A stretch of DNA of 64,000 nucleotides from Pratylenchus scribneri (lineage: Eukaryota > Nematoda > Chromadorea > Rhabditida > Pratylenchidae): positions 744,001 to 808,000 of the forward strand of contig JAQSEB010000019.1 in assembly GCA_030063045.1 (NCBI GenBank), read 5' to 3'. The notes beneath the pieces are model-generated. The model was not told where the DNA came from, searched no databases, and saw nothing but the letters and a program-made list of their open reading frames with translations. Below, piece after piece: positions 1 to 64,000 of this stretch. Made by a program: the position numbers and the translations under genes. Every line of letters starts with the position of its first letter. Within the stretch, counting starts at the first letter, position 1.

Positions 1-1208
1 TGCCCTGCATTCACTGGGTATACAATTCCTAAAGCATTCACTGGTATACAATCATCCTTAAAATTGGGGCAAATAGGCGGAATTAAAATCAGAACAAGCA
101 ACATTAAATCAACAGCAAGATATGATGTTTAATCAAAGAATAATTTTTCCATATCCCATCTGCAACATTTTATTCATAATTTATTCCTCTATTTTGGCCA
201 AAAATACTGTCCATTTCATTGGAAAAGGGTGGAATGATTCATCAAATATGCATCCAATGTACATTGGGAAAATTATTAAACAGAATGAACGGAAATGGAT
301 GAAAATGGAAGGGAGAGTGGGTTTTTGGTGGCAAAATCGGCAAATTGGTGTTGAAGGGGCAAGAGGGAGAAACGGGTAAAAAATAGCAAAAAGTGATTGG
401 GATTGGGTTTATTAGCGCCACTTTTATTTTATTCATCATTTTATCGTCAATTGGAATATTTCGTCAGATTGAATCATTTCATTATAGTTCATTTAATTAT
501 ATATATGCAGTGTTCCGATCATTTTGATTTGGCTGATTATATTTTGAGATTTTACCAACCAAATTATTCTCATTCTCCTTTTGAAATGTTGATTTAAAAA
601 CAAAATTCCATCGGATTAATTATAATATTTTGCCGATTTATTACGAAAATTTTTTTAAAAAGCCCTGCCGATTTATTTTCTGCGACTTCATTTTACAGTA
701 TTTCCTTCAATAATATTCCCTCATATTAGATTTCCCATCCTACCCCCGAAGCCCGAACCCGAATCCATCCCAATGGCTTTTCTTTTTATGCCCATTGGGT
801 TAATCATTTTTTGCTGCAAAGCATTTTTATATTAAATTTGATCAAACAAGCCTAATAGGCCAGAAATTTATGGCCAATAAACAAATACAGTTAGATTTTG
901 GCCCATTTTACCATTTCCAATCAAATTCACTAATTCAGTAGGGCTACGCGATATATATTATTAAATTTGTTAAAATTACTTTTAATATTCATAATTTCTT
1001 CCTCATTTTCCGTCAATTTTGCATATTCTCTCCACTAATAATTCCTTCGTAACAATTTAATGTTCGATCCCATTCCTATCCACATACCGTCAATTTTCCA
1101 ATATCTCTGATAGGAATCATTTTTTTCGTGTTATATTTAACCATTTTCCTCAGAAATTTTAGCTTACAAACAAATATTTTAAAAACTCAAATTGAATTTC
1201 AAACAAAA
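1..1208. other. Intergenic region upstream of the Lon-like gene
   Basis: No convincing gene. The first 55 bases contain an imperfect direct repeat built on GCATTCACTGGTATACAAT. At 64-92 lies a 29-base stretch (TTGGGGCAAATAGGCGGAAT and onward) that recurs almost exactly at 46740-46768 and in related form at 5801-5850 and, inverted, near 57598, so it marks another dispersed repeat. The remainder is AT-rich and could hold the promoter of the gene starting at 1209. Short open frames here (for example 122-379) have no splice context or conserved content. Confidence 0.5.
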
Positions 1209-4200
1209 ATGGCAGAAAAAATTGAAATTGATTCAGCCAAATTAGATCTGGCTTTCGAAAAGGTAGTAAATAATTGAAATTTATTAAATTATTCATTTAA
1301 ACATTAGTTCAAAGGCGCCCTGTTTGGAATGCAGGAAAAAGCGACACCTTTTGAGGATCAACTCGGTGAATTGAAGTTGCCGGAATATGTGATGGATGTG
1401 GTCAATGAAGAAAAGGCCAAACTTTTGGTCCTGAAACCGGGCAACGAATTCAGCAAAACGAAGTGGGCGAATTTTTCATATAGGGCTAACATTATTTGGC
1501 CGGATCTTCGCCGAAGGCCTAAGCCCCCAATGGCCCAAATAATGGGATAGGGATTAGAGGCGAATCAACTTTAAATACCAAAAAGACCAAACGAGGAGAA
1601 AAAAGGGTGGTTTATAAATGCCAATTTGGGCAACATTTGATTGATAGACAAAAGGTGGATGTACTGTAGAGTATGATGAATATGAAAGGCCCTTAGGCGT
1701 TATTGGTATTGACAAACATCATCATTTTAACAGGAATTATTTGGATTGGCTGACCTCCATGCCATGGGAAAAAACAACAGAGGACAAAAAGGATCTGAAA
1801 TGGGCTGAATATATTCTGGAGAAGGATCTTCATGGAATGAAGGATGTGAAGGAACGAATTCTGGAGCTCATCGCGGCCGGAATGCTCGAACAACAACAAA
1901 GGAATGGCAAAATTCTATGCCTCGATGGGCTACCGGGTGTTGGCAAAAAAAGTTTGGCAAAATCAATTGCCAAGGCAATCGGGCGAAAGGCTGGTTTTAT
2001 TTTACAAATAAAAATGTTAATAAGAGAATGTTTTAATCTGACATTGAATGAGTTTAGAATTTACCAACAAAGTGATTTTGCTTCAAAGGCATCTAACTAA
2101 ATATTTCAATTTATTCATTCTTATTGTTAGGCCTCTATACTGTACACAATAAAATAAAAATTATTGTTTGGGTTTTTAATGTCCAATTAATGTATTCTAT
2201 GAATTGTCGAGCTGATGAGTTGAAGCATTCTAGACTAAATTTTCTCATCAGAAAATTCACAAAAATATTAAATTTACAAAAATGAGAATGACTCTTTTAA
2301 AATAAATATTTTAATGAATTGTGAATAAAATAGTATTTTTTATTAATATTTTAGTTTTGTCACATTTCGGCTCCAAAAATGGCGGATCCGTCAGAAATAA
2401 GAGGCCAACGACGATTCGATTCTGATGCAATGCCTGGCAAATTGATCCAATGCTTAAAGGAGGCCCAGAGCGCAAATCCGTGGGACAATTTGCATTTTTT
2501 AATTAAATTATTTCAAATTCTTTGCAGATTAATTCTGATTGAGGATATTGACAAGATCAGTGGACTTCATATGGAGGCAATGATATCTGCTCTTTTTCAA
2601 ATTTTGGACCCAAAACAAAATGCAAAATTTGTCGACCATTTCATCGAGATTCCCTTCGATTGCTCCAAAATAATATTCGTATGCACCGCAAATCATTATT
2701 ATACAATTCCGGAGCATTGGCAACGTCGAATGGAAGTGATCGAATTGGATGGATATGCAGCAGAAGAAAAGTTGGAAATTGCGAAAAAACATTTGATCCC
2801 GAAATGCCAAAAAATTAGTAAACCCACAAAAGCTTATAATATACATTTCTCAATTCTCATTTTCCTTTCAGTGACATAATGGAAGACAAACTTTTGGTGA
2901 GGGATGATTCACTCCAAATGCTTTTGAGAGAATATTGCCCTGAATTGGGCCTGAACGAATTGGAGGAATACATTGGAAAGGTAATTAAAAAGATATGACA
3001 TAATTTGGCAAAAAAACATTGAAAATGACAAAAAGATTATAACGGTTTAGTGATTTAACCTAGACCCATAACCATAAACCTTATATCCAATTGATAAATC
3101 TCATCAGAAGCGTTGTTTGATTATGATTGGCATAGGTTTTTAAACCAATTCTGACATTTTAGTTTGTAAGCAAAATCAGTTTAAATCGTTTTGACTTAAT
3201 CATTAAAAATTTATATACCTTTCGATGCGACTTGGTAATAAGCTCCACCCAATGGTATATGCTATATGGCATGTTATAGGACGAACACTCAACTTATAAT
3301 AATTATTTTAATTTTATCTTTTATATTTATTTTACCAATTTCAATAATCTTTTCGACATTTTCCATGCTTTATCGGCAACATTTATTTCCCATTTTAAAA
3401 TGAATTTTGATTTTTTTGGTCCATAATATTTTGACAATTTCCACAGATTTGTCAAAAAGCAGCATACAAATTGGCCACCACTGGCCAACAACAAATTATT
3501 GTATCCAATGAAAATTTGATGGACTTGCTTGATGAATCACCGCATTTTTGCAATGATCGGCTGCATGAAAAGAACACCGTTGGAGTCATAATGGGCTTGG
3601 CAATTCTAGAGCCATATGGTCAATTTTTATTTTAGAATTTATAAATAATACATTTTTTTATTTTTAATTTCTTAATATTTTAAAGGTGGATATCCGCAAT
3701 ATGTTGAAGTTACATTAAGATCTTCCTGCAGGGCCCCGGGTGAACGACCATTGGTTATGATGGGAATTTGAGTGAAATAATGAAGGAATCAGTTGAAATT
3801 GGTAAAAATTCTATTCTTTTCAATATTTTATTTATCACACTTTCAGCTTTTACGGTGGCCAAACAATTTTTGTCAAAAATTGGGGCAAAAAATGCATATG
3901 ATTTATTGGATAAAGCCGCTGTGCATGTGCATTTGCCTCATGTAATTTTTCTTAAATGATTTGATGTTTTAAATTAAAATTTATTGCAGGTATCCCTGCC
4001 AAAGGATGGCTCTTCTTCAGGTGCTGCAATCACGAGCGCGATTGTTTCACGTGCGTTGAATCAGCCGGCAAAAGAAGGATTCGCAATGACCGGAACAATT
4101 ACATTGGCTGGAAAAATACTTCCCATCGGTTCAGTCAAACAAAAAGTTGGTTTATTTTCATTTAAATATTAATTGAAAAATTATTAATTTTAAAATATGA

Positions 4201-4502
4201 AAATTTTTGATGAATTTTAAAATATGGATTAAAAACTTAATTAAATACAAATTTATAATTCAAAGGTAATTGCTGCAAAGAGATCGGGTGCTACCAAATT
4301 GATTTTGCCGGAGTGGAATAAAGCGCATTTTCTCGAATTGGAAAACTTCATCAAAGAGGGCATTGAAGTGCATTTTGTGACCGAATTTTGGCAAATTTTT
4401 CAATTACTTTTCCCTGATTGGAAAAAAGGCAGCAATTCTCCTGCCTCATCAGGGAATGACCTTCCTCAATCATCAACACTGCCTCCATCTTCAAGTCATT
4501 AA
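1209..4502 (+). CDS. Lon-like ATP-dependent serine protease, lacking the N-domain and apparently degenerating
   Basis: Lon proteases are AAA+ Ser-Lys peptidases that unfold and degrade proteins in mitochondria or peroxisomes. Exons read by eye: 1209-1262, 1308 to about 1464, 1733-1989, 2355-2479, 2528 to about 2817, 2872-2981, 3447 to about 3626, 3686 onward, then pieces to 4502. The Lon-typical NYLDWLT and DVKERILE motifs lie in exon 3. The Walker A region reads GLPGVGKKS, with Lys where Thr/Ser is normal, and Walker B reads LILIEDIDK, with Glu-Asp swapped. The C-terminal protease domain keeps PKDGSSSG (nucleophile Ser) and the VKQK lysine region. The N-terminal substrate-binding domain is missing; only about 60 residues precede the AAA+ domain. 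Intron 1990-2354 appears to be GC-AG. Two phase problems (near 2817-2872 and near 3765) break the frame, so this is either a pseudogene or carries base-calling errors. An AATAAA-like signal follows the stop at about 4510. Confidence 0.78.
1480..1732 (+). repeat. Dispersed ~300-bp repeat, copy inside a Lon-like intron
   Basis: The intron between the exon ending near 1464 and the exon starting at 1733 is filled by a member of a dispersed family. The hallmarks are GGCCGGATCTTCGCCGAAGG and CCTAAGCCCCCAATGG near the 5' end, AGAGGCGAATCAACTTTAAA in the middle, and CCCTTAGGCGTTATTGG near the 3' end. Related copies lie at about 10635-10975, 18895-19200 (mirrored at 42006-42311), 50160-51105, 58945-59285, 61785-62110 and 63270-63385. 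No coding capacity is seen. Confidence 0.75.
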
Positions 4503-4665
4503 TTATTTTTAAATAAAATTAAAACCGGTGAAAAAAAATAATTATAAAATTCACAATTTTAAAATTTTTGAGTGTATAATTTTTCTACGAAATAAAGTAA
4601 AAAATATATAAAAATAATACTCCATATTTTTCATCAAATTATTTTATCAATTTTTTACAGATTTC
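4503..4665 (+). promoter_or_regulatory. Intercistronic region with polyA signal and probable trans-splice acceptor
   Basis: Only 163 bases separate the Lon-like stop codon from the next start codon. AAATAAA at about 4510 (and again near 4590) could direct 3' end formation. A U-rich tract ending in TTTTTTACAG (4651-4660) precedes the ATG at 4666 by five bases. In nematodes this arrangement (polyA signal, short spacer, 3' splice site without a donor) is typical of operons resolved by spliced-leader trans-splicing. That is an inference; no RNA evidence is available here. Confidence 0.45.
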
Positions 4666-5283
4666 ATGGACAATTTGGCAAAAGTTGGAGGAGAAGAAGA
4701 CCAAAAAGTTGGCACTGATTTGGCAAAAGTTGGAGGAGAAGAAGGCCAAAAAGTTGGCACTGATTTGGCAAAAGTTGGAGGAGAAGAAGGCCAAAAAGTT
4801 GGCACTGATTTGGCAAAAGTTGGAGGAGAAGAAGGCCAAAAAGTTGGCCACGAAAAGCCGTTTTCCACAATCAACAAGGACGAGGCGATCACAACTGGAC
4901 TGAAGGAAGTGTCGGCCGACATGAATTTGCCGGCAACGGTGAGTATTACAAAATTTATTTTATTTATTAAATTTAAAAAGGAAGATAAAGCCAATTTTTC
5001 AATACTGGAATTTTTATCATTTTTCTATAGCATATCAGTAAATTATCCAATTTTAACCATTCGGCTATTACTGCTTGAAGAGTATTTTATATAAAAAAAT
5101 GATTGATTTCTAAATTTGAATGTCTAAAAATACAGTAAAATATATAGCCTATTTTCCCTTTTTTCTGTTAAATTTTTCAATTGTCTCTAGGGCGAAGTCA
5201 TTCCAACAGCTGGAGGAGGAACTGCTGTGCAATTCACGGACGTTGAAAATCTGCTGGAGCAGGAAACGCCGTATGATGAATGA
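4666..5283 (+). CDS. Small protein with N-terminal 15-residue tandem repeats, possible operon partner of the Lon-like gene
   Basis: Two exons read cleanly: 4666-4938 (91 codons) and 5191-5283 (30 codons plus stop), joined in phase 0 by a GT-AG intron. The first half is about four copies of a 15-residue unit (KVGGEEGQKVGTDLA), encoded by near-perfect 45-bp repeats. The rest is a hydrophilic acidic tail ending VENLLEQETPYDE. No signal peptide, membrane segment or known domain is visible. It might instead be a 3' exon set of the Lon-like gene, since its first exon follows an acceptor site, but the Lon-like frame ends in a stop with its own polyA signal. I do not recognise the family. Confidence 0.5.
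4675..4850 (+). repeat. 45-bp coding tandem repeat, about four copies
   Basis: The unit begins AAAGTTGGAGGAGAAGAAGG and is repeated head to tail with one or two substitutions; the first copy differs by GAC for GGC. The unit length is a multiple of three, so all copies keep the same frame. All six frames are open over much of the array, which creates several spurious overlapping frames. Repeat number is likely to be polymorphic. Confidence 0.9.
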
Positions 5284-6084
5284 ATGAATGAAAAGGAGAG
5301 AAGAATTGAAATGGAAATTCGATGTGGATGAATATTTTCTTTCAATAATCCCACTTTATTATATCCATTTTCCCAAAACAATTATCTATCTAATCTTAAA
5401 GAAATTTACCAATTTTTATCATCTCCATTTTCCTATTTAAAACAATAACCTAACCATTCTTACTTGAATTTACCAATTTATTTCATCTCTATTTTTCTAA
5501 AACATGAACATGAATCTAACCATTCATAAAGAAATTCACCACTTTATTATTTCCAAAATCAATAACCTAGCCAATCTAAAGAAATTTACCAATTTTTATC
5601 ATCTTCATTTTTCAAAACAGTCTAAACATTCTTAAAGAAAATTAATAATGTATTTTTAAATTTTCATTCGGTTTTGATAATAATTTCACCACATTCGAAA
5701 TAAAAATTTGGGTATGCATCTGTTTCTATAAAACTCGAAAAATAAAGTCAATTTATTTTCACAAGAACTTAATAGTTAACTCGGGCGGAATTAAATTGGG
5801 GCAAATCGCAAGGTGGAATTAAATTGGTTGGGCCAACGAGGTGGAAATTTGGTGCAAAATCTTAAGAATTTCAAACAGTCGCAAATTTTAAGGAAAAAAG
5901 CGAGATTATAATTTAATTCCAAATCTAAGAAGATTGCAATATTTCATACCAAAAAAACTTTAGCATAAATTTCTTTTATTTTTATTTGATTACGAAATTG
6001 ATCTCATTAAATGTGAGGATTAAAAATGTATGAAGGTTTATTTTTAACTTTTTATTTGGATTCATTATCTTTTTGTCATTCTAA
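5284..6084. repeat. Intergenic AT-rich stretch with degenerate ~60-bp tandem repeat
   Basis: From about 5345 to 5640, four to five degenerate copies of a unit run head to tail. Each contains TAAAGAAATTTACCAATTTT, then CATCTCCATTTT and an A/C-rich ATAACCTAACC segment. At 5785-5850 a short sequence with GGGGCAAATCG and GGCGGAATTAAATTGG resembles the repeat at 64-92. No gene is seen. Confidence 0.6.
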
Positions 6085-6724
6085 TCAAATTTGTGTTTCC
6101 ATTGTGAAAATATCATGATGAGCGTACCATTTTCCATCGGCCATTCGCTTCAAAACGACAACAAAATTGCCGGTAATTTTCTTGTCCTTGCTAAAATTCT
6201 CTCATTTTATATGGAATTGAATAAAGTAAAATTGACTTAATTATCGAGTTGAATGTCCCCAAAACGGTGCCCAAATCGCCGTTAGCATTAATTTCCTTTA
6301 CATCGATCTGGAAATGGCCAAAATAAAATTAAATAATATGCCATTCGGTGCCTTTTTACTTTGCAAACACTGTCATCGCTTGGGGGAAATTTGGCGTAAA
6401 ATTCAACATAGAATTTTTCGATTGCCTCGCTACCTTGCATCGGAGGAACACCCTATAAAATGGGGGAATAATAAATAATGAATGGATTTTTGGATTGAGC
6501 TTGAATGAATGACTTTGAAGTAACATAAAAAATGAAAGCAGAACTTTTTCGGAAAATTTTATGTAAATTAGAATTTTATATGGAATTCACATTCTTTAGA
6601 TTCTTACTACGGTGATCAAAGTAGCATCCGGCGAATATGTCTTCATCAATCGTTTTATATCCCTGGCTTTATGTGCCTCATCACATTCCTCCAAATAGGC
6701 ACGAATTTCTGCATCGGCATTCAT
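6085..6724 (-). CDS. NTF2-like / DUF4440-type small protein, paralogue 1
   Basis: Four exons on the minus strand: 6724 to about 6612, about 6455-6358, about 6311-6234 and about 6191-6085. The product is about 130 residues. It starts MNADAEIRAYLEE, followed by KTYSPDATLIT, GVPPMQGSEAIEKFY, EINANGDLGTVLG and GNFVVVLKRMADGKWYAHHD, and ends TMETQI. The helical N-terminus, the alternation of short strands and the terminal KW-x-HHD-x-F strand match the SnoaL-like/DUF4440 branch of the NTF2 fold, single-domain proteins that bind small ligands or act as steroid-isomerase-like enzymes. Substrate is unknown. It is the first of three tandem paralogues, with homologous sequence upstream of each. The last intron uses an acceptor giving IINKDKK, less certain than the others. 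Confidence 0.75.
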
Positions 6725-7424
6725 TTTTAAAAGTAATAATTTTTAAAATAACTAAAAATGAAGAATATTGTTACAGAATGGACAGATTTTTGCCCAATTA
6801 TATATCAACAATAATAATGGCTGGAATTTTTGTTATTTAAACAAATTGGTACAATTGTGCGATTACATGAGTTTGTTACTAGATGGATTATTTTCTAATA
6901 ATTTTTATTTTTAATGAACAAACAAATGTTTGGGAAAAGATTGCGACGAAATGGGAAGAATGGATTGATGATTAATTACATTCCAATACTGATGAGCCAC
7001 TTTGATTGTGAACAATTACCTAAAACTCGAAGGAAATTCCCAAAGTGTAATGATCATCTCAAATGAGTCAATAAAAATAATCTTTCTATGTCTAAATTTG
7101 GATTATTATTTTTAAAAATTATCGTAAAACCAGCTTTTTGAGGCCATAAAATATGACATTTTGTAAATTAATTCAATACATTTATTTTTCCAATAATAAG
7201 CTGCAATTTGGTTGATGGGGATCTACTAGGATAAAGCATTAAAAAGTTATACCCAAAAAAAATGATTCATGGATAAAAAGAACCGATTTTATGGACAAAA
7301 AAACGCACTCTCTAAATAAATGATGAATGAATGAATTTAAACATTTTTTATTATTTAATTAATCGAAAAATGTAGAAGGGCGATTTAACATTATTTCATT
7401 CATTATGCTTCATTCTTTCCCAAT
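6725..7424. other. Intergenic spacer between NTF2-like paralogues 1 and 2
   Basis: This contains the putative promoter of paralogue 1 and the 3' flank of paralogue 2. Around 6990-7070 the sequence (GTGTAATGATCATCTC) resembles segments upstream of paralogues 2 (about 8370-8400) and 3 (about 14960-15010). The duplicated unit therefore included upstream DNA. No other gene is evident. Confidence 0.5.
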
Positions 7425-8048
7425 TTATCCAATTTGTGTTTCCATTGTGAAAATGTCATGATGAGTGTACCATTTGCCATCGGCCAATCGCTTCAGGACA
7501 TTGACAAAATTGCCGGTTACCGTCGTGCCCTGACTGAAATTCAATCACTTATTTAAATTAAGAATATTTAAAAAAAAATCGACCTGGTTGAACTGAATGC
7601 ACCCAAAACAGTGGCAAAGTCACCGTTAACATTAATTTCTTTCACTTCGGTCTGAAAATGGTCAAAATCATCCAAAAAATTTTATTGACTTTTATTTTTA
7701 CCTTTGGAATGTTGCCTGATGAAGGAAAATTATTGTAAAAATTAATGTAGAATTTTTCGATTGCATCGCGCCCATGAATCGGGGGTACACCCTATGAAAA
7801 AGGGAGAATATTAATGGAAGAAATTTTAGATTGAATTGATCTTATGAATTAAAGCAAAAATTTTAAAAAATTATAGTTTTGAATTTTATAGATCGGAATT
7901 GCTTTAAAAAATCCTTTTAGAAAATTTTTACAGCGGTGATCAGCGTAGCATCCGGCGAATATGTTTTGATCAATCGTTTCATATCTCTGGTTTTATGTGC
8001 CTCATCAACTTCCTCCAAATGGGCATGAATTTCTGCTTCGGCAGTCAT
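7425..8048 (-). CDS. NTF2-like / DUF4440-type small protein, paralogue 2
   Basis: Four minus-strand exons: 8048 to about 7932, about 7793-7702, about 7652-7584 and about 7535-7425. The product starts MTAEAEIHAHLEEVDEAHK and contains KTYSPDATLITA, GVPPIHGRDAIEKFY, EINVNGDFATVLG and TVTGNFVNVLKRLADGKWY, ending THHDIFTMETQIG. Intron positions match paralogues 1 and 3. All introns have GT-AG ends and the frame is intact. Function is inferred only from the fold: a small soluble ligand-binding or enzyme-like protein of the SnoaL/DUF4440 group. Confidence 0.78.
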
Positions 8049-10024
8049 TATTTAAAAATAACAATTTAAAATTACTAAAAAATGAATATTAAATTTAATG
8101 GCCCATTCTTTTAACTTTAAATAGACTGGCCCTGGAATGGGAACTGGGATTATAGTTTAAAATTATATAGTTTGGAAAAATTGCTACACGAATGGATTTG
8201 GAAACGAAATTGATGGAATTGAAATTATTCCGAAAAAAAGAATTTTAGAAATTTGAAGAGGTAAAGGCAAATACTAATATTTGTAGAGAAAGGAATTCAT
8301 TTCCTTTGGATATAGATATAGACCATATTTTTTGTGGCTAACATCTAGTACATTTTTTTGCACAAAAACTACAGACCACAAATTGACAAACCTCAATGAT
8401 CATTCATCAGTAAAAAAAGAAATATGAAAAAATGTAGAAAAAAAAAATTGGTAGGTTCTTATTTTGTCAAAGAACTGGCAAAAAAACACCACTCATTCAT
8501 TCAATTTTGATTTATTTCTCATAATGAATATAATTTATATTTGGTGGCATGACAATTCATCAATACAATAACAATTCGGGAGCAATTTAATTTTGCCCAT
8601 GTATTTGGGGGAGTTTTCGACGATGTAGAATCTGAATAACTATACTTTCAATAAATTAATTTCCTAAATTATTAACCAAAAGCTTCAGCAGTCATTTTTG
8701 TAATAAAATAAAATATTTTTAAATTAAACTAATAAAAATGAATAATTTTGTCAAATTATTGCTATTTAAATAGGCAAATCATGGGAAGAAAGATAAGAAT
8801 TTTCTGCCAGAAAAAAATATGGCAAGATCACTGTAACTGTATTTTGAAGTTTTTGGGCAAATTTCAATTTAAGAAATGAGTGATTTAGAAGAGAAATGTT
8901 TAAAAATTCTTTTTGTAGATTGGAGTTTTTGGATAAATTCTTAGACTAATGAATGATAATGATAAGAAAAGTGACTGAAGTGGAAGTTCATCTGGAAAAA
9001 TTTACCAAATTATCATCAATGCTTATTCATTTGTAGAATCCGGAATCCGGATTTATGTTTTTAAAGATATTTTCCTGTGTATTTGCATCTGCGAATGAAA
9101 GTAGATTAGGCATAAATGGAATATTAATTCATTCATTAATTGAAATTAAATATTCTTTATTCTTGTATTGAATTATTCACCATTTAAATTAAATATCGCA
9201 GGGCGAAACAATTTTATTGTGCTTTGCCAATCTATATTTCTTGGCCAGATATTATCAGTTAAAACTGGACATTTCAAGCCAATTTTTAAAGGCCTCTCCA
9301 ATATATCCATAAAATAAGGAATTTGAACCCAAAAGGGACTATGAGTTTTCTATTTAAGATTTTGGTTGGGACAGGGGTCTAGGGTCAAGGCTTCGTTTTT
9401 AGAGGAAATAACCCAGAAGGCTGGAAGTAAAACAATGCCGAAAAGATACATCTTGGATAAAAAAAAAACTATGAATTTCAATCAGATAATGACAAATTTT
9501 GTTATGTGAATGTGAAATCGTGTCAAGTGATTACTTTTTTACATGTAGATTTTTTATTTATCTAATTTGGTTCATTTTTACTTATGAATGATTTTCTTAA
9601 CCATATTATTTATTTTTGTATCTAATAATTAAGAGGAAAATTAGACAAACTTAGGGATGGAAAAACCTTTTGCCATTACTCTATTCTATTCTGATTTTGA
9701 AAATTTCCACTTTTAAAATAACCTCAAAACTATTTAAAATGAAATATATTGACTAAGAATATCCGAAATTGGATAAATGAGAATAAAATCCAATTTTATT
9801 AGTGTATTTTTTCTACTGCCTTTCCCTCATAATTCAATACATTGCGTTATAATTTTAAATAAAAAAATAAAATGCAAAATGTGTATTATTTTACTTTTCG
9901 AAAACCAATTTATTTTAATAAAGAACATTCAATGAGATTATATTTAAATAAATTCGAATTAATTGAAGAATTTAAAAAGACATATTTTCAGTCTTTAATA
10001 TGAAATGATTCTCTGATTTCACTT
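8049..10024 (-). pseudogene. Intergenic region with the remnant of a fourth NTF2-like copy near 8680-8800
   Basis: On the minus strand at about 8697, ATGACTGCTGAAGCTTTTGG resembles the first codons of paralogue 2 (ATGACTGCCGAAGCAG). It is followed upstream by the same AT-rich leader and TTAAATAGGC motif found before paralogues 2 and 3. Homology then stops, so only the promoter and start of a fourth copy remain. The rest of the region (9000-10024) is AT-rich and I see no gene in it. Confidence 0.45.
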
Positions 10025-12206
10025 TCAACTTTTTGCCAAAACACCACCATCAGCCACATAATTGCCTCCGGTCATATATGAAGCATTTGGGCTGGCCAAA
10101 AATGTGACCAAATGGGCCACCTAAAATGTGCAAATTTAATAATAATTATTTATCAAATTACTTCTTCCGGTTTGCCAAAACGACGTTGAATGGAAATGCC
10201 ATCGATCGTTGCTTTCAACTATTTTTTAAAAATAATTTAAAAGTAATTTCATTTTTTACTTGTTTTGGGTCCATTGGTGGCAATCCAGCACGCGCAGTGA
10301 AGTCCGATTCAACAGGACCAGGACTAAAAATGATTTATTTTGACATTTAATTAAAATCAATTTCAATTTATTACCTGACAGTGTTCACTCGAATACCTTT
10401 TGGGCCCAGCTCATTTGCCATACTTTGACTGTAATGGTCAAGTGCGGCTTTGGACATTGAATAATATTTCATTGCAGTGTACTGAAAAAAGTAAAAAATA
10501 TTAATTCAAAATTTATATTATTATTAAATATTTTTAATGGAATATTTTCATTTAATTTGTTAAAAATTAATTAAAATTATTTTTAGCATTTTAAAAGTTA
10601 ATATAAATTAGAATAAATCATTTTTATTGTTAATGCCAATAATGCCATAGCTCATAGGGCATTTCCTATTTGTCATACTGTACCCTATATTTGTTGCCTA
10701 ATCGCCCCCATCATTACCCTATCAATCAAATATTACCTCAATCTGCCTTTTTTAAAAAAGGAGCTCTTTTTCCCTCCTACTCCTATCGTATTTTTGCCGT
10801 CATTCCAATTTTCCCGCACAATTGATAAAAAATGATATAAATAATAATCTAAGGTTTTCCCTTATTCCTCTATCCCGTTCATTGGACTAATTAGGACTTC
10901 AGCAAAGGCCCGGGGAAAACCCCAAACCATTTAGCCCTAGATTAGTGTTAATATTTACATATATTGTATAATTTTTATTCTAAATTCCTAATCCAAACCA
11001 AAGCTCAATTCGTCCCTTTGTTCACTTCTAATTATATTTTTTTCGAATTATAATTATTTATTATTTTTTTTATTATTTTTTGCTCACATTTCGGGTGCCA
11101 AATATACTGCTTATGTTCACCACATTCCCTTTGTTCTTTTCAAGATGAGGAACACAAAGATCGGTGAGTTCAATTATACTGTTAATTATTAAATAAATTT
11201 AATTAACTTTTAATGATAATACCTTCGAATATTGATCGCAAAAACATGGTCATATGTGCTCAGGGAATTCAAATTTTCGCCTGGTAAATTCATTACACCG
11301 GCATTATTCACCTAAATTTTGAGTTATTTATTAAAAGAATTAGTAATATTTTTTCCATCAAAAAGTAGTTTTTGATTTCTAATAAATCAGAAACCGGTTT
11401 TAGGCACTAAAAACTTTATTACCAATTTGTAAATCTCATCGAAACGCGTCTTTTGACTTCTTATTTTAAATCGAAACTGAGTGAGTTAAACCGTTTAAAC
11501 CATATTTCCAGTTTTTGGTTTTAAACTCTTTAATTTTGGGCAAAAAATTGACATTTTTATATCATTCGATGCTTCTCGATGAGATCTACAAGTATAAGGT
11601 TTGTAGGGTCTAAAACCGATTTCTGATTTATTAGAAGTCAAAAACTACCTTTGATGCAAAAATAGATCCTTAAAAGAATTTAGTGCTGCGATCATTTATT
11701 AGATCCAAATTTTCCATAAATCATTAAAATTAATATTGTATTTGGATACCGTAAGAATTTCATGTTGCCCAAAATAAGTAATTTTTTGCCCATAATTTCC
11801 TGATTAAATTAATTTTAACAATTTTAATATTGAATAACCCAAAAAAAGATGTCAATTTTTTAACTCACCAAAACATCAATTTGACCAAATTTTTCCATTG
11901 TTTTTTCCACAATTGTTTTGACAATTTTACTCTCTTGGATTGGCCCAATAATTGAGAGAATTTGAGCCTCTTTTATGCCATTTTTCAGCAACAATGCTTT
12001 TGTCTCTTCCAATTTTTCTTTGCTTTGTCCATGGATGGTTAGGGATGCTCCCTGTTTGGCAAATTCCAATGCAATTCCACGACCAATTCCACGGCTAGAA
12101 CCTAATAAAATATTTTAATAGAAATAATTTTTTAAAAATTAGTATTTTTACCGGTAACTATGACAACTTTTCCATTGAATTGTATTGAATTTCCATTGGA
12201 TGGCAT
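10025..12206 (-). CDS. Short-chain dehydrogenase/reductase (classical SDR)
   Basis: This is an NAD(P)-dependent oxidoreductase with a Rossmann fold. Minus-strand exons begin at 12206 (MPSNGNSIQFNGKVVIVTG). They carry the cofactor motif TGSSRGIG (split by an intron), NNAG, the catalytic Ser strand VNISSIFG, the active-site pair in YYSMSKAAL (Y-x-x-x-K), the post-strand RVNTVRPGPVESDF, and a C-terminus ending VADGGVLAKS. All catalytic residues are present and the length (about 260-270 residues) is normal for cytosolic or peroxisomal classical SDRs. The last residues do not give a convincing peroxisomal signal. Two introns are swollen by repeats: a palindromic MITE at 11354-11665 and a dispersed repeat at about 10635-10975. 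The gene lies between NTF2-like paralogues 2 and 3. Substrate cannot be assigned. Confidence 0.88.
10635..10975 (-). repeat. Dispersed ~300-bp repeat, inverted copy in an SDR intron
   Basis: Read on the minus strand this matches the family seen at 1480-1732. It contains GGGCTAAATGGTTTGGGG, AAGGCCC, TAATCTAGGG-like ends and a terminal segment with CCCTATGAGCTATGGC and TTATTGGCATTAAC. On the plus strand it begins GCCAATAATGCCATAGC and includes ATCAATCAAATATTACC, shared with the copies at 18895 and 63270. Confidence 0.7.
11354..11665. mobile_element. Palindromic MITE in an SDR intron (family A)
   Basis: The two halves are inverted copies. The left half reads TAGTTTTTGATTTCTAATAA, ATCAGAAACCGG and CTCATCGAAACGCG. 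The right half reads CGATGCTTCTCGATGAG, AACCGATTTCTGATTTATTA and GAAGTCAAAAACTA. The central part contains the pair GAGTTAAACCG and TTTAAACTCTTTAATTTTGG. Related palindromes lie at 15132-15483 and, truncated, at about 50395-50600; a decayed relative may lie at 3040-3260. There is no coding capacity, so it is non-autonomous. Confidence 0.8.
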
Positions 12207-13072
12207 TTTTTATTGAATGAAAATTTTTATTTGTGAATGAAAATTTTTATTTATGAATGAAAATTTTTATTTGAATATCCCTCATTTTTATGCACATTTT
12301 ATAGGTGCAAAAAGTGACAATTTTGTGTCCATTTTGTGCTGAATTTGTGACCAATTCAAAAATAATTATAATTTCTCTTTTCCCTTTTTTGTAGTTTGAT
12401 CAATTCGTGTTCAGAATATGAAAAGAATGGGAAATTTATTTGTATAGCCAATAAATTTGATCTGTGAATGTGAATGTGAAAGTTTATTTTGTACTAGATG
12501 TATTAAATAGAGTAAAAAAGAATTATAGTTGGTAGCTAAAAAGCATAATAAATCTAATAAATTTGGACAAATTAAAGGGGAACATATGTTGACAGAGAAT
12601 TGCCAAAAACCAAAAAAAATATTTAAATATATACATAATTCAGATTATTAAAGATTGATGTGCAATTACAAATTACAATTGCTTTGGATCTCTCCAAATC
12701 CTTTAGATGATGTTTTTCCCTTCAAATTCAAAGACTATATCGTTTTCAAGAAAATTATGTAAAAAAAGGTTGCATCTAATTTGGTGAAAATGGAGTTATC
12801 GTAGTAAATTTTTTAAGGGTTAGGCTCAGGATTATGTATGGTAGGGCCGGCATGGGTTCTAGTAATAGGATTAGGGTACCTCTCGAGTTCAATCGATCGG
12901 TTGTTTATAATTTATTAGAAAATTACAAATTTTAGTATAAGTTGTCTAAATAAATAATGAATGATTAAATTTAAACAATTTTTATTATTCTTTAATTTAT
13001 CAAAAAGCGTAAAAGGCGAATTTAACATTATTCCATCTTCATTTATTTTATGCTTCGTTCTTTCCCAATTTA
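12207..13072. other. Intergenic region between SDR and NTF2-like paralogue 3
   Basis: Just upstream of the SDR start is a small triplicate of GAATGAAAATTTTTATTT (12214-12262). Around 12835-12895 a GC-richer patch (GGGCCGGCATGGG, GGATTAGGG) resembles the outer end of the large inverted repeat at 17390-17420. This suggests a small fragment of that repeat family. No gene is seen. Confidence 0.5.
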
Positions 13073-14682
13073 TCATTGTGTTTCCATTGTGAAAATGTCA
13101 TGGTGAGTGTACCATTTGCCATCAGCAGTTGAACGCTTCAATACCACAACAAAATTGCCGGTTACCGTTTTGCCTTTGCTGAAATTAATTTAATTTAAAT
13201 GAGAATATTTGGAATTGGACCTGGTTGAGCTGAATCCACCCAAAACGGTGGCCAAATCACCGTTGGCATTAATTTCCTTTACATTGGTCTGAAAATGGCC
13301 AAAATTAATACAAAAATATTATTGGATGCTTTTTTACCGTTGAAACGGAATCATCGCTTGGGGGAAATTTGGCGTAAAAATCAGCAAAGAATTTTTCGAT
13401 TGCATTGTGCCCTTGCATTGGAGGAACACCCTAAAAAAGGAGGAATATAATTATTAAGAATGAATTGTTGGATGGACTGAATTCTGTTTTTGAATTAAAT
13501 GCAAACATTTAAATTCGAATTATAGATCGGAATTCGTTGTGTCTATAAAAATTTCGGTACTTGTGGGGGTTATTTATCCCCGGGCAGATTTGAAAAATTA
13601 TAAGATTCGTTCATATTTGATTTTAAACAATGGAAAAACATAATTTTATTTTTATATGATTTTAGGGTTGACCAATTTTGGGGGTAAATAAGGTAATTTT
13701 AGGGTGGGTGTGGGGAGAGAGGAAAAATCTTGGTACTAATGCAGTTTGTCCCCTACAAGAGAAAGGACTGAGAGAGGGAAGGAATTGATGGAAGGGGATT
13801 GTGTCACTCATCATATTTAGATGAAGGGAATGGAGTCAGCGATGGAGGAATGAATTTCCTCGCGTAGGGAAGATTCTTAAAACGGTGCAAATGTGAGTTA
13901 CTAATTAGAATTAAATATAAAATTAGAATAAAAATTAGAATAAACTTAGTTCATCACATTATTTCATCTCTTCAAAAAATCCGATAGACGATTCCGATAC
14001 GCCAAAAAATCCGATATTTTCCGATATCCGATAACGATATCCGATACGATATACATCTCGGATATATGCCGTGTAACTCTTTTGATTGCCCATGGGGAAT
14101 TATTTTTAAACCTCTCAAAAATTGGGATAATTAGAGGCTAACTTCTTTAATTTGTGGATATTTATGAATTAATTAGATCGGATTTGTAGATCTTTAAGGA
14201 ATTAAGAAAACGCAATAAAAATTTATTTGATTTTATCTTGCCTAGTTATGGATTCTCAAAATCGAGGGTGGGGAATTAAACGAATTATACATTTAAATAT
14301 TTTATTAATTCTATTCACAATTATTTTAATTTTAAATCAAAAATTTAAATTATGCACCGTTTTAGGAATCTTCCCTACGCGAGGAAATTCATTCCTCCAT
14401 CGCTGACTCCATTCCCTTCATCTAAATATGATGAGTGACACAATCCCCTTCCATCAATTCCTTCCCTCTCTCAGTCCTTTCTCTTGTAGGGGACAAACTG
14501 CATTAGTACCAAAATCTTTCCCGGGATAATCCATAAGTACCAAAATTTTCATAAAAATTTCTTACAGCGGTGATCAGCGTAGCATCCGGCGAATATGTTT
14601 TGATCAGTCGTTTCATATCCCTGGCTTTATGTGCTTCATCAATCTCCACCAAAAGGGAACGAATTTCTGCATCGGCAGTCAT
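13073..14682 (-). CDS. NTF2-like / DUF4440-type small protein, paralogue 3
   Basis: Four minus-strand exons: 14682 to about 14566, about 13430-13339, about 13288-13220 and about 13182-13073. The product begins MTADAEIRSLLVEIDEAHK and contains KTYSPDATLITA, GVPPMQGHNAIEKFF, EINANGDLATVLGG and TVTGNFVVVLKR, ending YTHHDIFTMETQ. The frame is intact and intron positions match the other copies. Its first intron is about 1.1 kb because a palindromic element (13545-14556) has inserted. It is separated from paralogues 1 and 2 by the SDR gene, so the array was expanded or interrupted after duplication. Confidence 0.78.
13545..14556. mobile_element. Fold-back element with ~180-bp inverted repeats inside intron 1 of NTF2-like paralogue 3
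   Basis: Two near-perfect inverted arms are visible, about 13725-13890 and 14350-14515. Shared words include AATGCAGTTTGTCCCCTACA, GGAAGGAATTGATGGAAGGG, ATGGAGTCAGCGATGGAGGA and CGCGTAGGGAAGATTC. Beyond them an outer pair (AATTTCGGTACTTGTGG and, inverted, AATTTTGGTACTTATGG) marks the likely termini. The interior holds a GATATCCGATA-rich patch (13978-14070) and no coding sequence. Confidence 0.75.
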
Positions 14683-15911
14683 TTTTAAAAATAATAATTT
14701 TAAAATAACTAAAAAATGATTATTTTATTGATGGCCGATTATTTTATATTTTTAAGTTTAAATAGGCTGGCCTCGGGAAGGGATTATAATAGTCTGAAAT
14801 TATATAGTTTGGTTGGACCGAAAATGGATTGGGCGACGGATTTGATGGATTATTCCAAAAAAATTTTTGGTCTACGAAAAGACAAACAAATGAATGTGAT
14901 GACCGAAAAGAATGAAAATTTGTCTATCCTATTTCATTCATTATTTGGATTATTTGACTGGGTCAAACTACAGCACAAATTGACAAAACTACAATGATCA
15001 TCATTCATTCATCATCATCATTATTCATTATAAACTAGAAATAGAAAATGATCTTCCATCCCAATAATTCCCTCAATAATTCTATCAAAAATACATATAT
15101 GGAAAAAATGTAATCTTTTATTACTGCCGGGGGTCATGTCCACAATTCTGCAAATGTGAGCGTTTTCGACTTATAATAAATCAGAAACCAGTTTTAGACC
15201 CCAAAAACCTTATACCATTTTGTAGATCTCATCGAGACGCATTGAATGTTATATAAAATGTCAGGTTTTGGCCCAAAATTAAAAAGTTTTAAACCAAAAA
15301 CTTAAAAATATGGGTTTAACGGTTTAACTCTTTATTTTTGGGCCAAAATCTGATATTTTATATACCATTCGATGCGTCTCGATGAGATCTACAAATTGGT
15401 ATAAGGTTTGTGGGGTCTAAAACTGGTTTCTGATTTATTATAGTTCGAAAACACTCACATTTGCAGAATTGTGGACATGACCTAGCACCATCTTTTACAT
15501 TAAATCGAATGGAACAATATTTTTAATTAGAATAAAAATTTCATAATAAAAAATTATTATAAATTTTTATTAAAACTATTTATAAATCCATTTTATTAAA
15601 TTTTCCATATTTAAAATGATTTTCCAACTTCCATTCCAAGCAAAAATAGGCCGTAAATTTGCAAAGAAAATAGAGTGAAGTGGTTGACACTTTTTCTCAA
15701 ATTTGGTTGCCAAGGAATCTCAACACCCAATATCCATTTGGGGTGAGGATTTTCTTCTCTTTTTTGGTCATTCTCGGCTGTCTCCTTTTATGGATTAGAG
15801 GCGACATAAAGCTGATGACGATGAATTTGTGGATTCTTTGCATTCATTTTCCAAATTTATTAATTTAAATAAATTTTGTAAAAGTAAATTAATTCAATTT
15901 ATTTTTCCATT
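14683..15911. other. Intergenic region with MITE and a possible small exon at 15680-15868
   Basis: Apart from the palindromic element at 15132-15483, the main item is a 62-codon open stretch at 15680-15868 with a strongly hydrophobic core (FFSFLVILGCLLLWI). It could be a membrane-anchor exon of the gene that follows, or a chance frame. No clear splice sites link it to the start at 15912. Confidence 0.35.
15132..15483. mobile_element. Palindromic MITE (family A)
   Basis: It starts GGTCATGTCCACAATTCTGC and ends in its complement (GCAGAATTGTGGACATGACC). Internally AAATCAGAAACCAGTTTTAG and TGTAGATCTCATCGAGACGC recur inverted. The centre has the GGCCCAAAATTAAAAAG / TTTATTTTTGGGCC pair. It is the most complete family member in the window and has no coding capacity. 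Confidence 0.85.
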
Positions 15912-16951
15912 ATGCCCAAATCTTATGTAAATGCCGCCTCCGGCAATCCAACAGTAGAAGGAGTGAACATTTTCCAAATGGACCGTAACCAATTACAAAA
16001 TTTGCACCGAACCCTTTGGGCCCGTCAAAATCCTAATGACCAACTTTCTGCCCGTACACTTCGAATACGGGCAACGGAATGGCTTCTGTTGAATGGCCTA
16101 TCCACGATGCATCGTTTCGAGAATTGGGATGAGGCCAAAATGGACATGGGTGGAAGCAAAATTAGAGGGAATTTGGAGGATGAATGCAACACTTGCCGTC
16201 AATATCGCGTTGGAAAATGTTGGTTGAAATTTAAAATTGAAATAATATTATTTTTTATTTTATTGAGCCAAAAAAATTTTTTTCCATTTGAAAATCGAAT
16301 TAATTCTTAAATTTTCAAATTAAAAAATTAATTTTAAAATTAATAAATTAATATTTCTTTTCATACTCCATTTTCAGTACTTTTGGTTATTTAATCGCAG
16401 ATTTTTTTGGTTACCTATTGGAATGTAACGGTAACCCCCATGGGTCATTCGATATAGAGTTAGGATCATCAAGGGATAGGTTATCATCTCACTTATCCGT
16501 AACCCTAATTCAAATCACCCATGGGAGGGGGACTTCATTTCAAAATCTGCAAGTTGATAATCGAAAAGTATCATATTTTCTTCTAAAATTTATTATAAAT
16601 CAAAAATATTCCGAATTTAATTTAGCCATTCCAATATATGAGGAATTTGCTGCCATGACAAGAAAGAATCAAAATGGGCAAAAGGCAAATAAAAAAGAAA
16701 ACAATGGGCAAAATGAGGAAATTGTCGGCACTCCTCCGGGAACAGGCAATGCCACAATTTATGCAACCAGCTGGGAAAATTCATTCATCAGCAATTCGAA
16801 TGCAAATTATTCCTCCTCATTTAATTCACAAAATGCATTATTACGGAATGGCAACAAAATGATGATTTATTCAAATGCAGGAAATGAAGGAAGAAGGCCT
16901 CCGCATATTTCAAATTTACTTTTTGGTTGCCTTTGCTGTCGGCGAGATTGA
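15912..16951 (+). CDS. Unrecognised two-exon gene with Ser/Asn-rich C-terminus
   Basis: Exon 1 starts at ATG 15912 (MPKSYVNAASGNPTVEGVN) and runs to about 16216. It encodes a hydrophilic segment with NLHRTLWARQNPNDQLSARTL, ECNTCRQYRVG and several charged runs. Exon 2, from about 16632 to the stop at 16951, is Asn/Ser-rich and ends NLLFGCLCCRRD. A CLCC cluster near a C-terminus can be palmitoylated, but that is speculation. The intron contains a dispersed repeat (about 16375-16580), related to one in the P450 intron at 53985-54190. No signal peptide or known domain was recognised, and exon boundaries are uncertain. Confidence 0.4.
16375..16580 (+). repeat. Dispersed repeat shared with the P450 intron at 53985-54190
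   Basis: Shared blocks in the same order are GGTAACCCCCATGGGTCATT versus GATAACCCCAATGGGACATC, GATATAGAGTTAGGATC versus GTATAGGGCTAGGATC, then AACCCTAAT and GGGGGACT followed by TTTCAAAAT. Downstream parts (17150-17300 here, 54200-54310 there) share GAATAGGCT and GATTTAATCTATGAAATTT-like words, so the original element may have been longer. Confidence 0.6.
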
Positions 16952-17364
16952 AAAAAAATGACAAAAGATGGCAAATTTCGATGATTTCATGCAATAAATT
17001 TTATTAATGACCTATTTTCACAATAATCCATGTATAAATTCCACAATTATTTAAGAGGAAATTTTTGATGTATAATTAAATAAACGAAATATTCGATTAG
17101 ATATGTTATAGCTAATTCTGGGAATTGATGAATTCTCGGGAATTCACTAGGGGTAGTCTAGCAAATTTTAGAATCTCGGCTTCTAGACCCTTGTTTAAAT
17201 ATAAGAATAGGCTTATTCTATTAGGCATAGTCGATTTAATCTATGAAATTTTAGAATGTGGTGAGTTTATCTTAAAATGTTGAACTTTTGTTTAAACCAA
17301 AACCGGTTCCGTCTGAAATTGTAAAAAATTTAGAGACTAAATCGATCAGCCGAGTTGATGAGCC
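16952..17364. other. Intergenic region immediately outside the left inverted arm
   Basis: AT-rich, with repeat remnants (17150-17300) related to 54200-54310. The last bases before the arm (GAGTTGATGAGCC) do not match the bases following the right arm (TAACTAAGC), so no obvious target-site duplication flanks the palindromic structure. Confidence 0.5.
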
Positions 17365-17459
17365 GGGGCTAGGGATTAGGACTAGGGATTAGGGTTATGG
17401 TTAGGGGCCGGCATGGGATCTAGGGATTTAGGGGTTCGGAGCACACGGGATATAGCCGG

Positions 17460-18080
17460 ATAAAGGGGGATCATGTATCAAAATGGTGGGATTAATGCGA
17501 GAATGGATTGGAAGTGAAGGGAAAGCATGCCGAAGGCACGTGGGCCGGGCCAGAAGCCCAGGATTGCGCGGGAATTCACAGTCTCTAGGTAGAATTTAGC
17601 TTAATCCGGCTTTATCCCTCTTCATCCGACCCCCTTTTATCCGGCTTATCCAGCGTACTCTTGGGCCTTCCCCTTCGGGGCTCAGGGATATGCCTACAGC
17701 CCTTCCACGCTTTAATCCAACCATTTTGACCTTTAATCCCCCTTATATCCAACCAAATCCACTTATATCCTACTATATCCCATGCACTCTCAAGCACTTC
17801 CCCGACCTTCCAATGGCCCTCCGGGATATTCCCCATCCATTTCGGGGCTTAATCCTCCTGAATCCGCCTTAATCCCTCTTAATCCTCCTTAATCGCCCTA
17901 TATCCGGCTATATCTCCTGCACTCTCCTGGCCTCTATTACTCTTACCCGACCTTCCAGTGGCCTTCTGGGCCATTTTCCATCCATTTCGGGGCTTAATCC
18001 AGCTTAATCCCCCTTATATCCACCCCCAAATTCACCTATATCCGGCTATATCCTGCGCACCCTCAAAAAATTTAATATTC
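17460..18080 (+). repeat. GC-richer subterminal repeat of the arm with TTAATCC / TATATCC motifs
   Basis: This patch is much richer in GC than its surroundings. It is built from short units such as CCTTAATCC and CCTATATCC recurring every 10-20 bases, interspersed with CCCCGACCTTCCA and CATCCATTTCGGGGCTTAAT blocks. The same patch occurs inverted in the right arm (about 43126-43746) and again in this orientation just outside the right arm (43848-44190). The outermost bases (17370-17400) carry GGGATTAGG and TTAGGGTTATGG words, faintly telomere-like but not the nematode TTAGGC repeat. Confidence 0.7.
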
Positions 18081-18164
18081 CATCAATTTTTAATTTATTA
18101 AACCAATTTTGTTCATTTCAAACCGGTTTGCATTGATTATAACGAGCGAATATAATTTTTTATT

Positions 18165-18300
18165 GTTTTCGCCAAATTAAGTATATTTTTCGCCAAATTC
18201 AGTGTTTTTTTCGCCAAATTAAGTATAAATTATCTTTTCGCCAAATTAAATATTTTTTTCGCCAAATTCAGTATTTTTTTCGCCAAATTAAATGACTTCC
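18165..18300 (+). repeat. Short tandem repeat of TTTCGCCAAATTAAGTAT type
   Basis: Six imperfect copies of a unit of about 22 bp, each carrying TTCGCCAAATT, lie at the inner edge of the subterminal repeat. The mirror array in the right arm is at about 42906-43041. The third, external copy (44275-44332) has three units before homology ends. Confidence 0.8.
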
Positions 18301-18416
18301 ATTATTATTTCCTCCTGTTCTGAATTTTATCCAAATTAATTTTATGCCTTTTTATAGGAAATATTCAATTTAGGCTTGAAAATTTCAACATATTTGGTTT
18401 AAAATAATCCAATTTT

Positions 18417-19549
18417 TTATTCGCCACCATTCTTCCCACAAAAATCGCAGGTTTTGGCACAATATCGGCGCTTCAAAAATTCGGAATATGCCGATGAAGT
18501 GCAGAAGCCTTGGAGCTGCCAAATTTGACATCTTTTTTGGAATGATTGTAAACAAATTCTAAAAATTATTTTGCCTTTGATAAGCATCCATGCATTTTTC
18601 CGTCTTTTTCGATTTTTCTTTCTTTTTCTTGTTTCCAATATTCGTTTTCACTCCTTTGGCATGTGCCCCATTATTTTGGCCACAATGCCCACAAGTCTTA
18701 ATAAAAAAATAAGAAATTATTCATTTTTTTATATTCCTCTCTACTTTTGCGCATTCCAATGCCATCAATGCCGAAAATGCCGGAGTCCGGCAGAGGAATT
18801 CCGCTCGGCCACAATCCTTGCCCCGATCCATGCATTTGCCCAGCAAATCGGCATCTAAATTATTTATTTTAAATTCACTTTTATGCAATTAATTTGTCAA
18901 TGCCAACAATGCCTAAGTGTATTTCTTATTCATTATACTTTACCCTCACTTTTTGCCTAATCAACCTCTTTCAGCCCATCAATCAAATATTGCTTCAATC
19001 TACATTATTTAAAACAACCCTTTTGCCGTTTCTCCTATCGTTTTTGCCCTTCACTTTATTATTCCCATTTTTCATAAAATGATAATATTATAATAATCTA
19101 AAGTTTCTTCTTATCCCATTCATTGGGCCAGTGAGTGTTAGGCCTCCGGCAAAGATCCGGGGCGAGAAGCAACCACATTAGGCCTAGATTAAGACTAATA
19201 CATTCCATACCTTCCTCCATTCTATGCCCATCCGGGGCGCATAAATTGCAAGTGCGTGGACATTGAAGGCGCACCAAACGGCTATAATGCGGATTCAGGC
19301 AAAGTTTTGCGGTCAAAAGGCATTGTGGCCCAATGTCAATACAAATTGGGCGTCTGATTCAAATCAATTATTATTTTATGTTTTATTCTTCATTTACTTT
19401 GTTGTTTGATTGTCCATTTTGCTGCTGGACTCAATCATTGATGTTGAAGTGGAGGAGGGCATTCCCATTGTTGTGATTGTTGACATTGTCACATTGTTGG
19501 CTAGATGAGTGGTGGCCATTGTCGATGCATTCGCCATTATCTGCGCCAT
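18417..19549 (-). CDS. Protein with three ShKT domains, left-arm copy
   Basis: Minus-strand gene starting at 19549 with a Ser/Thr-rich leader (MAQIMANASTMATTH). After an intron in phase 2 comes the first ShKT domain (start PICIDIGPQCLL, end QCPRTCNLCAP). The second exon pair encodes CMDRGKDC through ECAK-TCGHCG. The last exon gives CQIWQLQGFC and YCAKTCDFC before the stop. The six-cysteine C-x-D ... C-x-x-T-C-x-x-C pattern is the ShKT signature, abundant in secreted nematode proteins and often attached to enzymes. No clear signal peptide is visible, so a 5' exon may be missing. The third domain's CMDAYQ start lies one frame off its remainder, suggesting an indel or tiny unrecognised intron. 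A dispersed 300-bp repeat (18895-19200) occupies one intron. The copy in the right arm is identical. Confidence 0.6.
18895..19200 (-). repeat. Dispersed ~300-bp repeat in a ShKT-gene intron (left arm)
   Basis: Minus-strand copy with GGCCTAATGTGG, CGCCCCGGATCTTTGCCGG, AGGCCTAACACTCACTGG and a terminal TTAGGCATTGTTGGCATTGAC. The mirror copy in the right arm is at 42006-42311. It matches the family members at 58945 and 61785. Confidence 0.75.
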
Positions 19550-19597
19550 CAAATATATTCGGATTGGATAATAATAATAATCGTCAATTATAAAATT

Positions 19598-20266
19598 CCG
19601 GAAAGTTTTAATTCTGATTTTGTTTCCGGAAAGTTTTAATTCTGATTTTGTTTCCGGAAAGTTTTAATTCTGATTTTGTTTCCGGAAAGTTTTAATTCTG
19701 ATTTTTTGTTCCGGAAAGTTTTAATTCTGATTTTGTTTCCGGAAAGTTTTAATTCTGATTTTGTTTCCGGAAAGTTTTAATTCTGATTTTGTTTCCGGAA
19801 AGTTTTAATTCTGATTTTGTTTCCGGAAAGTTTTAATTCTGATTTTGTTTCCGGAAAGTTTTAATTCTGATTTTTGTTCCGAAAAGTTTTAATTCTGATT
19901 TTGTTTCCGGAAAGTTTTAATTCTGATTTTGTTTCCGGAAAGTTTTAATTCTGATTTTGTTTCCGGAAAGTTTTAATTCTGATTTTTGTTCCGGAAAGTT
20001 TTAATTCTGATTTTGTTTCCGGAAAGTTTTAATTCTGATTTTTGTTCCGAAAAGTTTTAATTCTGATTTTGTTTCCGGAAAGTTTTAATTCTGATTTTTG
20101 TTCCGGAAAGTTTTAATTCTGATTTTGTTTCCGGAAAGTTTTAATTCTGATTTTTGTTCCGAAAAGTTTTAATTCTGATTTTGTTTCCGGAAAGTTTTAA
20201 TTCTGATTTTGTTTCCGGAAAATTTTAATTCTGATTTTGTTTCCGGAAAGTTTTAATTCTGATTTT
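19598..20266 (+). repeat. 28-bp satellite array, left arm
   Basis: About 24 tandem units of CCGGAAAGTTTTAATTCTGA followed by TTTTGTTT, with sporadic variants (TTTTTGTT, GAAAAG for GGAAAG). The mirror array is at 40940-41608. The same core occurs as short outlying arrays at 52265-52430 and 60655-61205, so the satellite is dispersed in the genome. Frames open through the array are artefacts of the repeat. Confidence 0.95.
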
Positions 20267-20454
20267 TTATATTTCCAAGAAAGCAATTCCAATTTTAAAT
20301 ACAGTACACCTTTCCTTATTAAATCAAATAATTTCCCTTTTATTTTTATTCCCTCTTTTTTTAAATTTAATAATTCAACAATTGGTCCATTTTTGAAGAT
20401 ATGCGACACATTTTGCACTTTATTATTCAGTATGACCTGATTTATTTTCTTTTC

Positions 20455-20799
20455 TTAATTCATTATTCCCCTCGAATCTAAGCAATAATTTTGTGCCAAA
20501 ATATTATTCCCCTTTACCCCCTCGGCTTCTTCTTCCTCCCCCTCTTCCTCCTGTTCCACACTGTTATCCACCAGAATTTGCTTTTCCACATTCACCATCA
20601 TTCCTTGTTTTCGGCGGCTTTTCTTCCTCATTTTCATCAATTTTGCCGTCATCATTTTTGTTGTTGTTTCCATTTCATTTGTTCTATTTCCCATCATTTC
20701 CCCATTTTCATTGGACACTGTTGGACCGTCAATATTTTCGGCTGTTTGATTAAATGTTGACGAATGAAAGGCGCGGTTTCCCTCCCCGAGTTCGAACAT
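20455..20799 (-). CDS. Hypothetical charged protein in left arm (low confidence)
   Basis: A 114-codon minus-strand frame starting MFELGEGNRAFHSSTFNQ, with a Met/Lys-rich centre and an acidic EQEEEGEEEE run. An alternative frame over the same bases is also open and acidic (KIDENEEEKPPK), so the real frame is uncertain. The mirror copy is at 40407-40751. It sits beside the satellite array. No domain was recognised. Confidence 0.25.
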   Translation of the reverse strand: MFELGEGNRAFHSSTFNQTAENIDGPTVSNENGEMMGNRTNEMETTTKMMTAKLMKMRKKSRRKQGMMVNVEKQILVDNSVEQEEEGEEEEAEGVKGNNILAQNYCLDSRGIMN

Positions 20800-21839
20800 T
20801 CTTTATTAATATTTATCCAATAAAAAAGGCACACATTTAGGGAACAAGCTGGGACAAAAGGGGGTTGGGATTAGGACTGGCCTAGGACAAAGGAGATTTT
20901 GGGGGTTTATAAATGGGGATGAACAATTGGTGAAAAGAAGGGGAGAAAGGGGGATAAAGCATAGAAAGGGGAATTGGATCAAGAGTAGGGGATAAAAGGG
21001 GAAAGATAATAAAAGAGTAGAGATAAGGGGAAAATAGGATAGACAAGGCGAGATGCCTGGCGGCCATTCCTCATGCTCTCCCATCCAACAAGGCCGTCCG
21101 CGGCCGCAGCCTTCTTCATTGATTTGACAATGAGGAGATGGGCAATGGGCATTCTATTAATGCTCATCAGTCATCACCGTCCATTGCTGGTCCACTTCCA
21201 CTGCCATTCTTCATTCACATTCAACTTTGCTCTTTCCAAATATCTGCTCCGCGTTTTAACAATTCCGAACCATTTTTCGGCCAAAATTCCATTTTTTTCA
21301 ACCAAATTTTATTCGCCATCATCCAAATTTTGGCATTACTATACATGCAATTTTCCACATCCGATCCATCTCATTGATCAAAAATTATTGCGAAATGGAT
21401 GCGCCAAAATATTCCCTTCTTTGTTATAGTTAAAACAATCCAAAATGTGATTGTCCAAATATTTCAATTTCCATTGTTTGGCCGAACATGGCCAACATCC
21501 TTTTGACTTTCAGCGAATAAAATTCTGGTCTTTGTGGGGTCAATAGCCTGACTTGGGTAGGCTTGGGTTAGATGATGGATGACTTGGGTAAGCGTCCCTT
21601 TTCCTTGCTCGGGCACATTCACCGCTCACATTTTCATTTCCCACATTCATCCACAATCCACATCTTTTCATCCTCGACCTTTTCTATTTTTTACCCGTTG
21701 CCATTTTTATTCATTCCGATAATTATTCCGTTTACGCGATATTTTACGCGTTTTACTTTTCGCATTTGATTTTTACGTTTCATATTTTTGTTTTTCAGAA
21801 TTGTTTATTACAAATTTGTTCAACAATAAATTGTGTGTG

Positions 21840-22480
21840 ATGGGCCAAAGCAAGCCAATGGCGAATGGCCGATGCGATCAATATTTTGGCGAATTAGACG
21901 GGACGCAAACGAGATAAAAATAATTTTTTGGTTAAATGAATTTAATTTTTTTATTTTTCAGTATAATGGTGCAATGTTTGTCATTGGTTGATGCCATCAA
22001 TGTTTTGGTGAATGTTCCAGCTTGATTTAGTTGAGGTTTTGTTTTGTTTAATCATTTTTAATTAAATTTATTTCCATTAAACAATCCAAATGGACTTAAT
22101 GGCCATGGTTTGTGATGGGTGTCAAATGCCACTCGGCCGAATCAAACAGATAATAATTTTATGTGATTAAACCAATAATTTTTCATTTCTTAGGTTCGCA
22201 TCCGGTCTTGCTAATTCATTCTTTGGTTGATTTGAATTAGTATTGATTGGATGTGGGCTAAGGAATGTTTCAACGATTTTGTGCTCAACATGGTCGGGAA
22301 GTTGGCGGCCAAATATGGGTGTGAGGTTTATTCGCCTGTTTGAATCATTCATTTTATTTCTTCAGGTGTGCAAGCTGGTCAATTGGCAGCATTGGTTTGT
22401 GATCAATTTGGTTGGCTGTTTTTGGATTTTGGGCAGGGCCTTGTTGTGTGCCGCATTGTTCCAACATTGTTTATAAGGTT
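21840..22480 (+). CDS. Candidate exons of an unrecognised gene in left arm
   Basis: Plus-strand segments with coding character. One begins at about 21840 (MGQSKPMANGRCDQYFGELD) after a 3' splice-like site. A second at about 22245-22315 reads WAKECFNDFVLNMVGKLAAK. A third, after TTCTTCAG near 22366, reads VQAGQLAALVCDQFGWLF. They can be joined with plausible GT-AG introns, but no complete start-to-stop model could be built. Mirror coordinates in the right arm are about 38726-39366 on the minus strand. I do not recognise the family. Confidence 0.3.
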
Positions 22481-22695
22481 TGTTTACAATGAAAAAATTA
22501 AACAATAACAAATAAATTTTAATGAAAAAGAAATAGACTAGAAATAAATGAGTGGAAAGGGTTAGGGAAGGGATTATTTAGAAAATAGGTAATTGAATGA
22601 TAGGTAAGGAAAAAAAATATTTGATAATAGGACCTAAAAAAAAATCAATCAAATTTTCTCATCTTCCATCATCCTCTTCTCTTCTTTCTTCATCA

Positions 22696-23117
22696 TCACT
22701 GGCCTCTTTCTTCCTTCTGCTTCCTAATCTCCGCTTCTGCTTCTCTTCGTTTTCTTTCATTTTCTTCCGCTTCTTTCTTCCGAACCGCTTCTTTTGCTTT
22801 TTCTTTCATCTTTTCTTCCAATTGAATTCGTTCAATTGTTATTTCCATTCTGTTATGTAATGGTATTAACCATTGCTTTAGTTGTGCCGATTCAGGCCAA
22901 TTCAATGTCAATCTTCTTTCGCCTAGAATGGCGCTTTTTTTGTGTAAACATCCCATCCAGCTTTTCAATATTTTCTCCATCTTCTCTTCCTTCCACAATT
23001 GTTTAGGGCTGCGGCCCTGCACCCATTGGGTGAAAGCATCCAATGTGATTTCAATGTCTGGTATCTCAATAAAGTAAGAGGGTGTCCATTTATTGATGTG
23101 ATGATGCCGCACTTGAT
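22696..23117 (-). pseudogene. 3' part of ORF2, left-arm copy, cut off from its 5' part
   Basis: This minus-strand frame encodes the same last ~140 residues as the right-arm ORF2 (from QVRHHHIN through a Glu/Lys-rich coiled coil ending KQKEERGQ). At the inner arm edge it runs into unrelated sequence, so the copy has no 5' half. It carries no MITE, and its uninterrupted junction (ATCAATAAATGG) shows the empty site of the insertion seen at 36993-38113. Confidence 0.8.
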
Positions 23118-24954
23118 TTATTACGGAAAAATGCCCGGACGGAATCACGGAATCGGCCAAATTGTGGATTGGCAGGAGCAGGCACATTTTGACGACGGCG
23201 GCGGCAAACAAAAATGATGATCAAAGAGGCCAGGATTCCCACGCCCAAGGCACCCAAAACTGCCCACACCGCGATGAAGAAAACAGTGGTCACATCGAAA
23301 GTGACCCAGACATGGGGCAAGTTATTGGGATTGATGCCAGGAGGTGCGCAAATGCCGAGTTCGGGAACATCGTAACGGATGGATGTGTAACAGGAATTTG
23401 GAGGCAAACACGGCACATTGGCGCAGGTCACGTTGGAAATAAGTTCCCAAATCATTTTAAAGGAATTGAACGAATTTTATTAAAATTTTACTAAATTATG
23501 AGCTAAAATTATTATTGAAATGAATTAACGTTTGGAAAAAAATGCTCAAAAGACTAAAATTTTCGAAAAATGGTTGAAATGGAAAATACCAACCGACAGG
23601 AAACAAACATGAGTTTGGCCAAATTGAAAGTTGGAAATGAAGTGAAAATGGCCGCGAAATGAAATGAATGGTCGATTTGCCCTTCGGGGACAGATCCAAT
23701 GAAAAGGGGCAGATGCAACCAGCCAAGTTGGCGCACGACGGGCATCGGAAATGTTGAGCCATCTAAAAATATAAAAGGAGACACAAAGATTTTCCTTCTT
23801 TTTAAACTTATCTAATAGGAAAAGCAAAGCAAAAATGGGTCCCAGTGAGCAAAACTCTGAAAAATAGAGGGAAAGTAAAAAAATTGAAAATAAAATTATC
23901 TGTTTAAATTGCGCATTGTGCAGCCAAGGGCATTGTTGGGGAACATAAAGGGATCAAAGTCCAAATCGTACAAATCTGCAAAAGTTTTATTGGGATTAGC
24001 AGTGGAACAGTTGGTGAAAGTAAAGTTTGGAGGGCCCGACCAATGGATTTTGGCAAATTATAGACAATGTTAAAATGAGAGAAAATTATGTGGGGGCGTT
24101 CTTGTGCTGGCCAGCCAAAATTTTATATTCTTTTTGCCCCCACTAAAAAATTGAAAATAAAGCAATTAATCTTATTGTCTAAGCCGGCGCCGATCCTAAG
24201 AGTCGAAAGGCTATACCAATTGCTTTCTCCGATCATTCTTGCTAAAAATCCTCAGAAAACTTACCAAAAACTTTGATCCAAAAATTGAGTATTGAAAATA
24301 ATAAAAATCGTAAAACTTGCCTAATTTGTGCCTTGTTTGATTGGAATTGCCCAAGAATTGTGCAGCCATCAGCCAATTGAACCCATCGATCATTGCAACC
24401 GCCAACTGTAATTTTAATTTTAATTAATAATTAGTCAAAAAAAAAAAGGGGATAATAATAAAAAAAATAATAAAGTTTTCAAGTAATTTTTCATTTTCCC
24501 GTCTCTTTTTCGCTGTTTTATTTTTTCATTCAAATTCCTCCTAATTCCCAAAAATTTTCATTTTTCTCCTCCCCCTATTTCTTGTTGGCGGTGGTGATAA
24601 ATCGGAAAATTAATTAAATCATTCTCCTCTTTGAAAAAAAGTGGTGATTGTTTTAATTTTTGATTGAAAGTTCATTCTCCTCATTTTTGTGGTGATTGAA
24701 TCCCAAAAATAGTAATAAAAAAATATTATAAATCCATTTTTGAGCTGGAATTTACCCCGAGAGACCCAAATCCAAACGAAAGCAGTGCCACCACCCGAAG
24801 AAATATTATTCCACTTTTTCGGCCTTGTAATTGCAACTGTCTCAACTCACCAAATATCTGCAACTGCCCGGAGGGGATACTTTGCTGCTGCGTCCCCGCT
24901 GATCCAAAGCCACCAAGAAAACGTCCATTTGGCCAATATTGATCACATTGTCAA
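23118..24954 (-). pseudogene. Fragment of a multi-exon membrane-protein gene trapped between the left arm and the retroelement
   Basis: Minus-strand exons are visible at 24954-24851 (INIGQMDVFLVALDQRGRSS), 24405-24321, about 24050-23907 (PPNFTFTNCSTANPNKTFAD), a short one near 23860, about 23762-23592 (GSTFPMPVVRQLGWLHLPLF), and about 23455-23118. The last exon contains several cysteines (CANVPCLPPNSC), a hydrophobic segment (VGILASLIIIFVC), a basic stop-transfer RRRR and a cytoplasmic tail. The layout is that of a type I membrane protein. The exon ending at 24321 uses an AG|GCAAGT donor. The gene has no recognisable first exon before the retroelement, and its tail runs into arm sequence, where it meets a stop after eight foreign codons. 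Joining of the middle exons is uncertain. I do not recognise the family. Confidence 0.5.
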
Positions 24955-25234
24955 CTGAAAAATAATAATTTGATTAATAAATTGAAATCAAAATAAATTT
25001 ATTGGATTAAACTACACTAAAATATCATATCCTTATTATTTGAAAATCTCCCAATTAAAAAAAAAAGTGGATAGAAAAGAAAGATTAGAAAAAAGAAACA
25101 TTCGAAGGGAAGAAATATTAATTAAAAGGGAAATTGAATCAGTTAATAGGAACGAAAAAAGAAAAGAAAGAGAAAGAGAAAAAGGAGCGAAATTAAAGGA
25201 ATTATTAACCCCAGTAAGGAGAAATATAGAAAAA

Positions 25235-28200
25235 ATGAATGTTAGCCGAGATGAAGAAAGAGATGAAAGAACAGAAGAGGAAGAAAGAACTGAAAGGGGC
25301 CTGGCATTTTTAGCACAAAAAATTGAATTATTGGAACGAAAATTAGCTGCGGCGCCAAAAGAAAAAAGGGTGGAAACGGTGCCAAAAAATTTGACAGCAC
25401 CGCGCTATGATGGCACAACGAATTTTTGGGAATATTTGAAAAAGTTTAATATTTTCGCCACAGCCTCCGGCTGGGAAATTCCCGATTGTGCCAGAGCGCT
25501 TCCCGCACTTTTGGATGGCGACGCCTTACAAATTTATTTGAGCCTCCCAGATTTGGAAAAAAGTAATTGGAAAAATCTAACAGCAGCCATGGCAAAGCGA
25601 ACAAGCCATGCAGACCCTAAGGGATTTGCGCGGCGATGTTTGGCAAAAGCTAAGCTGCAAATAGGCGAAACAGTCACTGAATTTGGTAACAAAATTCGTG
25701 GATGGGTGGAAGATTCGATGGGGGACGTTACAAAATATACTAGTGAAGCGAGGGAAGAAACGGCCGTTGAATATTTCATTCAAGGCCTCCCCACAGACAT
25801 AAAAAGGAAACTATTTTTTATGGATAAACCAAAAACATTAAATGCCGCCATTGAAATGGCGAAAAAAGTTTGGCAAATTAAAAAGGAATTGGAAGGGGAA
25901 AACATGATTGCGGCCATAGATATGGAGGAAATAAAGGCAGAAGTCAATGCCATTAGGGTTGAAATGGACAATAAAAAAGAGGAAATAAAAAATAATGAGA
26001 GAAGAAGGGAAATGGAAAATAAAAATTGGGAACAAAGAAATTGGCAAGAAAATAGGCAAATGAATTGGAGAGGAAATAGCCAGGGAAATTTTCGTGGAAA
26101 TTGGCAAAGATATGGTCAAAATAATTGGAGAGGAGGACAAAATAATTGGGGAAATGGGCAAAACTGGAATAATAGAGGAAATTATAATAATAATAATCCA
26201 AATTTTGAACCAATTAGCAACAATTGGCGGTCAAATCGTCCATTTTATGGGAACAATCAAAGACAAAATTGGAATGGAAATAGAGCCAGAGCTCGTGGAA
26301 GAGGAAACTGGAGAGGCAGCGATCGCCAATATAAAGTGAATGTAATAAATGATGAAGGGCCAAGCAATGCTTCTGCCCCTAGGCGCTCCCCATCGCCGTT
26401 TTTCCCATTACTTTTGATTTGTACCATTTTGGCAACATTTTTTAGCCTAACATCTGGGCAATACCAAATTTGTTCCGAAAATATGCCAACCCACCCAATT
26501 TCTTTGCCAAAAATGGAGGAATGTAAAATTGAAAAAACCGAAAAAGCTGCTGAACGAAAAATTGTGCTGTTTTTGCCGATTTCAAATCCAAAAAAATTCC
26601 CAATTTTTTCTTGTTCTCGCAAAAAGATTAAAACATGTACAAACGCAGTTTTGTGGTTTTGGAAAGAGGAAGGCCCGATAAATGAAACACAATGGGAAGG
26701 TTTAGAGCCAAACGAATGTTGGGATTGGATAAAAAATAAGGAAAAGAATATGAAAAAAATAGACGAATATCGATGGGAAAATGATGCACAAATTACAGTG
26801 GAATTTGCATGGGTTGGAGAAAAGTGTTCAGAAGTGGAAAAAAGGCAAATTGAGAAGGGTGAAGGTGGAATTTTGGGTTTCGAGCTAATAACTACATGGG
26901 GAAATAATTTAAATCCTCATAAAAATTATGAAAAAATGTTAACTCGAACAATAGTTTGGGAAATCCCAAGTGAAGAATTTTGGCACACACATTCGCCGAT
27001 AGGCAAATACAATGCAGAAATTACAGAAAAAGCCGTAATTGTGGAAGAATTGGAGGCGGTGTTTGAATATGAAAAGGAGGATGACAGACATGGGATTATG
27101 GGGGTTCCGGAAAAGGCAATTAAATTAATAAATGATGCTTTTGTTATCATTTTCGAGCCCAATAAAAATCGAACAAAAAGAGAAAAAATTAAGCCAAGAC
27201 TAAGAGCCCCAAAAGTGAAAGAACAGCCACCATTACGTAATCCAGGAACCACCCCAATTCCTCCCTCAACTACAACAACTCCAAAAACTATCCCCTCTAG
27301 TACCACCTTGCCTACAACTAGGCCAAGCACCACCGTTTTGATGCCAACTACTACAAAAATTCCCTTTATAGCTAGTACCACTAAAAAACCTACAACTCAA
27401 ACTATAAAAATGCCCACAACCACAAAAATGCCTCTAACTATAACCCCAAAAATGACCATCATTTCAACCACAAAAAATCCTATAATCCTAACCACAAAAA
27501 AGCCAATAATTTCTACTACAAAAATGCCTATAACTTCAACTATAAAATTACCTACAACTCCAGTGACAAAAATTCCCATAATAACCACAAAAATGCCTAT
27601 AACCCCAAGTAAAAAGCCTGTTATAACCACAACTAAAATGCCTACCACTACAGTAGTTAATGTACTAAAAATAGAAAAAATACAAAAAGAAGAAAATGAT
27701 AGTGGGGTTGAGATTTTAAGGAAAATGGAGACCAAAACAGTCATTGAATTAAAAAAGGAAGAATATGGAAAAATGAAGGAGGAAAATGCCAAATTTAAGG
27801 AATGGGTGGACAAAATAAATGAATTGAAAAGGGAGCAAAATGGATTGAAAGATAAAATTATTGAAATTGAACGTCAAAGACGGATGACAACTGTCAGCAC
27901 TCCAGAGAGTGAAACATTGGGAAATGAATTGAGGAATGTATCTGGGAAATTTTTGGACGATATTTGGAGAGGAAAAATGGAAAAGGCAAAAGAAAGGCAA
28001 AATTTTGGGGCAGAAACAAAAAATACGAATACTCGCATAAACTATGCGCTTTATAAAATGTCGGAAGAAAGAAGGCATGATTTTGAGCAAATACAGTTAC
28101 ATGCATGCGAAAATACAAAATTTCAGCTTCAAATGGCTGGAGCTGTCCTACAAATTAATCCGACAGAAGGTGTGAGAAAAATGTTCGAAAGGGACGACAT

Positions 28201-31200
28201 AATCGGAAAATGGACCAATAAAGGACTTGAAATTGGGTTTTGTACCCAGGTGTCTCCACAAAAAATTTTCTGGGACAATAAAATAAACGAAATATGTTTC
28301 GAAAAAATGCCGGTTTTGGTGGAAAATAAAACATTGTTTGTGGAAATAAATAGCCGAAATTTAGTGGCTACGAGTAAAAAAATCGATTGCGATAAAATAA
28401 ATGTAACCAATTCGGTAAATGCCACTCAACAGGAAGAAATTGATAAAATGCGTGAGAATTTTGAAAAATCATTATCATTGGAAAAATTAGAAGGACTAAA
28501 GAAAAGAAATCCGTTCTTTTTGAAAAAAGGGGCGATTTTTGAACCGGAAACCAGCCGAATTGAAAATTCATTGGCCGAATATAGAAAAAAGTTAAATACA
28601 CTCCCTACTGGATTTTTCCGGCAAATGAAGGCACCAAATGTGCCGGAAGCCGTTGAAATAATTTTAAAAGAAGTGAAAGATAAAGTAGAGGAAACAGGAG
28701 TAATAATAAAAGAATTACCAGAAAAAGCAAGTGATTTTATAAATGATGGTATAACATGGCTAAAATCAATGAAATGGCTTGGAATTACAATTTTAATTCT
28801 AATAATCATTGGAGGAATAATATTTTTATTGGTAAAAACAAGAATTTATTGGATGGCAGGATGGCAAATTGGCCAAATGGCGGGCACAGTTCTGCAGGGA
28901 ATGTTCACTAATCGTCGGCCAAATCAAAGGGAAATTCAAGTAGCCGCAGTTAAAACAGTTGATCCATTGGAAGAAGAAGCCTTCATAATTTCATATTTGC
29001 CTCCACGTGTTTATGCCATTGTGAATGACCCAGAAAAACTGGTGAAAATCAGAGGAAAAGTGAATGGATTTGAATTAGAAATCCTTTGCGATTCATGCGC
29101 AGCAGTCTCACTTTGCAGTGAAAGACTAGCAAAAAAGTTGGGATTGAAAATATACACAGACAAACAGCCACAATTGTGTGCTGGGAATAATTTGGGAATG
29201 AATACAATTGGATACACAAGTGCTATACTTGGATTGGGAAACAAAGAATGGGAAATTTCACTCTTGGTGACAATCACAGAACATTCCCCTGGGGATGTAT
29301 TACTGGGAACGCCAGTGTTGAATTCATTAAAAGGATGCCTCGATTGGGAAGAGAAAAAAGTAAAAATTGGTGGTCAATGGACTCCTATGATTTTGGCAAT
29401 TCAAGCCAACAAAAAGAAAATGAAAATAAAAATTCAGAATGATGTAATTCTAGAGCCAAGAACAGACAATTTAATGTGGGGAAAAGTTGATGACGAACTT
29501 GAAGAAGGGCAAATTTATTTGGTGGAGGAATTAGCTAATAATTATGATATGCTGAAAGTTGGAAAAACCATTTGCATTCCAGGAAAAGAAGGATTAGTTC
29601 CTCTTCGACTATTAAATATGGGCATTTCTCCATTAAAATTGTTTAAAAATTCATTTGTGGCTCAATTGGAAGAAATTGAAGAACAAAAACCTGGCGTTTT
29701 TGTTACAGAAATACAAAAAGAAAATGATTATTTGCCCAAAGAATTGGATTGGATGGAAAAAGTGCCAGGAGAAGAAAGGAAAAATGAAAAAACATTGGAA
29801 GAACAAATAAATTTAGAAGGTTGCACGTTAAGTGAGAATGGAAAGAAGGAATTGATCAACATTATCAAAAAACATGAAAAAGTTTTTGGCGGAAAAGATA
29901 AAAGTTTGGGACTTTATAATGGACCCATTGTCCACAGAATTGATTTGGAAGCCGGTTGCGCACCGGTCAGACAAAAAGCATACAGAATTGCCCCTTCACA
30001 AAGGGAAGAAGTGGAAAAGCAATTAAAATCGATGCTTGATCAGGAAATTATAAGGCCATCGGCTTCCGAATTTGCGAGCCCCATAGTGTTGGTGCCCAAA
30101 AAGGGCGGCACATGGCGATTCGCTATCGATTATAGAGCCCTAAATAAGATTACACAGAAACAGGCATACCATCTGCCTAATATTACAGAATTATTGGACA
30201 CTGTAGGAGCCAAAAAATTCTATACTACGGTGGATTTAGCCGCCGGGTATCATCAAATTCCCTTGCGCGAAGAAGATGTGAAAAAAACAGCGTTCATAAC
30301 GCATTGCGGCCTCTTCGAATTTTTGAGGCTTCCGTTTGGATTAGCTTCGGCGCCATCCACATTTCAACGCATTATGGAAAATATCAGAGGGGAAATGATG
30401 GAAAAATTGGCAAAACACAGGGAAAAAATGACCGCATGTATGCTTTGCTATTTGGATGACATTATATTAGGCTCAATCGAAGAAGGGGAACATTTGGAAC
30501 AATTGGATGCCATGTTGGGAATTTTAGAAAAAACAGGATTGACATTAAAAATTGAAAAATGCACATTTGCACAAAGTCAGATAAAATATTTGGGCTTCAT
30601 ATTGAGCCAAGAAGGTATACAAGCAGATCCGGCACAAACCGCAGTAATTCAGAAATTTGATAAGCCAAAAAACATCCACGAACTCCGCTCGCTCGTTGGG
30701 GCGCTATCGTACTTTAGAAGATATGTCCCAAATTTTGGACAAATCGCGCACCCACTTACATCCTTAATGAAAAAAGAAACAGAGGAAAAGATTGAAGAAT
30801 GTTGGGGAAAAGAAGAAGAGGAAGCATTGGAAATTTTAAAATTCTTAATGCAAACACCCCCCGTTTTGAAAAGCCCAAATTTTAAAGAGCCATTTGAAAT
30901 AGAAACTGATGCCAGTAATTCGGCAATTGCGGCTGTTTTGCTGCAAAGTAAACACCCAATTATATATAGTTCGCGATGCTTGAATAAACACGAAAAAAAT
31001 TGGCACGTTAATGAGAAGGAAGCATTAGCTATCATATTTGCAGTGAAGGAGTACGAACCGTACATATTGTCGGCTCCTCAAACTACAGTTTGGACAGATA
31101 ACATAGCTTTATGTGCCATGTCAAGACAAAAAGGACTAAAAGGCCGACTTTTGAAGTACCAAATGGCAATTCAAAGTTTTAGAATTGAAGTGAAGCACAG

Positions 31201-34200
31201 ATCCGGCAAAAGTAACCGGTTAGCTGACTATATGTCACGCTACTTAAATTGGAAACAGGAAAATAAAAATGAGGAAGAAACAAATAAAATAAAAATTGAA
31301 GCAATCAATGTGAATAGTGAAATGATGAAAATTATGAATGACCAAAAAATAAATATAACATTGGAAAAAATTGCGGATGAACAAAAGAAAGTTAAAGAAT
31401 TAGCCGATTTGTTTAGAGCAATAAAATGGAAAAAATTTCCGGATGAGGAACAATATAAAAGGAAATTAAAAGAGAAAGTGAAAGAACACATAATAATTGA
31501 TGGGGCTATTTTTCACAAAAATGAGGAAGGAATGACTCGTTTAATAATTCCATTTGGATTGAGAGAAAAAATATTGGAGGAAATGCATTCAAACCCAATG
31601 CAAGGAGGACATATGGGTTGGGAAAAAACATTTGAAAAATTAAAGAAAAGATTTATTTGGGATGGCATGAAGGAAGACACTAAAAATTATGTGAAAAGCT
31701 GTGAAATTTGTCAATTTAGAAAAATTGAAAGTGGCGATAAAAAAGCGCTCCCAACAAAACCAATTCAAGCCCCAAGCAGGCCTTGGCAACGCTTACATAT
31801 GGATATTTTAGGGCCACTACCCATAACTTCAAAAAATAATCGATACATCTTGATGACTATCGATTCTTTTTCAAAATGGACACAGGGAATTCCCATAAAA
31901 AAGCAGGATGCTCCAACAATTTGCGATGCATTTATTAAAGAAGTGATTTTACAAAAAGGGGTGCCAGAAAATATTGTGACGGATCAGGGACGCCAATTCA
32001 TAGGCGAAATTTTTCAAGAAATGTCAAAAATATTTGGATTCAAACATGATGTTAGCATGCCGTATCATCAATCGGCAAACGGACAAATAGAGAGATTGAA
32101 TGGCATAATAGCCACAATAATCGCAGGAAATGATGGAAAATATGAATGGGATATTGCGCTTCCCTTTGCACTTTTTGCATATAATTGCTCAGTAAATTCG
32201 AGCACAAATGAAACACCATTTTTCGCTATGCATTTGAGAGAGGCCTTGATGCCTACGGATTTGTTGACACACAAAATTGGAAATGGAATTAATGGAGACC
32301 TAACTTGGTACTCCGAAGAAATGATAAAAGTTGCGGAAAAAACATGGTCAATCATGAAACAAAACATTGAAAAAGCGCAAAATAAATATAAACAGGATAA
32401 TGACAAAAGTAGGAAGGCAGAAGAAAGGGAATTTGCAATTGGAGAATTAATTTTGGTTCAAAAAGAAAGAAATATTGAAAAATTTGGGAAAAGATGGAAT
32501 GGACCGTTCTTGGTTGTTGGTATTGAAAAAGAGAAGGACAATTTAATTCTAAAATCGGTTGATGGAAGAGAAAGATTGGAAAAAGTAAGCATGCAAAAAT
32601 GTAAAAAATACAAAAAGGCAGCAATGTTGCCAATGAGGTCTTCTGATGCCTTGAAGGAAAAATATTTTTTGATGGACCCGAATATTGAAGAAGAGGCGGA
32701 TGAGGAAGAAGAAAGGAAGGGAAAAGAAAAGAAAATATATATGGACAAAAATATTGAGGAATCAGATTCGGAATCTGAAAAGGAAACTCAAAAACAAGAA
32801 GGTCTTGAAGACCAAATGCCAAAAATATTCATGATTACAATGAAAAATAATAAAAAATCGGAACCGAAAGAGTTAGAAATGAAAATGAATGACCTCTCAT
32901 TAAAAGAGGAAAGGATTGAAAGGCCCCTTGAGGTAACAACTTCAGCAAAAAAATTTAATATAATATGGAGAGGGGCAAAAGTTGTTGCAAATTGGTATCC
33001 AAATAAATCAAAACCATTTATTGAATGCCCGAAGACATTAATGAGTGGCTCTAAATTAGCCAAGAAAGAGGAATTCTATTGCCGGATTAAAAAACCGGGG
33101 AAACCGGGGGAAGGATGGTCAAATATATTGAAAGTGAAAACAAATGACAATTTGAATAATATATGCTTCGGATCAGAAGCAAAGGAGGAAATTGATAAAA
33201 TGAATTGTGCATTGAGATGGTGTGGAAAAGGAGAAGGAAAAAAAGGACATAAATTTCAATTTTGCTATAAGGGAAATGGAAAGTACACAATGTTAACATG
33301 CATAACAGATGGGTTGCCAGAAAATTTTGAAGAATCGGGAAGTGAATGCAAAAATCAAAAAATAATAAAAAGAAAACCGGATTTGGATGGAATAGAAAGA
33401 AATAAATTTTGCAAAATTAATTGGAATGGAAAAGCCAGGAAAGGGATATGGTTTCCGGAAGAAGATTGTGTTGAAATCGGATGGCCAGAAAATTTATCAC
33501 ACGGACTAAAAATAGAAAACGCAAGAGTAAAAAATAAATGCTGGATCATTCATCCAGATGGACGATGCTCGCAACCATTGAATGCCACTATGGGCAATTT
33601 TAATAGAATATGGTTTGGCACGAAAGCCACCAAAGAAATTGGAAAATTGAACATTCATTTTGAAAATGGACTGGATACAATTAAAAAATTTTGGGATAAA
33701 GAAAAAGAAGCATTTACAACATTGGAAATTGTCTTTAAAAATCCCAGTGAAAACAGGGAGAAATTAAACAAAAATGGGAAAAAGAAAAACGAAAATCCGT
33801 TGACCTTAAAAAGGTCGTTGGAATTAGTAAAAGTAAAAATTTTTTGGCTGGACCAAATTAGGCCAGCATATTGGAAGCCAGTTGATGGAATTGAAGAATG
33901 CCCATTAAAATTAATAGACATTACTAAAGCCAGATTGGAAGGTTATGAATTTGAACAATTATACGCATGGATAATAATCCGGAATCCAAATAATATGAAA
34001 ATGTCCTATCCAATACGATTTGTGGTCAATGATACTGAAACATTGAAAATTGGAGACAAATCAATAAAAGAATTGGGAAAATTGGGATTGAATGAAAGGG
34101 ATGGAAGATTTTGGTGGAAAAAGAATAAAATATGTACAAATCCTGAATTTTTATATTTGACTCAATCGATGATGCCCAAAACGAGCAAAATCGGATGGAA

Positions 34201-35128
34201 AAATAAAATATGGGAAGCTGAATGGGACATTGATCAGTCAGAAAATATTTTAATTCCTGCTGAAAATAATGAAGAAGAAAGAGAATTTCCAATAAAAATT
34301 TCAAATGAAATTGAGGATTTGTCGTGGTCGTGGGAACTGACAGCCAAAATGACCAGTACAGTTCAAAAAATAAAGTTGGGCATAAAGGCTTTCACGACCT
34401 TGATTGGATCAAAAATAAGGCTAAATATGGATAATGGAGAATGGGAATATTATAGGCGAATGAAAAAAGAATTTATCCCAACAATAAAGGAAATTAAAAG
34501 CAAAACGAATGCCGAAAGTGACATTGAAAGCTTGAGCGAATCACTCGAAAGTGAAGGAAAGTTGAAAAACAGAATGAGAATGATCATTGAAGGTGTTGAA
34601 CGATGGGGATTTACCCCAGGAATGAAAGTGTCATTGGATGACGTTACAACTATTCCTATTAATTGGTTAGATGGAAGCTGGAAAGTTCACAAAGATAAAA
34701 AGTTTTCGTGTTACGGCATGGAACTGGACAGTTATGTGCGCGCGGTTGATGCATCATTTTTTGAAGGAAAAGATTGGCCTAATTTTGAAAGACTGTACTT
34801 GGCTAAAACTGCGGAGATGCAAATCAGTTTTTGGTGGCTGGAAACATTTGGCACTTTTTATAAATGGACGCGGAGAAATGAAAAAGAGGATATGCTAATA
34901 AGCTGCGTGGAGATTGATGGAAAAAAGATTGAAGATGTACAATATATTCCAGCAATGAAAATTGAAAAATGGAACGAAAATTGGGAAGAACCTAAGGAAG
35001 AGATGAGGGAAGATGATGAAGAGGATGATTTTGAGAATGTAAATTTGCCAAAAACCAACCAAATAACCATCCATATCCCCATCGAACAACCGGGGCCATC
35101 CAAACAATGCAAGGGCACAAGCCAATGA
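25235..35128 (+). CDS. Giant single-ORF retroelement polyprotein: gag - envelope-like - protease - RT - RNase H - integrase - repeat extension
   Basis: One frame of about 3300 codons without introns or stops. The frame is open from 25040, but the first ATG is at 25235. Order: Lys/Glu coiled coil; gag capsid-like region (25400-25910); Asn/Arg/Gly/Trp-rich basic stretch in place of a CCHC knuckle (26030-26340); envelope-like glycoprotein (26397-28850); aspartic protease (29030-29400); Ty3/gypsy RT with YLDD at 30449-30460; RNase H; integrase with HHCC zinc finger, D-D-E triad and GPF motif (31580-32620); about 830 residues of C-terminal extension. All RT, RNase H and integrase catalytic residues are present, so the copy could be active. 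The protease has DSC where DSG/DTG is usual. Metavirids normally run gag-pol-env, so an envelope-like unit between gag and protease is unusual. No LTR, primer-binding site or polypurine tract was recognised around it. Confidence 0.9.
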   Translation: MNVSRDEERDERTEEEERTERGLAFLAQKIELLERKLAAAPKEKRVETVPKNLTAPRYDGTTNFWEYLKKFNIFATASGWEIPDCARALPALLDGDALQIYLSLPDLEKSNWKNLTAAMAKRTSHADPKGFARRCLAKAKLQIGETVTEFGNKIRGWVEDSMGDVTKYTSEAREETAVEYFIQGLPTDIKRKLFFMDKPKTLNAAIEMAKKVWQIKKELEGENMIAAIDMEEIKAEVNAIRVEMDNKKEEIKNNERRREMENKNWEQRNWQENRQMNWRGNSQGNFRGNWQRYGQNNWRGGQNNWGNGQNWNNRGNYNNNNPNFEPISNNWRSNRPFYGNNQRQNWNGNRARARGRGNWRGSDRQYKVNVINDEGPSNASAPRRSPSPFFPLLLICTILATFFSLTSGQYQICSENMPTHPISLPKMEECKIEKTEKAAERKIVLFLPISNPKKFPIFSCSRKKIKTCTNAVLWFWKEEGPINETQWEGLEPNECWDWIKNKEKNMKKIDEYRWENDAQITVEFAWVGEKCSEVEKRQIEKGEGGILGFELITTWGNNLNPHKNYEKMLTRTIVWEIPSEEFWHTHSPIGKYNAEITEKAVIVEELEAVFEYEKEDDRHGIMGVPEKAIKLINDAFVIIFEPNKNRTKREKIKPRLRAPKVKEQPPLRNPGTTPIPPSTTTTPKTIPSSTTLPTTRPSTTVLMPTTTKIPFIASTTKKPTTQTIKMPTTTKMPLTITPKMTIISTTKNPIILTTKKPIISTTKMPITSTIKLPTTPVTKIPIITTKMPITPSKKPVITTTKMPTTTVVNVLKIEKIQKEENDSGVEILRKMETKTVIELKKEEYGKMKEENAKFKEWVDKINELKREQNGLKDKIIEIERQRRMTTVSTPESETLGNELRNVSGKFLDDIWRGKMEKAKERQNFGAETKNTNTRINYALYKMSEERRHDFEQIQLHACENTKFQLQMAGAVLQINPTEGVRKMFERDDIIGKWTNKGLEIGFCTQVSPQKIFWDNKINEICFEKMPVLVENKTLFVEINSRNLVATSKKIDCDKINVTNSVNATQQEEIDKMRENFEKSLSLEKLEGLKKRNPFFLKKGAIFEPETSRIENSLAEYRKKLNTLPTGFFRQMKAPNVPEAVEIILKEVKDKVEETGVIIKELPEKASDFINDGITWLKSMKWLGITILILIIIGGIIFLLVKTRIYWMAGWQIGQMAGTVLQGMFTNRRPNQREIQVAAVKTVDPLEEEAFIISYLPPRVYAIVNDPEKLVKIRGKVNGFELEILCDSCAAVSLCSERLAKKLGLKIYTDKQPQLCAGNNLGMNTIGYTSAILGLGNKEWEISLLVTITEHSPGDVLLGTPVLNSLKGCLDWEEKKVKIGGQWTPMILAIQANKKKMKIKIQNDVILEPRTDNLMWGKVDDELEEGQIYLVEELANNYDMLKVGKTICIPGKEGLVPLRLLNMGISPLKLFKNSFVAQLEEIEEQKPGVFVTEIQKENDYLPKELDWMEKVPGEERKNEKTLEEQINLEGCTLSENGKKELINIIKKHEKVFGGKDKSLGLYNGPIVHRIDLEAGCAPVRQKAYRIAPSQREEVEKQLKSMLDQEIIRPSASEFASPIVLVPKKGGTWRFAIDYRALNKITQKQAYHLPNITELLDTVGAKKFYTTVDLAAGYHQIPLREEDVKKTAFITHCGLFEFLRLPFGLASAPSTFQRIMENIRGEMMEKLAKHREKMTACMLCYLDDIILGSIEEGEHLEQLDAMLGILEKTGLTLKIEKCTFAQSQIKYLGFILSQEGIQADPAQTAVIQKFDKPKNIHELRSLVGALSYFRRYVPNFGQIAHPLTSLMKKETEEKIEECWGKEEEEALEILKFLMQTPPVLKSPNFKEPFEIETDASNSAIAAVLLQSKHPIIYSSRCLNKHEKNWHVNEKEALAIIFAVKEYEPYILSAPQTTVWTDNIALCAMSRQKGLKGRLLKYQMAIQSFRIEVKHRSGKSNRLADYMSRYLNWKQENKNEEETNKIKIEAINVNSEMMKIMNDQKINITLEKIADEQKKVKELADLFRAIKWKKFPDEEQYKRKLKEKVKEHIIIDGAIFHKNEEGMTRLIIPFGLREKILEEMHSNPMQGGHMGWEKTFEKLKKRFIWDGMKEDTKNYVKSCEICQFRKIESGDKKALPTKPIQAPSRPWQRLHMDILGPLPITSKNNRYILMTIDSFSKWTQGIPIKKQDAPTICDAFIKEVILQKGVPENIVTDQGRQFIGEIFQEMSKIFGFKHDVSMPYHQSANGQIERLNGIIATIIAGNDGKYEWDIALPFALFAYNCSVNSSTNETPFFAMHLREALMPTDLLTHKIGNGINGDLTWYSEEMIKVAEKTWSIMKQNIEKAQNKYKQDNDKSRKAEEREFAIGELILVQKERNIEKFGKRWNGPFLVVGIEKEKDNLILKSVDGRERLEKVSMQKCKKYKKAAMLPMRSSDALKEKYFLMDPNIEEEADEEEERKGKEKKIYMDKNIEESDSESEKETQKQEGLEDQMPKIFMITMKNNKKSEPKELEMKMNDLSLKEERIERPLEVTTSAKKFNIIWRGAKVVANWYPNKSKPFIECPKTLMSGSKLAKKEEFYCRIKKPGKPGEGWSNILKVKTNDNLNNICFGSEAKEEIDKMNCALRWCGKGEGKKGHKFQFCYKGNGKYTMLTCITDGLPENFEESGSECKNQKIIKRKPDLDGIERNKFCKINWNGKARKGIWFPEEDCVEIGWPENLSHGLKIENARVKNKCWIIHPDGRCSQPLNATMGNFNRIWFGTKATKEIGKLNIHFENGLDTIKKFWDKEKEAFTTLEIVFKNPSENREKLNKNGKKKNENPLTLKRSLELVKVKIFWLDQIRPAYWKPVDGIEECPLKLIDITKARLEGYEFEQLYAWIIIRNPNNMKMSYPIRFVVNDTETLKIGDKSIKELGKLGLNERDGRFWWKKNKICTNPEFLYLTQSMMPKTSKIGWKNKIWEAEWDIDQSENILIPAENNEEEREFPIKISNEIEDLSWSWELTAKMTSTVQKIKLGIKAFTTLIGSKIRLNMDNGEWEYYRRMKKEFIPTIKEIKSKTNAESDIESLSESLESEGKLKNRMRMIIEGVERWGFTPGMKVSLDDVTTIPINWLDGSWKVHKDKKFSCYGMELDSYVRAVDASFFEGKDWPNFERLYLAKTAEMQISFWWLETFGTFYKWTRRNEKEDMLISCVEIDGKKIEDVQYIPAMKIEKWNENWEEPKEEMREDDEEDDFENVNLPKTNQITIHIPIEQPGPSKQCKGTSQ
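26397..28850 (+). other. Envelope-like glycoprotein module inside the polyprotein
   Basis: The module opens with a signal-peptide-like hydrophobic stretch (FFPLLLICTILATFFSLTSG). A cysteine-containing ectodomain follows, then a furin-type site (NRTKREK, about 27165-27188), a long Thr/Pro-rich mucin-like segment (27240-27660), a coiled-coil region (27700-27890), a second cysteine-containing domain with N-x-S/T sites, and a strong transmembrane helix (ITILILIIIGGIIFLLV, about 28785-28838) ahead of the protease. This is the architecture of a class of viral or retroviral surface proteins. Which fusion-protein class it belongs to cannot be judged by eye. It could also be a non-fusogenic membrane anchor. 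Confidence 0.6.
29030..32620 (+). other. pol region of Ty3/gypsy type: protease, RT, RNase H, integrase
   Basis: Protease: LCDSCAAVS at 29084-29110 and the second motif LLGTPVL near 29305. RT: fingers motif RFAIDYRALNK, palm TVDLAAGYHQIPL, LPFGLASAPSTFQ, YLDD, and thumb LRSLVGALSYFRRY. RNase H: ETDAS, NEKEALAI, WTDNIAL and RLADYMSR carry the D-E-D-D residues. Integrase: H-x-H...CEIC zinc finger near 31583-31715, DILGPLP, VTDQGRQF, GQIERLNG, then the GPFLVVG motif near 32502. The RT and the downstream GPY/F-type motif place it with Ty3/gypsy rather than BEL/Pao or Copia. Confidence 0.92.
32940..34165 (+). other. Three diverged tandem modules in the C-terminal extension
   Basis: After integrase and an acidic linker, a unit of roughly 150 residues repeats three times. 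Each starts with a W-x(n)-W-x-P strand followed by ECP/GWPENL: IIWRGAKVVANWYP near 32958, KINWNGKARKGIWFP near 33414, VKIFWLDQIRPAYWKP near 33832. Each later has a (F/I)G-x-x-(A/S)-x-KE(I/L) helix: FGSEAKEEIDK, FGTKATKEIGK, IGDKSIKELGK. A weaker fourth start (INWLDGSWKV) lies near 34660. No known domain was recognised. The spacing suggests an internally duplicated binding domain specific to this element. Confidence 0.55.
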
Positions 35129-35379
35129 ACCGGCACAGGCAATGAACTAGAATTAAAATAATTGTTTAGTATTGTATAAAAATTTCTTTCAATTTAAATA
35201 TTGTTCTATTTAAATACCACCACTAAAGCTTATTTATCTATTCTATTTGTTTAATTATATTGTATAAATTTGAATTAATCTATAATTAATATCCGGAAAA
35301 TGATAATTTTCATTTAATAATAATATCGATTTATTTGAAAAATATTAATAATTAATATTCAAACAGAATTGATTTGCAG
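35129..35379 (+). other. Spacer between ORF1 and ORF2 ending in a 3' splice-like site
   Basis: 251 bases of very AT-rich DNA. The last bases, TGATTTGCAG (35370-35379), form a good 3' splice site four bases before the ATG at 35383. This suggests ORF2 is expressed from a spliced or trans-spliced mRNA rather than by readthrough. No polyA signal typical of an LTR was recognised. Confidence 0.45.
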
Positions 35380-35382
35380 AAA

Positions 35383-38300
35383 ATGGATAATGAAGTTTGG
35401 CTGCTGGATCCTTGTGAAGAAGAATTGGACTATGATGAAGAAGTGGAAGAGGAAAAACAACAAAATAATTCGAATAATAGAAAGGAAAAACAAAAAGAAG
35501 AAAGCGAAAAGGAAGAAAGCGAAAATGAGGAAAAAGAAACGGATATACATGGAAATGAATGGAAGCCAGAAGGAAGATGGATTCCCAAAAACATTGCCGA
35601 AAAGAAGAAAATTCCCAAAAGGAAACATTGGGATGATAATGAAAGCATGGAACGGAAAAGCTTTTTAAATAAGCCAGAACAAAAAAGGCAAAAATTAACA
35701 CTTGATGAATGGTTGAGAAGCGATCAAGAATTGCAAATAAATAATTTGCCTTGGCTATCAAATGCCGAATTGATTGGTCTGGGGAAAAGCGGAAATAACA
35801 TACAGATAATGAAAAGGGAAAAAAGCGCTGGAAACATATTGTTCCTGCGAGCAACTTATGCATTGGTGAAAAAGCATGCGTTGAGAATGACAGAAAATGA
35901 GGATGAAAACAAAAAAGAGGAATGGGAAGAAAAAGAAAGAAAGAATGATCCGATCAACGAATTGAATCCTAATTTGGACAGGAATAAGAAAAAATTGTTT
36001 GAAGAAGAAAAAGAAGGAGCCTTGAGAATGATGAAGAGAAGCATCGGAAGCATTGATAAAAACAATCAGAAGGAAACAGAAAAATTTGAAATGGGAAGAA
36101 AACAAAGAGACGTGAACGCATTGATGCAAAAATCGTTGGAAGAAAAGGAAAAAAGCGGAAAGGAAATTGAAAAAGAAATTGAAGAAAGCAGACGAATAAT
36201 GCACAGGAAACGCTTGGATAATATGGAGAAAAAGCGGAACAATTTATTAGTCCAATTGGAAATTGAAAATGAAAGAAATTGGGGGAACAAAAAGGAATAT
36301 AATAGCGGAGGACGATTTGTGAAAGGAAGAAACGATGTAAGAAGAAGAGATGAAAATCGGAATTGGAGACAGAATGAAAATAGAAATGGAATCAAATCAG
36401 TAAGGATGGAAGACGAAAAAGAGAAGCAACACATAGAAAAAGACGAAGAAGAAAGGAAGGAAGAGAAGAATACGAATTCAACAAGCAAATTGCTTGAGGA
36501 AAAGCCCGATGGCAAAACGAGCAAACAATTGAATAATTCCTGCAGCATTGTAGAAGAATTGAAGAAATTAGAAGAAATAATTAAAGAAAGGAATGATGAG
36601 AATAGGAAGAAAGAAGAAAACAAAAGGAAGAAAGATGAAGAGAAAATATTAAAAGGAAATAAAAGTGGATCAGAAAAAGAAAGTCTTGATGAAAGATTGA
36701 AAAAGCTAAAAGAGAGAATTGAATTAGGCAGTGGTGCCGGACAAACAATTCAAAGTCGGTATGATTACCACCGCTCACCGACCCCACCCAGGCCTGAAAT
36801 CATCCCATTGGAGGAAGAACCGACAATTAACATTGATTATGTTTGCAACTGCACCGTGTTGGCTGACGAAATTCTTGACCGATCAGGAACTAATGTGCCA
36901 AAAGTTTTCGATGGAATTAGGGGGAGGCCCGTTCCATCTATTTTCCATGCTTTGTGTTTGGACTATCAAGTGCGGCATCATCACATCAATAAGGCCCTGT
37001 ACAGACTTGGTGACAGGTATCACCTCACCACGCTATTTTCTTTCTCTATTTCTTGCCTCACAAGTGGTGAGTGGTTGGTGTACATACTTTTTCCCGCCCT
37101 CTTGTGAGTTGTGAGGCTCACATAGTGAGTCGTTGCGAATGCCTTCACCAATTTTTTTAAACCGGTTTTTCTCATCAATTTCGTGGCCTAATCTCGTTCA
37201 AATTAATTCCATATAAAGTAAATCGACTATGGAGAATCCAAAAATGAAATCAATTTTGAAATTTGAAAACATGGATATATGATAAGCGGATTTGGATATA
37301 AAATGAGCTATAAAAATGGAAAAGATGAACATAGGAAATTGCTTTTCACATATTTTGTAGTCCTTTTTCTCCTCTTTCCAACAAGCTATGCAACATCGAA
37401 TTTGGTCAACTACATGGCGAGTTAGCGGCTCTGGAAATTTGCATATTCCTGACATTCTGGAGGCCATAACTTTTTTATTTGACGACCGATTTACAAAATT
37501 TTTTTATATTCTTATTCTACTCGACGAGCCCTATCCAATGATGTATAGAACATGGCGTTTGACGTTCACAGGAAACCGGTTTAAATTTTGGTTCAAAACC
37601 TTGGCAGGGACAAGAAGCAGTTTGACGAAAATTTCTCCTTTTATTTTTAAAATATTCCCCATTTTTTTCTGATCATTTTTCACTATCACATCATTGGGAT
37701 TGGCCGGTGTTTTCCATCAAAACATGGGTGGTGAGGCGTTCATTTTAATTATTTTCAATTGCATTTTTCTCGAAAGTGGATGGATGAAAAATTCTGAAAA
37801 AAATTTCTAAAAATATTTAAAAATATGCTTAACAATATTGGAATAACAATGGGGCTATTTGGTACCATGGTTGTATTGATACACAAGTGGTGACAAGTGC
37901 AGAAAGGCTCACACATTTTTTCTTCCCTTCACCAAAAAAGTATGTACGCATTTTTTGGTGACAGAGTCACAATTTTGACTCGCTCACACTCTGCCGGAAA
38001 GGGGTGTGGCCTCACCAAGTATATACGCGAACGCCTCACCAAAGTGTGATTGGGCCACCACTCACTTTGTGAGGCTCACATGTGACTCTGTCACAAAAAG
38101 TATGTACATGGCCTAAATGGACACCCTCTTACTTTATTGAGATACCAGACATTGAAATCACATTGGATGCTTTCACCCAATGGGTGCAGGGCCGCAGCCC
38201 TAAACAATTGTGGAAGGAAGAGAAGATGGAGAAAATATTGAAAAGCTGGATGGGATGTTTACACAAAAAAAGCGCCATTCTAGGCGAAAGAAGATTGACA

Positions 38301-38510
38301 TTGAATTGGCCTGAATCGGCACAACTAAAGCAATGGTTAATACCATTACATAACAGAATGGAAATAACAATTGAACGAATTCAATTGGAAGAAAAGATGA
38401 AAGAAAAAGCAAAAGAAGCGGTTCGGAAGAAAGAAGCGGAAGAAAATGAAAGAAAACGAAGAGAAGCAGAAGCGGAGATTAGGAAGCAGAAGGAAGAAAG
38501 AGGCCAGTGA
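35383..38510 (+). CDS. ORF2 of the element: charged coiled-coil protein interrupted by a MITE
   Basis: The frame starts at ATG 35383 (MDNEVWLLDPCEEELDYDEE). It encodes an acidic N-terminus, a long Lys/Glu/Arg/Asn-rich region predicted to be coiled coil or disordered, and a more ordered stretch near 36740-36992 (IDYVCNCTVLADEILDRSG). At 36992 the frame enters a 1121-bp TAA-flanked MITE and stops at 37107. The original continuation resumes at 38114-38510 (WTPSYFIEIPDIEITL to KQKEERGQ), as the uninterrupted left-arm copy proves. ORF2 crosses the inner arm edge at 36965, so the right arm is the native context and the left arm is the derived copy. The sequence gives no known domain. A role as an accessory or nucleic-acid-binding protein is only a guess. 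Confidence 0.65.
36993..38113. mobile_element. 1121-bp MITE with TAA target-site duplication, present only in the right arm
   Basis: Termini are inverted: GGCCCTGTACAGACTTGGTG at the left and, reverse complemented from the right, GGCCATGTACATACTTTTTG. The flanking TAA is duplicated (36990-36992 and 38114-38116), whereas the left arm has a single TAA at the same site. Subterminal GTGAG/CTCAC-rich repeats are frequent. A 3-bp TAA/TTA duplication with GG-starting ends is typical of PIF/Harbinger-type DNA transposons. No transposase is encoded, so the element is non-autonomous. Confidence 0.88.
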
Positions 38511-38725
38511 TGATGAAGAAAGAAGAGAAGAGGATGATGGAAGATGAGAAAATTTGATTGATTTTTTTTTAGGTCCTATTATCAAATATTTTTTTTCCTT
38601 ACCTATCATTCAATTACCTATTTTCTAAATAATCCCTTCCCTAACCCTTTCCACTCATTTATTTCTAGTCTATTTCTTTTTCATTAAAATTTATTTGTTA
38701 TTGTTTAATTTTTTCATTGTAAACA

Positions 38726-39366
38726 AACCTTATAAACAATGTTGGAACAATGCGGCACACAACAAGGCCCTGCCCAAAATCCAAAAACAGCCAACCAAAT
38801 TGATCACAAACCAATGCTGCCAATTGACCAGCTTGCACACCTGAAGAAATAAAATGAATGATTCAAACAGGCGAATAAACCTCACACCCATATTTGGCCG
38901 CCAACTTCCCGACCATGTTGAGCACAAAATCGTTGAAACATTCCTTAGCCCACATCCAATCAATACTAATTCAAATCAACCAAAGAATGAATTAGCAAGA
39001 CCGGATGCGAACCTAAGAAATGAAAAATTATTGGTTTAATCACATAAAATTATTATCTGTTTGATTCGGCCGAGTGGCATTTGACACCCATCACAAACCA
39101 TGGCCATTAAGTCCATTTGGATTGTTTAATGGAAATAAATTTAATTAAAAATGATTAAACAAAACAAAACCTCAACTAAATCAAGCTGGAACATTCACCA
39201 AAACATTGATGGCATCAACCAATGACAAACATTGCACCATTATACTGAAAAATAAAAAAATTAAATTCATTTAACCAAAAAATTATTTTTATCTCGTTTG
39301 CGTCCCGTCTAATTCGCCAAAATATTGATCGCATCGGCCATTCGCCATTGGCTTGCTTTGGCCCAT
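38726..39366 (-). CDS. Candidate exons of an unrecognised gene in right arm
   Basis: Mirror copy of the candidate exons at 21840-22480 in the left arm, identical where compared. The same reservations apply: coding-like segments with possible GT-AG introns but no complete model. If real, the gene runs towards ORF2, so the two would be convergent in this arm. Confidence 0.28.
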
Positions 39367-40406
39367 CACACACAATTTATTGTTGAACAAATTTGTAATA
39401 AACAATTCTGAAAAACAAAAATATGAAACGTAAAAATCAAATGCGAAAAGTAAAACGCGTAAAATATCGCGTAAACGGAATAATTATCGGAATGAATAAA
39501 AATGGCAACGGGTAAAAAATAGAAAAGGTCGAGGATGAAAAGATGTGGATTGTGGATGAATGTGGGAAATGAAAATGTGAGCGGTGAATGTGCCCGAGCA
39601 AGGAAAAGGGACGCTTACCCAAGTCATCCATCATCTAACCCAAGCCTACCCAAGTCAGGCTATTGACCCCACAAAGACCAGAATTTTATTCGCTGAAAGT
39701 CAAAAGGATGTTGGCCATGTTCGGCCAAACAATGGAAATTGAAATATTTGGACAATCACATTTTGGATTGTTTTAACTATAACAAAGAAGGGAATATTTT
39801 GGCGCATCCATTTCGCAATAATTTTTGATCAATGAGATGGATCGGATGTGGAAAATTGCATGTATAGTAATGCCAAAATTTGGATGATGGCGAATAAAAT
39901 TTGGTTGAAAAAAATGGAATTTTGGCCGAAAAATGGTTCGGAATTGTTAAAACGCGGAGCAGATATTTGGAAAGAGCAAAGTTGAATGTGAATGAAGAAT
40001 GGCAGTGGAAGTGGACCAGCAATGGACGGTGATGACTGATGAGCATTAATAGAATGCCCATTGCCCATCTCCTCATTGTCAAATCAATGAAGAAGGCTGC
40101 GGCCGCGGACGGCCTTGTTGGATGGGAGAGCATGAGGAATGGCCGCCAGGCATCTCGCCTTGTCTATCCTATTTTCCCCTTATCTCTACTCTTTTATTAT
40201 CTTTCCCCTTTTATCCCCTACTCTTGATCCAATTCCCCTTTCTATGCTTTATCCCCCTTTCTCCCCTTCTTTTCACCAATTGTTCATCCCCATTTATAAA
40301 CCCCCAAAATCTCCTTTGTCCTAGGCCAGTCCTAATCCCAACCCCCTTTTGTCCCAGCTTGTTCCCTAAATGTGTGCCTTTTTTATTGGATAAATATTAA
40401 TAAAGA

Positions 40407-40751
40407 ATGTTCGAACTCGGGGAGGGAAACCGCGCCTTTCATTCGTCAACATTTAATCAAACAGCCGAAAATATTGACGGTCCAACAGTGTCCAATGAAA
40501 ATGGGGAAATGATGGGAAATAGAACAAATGAAATGGAAACAACAACAAAAATGATGACGGCAAAATTGATGAAAATGAGGAAGAAAAGCCGCCGAAAACA
40601 AGGAATGATGGTGAATGTGGAAAAGCAAATTCTGGTGGATAACAGTGTGGAACAGGAGGAAGAGGGGGAGGAAGAAGAAGCCGAGGGGGTAAAGGGGAAT
40701 AATATTTTGGCACAAAATTATTGCTTAGATTCGAGGGGAATAATGAATTAA
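40407..40751 (+). CDS. Hypothetical charged protein in right arm (low confidence)
   Basis: Mirror copy of 20455-20799: 114 codons, Met/Lys-rich centre and acidic tail, with competing open frames. It lies between pyrimidine-biased sequence and the satellite array. No domain was recognised. Confidence 0.25.
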   Translation: MFELGEGNRAFHSSTFNQTAENIDGPTVSNENGEMMGNRTNEMETTTKMMTAKLMKMRKKSRRKQGMMVNVEKQILVDNSVEQEEEGEEEEAEGVKGNNILAQNYCLDSRGIMN

Positions 40752-40939
40752 GAAAAGAAAATAAATCAGGTCATACTGAATAATAAAGTGCAAAATGTGT
40801 CGCATATCTTCAAAAATGGACCAATTGTTGAATTATTAAATTTAAAAAAAGAGGGAATAAAAATAAAAGGGAAATTATTTGATTTAATAAGGAAAGGTGT
40901 ACTGTATTTAAAATTGGAATTGCTTTCTTGGAAATATAA

Positions 40940-41608
40940 AAAATCAGAATTAAAACTTTCCGGAAACAAAATCAGAATTAAAATTTTCCGGAAACAAAAT
41001 CAGAATTAAAACTTTCCGGAAACAAAATCAGAATTAAAACTTTTCGGAACAAAAATCAGAATTAAAACTTTCCGGAAACAAAATCAGAATTAAAACTTTC
41101 CGGAACAAAAATCAGAATTAAAACTTTCCGGAAACAAAATCAGAATTAAAACTTTTCGGAACAAAAATCAGAATTAAAACTTTCCGGAAACAAAATCAGA
41201 ATTAAAACTTTCCGGAACAAAAATCAGAATTAAAACTTTCCGGAAACAAAATCAGAATTAAAACTTTCCGGAAACAAAATCAGAATTAAAACTTTCCGGA
41301 AACAAAATCAGAATTAAAACTTTTCGGAACAAAAATCAGAATTAAAACTTTCCGGAAACAAAATCAGAATTAAAACTTTCCGGAAACAAAATCAGAATTA
41401 AAACTTTCCGGAAACAAAATCAGAATTAAAACTTTCCGGAAACAAAATCAGAATTAAAACTTTCCGGAAACAAAATCAGAATTAAAACTTTCCGGAACAA
41501 AAAATCAGAATTAAAACTTTCCGGAAACAAAATCAGAATTAAAACTTTCCGGAAACAAAATCAGAATTAAAACTTTCCGGAAACAAAATCAGAATTAAAA
41601 CTTTCCGG
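40940..41608 (-). repeat. 28-bp satellite array, right arm
   Basis: Mirror of the left-arm array with, as far as I compared, the same order of variant units. It ends 49 bases before the start codon of the ShKT gene, so it lies where that gene's promoter would be expected. Confidence 0.95.
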
Positions 41609-41656
41609 AATTTTATAATTGACGATTATTATTATTATCCAATCCGAATATATTTG

Positions 41657-42789
41657 ATGGCGCAGATAATGGCGAATGCATCGACAATGGCCACCACTCA
41701 TCTAGCCAACAATGTGACAATGTCAACAATCACAACAATGGGAATGCCCTCCTCCACTTCAACATCAATGATTGAGTCCAGCAGCAAAATGGACAATCAA
41801 ACAACAAAGTAAATGAAGAATAAAACATAAAATAATAATTGATTTGAATCAGACGCCCAATTTGTATTGACATTGGGCCACAATGCCTTTTGACCGCAAA
41901 ACTTTGCCTGAATCCGCATTATAGCCGTTTGGTGCGCCTTCAATGTCCACGCACTTGCAATTTATGCGCCCCGGATGGGCATAGAATGGAGGAAGGTATG
42001 GAATGTATTAGTCTTAATCTAGGCCTAATGTGGTTGCTTCTCGCCCCGGATCTTTGCCGGAGGCCTAACACTCACTGGCCCAATGAATGGGATAAGAAGA
42101 AACTTTAGATTATTATAATATTATCATTTTATGAAAAATGGGAATAATAAAGTGAAGGGCAAAAACGATAGGAGAAACGGCAAAAGGGTTGTTTTAAATA
42201 ATGTAGATTGAAGCAATATTTGATTGATGGGCTGAAAGAGGTTGATTAGGCAAAAAGTGAGGGTAAAGTATAATGAATAAGAAATACACTTAGGCATTGT
42301 TGGCATTGACAAATTAATTGCATAAAAGTGAATTTAAAATAAATAATTTAGATGCCGATTTGCTGGGCAAATGCATGGATCGGGGCAAGGATTGTGGCCG
42401 AGCGGAATTCCTCTGCCGGACTCCGGCATTTTCGGCATTGATGGCATTGGAATGCGCAAAAGTAGAGAGGAATATAAAAAAATGAATAATTTCTTATTTT
42501 TTTATTAAGACTTGTGGGCATTGTGGCCAAAATAATGGGGCACATGCCAAAGGAGTGAAAACGAATATTGGAAACAAGAAAAAGAAAGAAAAATCGAAAA
42601 AGACGGAAAAATGCATGGATGCTTATCAAAGGCAAAATAATTTTTAGAATTTGTTTACAATCATTCCAAAAAAGATGTCAAATTTGGCAGCTCCAAGGCT
42701 TCTGCACTTCATCGGCATATTCCGAATTTTTGAAGCGCCGATATTGTGCCAAAACCTGCGATTTTTGTGGGAAGAATGGTGGCGAATAA
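41657..42789 (+). CDS. Protein with three ShKT domains, right-arm copy
   Basis: Identical in structure to the left-arm copy. It has a Ser/Thr-rich leader starting at 41657, a phase-2 intron at about 41807-41850, ShKT domain 1 at about 41851-42000, a dispersed repeat in the next intron (42006-42311), and domains 2 and 3 at about 42352-42789. Cysteine spacing follows the ShKT pattern (for example CPRTCNLC and CAKTCDFC). The possible one-base frame change inside domain 3 is shared with the left copy, so it predates the arm duplication or is real biology such as a missed splice. Secretion is expected from the family but no signal peptide is seen. Confidence 0.6.
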
Positions 42790-43847
42790 AAAATTGGATT
42801 ATTTTAAACCAAATATGTTGAAATTTTCAAGCCTAAATTGAATATTTCCTATAAAAAGGCATAAAATTAATTTGGATAAAATTCAGAACAGGAGGAAATA
42901 ATAATGGAAGTCATTTAATTTGGCGAAAAAAATACTGAATTTGGCGAAAAAAATATTTAATTTGGCGAAAAGATAATTTATACTTAATTTGGCGAAAAAA
43001 ACACTGAATTTGGCGAAAAATATACTTAATTTGGCGAAAACAATAAAAAATTATATTCGCTCGTTATAATCAATGCAAACCGGTTTGAAATGAACAAAAT
43101 TGGTTTAATAAATTAAAAATTGATGGAATATTAAATTTTTTGAGGGTGCGCAGGATATAGCCGGATATAGGTGAATTTGGGGGTGGATATAAGGGGGATT
43201 AAGCTGGATTAAGCCCCGAAATGGATGGAAAATGGCCCAGAAGGCCACTGGAAGGTCGGGTAAGAGTAATAGAGGCCAGGAGAGTGCAGGAGATATAGCC
43301 GGATATAGGGCGATTAAGGAGGATTAAGAGGGATTAAGGCGGATTCAGGAGGATTAAGCCCCGAAATGGATGGGGAATATCCCGGAGGGCCATTGGAAGG
43401 TCGGGGAAGTGCTTGAGAGTGCATGGGATATAGTAGGATATAAGTGGATTTGGTTGGATATAAGGGGGATTAAAGGTCAAAATGGTTGGATTAAAGCGTG
43501 GAAGGGCTGTAGGCATATCCCTGAGCCCCGAAGGGGAAGGCCCAAGAGTACGCTGGATAAGCCGGATAAAAGGGGGTCGGATGAAGAGGGATAAAGCCGG
43601 ATTAAGCTAAATTCTACCTAGAGACTGTGAATTCCCGCGCAATCCTGGGCTTCTGGCCCGGCCCACGTGCCTTCGGCATGCTTTCCCTTCACTTCCAATC
43701 CATTCTCGCATTAATCCCACCATTTTGATACATGATCCCCCTTTATCCGGCTATATCCCGTGTGCTCCGAACCCCTAAATCCCTAGATCCCATGCCGGCC
43801 CCTAACCATAACCCTAATCCCTAGTCCTAATCCCTAGCCCCTAACTA

Positions 43848-44343
43848 AGCTTAATCCGGCTTAATCCCCCTTATATCCAACCAAATCCACTTATATCCTA
43901 CTATATCCCATGCACTCTCAGGCATTTCCCCGACCTTTCAAAGGCCCTCCGGGCTATTCCCCATCCATTTCGGGGCTTAATCCTCCTTAATCCGCCTTAA
44001 TCCCTCTTAATCCTCCTTAATCCCCCTATATCCCTCGCACGTTCAGGGCCTTCGGCCGTCTTACCCGACCTTCCAGTAGTCGTCCGGGCTATTTCCCAAA
44101 AATTTTGGGGCTTAATCCCCCTTATATCCACCCCCAAATTCATCTATATCCGGCTATATCCTGCGCACCCTCAAAAAATTTAATATTCCATCAATTTTTA
44201 ATTTATTAAACCAATTTTGTTCATTTCAAACCGGTTTGCATTGATTATAACGAGCGAATATATTGTTTTATTGTTTTCGCCAAATTAAGTATATTTTTCG
44301 CCAAATTCAGTGTTTTTTTCGCCAAATTAATATTATCTCAATA
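43848..44343 (+). repeat. Third copy of the subterminal repeat, inverted relative to the right arm
   Basis: Starting a few bases beyond the right arm, this segment matches 17730-18225 of the left arm in the same orientation, with about 5-10% differences and some deletions. Next to the right-arm end (43041-43620) it forms a hairpin-like pair. It ends after three CGCCAAATT units, where sequence homologous to the UGT gene begins. Confidence 0.85.
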
Positions 44344-44344
44344 A

Positions 44345-44488
44345 TAATAATCCAATTCGTCCCTTTTAGGATATGTTTTACGTGAAAGTGCACTTCTGAG
44401 GCAATTTAAAGGCAGAAAAATTTGATATCATCATTTCGGAACAATTATTCTTTTGTGGGGCCGATCTCACCAATTTATTGGCCAATGG
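44345..44488 (+). pseudogene. Truncated UGT exon copy
   Basis: Matches exon 3 of the UGT gene (48345-48486), including the intron end TTCGTCCCTTTTAGGAT. The coding part corresponds to RESALLKQLKAEKFDII and FFCGA-like residues but has substitutions and a deletion giving a frame change (GGCAATTTAAAGGCAG). It starts exactly where the subterminal repeat ends and stops at GCCAATGGCC. It is a non-functional fragment. Confidence 0.85.
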
Positions 44489-44492
44489 CCAA

Positions 44493-44662
44493 TAATAGTC
44501 CAAAGTCGTTTTTTTGAAAACGTCGATTTAAAACCCGGTTTTCGTTTTATGAAAAATGTCAGTTTTCAGTTTGTTATATTTTCGGTTATTTTGAGCAAAA
44601 TTTCCCAATTTCGATTTTAATTTCATCGATTTTCTGAAACCGAAACCGATGTTAGACTATTC
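44493..44662. mobile_element. Decayed TIR element adjacent to the UGT fragment
   Basis: The left end ATAGTCCAAAGTCGTTTT and the reverse complement of the right end (ATAGTCTAACATCGGTTT) match at most positions. The interior is rich in CGATTT/AAATCG and CCGGTTTTCG words with internal inversion. It is about 170 bp with no coding capacity. Confidence 0.45.
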
Positions 44663-45114
44663 TAGTTCGTAAATCTTTGTTGTTAATGGGCAAATTACTA
44701 AAGAAATCTCATGGAAAAGTGTGGCAGAAAAATTGAATATTGGCATATCACAGGAAAAAATTCATACCGTATTCTACTCAAATGCTCGCATTTCCTTGAA
44801 GCATTTAGGAGGGATAGGAAGGGCATAGAAATCAAATCATCCTTCTTTATTCTTTCCTAGAATTTACAATTCAAATCCAAAATCTATTTGTTGAAAAAAT
44901 TGTGTTTTTTTATTTCATTCCATATATTATTTTACTATAATATGAAATAAAATTCACGAACAAAAATTATCGACTAATTTTTTTCTTCACCAATTTTACA
45001 TTGCACCTATTTTGCCGCTGATTCATTCATTCATTTTCAATCCCATTCACCTATTTGGAGTGAGATTTTAATCATTTCATTCACAAATAAATAAATTTAA
45101 TATATCGATAAATT

Positions 45115-45240
45115 TAATTATTGAATAAAATATAACAAATTAATTAAATAAAATATAACAAATTAATTAAATAAAATATATCAAATAAATTAAATAAAAT
45201 ATATCAAATTAAATGAATAAAATATTTCAAATTAATTTAA
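45115..45240 (+). repeat. ~25-bp AT-rich tandem repeat
   Basis: Five or more imperfect units of AATTAATTAAATAAAATATA followed by ACAA or TCAA. It directly precedes the cassette-bearing tandem array. Confidence 0.8.
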
Positions 45241-45379
45241 AAATTAAATATTTCTTTCTGATGAGGGTTTTGGCAAATTAGGATAATTATTTTTTTTAAT
45301 ATTAACATTTTAAAAGAAGGCATAAAAGATTATAATTATAAAAATAAATAATGAAAATAAATAATAAGTATACATAAGA

Positions 45380-46410
45380 ATGAAAATAAACATAATAATG
45401 GATTAAAATTGTAAAAAATTTTAATCCATTTTAAACTATATAAGTATTGAAAAATTAATAATATATAATAATAATAAATAAGACCGCATCCGTCAACAAC
45501 AACTGATGGAAGAGCAATTAAGCTGTGAAATAGAAGAAATCAGGCGTGACATAATTTAATTTTATAAATTTTATATTTTATAGAAAAAATGAAATTAAAA
45601 ATAATTTTATTGTAAAAAAAACAAAATAATTAATTAAAAATAAATTTTCGAATATAAATTTAATTATGAATTTTTTAACATGATAAAATAAAATAATTAA
45701 TTAATACTTCTAAAAAACTAAGGATAATTAAATTAAAAAATTAAAATTTATAAATTAAAAATTAATATATAATAAATAAGAGCGAGGAGACCCGAAGAAT
45801 CGAGGACGCATATCTGAAGCGGCGACATGGAGAGCAGCGAATGCAATACCATAATTTAATAAATTTTCTATTTTATAGAAAAAAAAAGAAATTAAAAATA
45901 ATTTTATTGTAAAAAAAAACGTATTAATTAAATAAAAATAAATTTTCAAATTTAAATTTAATTATGAATTTTTTAAAATATAAATGAAAAAATAAAATAA
46001 TTAATTAATATCGCTAAAAATAGATATGATAAGAATAAAAATAAAAATAATAATGAATTAAAATTGAAAAAAAATTTAATCCATTCTAAACTATTTGAGT
46101 AAGTAATGGAAAATTAATTAATTAATTAATATTAATAAATAAGAACGCAAAGATGCCGTCAGACGTCGACGAACATGGGATCGACAACGAAGACAACATT
46201 AATTTTATATAAATTTTCTATTTTATAGAAAAAAATGAAATTGAAATTAATTTATTGTAAAAAAAACAAAAAATTATTTTAAGTAAATTTTCAAATATAA
46301 TTTAATTATTTATGAAATGAATTTTTAAAATATATATGATAAAATAAAATAATTAATTAATATCCCTAAAAACTAAATATAATGAAAATTAAATTAAAAA
46401 ATTAAAATTA
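45380..46410 (+). repeat. AT-rich tandem array whose units each carry a different GC-richer cassette
   Basis: Three units of about 300-370 bp share nearly the same AT-rich framework. Before the cassette: AATAATAAATAAG. After it: ATAATTTAAT, then TTCTATTTTATAGAAAAA, GAAATTAAAAATAATTTTAT and AAAATAATTAATTAATA. Between these anchors lie cassettes of 68 bp (45483-45550), 70 bp (45781-45850) and about 55 bp (46144-46198). The cassettes do not resemble each other and have far higher GC than the frame. In the frame starting at the G of the left anchor each cassette is open and encodes a charged peptide, mostly Arg/Glu/Gln-rich. No GT donor follows the cassettes, so ordinary exons are not supported. 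The function is unknown. Confidence 0.7.
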
Positions 46411-46421
46411 TAAATAAAATT

Positions 46422-46591
46422 GGGGTCTGGGGGGGAAATCTGCCGAGGACTGTCGCAAGCCAGTGGAAAACCCATTTCAATTCCATTTGGAAGTTGGATT
46501 GTATAAACAGAGGAAGAAAATTCCCTGTTTACACTTTCCAAATTCCAATTGGAATTGAAAAGGGCAAAAAAGATGAGCGACCCCCAGACTC
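46422..46591. mobile_element. Short palindromic MITE
   Basis: The left end GGGGTCTGGGGGGG and the right end CCCCCAGACTC are inverted. Inside, CCATTTGGAAGTTGGATTGT and the complement-like ACACTTTCCAAATTCCAATT form a second inverted pair around GAGGAAGAAAATTCC. It is GC-rich at its tips and inserted in AT-rich DNA at the end of the cassette array. No target duplication is clear. Confidence 0.65.
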
Positions 46592-47862
46592 ACTAAAATA
46601 ATTTTTATAAAAATAAAAAATTCGATTTTGTAAAATTTTATCATTAAATAAAACAAAAAATTTTTAAAAAAATCAACATTTTTCTTAATTTTTTTTCACT
46701 TTTATTGCTAATTTTATGCAAAAATTTATTTCATTTTTAATTGGGGCAAATAGGCGGAATTAAAATCAGGGTAAATTTCACGAATTTGGCTAATCAAATC
46801 AACGTATTTGAGTTTGAGTACAAAACACATCAAATTCACTACAATAATTTATTCCCTCATCTCATTATTTTTATGTTCGCTTTGTTTGATTATTTTCATT
46901 TTTATACTACAAATTATAAACATCAACAGTGCAAATCATCAATTTCCCTCATTTCCCCTCAGTCAGTGTTCAATCACATTAAAATAAGAAAAATGAAGGG
47001 AAAATTTGGAGGGAAATCATCTTTCTGTAGTTTATAGAAATTAAAAATTAACCAAACTCTCCATCCATATTCCATACTTTAAATAATGTTAAAATATATA
47101 AAAATAATTTTTGGTCGATGAAAATCATCTCTGCCTTCCTTCTTAAAAATTTTATTTATTAAAAATATAATATTTTTAATTGTTTCCGTCTGATCCCAAC
47201 GGCAACATTTTCCTTGCTTCGCCCCCAAACAATTTTAATAGTTCAATTTCTTTTTTCCTTTAAATTTTTTGTTTGTTTAGCTAAAGAAAAAGTCCACCTT
47301 CTTAAATTCTTCTTGGCCCATTCATAGTTTGTTTTTAGTTAATTTTTGTCACTTTTATCTCGGCCAGACTTATTCTCATGATGTTTTTGAACTTTTTAAT
47401 CTAAACCTTCTGTTTGATCAATGATTGTTCCCATTGATAATAATATCAACAATTTTTGGATTAAATTTGTGCCAGATTATTCAGTCCAAAAAAAGATTCG
47501 ACAGCCCATTCAATATTTTGTTTATATTCGTTAATTTTTGCCCACTTTTATCAGCCAGACTTATTCTCATGATATTGATGTTCAACTTTTCGAATAATCT
47601 GAACCAAATGGTCCCTCGTTTATTGTCCCTTTGGCAAATATCAACAATTTTGGAATTAAATTGGTGCCAGATTATTTAGCCTAAAAAATATTCGTTCTCC
47701 TTATCAAAAAATAGTTTCGCATCCAATTCCAACTACACAAATTGAACAATCATCAAATCATTTCGAACAGTGTTTTGGGAATAGGAAAGATTATCAACGA
47801 ATTTAAAATGTGAACAATTTCCCTTCAATTTTCTGAATTCTCACTTTAGAGGAATTGCCAAA
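46592..47862. repeat. UGT upstream region with a ~188-bp tandem duplication
   Basis: At 47318-47505 and 47506-47695 two diverged direct copies share CCCATTCA, TTAATTTTTG, GCCAGACTTATTCTCATGAT, ATATCAACAATTTT and GTGCCAGATTATT. They end about 170 bases before the UGT start codon and may be promoter-proximal. A copy of the 29-base motif from 64-92 lies at 46740-46768. No gene is evident elsewhere. Confidence 0.65.
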
Positions 47863-50800
47863 ATGCAAATTCATTCAGAAATTTTTGCTTTTCTCATCAT
47901 TTTGGCACTTCATTCAACATTTGCATTCAAAATTTTGGTTTACAGTCCAACAATCAGCCGAAGTCATATGATTTCGAATGCAAGGGTGGCCGATTCATTG
48001 GCAAAAGATGGACACGATGTGGTCAGTTTTTTTATTATTTTTGGGGAAAATAAAGTTAAAAATCGAAATTTATATTTTTCTATTTTGGTAGACTTTGCTT
48101 GAGGTGGAATACCAAGTGCCAATGGGCATTTTGAATGCGTCAAAATTGGCCAAAACCATTCAAGTGCCCGGACAATTTTATCAAAACATTGTGGATGGAA
48201 ATGGAATGGAAATTGAAATGGGCAAACAAATTGCGGAAATGTCGTTCAATGGGCCATCCGCCTGGCATTTGTGGACAGCAATGAAGGAATTCCAGCAGCC
48301 AATGAATGCGGCTTGTGAAAGTGAAAAATTAATTAAATTTATTTTAATTTAATTCGTCCCTTTTAGGATTTGTTTTGCGTGAAAGTGCCCTTTTGAAACA
48401 ATTGAAAGCGGAAAAATTTGACATCATCATTTCGGAACAATTATTCTTTTGTGGTGCCGGTCTCACCCATTTATTGGCCATTCCAACGCATATTCTCCTT
48501 AGCAGGCATTTCATAGTCCATACCCACCAGGGATGGGTTTTTGATGTCCAAAAATATCGAAAATCAAACCAAAATCGACATTTTGAAGAGTCAAAAATGT
48601 TTGGAAAATCGAAATTTCGGTACCAAAAAAGGCCAAAATTTCGGACTAAAATGAAATAAATCGAAAAAATTTCATATGTAAAAATTGAATTTTAATAAAT
48701 TTATTGGCAAAAAAATGCAAATTTAAGGCCATAACTCATAAGATGGGCACAAAGTGAAAATGCGAATGAAAAAGTAACTTTTTCTTAAATTTTTGAAAGA
48801 AATTAATGCCAAAAATCTAGGTATATATATAAATTATTTTAAAAACGCAATTTCAGTTTCGGAGGGTCCAAAATTTTTCGTTCCAAAAATTACCGAAATT
48901 TCGAACAAAAATGAAATAAATCCAAAATCGAACCCATCCCTGATTCCCAAAATTTTAATTCTCATTCAATTCCATTTTTTGAAGTTGTCCCATCCAAGAA
49001 CACGTTGCCTCCCTTCTGGGCCTTCCAAACCCTTCCAGTTTTGTGCCATCCATTTTGGACACTGATTTGCCCGATAAAATGTCCATTTGGCAACGAATGC
49101 AAAATATTTTCCTCCAATTCGGTGCATACACATTCCTCCATGATGGAATGGATCCAATGACCGAAATTTTCCGAAAACATTTTGGCCAAGAATTCCCCGA
49201 TTTGAGGGACATTGTAAAGGAGAGTCCCCTTGTGTTAGTGAATGTGGACGAATTGGTGGATTTTCCGAGGCCAACATTCGCAAATATCATTTATATTGGT
49301 GGATTAATGGGCATTGAGGCCGGCGATAAAAATCAGAGGGAATTGCAGGTGGGTGAATGAACAAAAAATAAGAAATTTAATTTACCTGAAAAATGACTGA
49401 ATTTATCCGAATTTTTCGTGTCCAAGAAAATGTTGTGAATTCAAAAAAAAACATTTTTTAAAACATATTTTGTATCTTCATAGATAGCAATATCTTGAAT
49501 CCAAAAATTGTAAAAATAGATGTAAAAATATGTTTAGAATATTGTTGGAATTATCGAAAAAAAATATTCTCATCCATTTTCCTCTCTGAAATTTAGAAGT
49601 TCATTCCATAGGCTTCTAATAAGAAAGTACGGTATATGGATTACTGTAAGCCTGATTAGGATTTAATATAAAATGGAGCTAATTTAACCAAGTTTATGGC
49701 CTCAAAAAAGATTATTTCTCTACAAGAAAAATTTTGGCAATTTAATTCATTTTTTTCAAATTAATATAATTCCTTAAAAATTAATAATTACTATTTAATT
49801 AAAATATTATTTTTTTTAATTTTGATTTTAATTTGGAGGAACCATTCAAATCGGAAATGGCCAAAGGCAAAAAGGGAGTGGTATTCTTTTCGATGGGCTC
49901 AATTGTGGCGAGCACACATTTGGATGAAACATTCCGAGCGAATATTTTCCAAGCTTTCGCCCAATTCCCGGACTATCATTTTGTGGTCAAAGTCGAAAAG
50001 GATGACAATGTATGTTGCCGTTAATTTTGATCACAAAATATTCACTTTTCTTTTTAGTTTTCAGCGCAAATTGCCGCCAAAATTGAAAATGTTTTCATTG
50101 CCCATTGGATGCCACAAACCGAAATACTCAGTAAGTGCGAATTTTATAATTATTATTATTATTAGTCCTATACTAGGGCGGTTAAAGTTGTTTGGATCGA
50201 GAGCTGGGTCAAATAACTCTATCCAATGTCCAAATGAATCGAATATGGGGGATTAAAGGCGAATCAAATTTTAATTATTCTGCTACTTATGTATTATTTA
50301 TTTACAGATATTTTTGAAAGAATATGATTAGGGAGGGATAAGTGAGATGGATATTCTATCCCGCAAATGGCATTTTTTACTAACAAAACAGTTTGACTTC
50401 TAATAAATCAGAAACCAGTTTTAGACTCTACAAACCTTATACCAACTTGTTGATCTCATCGGGACACATCGAGTGGTATATAAAATATCATGTTTTGGCC
50501 CAAAATTAAAGAGTTTAAAAGCAAAAACTGGAAATTGGTTAAACGGTTTACTCTTTAATTTTGGGCCAAAAAAATGACATTTTATATAAAAACAATAATA
50601 ATATTAACCTCCTAAATGACCCCTTTAATCCTATACCGGTTAATCCATGGTGTTCATCTGTACATTTTCCCAATTGACATAAAAAAATCTGTCCACAGAT
50701 AATACGTAAGTACTAGGGTTGCCCCGGAAGTTCCGGTTCCGATGGCCGGAAGTTCCGGCCTTTTTGGGGTTCCGGTTCCGGATGGAAAAATGAGTTCCGG

Positions 50801-51720
50801 TTCCGATTTTAGTTCCGGTCATCCAGTTCCAGTTCCGGAACTCACTCTGAATTCCGGTTCCGGTCAAAATCCTGGTTCCGGGGCAACCCTAGTAAGTAAG
50901 TACCATTATTATTATTTTTAATTGTGCGGGAAAATGTGAAGGGTAAAAAGAAATGAGAGGAGGAAAAAGTGTGGATTAAAAAGGCAGATTGAGGCAATAT
51001 TTGATTGATAGGAGGGTGATGGGGCGATTAGGCAAAAAGGGAGGTACCGTAGGATGAATAGGAAAGACTCTTAGTTAGGCATTTTGGCATTGACATTTAT
51101 ATAATTTAATTCATTTATTTATTGTTTTTTAGGCCATCCTCGCCTCAAATTGTTCATAACCCACGGTGGATATAATAGTTTAATGGAGGCGGCCCGTTCC
51201 GGTGTCCCATTAATTTCGATGGGATTTTTTGCCGATCAATACCGAAATGCCCGTGTTTCCGAAAGGAATGGATGGGGAATTGCCTTTGATAAAAAATTAT
51301 TACTTCGAAGTAGCGGAGAATTTGCCAATTCAATTCGAAAAATTTTAAACAATCCAAAGTTGGCACAAAAATATTCAAATGGAATTATTTTTTATTTAAA
51401 GATATGCCGAAAATGCAAAAAGAACCCAACAATTAGTCCTGAATAAGCCATTTTCGGCAGAGGAAAGATTGCAAAAAAGTATTCGATTTTTGGAATTGAG
51501 TGGAGGAAAATTGCCGGAATTGCTTTCGGAATCCAGGAATATGGACACAATTGCCCTTTACAATTTGGATATTGCATTTTTGGCAGTGACAATTTTATTG
51601 GCCATTTTGGTTGCCATCATTTTGATGGGTAGATTTCTGTGGCAAAAAATTGGCAAAAATTTGTACAATATAATTTTGGATGGAATTCAGCAGACAAATG
51701 AAAAGAATAAAAATGAATAA
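47863..51720 (+). CDS. UDP-glucuronosyltransferase / UDP-glycosyltransferase (UGT)
   Basis: UGTs are ER-membrane enzymes that transfer a sugar from UDP-sugar to lipophilic acceptors (phase II metabolism). Exons: 47863-48021 (signal peptide FAFLIILALHSTFAF), 48092-48320, 48367-48505, 48985-49348, 49839-50009, 50058-50130, 51133 to about 51380, and about 51403-51720. The donor-sugar signature is present across the sixth junction (AHWMPQTEILS then HPRLKLFITHGGYNSLMEA). A C-terminal membrane helix (FLAVTILLAILVAIILM) precedes a basic cytosolic tail. Intron 48506-48984 has a GC donor and holds a hAT-type MITE. Intron 50131-51132 holds several nested repeats. Near 51380-51403 the frame shifts by one base without a plausible intron, so there is an indel or sequencing error before YAENAKRTQQLV. 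Length is otherwise normal. Confidence 0.9.
48528..48942. mobile_element. hAT-type MITE in a UGT intron
   Basis: The left terminus CAGGGATGGGTT and the right terminus AACCCATCCCTG are perfect 12-bp inverted repeats. The flanks ATACCCAC (48520-48527) and ATTCCCAA (48943-48950) match at six of eight positions, consistent with an aged 8-bp hAT target duplication. The element has no coding capacity and lies wholly within the GC-AG intron. Confidence 0.75.
50160..51110 (+). repeat. Nested repeats in a UGT intron
   Basis: A dispersed 300-bp repeat is split. Its 5' part (GGTTAAAGTTGTTTGGATCG, near 50178-50280) and its 3' part (TTGTGCGGGAAAATGTGAAG, GGGCGATTAGGCAAAAAG, near 50928-51105) flank other insertions. 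Between them lie a truncated family-A palindromic MITE (about 50395-50600, with TCTAATAAATCAGAAACCAG and GATCTCATCGGGAC) and a hAT-type MITE at 50714-50891. Confidence 0.7.
50714..50891. mobile_element. 178-bp hAT-type MITE built of GTTCCGGTTCCG repeats
   Basis: The ends TAGGGTTGCCCCGGAA and TTCCGGGGCAACCCTA are perfect inverted repeats. The 8-bp flanks GTAAGTAC (50706-50713) and GTAAGTAA (50892-50899) match at seven of eight positions. The interior is a degenerate run of GTTCCGG units. Target length and TAGGG start fit the hAT superfamily. Confidence 0.85.
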
Positions 51721-52478
51721 AAATTGGAGGGAGGAAAAATCGACGAAAAGAATCGGAATCCTTCAGCTGCATGAAGGACTGCATCTTTTTGCATTCAATA
51801 ATAAAAATACGCTTAATTTTTGTATTTATATAAAATTTATTTTATTTTGTGAATAATTAATAAAAATAATTTTTAACAATTTTTTATTTCACATTCATTT
51901 ATTATTTTGCATATGGAAAATATGTGAATTTATTCGATTCATTTAATAGGTAGACTTCCATCCCAATCTCAATGTATTATATTAAAATATCAAATTCATA
52001 AGAGGAATATTCTTTCTTTATTTGTGTTCATTTTAGTAGTTTTTCCATTCTTCATTGACTATTATAATTTTCCCATTAACCTTTTGTACCTCTTTTTTTC
52101 ATTATCAATTCGTATTCCTTTTATAATCCACCAAATTGATTCGTGGCTTTTCTTTTAGTTAATTATTTCCCAAAAAACTGCAAAGACAGCTGCAATTATT
52201 ACCAAAAAATTAAACCTCTGAACTGAAATTAAATAAATTTCTTATTAATTGATTGAAAAATGAATTCAGAAAAAAAAACAGAATTAAAATTTTCCGGAAT
52301 GAAACACAAAAAATCAGAATTAAAACTTTCCTGAACAAAAAATCAGAATTAAAACTTTCCGGAACAACCGGAACAAAAAATCGGAATTAAAATTTCCGTA
52401 ATGAAACACAAAAATCAGAATTAAAAACAACAATTTTGATTTTTTAGTTAACACCAACAACTTTGCACTTTGATAAAT
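51721..52478. other. Intergenic region with short satellite outlier
   Basis: AT-rich. From 52265 to 52430 it holds six to seven copies of the satellite core (CAGAATTAAAACTTTCCGGA and variants such as TCCGGAATGAAACACAAAA). A 3' splice-like TTGATTTTTTAG at 52435-52446 lies 32 bases before the next gene's ATG and may be a trans-splice site. Confidence 0.6.
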
Positions 52479-53361
52479 ATGGATGGCAAATTGGATAATT
52501 GCAACGAGAATGAAATGGGTGAAGAAGATCATCATTCAAGTGACACCCAAAGCGAATTCAATTATATTGCCAGTAATGATGATGAATGGGAGGAAAATAA
52601 AGAAGAAAAGGAAGAAATGGCCAACAATATTGATGGCCAAATAATGAAACAAAAACAGCAATTGGGAACATTTTGGGACGGTAAATTGGAAGAAATGTTC
52701 AATGCAAAATTTGAAGAGATGAAGGTAATAAAGTGAAATTTAAATGCCATTTTTTATTATATCCAAATTTATTCAGAATTTAATATATAATTATTAAAAT
52801 CACTATTAGGTTCTAATTATTATTGAACAATTAATAAAATAAACAATTAAATGTTAAATCCAATTTTCAGCATTCCATTTTGGAGAATATTGCGCACCCC
52901 GTGCCAGCAGAAATGTTTCAATTAAATGGAATTGATGAAAAAATTAATGAATTAGAAGAGGAAATTATGCATCATATGGAATTATTTCAGCAGAATGTAA
53001 TCCAAATATAAAAATATTACAGTAAAATTATTTATTTTCTAGACAAAATCGCTTGAGGCATTCTTCCGTGGGCAACAATCATTGAGAAAAGAGATTGGGG
53101 AATTGAGGAAAAAATTGGAAAATATGGAAAAATTAATGGAACAATCCAATAAAATTGAGGTAATAATTAATTTAATTAATTAAATTAATTAATTATATTT
53201 TTAAAATATTTTTAAAATTTTTCTAGACCTCAATGGAACATTCAAATTCAACTGCGATTGACAATTTTGGGAAGAAAAAAGAAAATTCGCAAAATAAATT
53301 GATTATTGTGGGATGCATTATTATTTGCATTTTAATTTGCTTAATTATTTTTCGCTATTAA
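52479..53361 (+). CDS. Tail-anchored coiled-coil protein, uncharacterised
   Basis: Four exons with clean GT-AG introns: 52479-52724, 52871-52996, 53043-53159 and 53227-53361. The product is about 207 residues. It has an acidic N-terminus (SNDDEWEENKEEKEE), a central heptad-like region (EKINELEEEIMHHME; KEIGELRKKLENMEKLME), and a single C-terminal hydrophobic helix (IIVGCIIICILICLIIF) followed by only RY. This is the layout of tail-anchored membrane proteins such as SNARE-like or tethering factors, but no SNARE motif with a central Gln/Arg layer could be confirmed. It is convergent with the P450 downstream, with only 56 bases between stops. Confidence 0.75.
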
Positions 53362-53417
53362 TTTATTAAATTTAATTTTATTTAAGTTTAATTAATAATA
53401 AAATGTGTCGTGAATTT

Positions 53418-56400
53418 TTATTCAGTCAACAATTTTCTTTTCCTTATTCGGCAAGTATATTCCGGGCATTGGACGGTGCCACCCAATTTGCGTTCCTGTG
53501 ATGGTTTTCCACCTTTTCCAGGCAAAAATTCATATTGCTTCAACAAATTTGCCAAAAATAGGAATAATTCCATTCGGGCAAGGGATTCGCCGAGGCATTG
53601 CCTTTAAATTAATGCAAAAAATAATTTAAATAAATATTTTTTACCTTTTTCCAACAGAAAATGGAATCAATTCGTCTACCCTTTTTAATTTGCCATTTTC
53701 ATCAAGGAAACGTTCCGGACGGAATTCTCTTGGATTGTCGAATATCTATTTAATTTAATTTGATATTTAAATTTAATTATTTTCCCATACTTCTCCATCG
53801 GCCAAAACAGCCGAAACTTGTGGCACAATTGCCGTTCCTTTTGGCAGGAAATGGCCATCAATTACCACATCTTTGGTCAATTTGTGCATCACATTCAGTG
53901 GAACCAAATTTGCCATCCGTTGGATTTCCTTTAAATTTGAAAACAATTCATTTCAATCGATATGTTGCGGTCTATGTCGGTAATCGGCCCAGGCTTTTAG
54001 CCGGTACTGGTCGGTTTTCTACCACGAGTTTTTTGGGTCGCCAGGGGAAGATATCGATAACCCCAATGGGACATCCGGTATAGGGCTAGGATCTTTAGGG
54101 AATAAACGAACCCTAATCAGTAATATAAGGGGGACTCTTTATTTCAAAAAATCTAGTGGTAGATAACCTACTAGCAAGTCAATTTTGGAAATTTTGATTT
54201 CTGGAAAACCCAGAGATTCGAGAATAGGCTCATTGGACTCGGAATGATCGGTTTAATCTATCAAATTTCAATTTCAAATGGATATTAAGGCATAGGCAAA
54301 AGTTAGTAAACCAAAACCTGTATAGGTTTAAATAATGGTTCAGTATTCTAAAATATTTTCAGAATGGTTTGAAATTGAAATTTCACAGACTAAATTGACC
54401 ATGTTAAATAAAATGAGCCTATTTTTGAGTCTATACGAAGTCCAAAAGCTCGATATTCACTTTTTCCCCTCCTACATTTATGACTGCATTTGTGTAAGGC
54501 ATTGCTGGTCTGTTGGCTGTCGTCACAACAATGTCCGTTCCATTGATAACCGTGTCCAATTCGGCATGCACTTTTGCCTGGATTGCCGGATTCCATATCA
54601 AATAATTCATTCCCCATGTCAATGTGGTGCTCGTCGTTTCCTGTCCGGCAATCCACAAATCCGCACAAAGGCCCTTCAATTGTTCCAATCTAATAAAAAA
54701 TCACAAATTTATGGCACAATTTTCCGGTACTACTTAATTAACGGAAGAGGCAAAAAGTTAATGGAAGTGGCAACCAAATATTCATTATTCTCTCTTCCCT
54801 GATACTTTGGGGACTTTCCTTGATATTTTAGGGTTTGTTAATTTACAGGAAACTTTACCTTAGCCTTAATCTTGCCTTATATTATACCCATCCAGGCCCT
54901 ATCCTAAACCTAATCCTACCTACCATAAATCTAAACCCATCCGGACCAGACTTACCCTAATCGAATGTAGGGTAGGATAGTGCGGAATGGCTGGAGAAGA
55001 GAGGATTAGGTTTAGGGTATGACTCAGATGGGTTTAGGATAGGGTTTAGGATTAGGCTCTGGTTAGACTTTCTGGGTTAAGTGTATTCTTGTTTTGTTTT
55101 ACAGTCATTAAAGTATCAGTTGAAACAGAATAATGAATTTTCGAGTGTCATCACCATTAAATTTTTGCCTCCTCCGCTAATTAATTAGTACCCAATTTTC
55201 GGCTATTACGTAAATCCATGCCCTTCTTCCCCATTTGCATCTCTTTTTGCCTTTTCCTTCAAAAATGCTTCCACCAAATCTGTTGGATTCGATTCATTCA
55301 TTAGTCCATCAAAATCCACTTCTTCCATGTGAATTTGAATTTGGCGGCCATAAAAATCCAATAAATTTCTATTCATTTTGATCACTTTGTCCAACAATCC
55401 TTTGAAATATGGCAATCGATGGAATAAATGTGGATTCCATTGGAAGAGGACTTGAAGTGGATGAAAACTATTTTCCAACATTTCCTTCAACAATGATTTC
55501 AATTTCCAAAATTCGTCCAATTTATCCTAAAAATATGATTATTTTATGTTTAATTTTGCCCAAAACATCATCAAATCTGTAGCCAAAAAGTAAATTATTA
55601 ATAATTGAGCCAATGTTGATGTCCAAATGTTGACCAATGTTCACCTCCTTTCCCTCACCAATTTCCTTGTTTATTCGTTGGAACATCAAATCCACTTCGC
55701 TCAAAATCTTTTAAATAAATTCCAAAAAATAATTACATTTTTTATGCAACCTTTTCCTGCATTAAATTCTTTCCAAGTCCAAATTCTCGAAGAATTTGAA
55801 GGGTAAATCGCCGTTGCTCCCTCCAATGATCCCCTTCTGTGAATATTACTCCAAAAATGCCACCTAAAATGCAAACATCCATTATTCATAAATCATAATT
55901 AATTCAAAATTCAGTTAAATTTAAACACTAAAATGTTTACCTATTTCCTCAATTAGAAGCTGATGGGCTTATATGTTTTGAAGCCCTAAAAACGGGAAAA
56001 ATTTGGGTCAACCTCTTTTTTTCTGTATACTCTTTTGAACAAATTTAAGCGCTTTTGTAGAGCCCAATGGCACTAAGAAATGCCATAAAAATTTTTCAAA
56101 AAGTTTATTATGCCAAGACCAAGAGATATAGTACTTCAAAATCCGAGGGTGGTCTCTATTAGAGAGTGGGCTTAGTTAGAGAAAATATGGTATTCTAATT
56201 ATAATAAATCCCAGAAATTATCCACCTTTGATCAATGTGTCCAATTCATTAAATTGGAAACGGCCAGCGTATGTTTCCCCATCTTTTTGGAATGTTTCCA
56301 TTATTTTCGAATATCCGGCCATGCACACAATTGGCTGTTCGCCCAACCAAAATGTGAAAAATTCGCCATATTGGCGACGCCATCGAAGAAAACATTCCTC

Positions 56401-56599
56401 CGGTGGGTCCTTCACAATGGAACGAACATTTCCCAACAATGGAAGGGGGGTTGGGCCTAAAGAAAAATCACGGAGGGATTCAAAAATGTTTGAATTCAAT
56501 GAATTTACCCGGAGGAAGTTTGCGCCTTTTATAGTAAAAATTGTAGAAAAGGAGCAAGGCGACAAGAAAATTTATTGAAATAAAAATTAAGGTAATCAT
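53418..56599 (-). CDS. Cytochrome P450 monooxygenase 1
   Basis: Microsomal haem monooxygenase. Minus-strand exons run from 56599 (membrane anchor [20 protein letters not shown], then KRRKLPPG proline hinge) to the stop at 53418-53420. Landmarks are [27 protein letters not shown] (C helix), the I-helix [10 protein letters not shown] in the exon at 54690-54470, the K-helix EIQR (ExxR), PERF, and the haem loop [17 protein letters not shown] split across the last intron. All signature residues are present and the length is normal, so it should be functional. Introns at 53935-54470 and 54690-55205 are enlarged by a dispersed repeat and a palindromic repeat. It is likely of the CYP2-like clan common in nematodes, judged only from the hinge and haem motifs. 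Confidence 0.9.
53985..54330 (+). repeat. Dispersed repeat in a P450 intron
   Basis: Matches the repeat in the intron of the gene at 15912-16951 and the sequence at 17150-17300. Shared words include GATAACCCCAATGGG, TAGGGCTAGGATC, AACCCTAATC, GGGGGACTC and GGTTTAATCTAT. No coding capacity is seen. Confidence 0.6.
54880..55070. mobile_element. Palindromic repeat in a P450 intron
   Basis: The left half (CCTATCCTAAACCTAATCCT, AAACCCATCCGGACCAGAC) is mirrored by the right half (GATGGGTTTAGGATAGGG, TTTAGGATTAGGCTCTGG). The centre contains AATGTAGGGTAGGATAGTGC. It has CCTAA/TTAGG-rich composition, no coding sequence, and is probably a small fold-back element. Confidence 0.55.
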
Positions 56600-57261
56600 T
56601 TCTGTGCTCCCTAAAATATTTTAAAAACTGATTATTTTGGCCATAGAAAATAGAAATGTTCGGCTTATTGCCAAACCCAGGCATTTCCTTCTTACTTTTA
56701 TAATCCCCCATTCTCCTTCTTATCAATCAATTTTGATCATATTTAGTACTGTTTTTCACATATTTTTGGCTGTTCATTTTGGCTACCAATTATTTACTCC
56801 ATTCTTTGCCAATTTTTGTTACTTTTGGAGTTTGAACAAATTTGTACATGATCAAATTAAGGAAAAAAGTAAATGGGAAAATTGAATTGTTTGGGAGTAG
56901 TTTGGTTAAAATCGGACGAATGATCTTTAGAGAAAATAAATTTGTGACTTATTTTTGTCATAAAATCTATGAAAATTTTTAACTAATTTTCCAAAACATT
57001 AAGCAGATTTGTGAGATTTTATATTTTAATTGGAAGGAAAAATAAGTTGTTAAAAATTCTTTTTTTATTTGTTATTTTTTAAAGCAAATTTTAACTAATT
57101 AGTAATTAAAGAAAAAATGTAAATAATCTAATTTAATCTTTCCAAACAATTGCACCCATTTATTTTGTTTCATTCATTATAATTTTTACATAACATCAAT
57201 TCGTTATTATTTAATCACCTCTCATCATTTTCCATTCCTTCTTCTTTTCCTCTTCTTTTGT
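56600..57261. other. Intergenic region upstream of P450 1
   Basis: AT-rich 660-bp spacer between the P450 start codon and the 3' end of the secreted-protein gene (both minus strand). It presumably contains the P450 promoter. A GAATTAAAATCAG-related word (inverted) lies near 57598, just beyond it inside the next gene's intron. No gene is seen. Confidence 0.5.
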
Positions 57262-58394
57262 TTATGCTGGAGGAGCATTGGCAGCAGCTGTGCGGGAAGC
57301 CAACAATGGATTCACAATGGAAGCCAATTTGGCCAAATTATCGTCCATCATTTGGCAAAAATCAACGGAACCAATGAATGAGCCAATGTTGGCATTGGCT
57401 GCTCCATTTTGGAATGCCGGTGGGACACCGCCGGCGGCACCACCGTAAACCATTGGTGCAGGGCCAGCAGCATTTGCGCCATTTCCGGCAGCCATCATTC
57501 CTTTAAAATAAATGTTCAATTTGCTTTTCCAATTTTGTTTTTTTTCGATGACATATAAATATTTTTATCTGCTATTTGTCTCAAATTAATTCTGCCTGTT
57601 CTGATTTTAATTCCGCCTGTATTTGTACTAAAATAATCCCACCCAGAATAAAATTAAACTATCTTATTTTCGGTATAAGAGAAAAAACAAGTCATTTAAA
57701 AAAACTTTTTTCAATTAAATTTTTGGATGTTGATTCCAACTAATTTAATTCTTCCATATAATATTAATGGGACCTCTAATTGACCAAAATATTACCCCAA
57801 CAAAATTTGATGTCTTTTTACCTCCTCTCATTGTTTTGAGGAAGTCTCGGAGGTCATTTTCGCTCAATCCCATCATGAATGAACGGAATTCTTGGCACAA
57901 ATTCAGCAGCACAATGTCCCCCTTTTGCATATCCGCCTAAAATATTGTTCAGAGTAATTAATTATTGAATCCCATCAATTATTACCAGCAATGCTTTTGC
58001 CTGGTCTCTTGCTGTTGCATTTTGGGTGCTGTCAATAAATTGTTGTACTCCGGCCTGTTTGGCCGAGAAACCCTGGACAAAGGCCTAAAATTTTGTGAAT
58101 AAAATGTTTAAAAAAATCCTCATTTTTATTTACTTTCAATTGTGGAATATTTGCGGCCTCATTGTTCAATTGGTCCATTGTTTTGTGCATTGAATCAGTC
58201 ATTTGGGAAATTGAATTCAATTGTTCGGTTGGCATTTTGGCCAATGCTTGGCCAACGGCCGCTTGGGCTGCTTGATTGAATGCCGGCATTTGCATAAATC
58301 CATTCCCATTTCCATTATTGCCGAATGATTGTTGTGGCCGGGCATTGACCAAAAGAAGAAGGGAGGCAGAAATGAAAATGATTGAGGCGAACAT
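57262..58394 (-). CDS. Small secreted protein, nematode-type, unrecognised family
   Basis: Minus-strand exons: 58394 to about 58132, about 58086-57986, about 57938-57824 and about 57501-57262. The product begins with a clear signal peptide (MFASIIFISASLLLLVNA, cleavage near RPQQ). A helical region follows (AQAAVGQALAKMPTEQLNSI; AKQAGVQQFIDSTQNATARD; CQEFRSFMMGLSENDLRDFL), then a low-complexity Ala/Gly/Asn C-terminal part ending AAANAPPA. It has two cysteines in the mature part (LNLCQEFR and VDFCQMMD). A TATA-like box lies about 110 bases upstream. The all-helical secreted form recalls nematode SXP/RAL-2-like or other small cuticle or secretory proteins, but the diagnostic motifs were not found. 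Confidence 0.75.
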
Positions 58395-58499
58395 TTTCTG
58401 ATTAATTAACAAATTTTTAGGTGAAATGGATGCTCAAATTTGATTGGAATTGGAATCCAATTTGAATTACTGAATATTTCCATCCAATGTTTGAGCTTC

Positions 58500-58512
58500 G
58501 CTTTTATATGGT
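58500..58512 (-). promoter_or_regulatory. TATA-like box of the secreted-protein gene
   Basis: On the minus strand the sequence reads CCATATAAAAGC about 110 bases upstream of the start codon at 58394. It is followed by a region without ATG codons in good context. It is a plausible core promoter, with no experimental support. Confidence 0.4.
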
Positions 58513-58944
58513 CCAATATTGTTGAGGAATATTCGGTTCGAAATTGGCTCATTAAAATAATCTTAAATTTTACCGGATAATCTTTTTATTTATCAATTTT
58601 TGACAGTCTCAAGAGAATAATATTTGAAATAATTGGATTGAAGGAAGGGAATTCGGGGATTTGTTGGACGAGGAAATGTTCAATTCAATAATGTTAAAAA
58701 GTACTCAAATTGAGGAATGGAAATTGGGAACCAACGATCATTCATGTGCCATAATAATATTCCCTATACTGATTATCCAAATGAACTGTAAAAAGTAAAA
58801 TGTCATTAATCTGATCATTCTTTCAACAATGAAAGTACAAAGGATTAAGGATTAGTGTTCATTCTTTCATTATAAACAAATTTTTATCATAAATAATTGA
58901 CCAATAATATTTATTTAATATTAAATTTTCAAAATTGAATTTAT

Positions 58945-59285
58945 TAAACCTAATCTAAGGCTAAAGTTGTTTCGGGTGAGAGCTGGGCCTAGGCTCACGC
59001 CCCAGACTTCGCCGAAGGCCTAATAAGCCCCCCCCCCCCCCCCCAATGGTCTAAGGAAAAGGAATAGGCGAACAACTTTAAATTATTCTATATTAATTGT
59101 GCGGAAAATATGTTAAAAATGTGAAGGTAAAAAGCATAAGGAGGGGGGAAAAAGGGTGGATTCTGGATTAAGGCAGATTGGGGTAATGTTTGATTGATAT
59201 GGTGACGGGGCGATAAGGCAAAAAGTGGGGGCACAGTATGACAAATAAAAAAGACCCTTAGGCATTGACATGAATAAATTAATCG
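58945..59285 (+). repeat. Dispersed ~300-bp repeat, intergenic copy
   Basis: One of the fuller family members: TCTAAGGCTAAAGTTGTTTC, GGGTGAGAGCTGGGCCTAGG, CTTCGCCGAAGGCCTAATAA, a run of 17 C at 59028-59044, CGAACAACTTTAAATTATTC, ATTGTGCGGAAAATATG, and CCTTAGGCATTGACATG at the end. It lies between the divergent secreted-protein and P450 2 genes. Confidence 0.8.
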
Positions 59286-59571
59286 TAAAATAATAATTTT
59301 TATTACACATTTCTCTTGCAAAACAATAAAGATTGAGAAAAAGAAGAGAAATTGGATGGATTTATTAATTCTTAATTGATGAAAAGAAATATTTGAAATA
59401 CAGTAATCCCAATTATACCCTGTTTCGATAAAAATGTCTTGTCTTTGTAAAATATTTCGATTTGATAAATTAATTCTTATTACGTTTTTTCGTTATTATC
59501 CAGCGAATTATTTATTGAATAGAGATAAAAAAAAATGATTAAAAATTACTTATCATTATCATTATATTTAT

Positions 59572-59660
59572 TTACCACTTCAAAATATCAATATCAGCCC
59601 CCTTGCTTGCAATTTCCTCCTTGAGGCGTTCATCATCCCCAAAACGATTTTTGAGAAGGT
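59572..59660 (-). pseudogene. Isolated C-terminal-like exon
   Basis: On the minus strand a 3' splice-like site (TGCGATAGACAG) precedes an open stretch reading LLKNRFGDDERLKEEIASKG and ending DIDILKW before a stop. It looks like a genuine last exon, but no upstream exons are seen on that strand, where P450 2 begins only 90 bases away. It is either a fragment of a lost gene or the terminal exon of a gene overlapping on the opposite strand. Confidence 0.35.
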
Positions 59661-59749
59661 CTGTCTATCGCAATGGTAAATAAATATATTTTTTGATTAT
59701 TTTTTTTGTTTATTTTATTTATTATTAATTTCTTTTGATCCAAACAAAA

Positions 59750-62700
59750 ATGTTTTTTCTATTCATTTTCCTTTGCTCTTCAATATTTCTTCTCCTTTTT
59801 TACAATTTTCATTGGAAACGGCGTTCATTGCCGCCGGGGCCAATGCCAATTCCCATTTTTGGGAATGTTGGAAAAATGGGCGGCGAAAATCGATACAAAT
59901 GCTACCAGGAATGGACCAAAGAATATGGTAATGAATAAAAATGAATGGACAATTTAATTTAATTGATGGTTTAGGCCCAGTGTTCACAATTTGGATTAGT
60001 GAACATCCGGTGGTGATTGTGACCGATTATGAGCTAATAAAGGGAGCATTTCTGAAGGAGGGGGATTCATTCGTGGATCGAAACTTTTTACACAATCATT
60101 TTCGACTATTTTTTGGTACACAAAAAATTAATAAATTAAAATTAAAATGAATATTTATTTGACCCAAAAAAAGGCTTTGTAGATGGAATTTTTCGATCGA
60201 ATGGTGAACAATGGAAACAAATGCGCAAATTTATGTTCAAATCAATGAAAGATTATGGAATTGAAGGGGAAAATATGGAGAATAAAGTTGGCCACAAAAT
60301 TGGGGAAATAATAATTGTTGAATATTCATTTTTGTAGATACTTCAATCAATTTTTGTTTTAATAAAAGAAATTGAGGAGGAAATGGCCGGAGGCAAAAGG
60401 GAACATGAAATTGACAGAAAAGTAGAATTGATGGCCGGCACAGTGACCAACAAAATGTTGTACAGTGATGGATTTGAGGTAATTAAATAAATTAAATGAA
60501 AATATTAATTAATTAATTTGTGAATTTCAGGATAAAAAGGAAATATTTCTTCAATTAAAGGCACATTTGAATGCGGAACAAGCCTATTTCGCGTCCATCA
60601 TTTCCCTTTTAATTGAAGCATCGCCTTGGTAATTTTAATATTTTATTATTCTGATTTTTTGTGTTTCATTCCGGAAAGTTTTAATTCTGATTTAATTCTG
60701 ATTTCTTGTTCCGGTTGTTCCGGAAAGTTTTAATTCTGATTCTGATTTTTTGTTACGGAAAGTTTTAATTCTGATTTAATTCTGATTTCTTGTTCCGGTT
60801 GTTCCGGAAAGTTTTAATTCTGATTCTGATTTTTTGTTCCGGAAAGTTTTAATTCTGATTTTTGTTCCGGTTGTTCCGGAAAGTTTTAATTCTGATTTTT
60901 GTTCCGGTTGTTCCGGAAAGTTTTAATTCTGATTCTGATTTTTTGTTCCGGTTGTTCCGGAAAGTTTTAATTCTGATTTTTGTTCCGGTTGTTCCGGAAA
61001 GTTTTAATTCTGATTTTTTGTGTTTCATTCCGGAAAGTTTTAATTCTGATTTTTGTTCCGGTTGTTCCGGAAAGTTTTAATTCTGATTCTGATTTTTTGT
61101 TCCGGTTGTTCCGGAAAGTTTTAATTCTGATTCTGATTTTTTGTTCCGGTTGTTCCGGAAAGTTTTAATTCTGATTTTTGTTCCGGTTGTTTCGGAAATT
61201 TTAATTCTAATTTTTAATTAAATTCATCCTTTCTAATTTATAATTTAGGCTCCGCCATTTGCCATATTTTTCGAGCAAATTTAAATGGGGCAAAGAATCC
61301 GTTGAATTTTTATTTGAACATGCACAAAAACAAATTAATGAACGAATTCAATGGAGAAATAATGGAGGCGAAACATTCGGCGACATTTTGGACCAATTTT
61401 TGGACCAAATTGAAAAATCGGATCAAAATGATGCGGAAAATTATTTCAAGTTAATTTATTTAAATTTATAATTAACATTTGTTGCTTATTTTTAGGCTGA
61501 AATATTTGCCGGCATTAATTTTCGACATCTTCTTTTCTGCCCAAGTCTGTTTTAATTTTGACAATTAAATTAATTTTTAAAATATATTTAAATAATGTAG
61601 CCAAAAGAATAAAATAATGAAATCTTAAAGATTTACCAAAAAAATTTCTCAGGTTTAGTTGAAAATTATTTTCCTTTTAGGGAATTTACGATATTTAAAA
61701 TCGAATAAAAAATATTGACTCTTTCTCAATTCAAAAATTCAAATAAATTCATATTTTGCATATTCATATTCACTACTATTAATCTAATCTAGGGCTTTGT
61801 TTGGGGCCAGAGATGGGCCTAGGTTCTCGCCCTGAGCCTTCGCTGGAGGCCTAAAAGTCCTTTAGTGGTCCAATGAATTGGAAAGGAATTAGAGGCGAAT
61901 AAACATTAAATTATTATTTTATTTATTAATTGTGCGGAAAATGTGATTAAACATTAAAATGTGAAGGGTAAAAGACATAAGAGAGGGGAAAAGGATGGGT
62001 TTAAAAAGACAGATTGGGGCAACATTTGAATGATAGGAATAAGTAGGTATACAGTAGGATGAATAGGAAAGGAAATGCCCTTATTGTCAATGACATTCAT
62101 CACAAAAATGATTGAAAATTTTAAAAATATCAAATTCATATTTCATATCCATTCTCCTCTCCATTCAAATAGGACACAACTTCAAACACAATAAATTTCC
62201 TCATCTACTATTTGATGATGGACCAAAATGCCCAAGAAAAAGTCCACGCTGAATTGGATGGATTGGCAAAATTGATGAACATTGATGAGGAACCAACGGA
62301 TGAATCATTTCCATTTTTGGCATTTCGGCAAATTCATCGACGCCAATTGCCCTTCACAAATGCCGTAGTCCATGTCAGAAATAATATAAATTCAATTTTA
62401 AAATGAATTCATTTTAAAAGGAGACCCAACGACTTTGCAATTTGGCGCCAATGAATTTGAGTCGAACTGCAAATGTGGATGTCCGAATTAGGGGACATAA
62501 TTTGCCCTCGGGCACAACATTGGTCCCCCAAATCAGTACAGTACTTTTTGATGAGAGAATTTTTCCAGAAGCAGAAAAATTTGTGCCAAAAAGATTTTTG
62601 GATAAAAATGGAGAATTCAAAAAAATGGAAGAATTTATTCCTTTTGGGATTGGAAAAAGGTTACAAAAATAAAATCAATTTTATGATTTTTATTTCAAGA

Positions 62701-62920
62701 ATTTGCCCTGGGGAAACTTTGGCCAAAATGGAATTATTTTTATTTGCAGCAAATTTCTTCTATAAATTTCATGTAATTTTGTGTTTTTCTGGGGGAATAT
62801 TTTAATTTCCCTAAAAAGGTTTATCCGGCTGATCCAATGAATCCACCAAAATATGAAAAAGTGGAAAGTTTTGCAGTTCGAATGGTCGATTATAAATGCC
62901 ATGTTGAGGCTCGAAATTAA
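59750..62920 (+). CDS. Cytochrome P450 monooxygenase 2
   Basis: Second microsomal P450. Exon 1 (59750-59927) has an N-terminal anchor (FIFLCSSIFLLLFYNF) and hinge RRSLPPGPMPIPIFGN. Following exons encode FTIWISEHPVVIVTDYEL, NGEQWKQMRKFMFKSM (C helix), ESVEFLFEHAQKQINERI, an I-helix split by an intron (FFSAQ then DTTSNT), ETQR (K-helix ExxR), PEAEKFVPKRFLDKNGE, and the haem loop FGIGKR-ICPGETLAKMELF, ending at 62918-62920. All core motifs are intact. One intron holds a satellite outlier (60655-61205) and another a dispersed repeat (61785-62110). It is clearly paralogous to the minus-strand P450 but diverged. It is likely ER-bound; substrate unknown. Confidence 0.9.
60655..61205 (+). repeat. 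Satellite outlier array in a P450 intron
   Basis: About 15 irregular copies of the satellite core GGAAAGTTTTAATTCTGATT, separated by TTGTTCCGGTTGTTCCGG or TGTGTTTCATTCCGG linkers. The unit structure is more variable than in the inverted-repeat arms. The spurious open frames across it encode only FRKVLILIF-type repeats. Confidence 0.92.
61785..62110 (+). repeat. Dispersed ~300-bp repeat in a P450 intron
   Basis: Contains TCTAGGGCTTTGTTTGGGGC, AGAGATGGGCCTAGG, CGAGGGC-like complement pairs, CTTCGCTGGAGGCCTAAAAG, ATTGTGCGGAAAATG, ATTGGGGCAACATTTG and ATGCCCTTATTGTCAATGAC. It has the same order of blocks as the copy at 58945-59285. Confidence 0.8.
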
Positions 62921-64000
62921 TCCAATTAATTACTGACATTTATTTAATATTTTTTAACTTGAATAATTTATTCTGATTAAAATTATATATATTGTATTTT
63001 CAAATTAAATTCCTTTCAAATTTCCATTAATGCATTTTCTTTATTAATATTTTATCAATTAATATTTAATATTATCGGGGGGATATAATGGGGATTGGAA
63101 TGGGATTTGGATAAATAGATTTGGGCAGTGGAGGGGAAAGGGGTTGGTGAGAATAATTGGATATCAAATCCTATAATAAACCTATACTAATTTGGGTCAA
63201 TTATATTCTACTCAAATCTAAATTAATTATGTAATTTAGATAGTATTAATTTACAATTATTCTTATAATATTCTCAATGCCAACAATGCCTAAGGGCCTT
63301 AACTACTGTACCTATTTTATTTTTTGCCACCCACTTTTATTTAATCTTCAATCAAATATTGCTCCAAGCCCCCTTTTTAAACCAATTTTTTAAATTTTCA
63401 TTTCGACATTATGTCAAAATTTGTGAATTTTCCTCTTTAAAAATGTAGTCACCGGATTCAAAAAAAACTCATTCTATTTAAAGAATATTATTTTATAAAA
63501 TTCAAATCCGCGAATTCATATTTCATACCGAAAATAAGAAATAACCTCCAAAGTTCCAATTCAAAATGAACGGATTTGAAAATATTAATTCAACATTTCC
63601 TCCAATTTTTCCTTTCTATTAGCAAATTATTGATTACAAAAGTCTATATGGAATATCTTCGAGTGCGTCCATCAAGTGATATCAGACGCCATAGGGCCAC
63701 ATGTTCGGCACACCCCAATGCCCAATTGTTGGATGGCCAATTGCGCGCGTCCACCCAATTGGGCGAAAGTAGAGCCAACCAATTAAATTAAAAAAATTTA
63801 AATTAATTTAAATTAATCTCAAAAGTTACAAATCTATCTTTTACAGTAAAAAAAAGCTTAAATAACATTTATTTAAAATATTGGTTTTTATAAAATGATT
63901 TTTGGGTGTTTTTGAACTAAAAAAATGGCCAATCATCCAACATTTGGGTGGACGCTCACATCCGCATTCGGCAGGTCGACCGCCATCTCCTAGCTCTGAT
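62921..64000. other. Downstream region with a truncated repeat and a GC-richer open stretch
   Basis: A truncated inverted member of the dispersed repeat lies at about 63270-63385 (CAATGCCAACAATGCCTAAG, TCAATCAAATATTGCTCC). At 63655-63790 there is a GC-richer open stretch (RRHRATCSAHPNAQLLDGQL) ending in a stop, which could be an exon of a gene continuing beyond the window; the last 50 bases are again GC-richer. There is not enough sequence to define a gene. Confidence 0.4.

What the first reader, a model, noticed from the sequence alone, without database searches (positions are those of the whole stretch)
25040..35128. Single-frame polyprotein with the order gag - envelope-like - pol - repeat extension
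Metavirids with envelope genes normally place env after pol, often on a spliced mRNA. Here a signal-peptide-like stretch, ectodomain, RTKR cleavage site, mucin-like segment and transmembrane helix all lie between the gag-like region and the protease, in one uninterrupted frame. Topologically this would put gag and pol on the cytosolic side of a membrane-threaded polyprotein, with a signal sequence in the interior, which is unusual.
Basis: partly seen in the sequence, partly recalled or inferred. Interest (0 to 1): 0.9.

Follow-up and report, generated by a model that had tools for sequence, protein, structure and literature searches.

The report
Gag–Env–Pol polyprotein retroelement in a nematode
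A nematode genome holds dozens of related virus-like jumping genes whose single long reading frame runs capsid, then a predicted herpesvirus-gB-like membrane-fusion protein, then the copying enzymes, so that the protein would likely be threaded through a membrane as it is made, an order unlike the standard one in which the envelope comes last.

Summary
Confirmed, and it is a clade. The window frame is open from 24986 to 35128 (first ATG 25235) and runs Gag, signal-like stretch, ectodomain, Thr-rich segment, TM helix, protease, RT, RNase H, integrase, extension. The RT is Ty3-like. The middle segment is a class III fusogen by profile: the window and all 21 aligned relatives match Pfam Monjiviricetes_fusion, and its core picks out herpesvirus gB structures. 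Of 68 scored places for that family in this genome, 62 have a scored RT within 6 kb downstream and none upstream; in 53 fusogen and RT share one frame. At least one other is BEL/Pao-like with the fusogen 3'. Env is under purifying selection. Three relatives have LTRs and target duplications (16.5-17.3 kb); the window copy lost its 5' LTR to an inverted duplication. Also found: P[ST]AP on the predicted cytosolic side in 16 of 21 copies (not the window's), and a conserved antisense membrane-protein ORF in the leader. ER threading is inferred. Against it, 10 of 21 copies (not the window) have acceptor-like sites in the Gag tail, more than expected, so spliced Env messages remain possible. No RNA data; structure prediction failed. 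My searches showed no published case; preprints were not covered.

The parts
25235..26395 (+). Gag: capsid-like part, then Asn/Arg/Gly-rich nucleocapsid-like tail without zinc knuckles (some relatives have CCHC knuckles)
   Evidence: (PF03732 E 2.9e-4, below curated cut-off, 25505-25789)
26396..26458 (+). internal signal-peptide-like hydrophobic stretch with a cleavable TSG|Q motif; no Met in the 100 residues before it
   Evidence: hydropathy and motif only; no signal predictor available
26459..27181 (+). N-terminal Cys-conserved ectodomain of Env ending in RTKR; an RX[KR]R site lies here in 26 of 31 Env pieces
   Evidence: no match among solved structures
27242..27664 (+). Thr-rich, mucin-like segment, weakly constrained
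27872..27883 (+). second basic (furin-like) site RQRR just before the fusogen core; such a second site in 12 of 31 Env pieces
   Evidence: enzyme recognition recalled, not tested
28025..28402 (+). class III fusogen core (PF24664 Monjiviricetes_fusion; herpesvirus gB-like)
28778..28846 (+). Env transmembrane helix
29048..29323 (+). aspartic protease
   Evidence: PF13975 E 6.3e-6, just below curated cut-off
30092..30604 (+). Ty3-type reverse transcriptase
30803..31180 (+). RNase H
31550..32068 (+). integrase, H2C2 and rve core
33056..35128 (+). C-terminal extension of unknown function (no Pfam, no PDB match; the piece boundary is mine)
35383..38510 (+). second ORF downstream of pol, preceded by TTTGCAG, broken here by a 1121-bp insertion at 36993-38113; a relative without that insertion exists (C205)
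23117..23455 (-). antisense ORF in the 5' leader, small Cys-bearing single-TM protein, cut short here by the rearrangement
40133..40441 (+). 3' LTR
20765..21073 (-). inverted copy of the 3' LTR, in the left arm
17365..23114 (-). left arm: inverted duplicate of the element's 3' end and its flank, in place of the 5' LTR and about 545 bp of leader
38114..43841 (+). right arm (original copy of the inverted duplication)

Best explanation
This is a Ty3-type LTR retroelement clade of a nematode that encodes Gag, a predicted class III fusion glycoprotein and Pol, in that order, in one uninterrupted frame, and it likely makes its particle from one membrane-threaded Gag-Env-Pol polyprotein. Shown: the order, the single frame, LTRs and target duplications in relatives, purifying selection on Env, and the gB-like core by profile. 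Inferred: ribosomes making the unspliced message reach the Env signal stretch after Gag, are taken to the ER, and place the ectodomain in the lumen; the Env TM stops transfer, so protease, RT and integrase end up on the cytosolic side again. Signal peptidase would free the ectodomain and leave Gag with a hydrophobic tail in the membrane; the aspartic protease would cut Env from Pol; furin-like cuts would mature Env; and in lineages that carry P[ST]AP on the cytosolic side the ESCRT budding machinery would be called in. The capsid-envelope-enzymes layout works like a flavivirus polyprotein (recalled analogy, no relationship claimed).
For: Frame and domains. RT nearest Ty3 RT, E 7.1e-50. Fusogen: PF24664 in 22 of 22 members, PF00606 gB in 7 of 22; 40 of the 46 PDB rows at E up to 10 are gB-type, among them the 31 best. 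Order: 68 PF24664 places scored of 85 candidates, 62 over cut-off; against 144 scored RT matches, 62 of 68 have an RT within 6 kb downstream and 0 of 68 upstream; 53 of 68 share one frame with the RT. Selection: Env dN/dS 0.059-0.287 in 16 of 17 pairs, one saturated. LTR pairs in 3 of 5 relatives (307, 311, 349 bp; 100, 100, 99.7%), TG..CA ends, 4-bp (C205 4-5) target duplications, PBS-like TGGAGGTC beside the 5' LTR. No Met in the 100 residues before the signal stretch in 8 of 21 copies, window included. P[ST]AP: 13 of 21 copies within 90 residues after the TM, 3 of 21 in the Gag tail, 0 in 16,938 lumenal residues; expected 0.06, 0.03, 0.75.
Against: No RNA or protein data. Acceptor-like sites lie in the last 300 nt of the Gag tail in 10 of 21 copies (14 sites; 4.84 expected when synonymous codons are shuffled; 10 of 14 spell Phe-Gln), and in 9 of those 10 an in-frame Met follows before or at the start of the signal stretch; so a spliced or SL-trans-spliced Env-Pol message is plausible in those lineages. 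The window shows neither feature. Signal and TM calls rest on hydropathy. The single-sequence model is useless (pLDDT 35). The N-terminal Env half matches no solved structure. 5 of 21 copies, the window among them, have no P[ST]AP. 9 of 68 places have Env and RT in different frames, as decayed copies would. 6 of 64 RTs at 30-40% identity carry the fusogen, while 10 of 29 at 45-50% and 10 of 10 at 40-45% show none in my lists, so a single origin is not shown.
Confidence: 0.6

Rival explanations
1. The DNA order is gag-env-pol, but splicing separates the products: an Env-Pol message is made by cis- or SL-trans-splicing into the Gag tail, or Env is an in-frame intron for Gag-Pol.
For: Nematode host with SL1. 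Acceptor-like sites in the Gag tail in 10 of 21 copies, 14 against 4.84 expected, with an in-frame Met after them in 9 of 10. Acceptors near the protease in 8 of 21. Cer1 makes CERV from a spliced mRNA sharing the polyprotein frame (PMC10309623, passages). TTTGCAG precedes ORF2.
Against: A donor above threshold near the Gag tail in only 3 of 21 copies, all close kin, so excision of Env from Gag-Pol is unlikely; the window has no strong site at either boundary (home-made score from recalled consensus). 11 of 21 copies have no acceptor in the Gag tail. Env has no stop codon at its end, so even a spliced message would run on into Pol, and the unspliced genome would still encode Gag-Env-Pol.
Confidence: 0.26
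2. The middle segment is an intracellular membrane anchor that places Gag and Pol on a membrane, and no longer fuses membranes.
For: The topology would tether both neighbours. A related element with no clear Env match (L073) still has a TM protein in the same place.
Against: Both ectodomain parts are more constrained than the Thr-rich linker, and the gB-like core and basic sites are kept.
Confidence: 0.1
3. The middle segment is an unrelated mucin-like host membrane protein or a dead insertion.
For: Low-complexity Thr repeats; no homologue among 7,987 scored proteins (the words came from the Env's first 500 residues, much of it Thr-rich).
Against: PF24664 in 22 of 22, gB rows in the PDB, dN/dS well under 1, conserved over dozens of elements.
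Confidence: 0.02
4. The element is a terminal-inverted-repeat or DIRS-like mobile element rather than an LTR element.
For: Perfect 5728-bp inverted arms in the window.
Against: Three relatives have direct LTRs with target duplications and no such arms; the left arm is a copy of the 3' end standing where the 5' LTR should be; integrase present.
Confidence: 0.02

Closest known systems
Metaviridae (Ty3/gypsy), env-bearing members such as Errantivirus (gypsy)
   Same: Ty3-type RT, PR-RT-RH-IN order, LTRs and PBS, an Env
   Different: Env lies between Gag and protease in the same frame; the ICTV profile says Env is encoded downstream of the integrase (PMC7879559, whole text)
Atlas virus of the hookworm Ancylostoma (Belpaoviridae)
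   Same: nematode LTR element, one uninterrupted polyprotein including a captured viral fusogen (PMC9094657, passages)
   Different: order Gag-Pol-Env, class II Gc fusogen, BEL/Pao RT
Tas (Ascaris) and Anakin (mosquito), Pao elements
   Same: Env with weak similarity to herpesvirus gB (Tas) or from a chuvirus (Anakin) (PMC9094657 and PMC7642597, passages)
   Different: Pao lineage; the Roo, Tas and Cer-7 envelope-like proteins are described as downstream of the polyprotein (PMC7642597)
Cer1 of C. elegans
   Same: LTR element of a nematode with a long polyprotein frame and an extra regulator (PMC10309623, passages)
   Different: its extra ORF does not resemble Env; the protein, CERV, comes from a spliced mRNA and is needed for RNA export
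Flavivirus polyprotein (recalled)
   Same: capsid, then ER-threaded glycoproteins, then enzymes in one frame; capsid carries the signal anchor
   Different: no relationship; analogy of layout only

Membership tests
Metaviridae (Ty3/gypsy) | RT closest to the Ty3 lineage | tested here: met
   best PDB chain Ty3 RT, E 7.1e-50; solved structures only, no tree
Metaviridae (Ty3/gypsy) | domain order PR-RT-RNase H-IN | tested here: met
Metaviridae (Ty3/gypsy) | LTRs, PBS after the 5' LTR, target duplication | tested here: met
   met in 3 of 5 related copies whose flanks I read; the window copy itself lacks its 5' LTR
Metaviridae (Ty3/gypsy) | env, where present, downstream of integrase (ICTV profile) | tested here: not met
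   0 of 68 scored fusogen places have a scored RT upstream within 6 kb; this describes known members rather than ancestry, so I file it as a variant
Errantivirus | errantivirus-type Env and RT clade | not tested
   no errantivirus reference sequences at hand; no RT tree built
Belpaoviridae | BEL/Pao domains DUF1758, DUF1759, DUF5641 | tested here: not met
   absent from the window pieces; present in a separate element on C132
Class III fusogens (gB, Monjiviricetes G) | sequence profile of the core | tested here: met
Class III fusogens (gB, Monjiviricetes G) | three-dimensional class III fold with fusion loops | tested here: inconclusive
   model pLDDT 35; N-terminal half has no PDB match
DIRS / TIR elements | inverted termini as part of the element, tyrosine recombinase instead of a DDE integrase | tested here: not met
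   direct LTRs in relatives; rve integrase and no recombinase family in the six proteins scanned

The most novel reading that the evidence does not exclude
A retrovirus lineage that builds its particle from one ER-threaded Gag-Env-Pol polyprotein: Gag is anchored by the Env signal peptide, Pol by the Env TM, budding is driven by P[ST]AP on the cytosolic side, and the same element encodes a second membrane protein from its antisense strand in the leader. It removes the need for a separate env message or a frameshift.
Probability: 0.45. Interest if true: 0.86.

Novelty: new variant of a known kind. Interest (0 to 1): 0.78.

Why it matters
Env capture is held to be how retrotransposons become retroviruses, and in the cases cited above the new gene was added at the 3' end. 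Here a captured class III fusogen sits between Gag and Pol in one frame, in dozens of copies that diverge widely yet stay under selection. That makes a concrete prediction about membrane topology, stoichiometry and assembly that isolated fragments can test, and it offers a natural comparison, since at least one BEL/Pao-like element in the same genome carries a relative of the fusogen in the usual place.

Tried and rejected
Inverted-repeat element: rejected, since relatives have direct LTRs. Structure prediction of Env alone: mean pLDDT 35, discarded; no fold search was run, and the second job was not used because my relatives came from the fetch from genomes, which is not among the sources that tool names. 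Homologues among public proteins: none of 7,987 scored. IMG/VR scan: 13 pattern matches, no relative. N-terminal Env against the PDB: none. Gag, extension and antisense ORF against the PDB: two chance-level rows for Gag, none for the others. NCBIfam on Gag, extension, ORF2 and antisense ORF: nothing near cut-off. Rfam and tRNA scans of the window: nothing. RT tree: not built; replaced by ranking RT matches. ORF2 spread by protein search: not completed; DNA search only. Literature: the listings and the phrase one search (0 papers) showed no gag-env-pol element; preprints are not held.
Full report
What is in the window. One frame is open from 24986 to 35128 on the + strand, 3380 codons; the first ATG is at 25235 and leaves 3297 aa. 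Read in pieces and scanned against Pfam, it gives a Gag match (PF03732, E 2.9e-4, below cut-off), an aspartic protease (PF13975, just below cut-off), RT, RNase H, and integrase (H2C2 and rve) in Ty3 order. The RT's best solved relative is Ty3 RT (E 7.1e-50). Between Gag and protease lie a signal-like stretch (26396-26458), a Cys-bearing ectodomain, RTKR (27170), a Thr-rich segment, RQRR (27872), a conserved core and a TM helix (28778-28846). Over 31 Env pieces an RX[KR]R site near residue 260 is present in 26 and a second one before the core in 12. The last 690 residues, after the integrase, have no Pfam or PDB match; close matches to them are confined to the window's subfamily, with weaker partial matches elsewhere (22 rows).

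The host. An SL1 RNA search found 41 matches, all below Rfam's cut-off; the two I read carry the 22-base leader GGTTTAATTACCCAAGTTTGAG or its complement, which I recall as nematode SL1. The species was not identified.

The window copy is rearranged. It lies between perfect inverted arms of 5728 bp. I read the flanks of five relatives; three (C16, C6, C205) have direct LTR pairs of 307, 311 and 349 bp at 100, 100 and 99.7% identity, while C166 and C181 gave no clear pair. The three have TG..CA ends, target duplications of 4 bp (4-5 in C205) and a PBS-like sequence right after the 5' LTR; their total lengths are 16.5 to 17.3 kb. In the window the 3' LTR is at 40133-40441; the 5' LTR and about 545 bp of leader are gone, and an inverted copy of the 3' end stands in their place. 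A 1121-bp insertion (36993-38113, TAA duplicated) sits in the right arm only, so the two arms are real and distinct.

The order is a clade property. The Env segment has 91 matches in this genome (97 candidates, 55 scored), many in frames of 2000-3600 codons. An independent search with Pfam PF24664 scored 68 places of 85 candidates, 62 over the cut-off; none in 14 control genomes, a weak control since those named elsewhere are prokaryotes. Against the 144 RT matches (194 candidates), 62 of 68 have an RT within 6 kb downstream on the same strand and 0 of 68 upstream. With the earlier, capped RT list (150 of 409 candidates scored) the count was 58 of 68 within 4 kb. In 53 of 68 Env and RT lie in one frame, judged by equal frame length (I gave the 62 RTs that pair with an Env, of the 144); 9 have them in different frames; 6 have no RT listed. 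Of those six, one has protease and integrase downstream with the RT missing (C23), C33 and C181 are further relatives of the window Env, and three (C8, C37, C132) have a fusogen followed by a stop and no RT in the next 2.6 kb. Upstream of the one of these that I read (C132) are BEL/Pao domains DUF1759, DUF1758, rve and DUF5641, with no RT found in the piece; I infer from their like downstream sequence that the other two are of the same kind.

RT kinship. Of 144 RT matches to the window's RT, an Env lies upstream in 40 of 41 at 50% identity or more, 19 of 29 at 45-50%, 0 of 10 at 40-45% and 6 of 64 at 30-40% (labels from the 68 PF24664 places plus 3 places). One of the unlabelled 45-50% cases (L073) shows a TM protein and then a protease-like motif in an open frame in the same place; its match to the Env profiles is borderline at best (E 0.0069, 0.026 and 0.12 in a two-sequence search). 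A second piece (L074, 41% group) showed an open stretch without a TM that I take for Gag. No RT tree was built, so one capture or several is open.

What the middle segment is. PF24664 matches 22 of 22 aligned members (best 6.5e-15) and herpesvirus gB (PF00606) 7 of 22 (best 9.6e-9, below that family's cut-off in the two shown); 14 other families match one or two members each. A profile of the core alone gives 46 PDB rows at E up to 10; 40 are gB-type, among them the 31 best (best 8.6e-4), and 6 are ribosomal or sundry chance rows. Most are named glycoprotein B; that ORF8, GP110 and BALF4 are also gB is recalled. The full-length profile gives the same picture at weaker E with more chance rows. 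The second basic site lies just before this core; I recall that the gB furin site is placed likewise. The N-terminal half has no solved relative, and the single-sequence model failed, so fold and fusion loops are unproven.

Selection. Over 17 pairs of copies Env dN/dS is 0.059-0.287 in 16 and saturated in one. Where a value was obtained the N-terminal and C-terminal parts are at 0-0.17 except one N-terminal 0.29, and the Thr-rich linker at 0.24-0.78 except one nearly identical pair at 1.2 on very few changes. In 30 of 31 Env pieces there is no stop; 16 of 21 longer pieces (200 codons before Env to 300 after) are open throughout.

Expression. No RNA data exist here. With a home-made splice score from recalled consensus, a strong donor near the Gag tail is present in 3 of 21 copies (close kin), acceptors from 600 nt before to 100 nt after the Env start in 12 of 21, and near the protease in 8 of 21; the window has none at either place. 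A closer look tells against the simplest reading in part of the clade: 10 of 21 copies have acceptor-like sites in the last 300 nt of the Gag tail, 14 sites against 4.84 expected with shuffled synonymous codons; 10 of the 14 spell Phe-Gln, and in 9 of the 10 copies an in-frame Met follows before or at the start of the signal stretch. A spliced Env-Pol message is therefore plausible there. In 8 of 21 copies, window included, no Met lies within 100 residues before the signal stretch. Env has no stop codon at its end, so any message holding it runs on into Pol. For the window's lineage translation straight through remains the simplest reading.

Cytosolic P[ST]AP. The motif occurs once in 13 of 21 copies within 90 residues after the TM, once in 3 of 21 in the Gag tail, and never in 16,938 lumenal residues; shuffling predicts 0.06, 0.03 and 0.75 (for L044 the TM was set by hand). 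The copies are related, so these are not independent events, but the placements differ. Its role as an ESCRT late domain is recalled. The window lacks it, and so do the stretches printed for four close copies.

Antisense ORF. The leader carries an antisense ORF for a small Cys-bearing single-TM protein (window 23117-23455). It has 22 matches in the genome, down to 30% identity; 20 of 22 lie 5' of an Env of this clade and on the opposite strand (against 33 Env places taken); of the other two, one lies beside an ORF2 fragment (C10) and one near no Env in my list. In 6 comparisons of 4 copies its pN/pS is 0.13-0.56, the lowest of the six frames each time, on small counts. It is probably a gene; transcription is unknown.

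Compared with what is known. The ICTV profile places Env downstream of integrase (PMC7879559, whole text). Atlas virus is a single Gag-Pol-Env frame (PMC9094657, passages); Tas and Anakin are Pao elements (PMC7642597, passages); Cer1 has a spliced extra protein (PMC10309623, passages); Troyka has no Env (PMC12440569, passages). The listings of searches and the phrase one search (0 papers) showed no gag-env-pol element; preprints were not held, so novelty is provisional.

Verdict. A real and conserved new arrangement of a known kind of element. The order is shown; the membrane-threaded polyprotein is the best-supported mechanism, at about three in five, with spliced Env-Pol messages as the main rival in some lineages.

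Noticed in passing
23117-23455 (-): Antisense ORF for a small membrane protein in the 5' leader, with 22 matches in the genome down to 30% identity, 20 of them beside elements of this clade.
   Followed up: yes
36993-38113: 1121-bp insertion with GGCC..GGCC ends and TAA duplicated, in the right arm only; looks like a Harbinger-type non-autonomous element (recalled).
   Followed up: partly
17365-18291, 42913-44333: Fold-back repeat with many inverted pairs elsewhere in the genome; the left-arm breakpoint lies near its centre.
   Followed up: partly
19506-20402, 40827-41695: 28-bp tandem repeat array in both arms; the same stretch matches many other places in the genome.
   Followed up: no
35383-38510: Second ORF after pol, highly charged, broken here by an insertion, preceded by a splice-acceptor-like TTTGCAG; possibly a CERV-like regulator.
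   Followed up: partly
L067, L069, L070, L072: Three places with a Monjiviricetes-type fusogen that ends in a stop and is followed by small ORFs; the one read upstream (C132) is BEL/Pao-like with the fusogen at the 3' end.
   Followed up: partly
L073: Related element in which a TM protein with at best borderline similarity to this Env occupies the same place before a protease-like motif.
   Followed up: partly
Gag tails of L043, L044, L046, L048-L050, L055, L057, L059, L061: Excess of acceptor-like TTTCAG sites, mostly over Phe-Gln codons, upstream of the Env signal stretch.
   Followed up: partly
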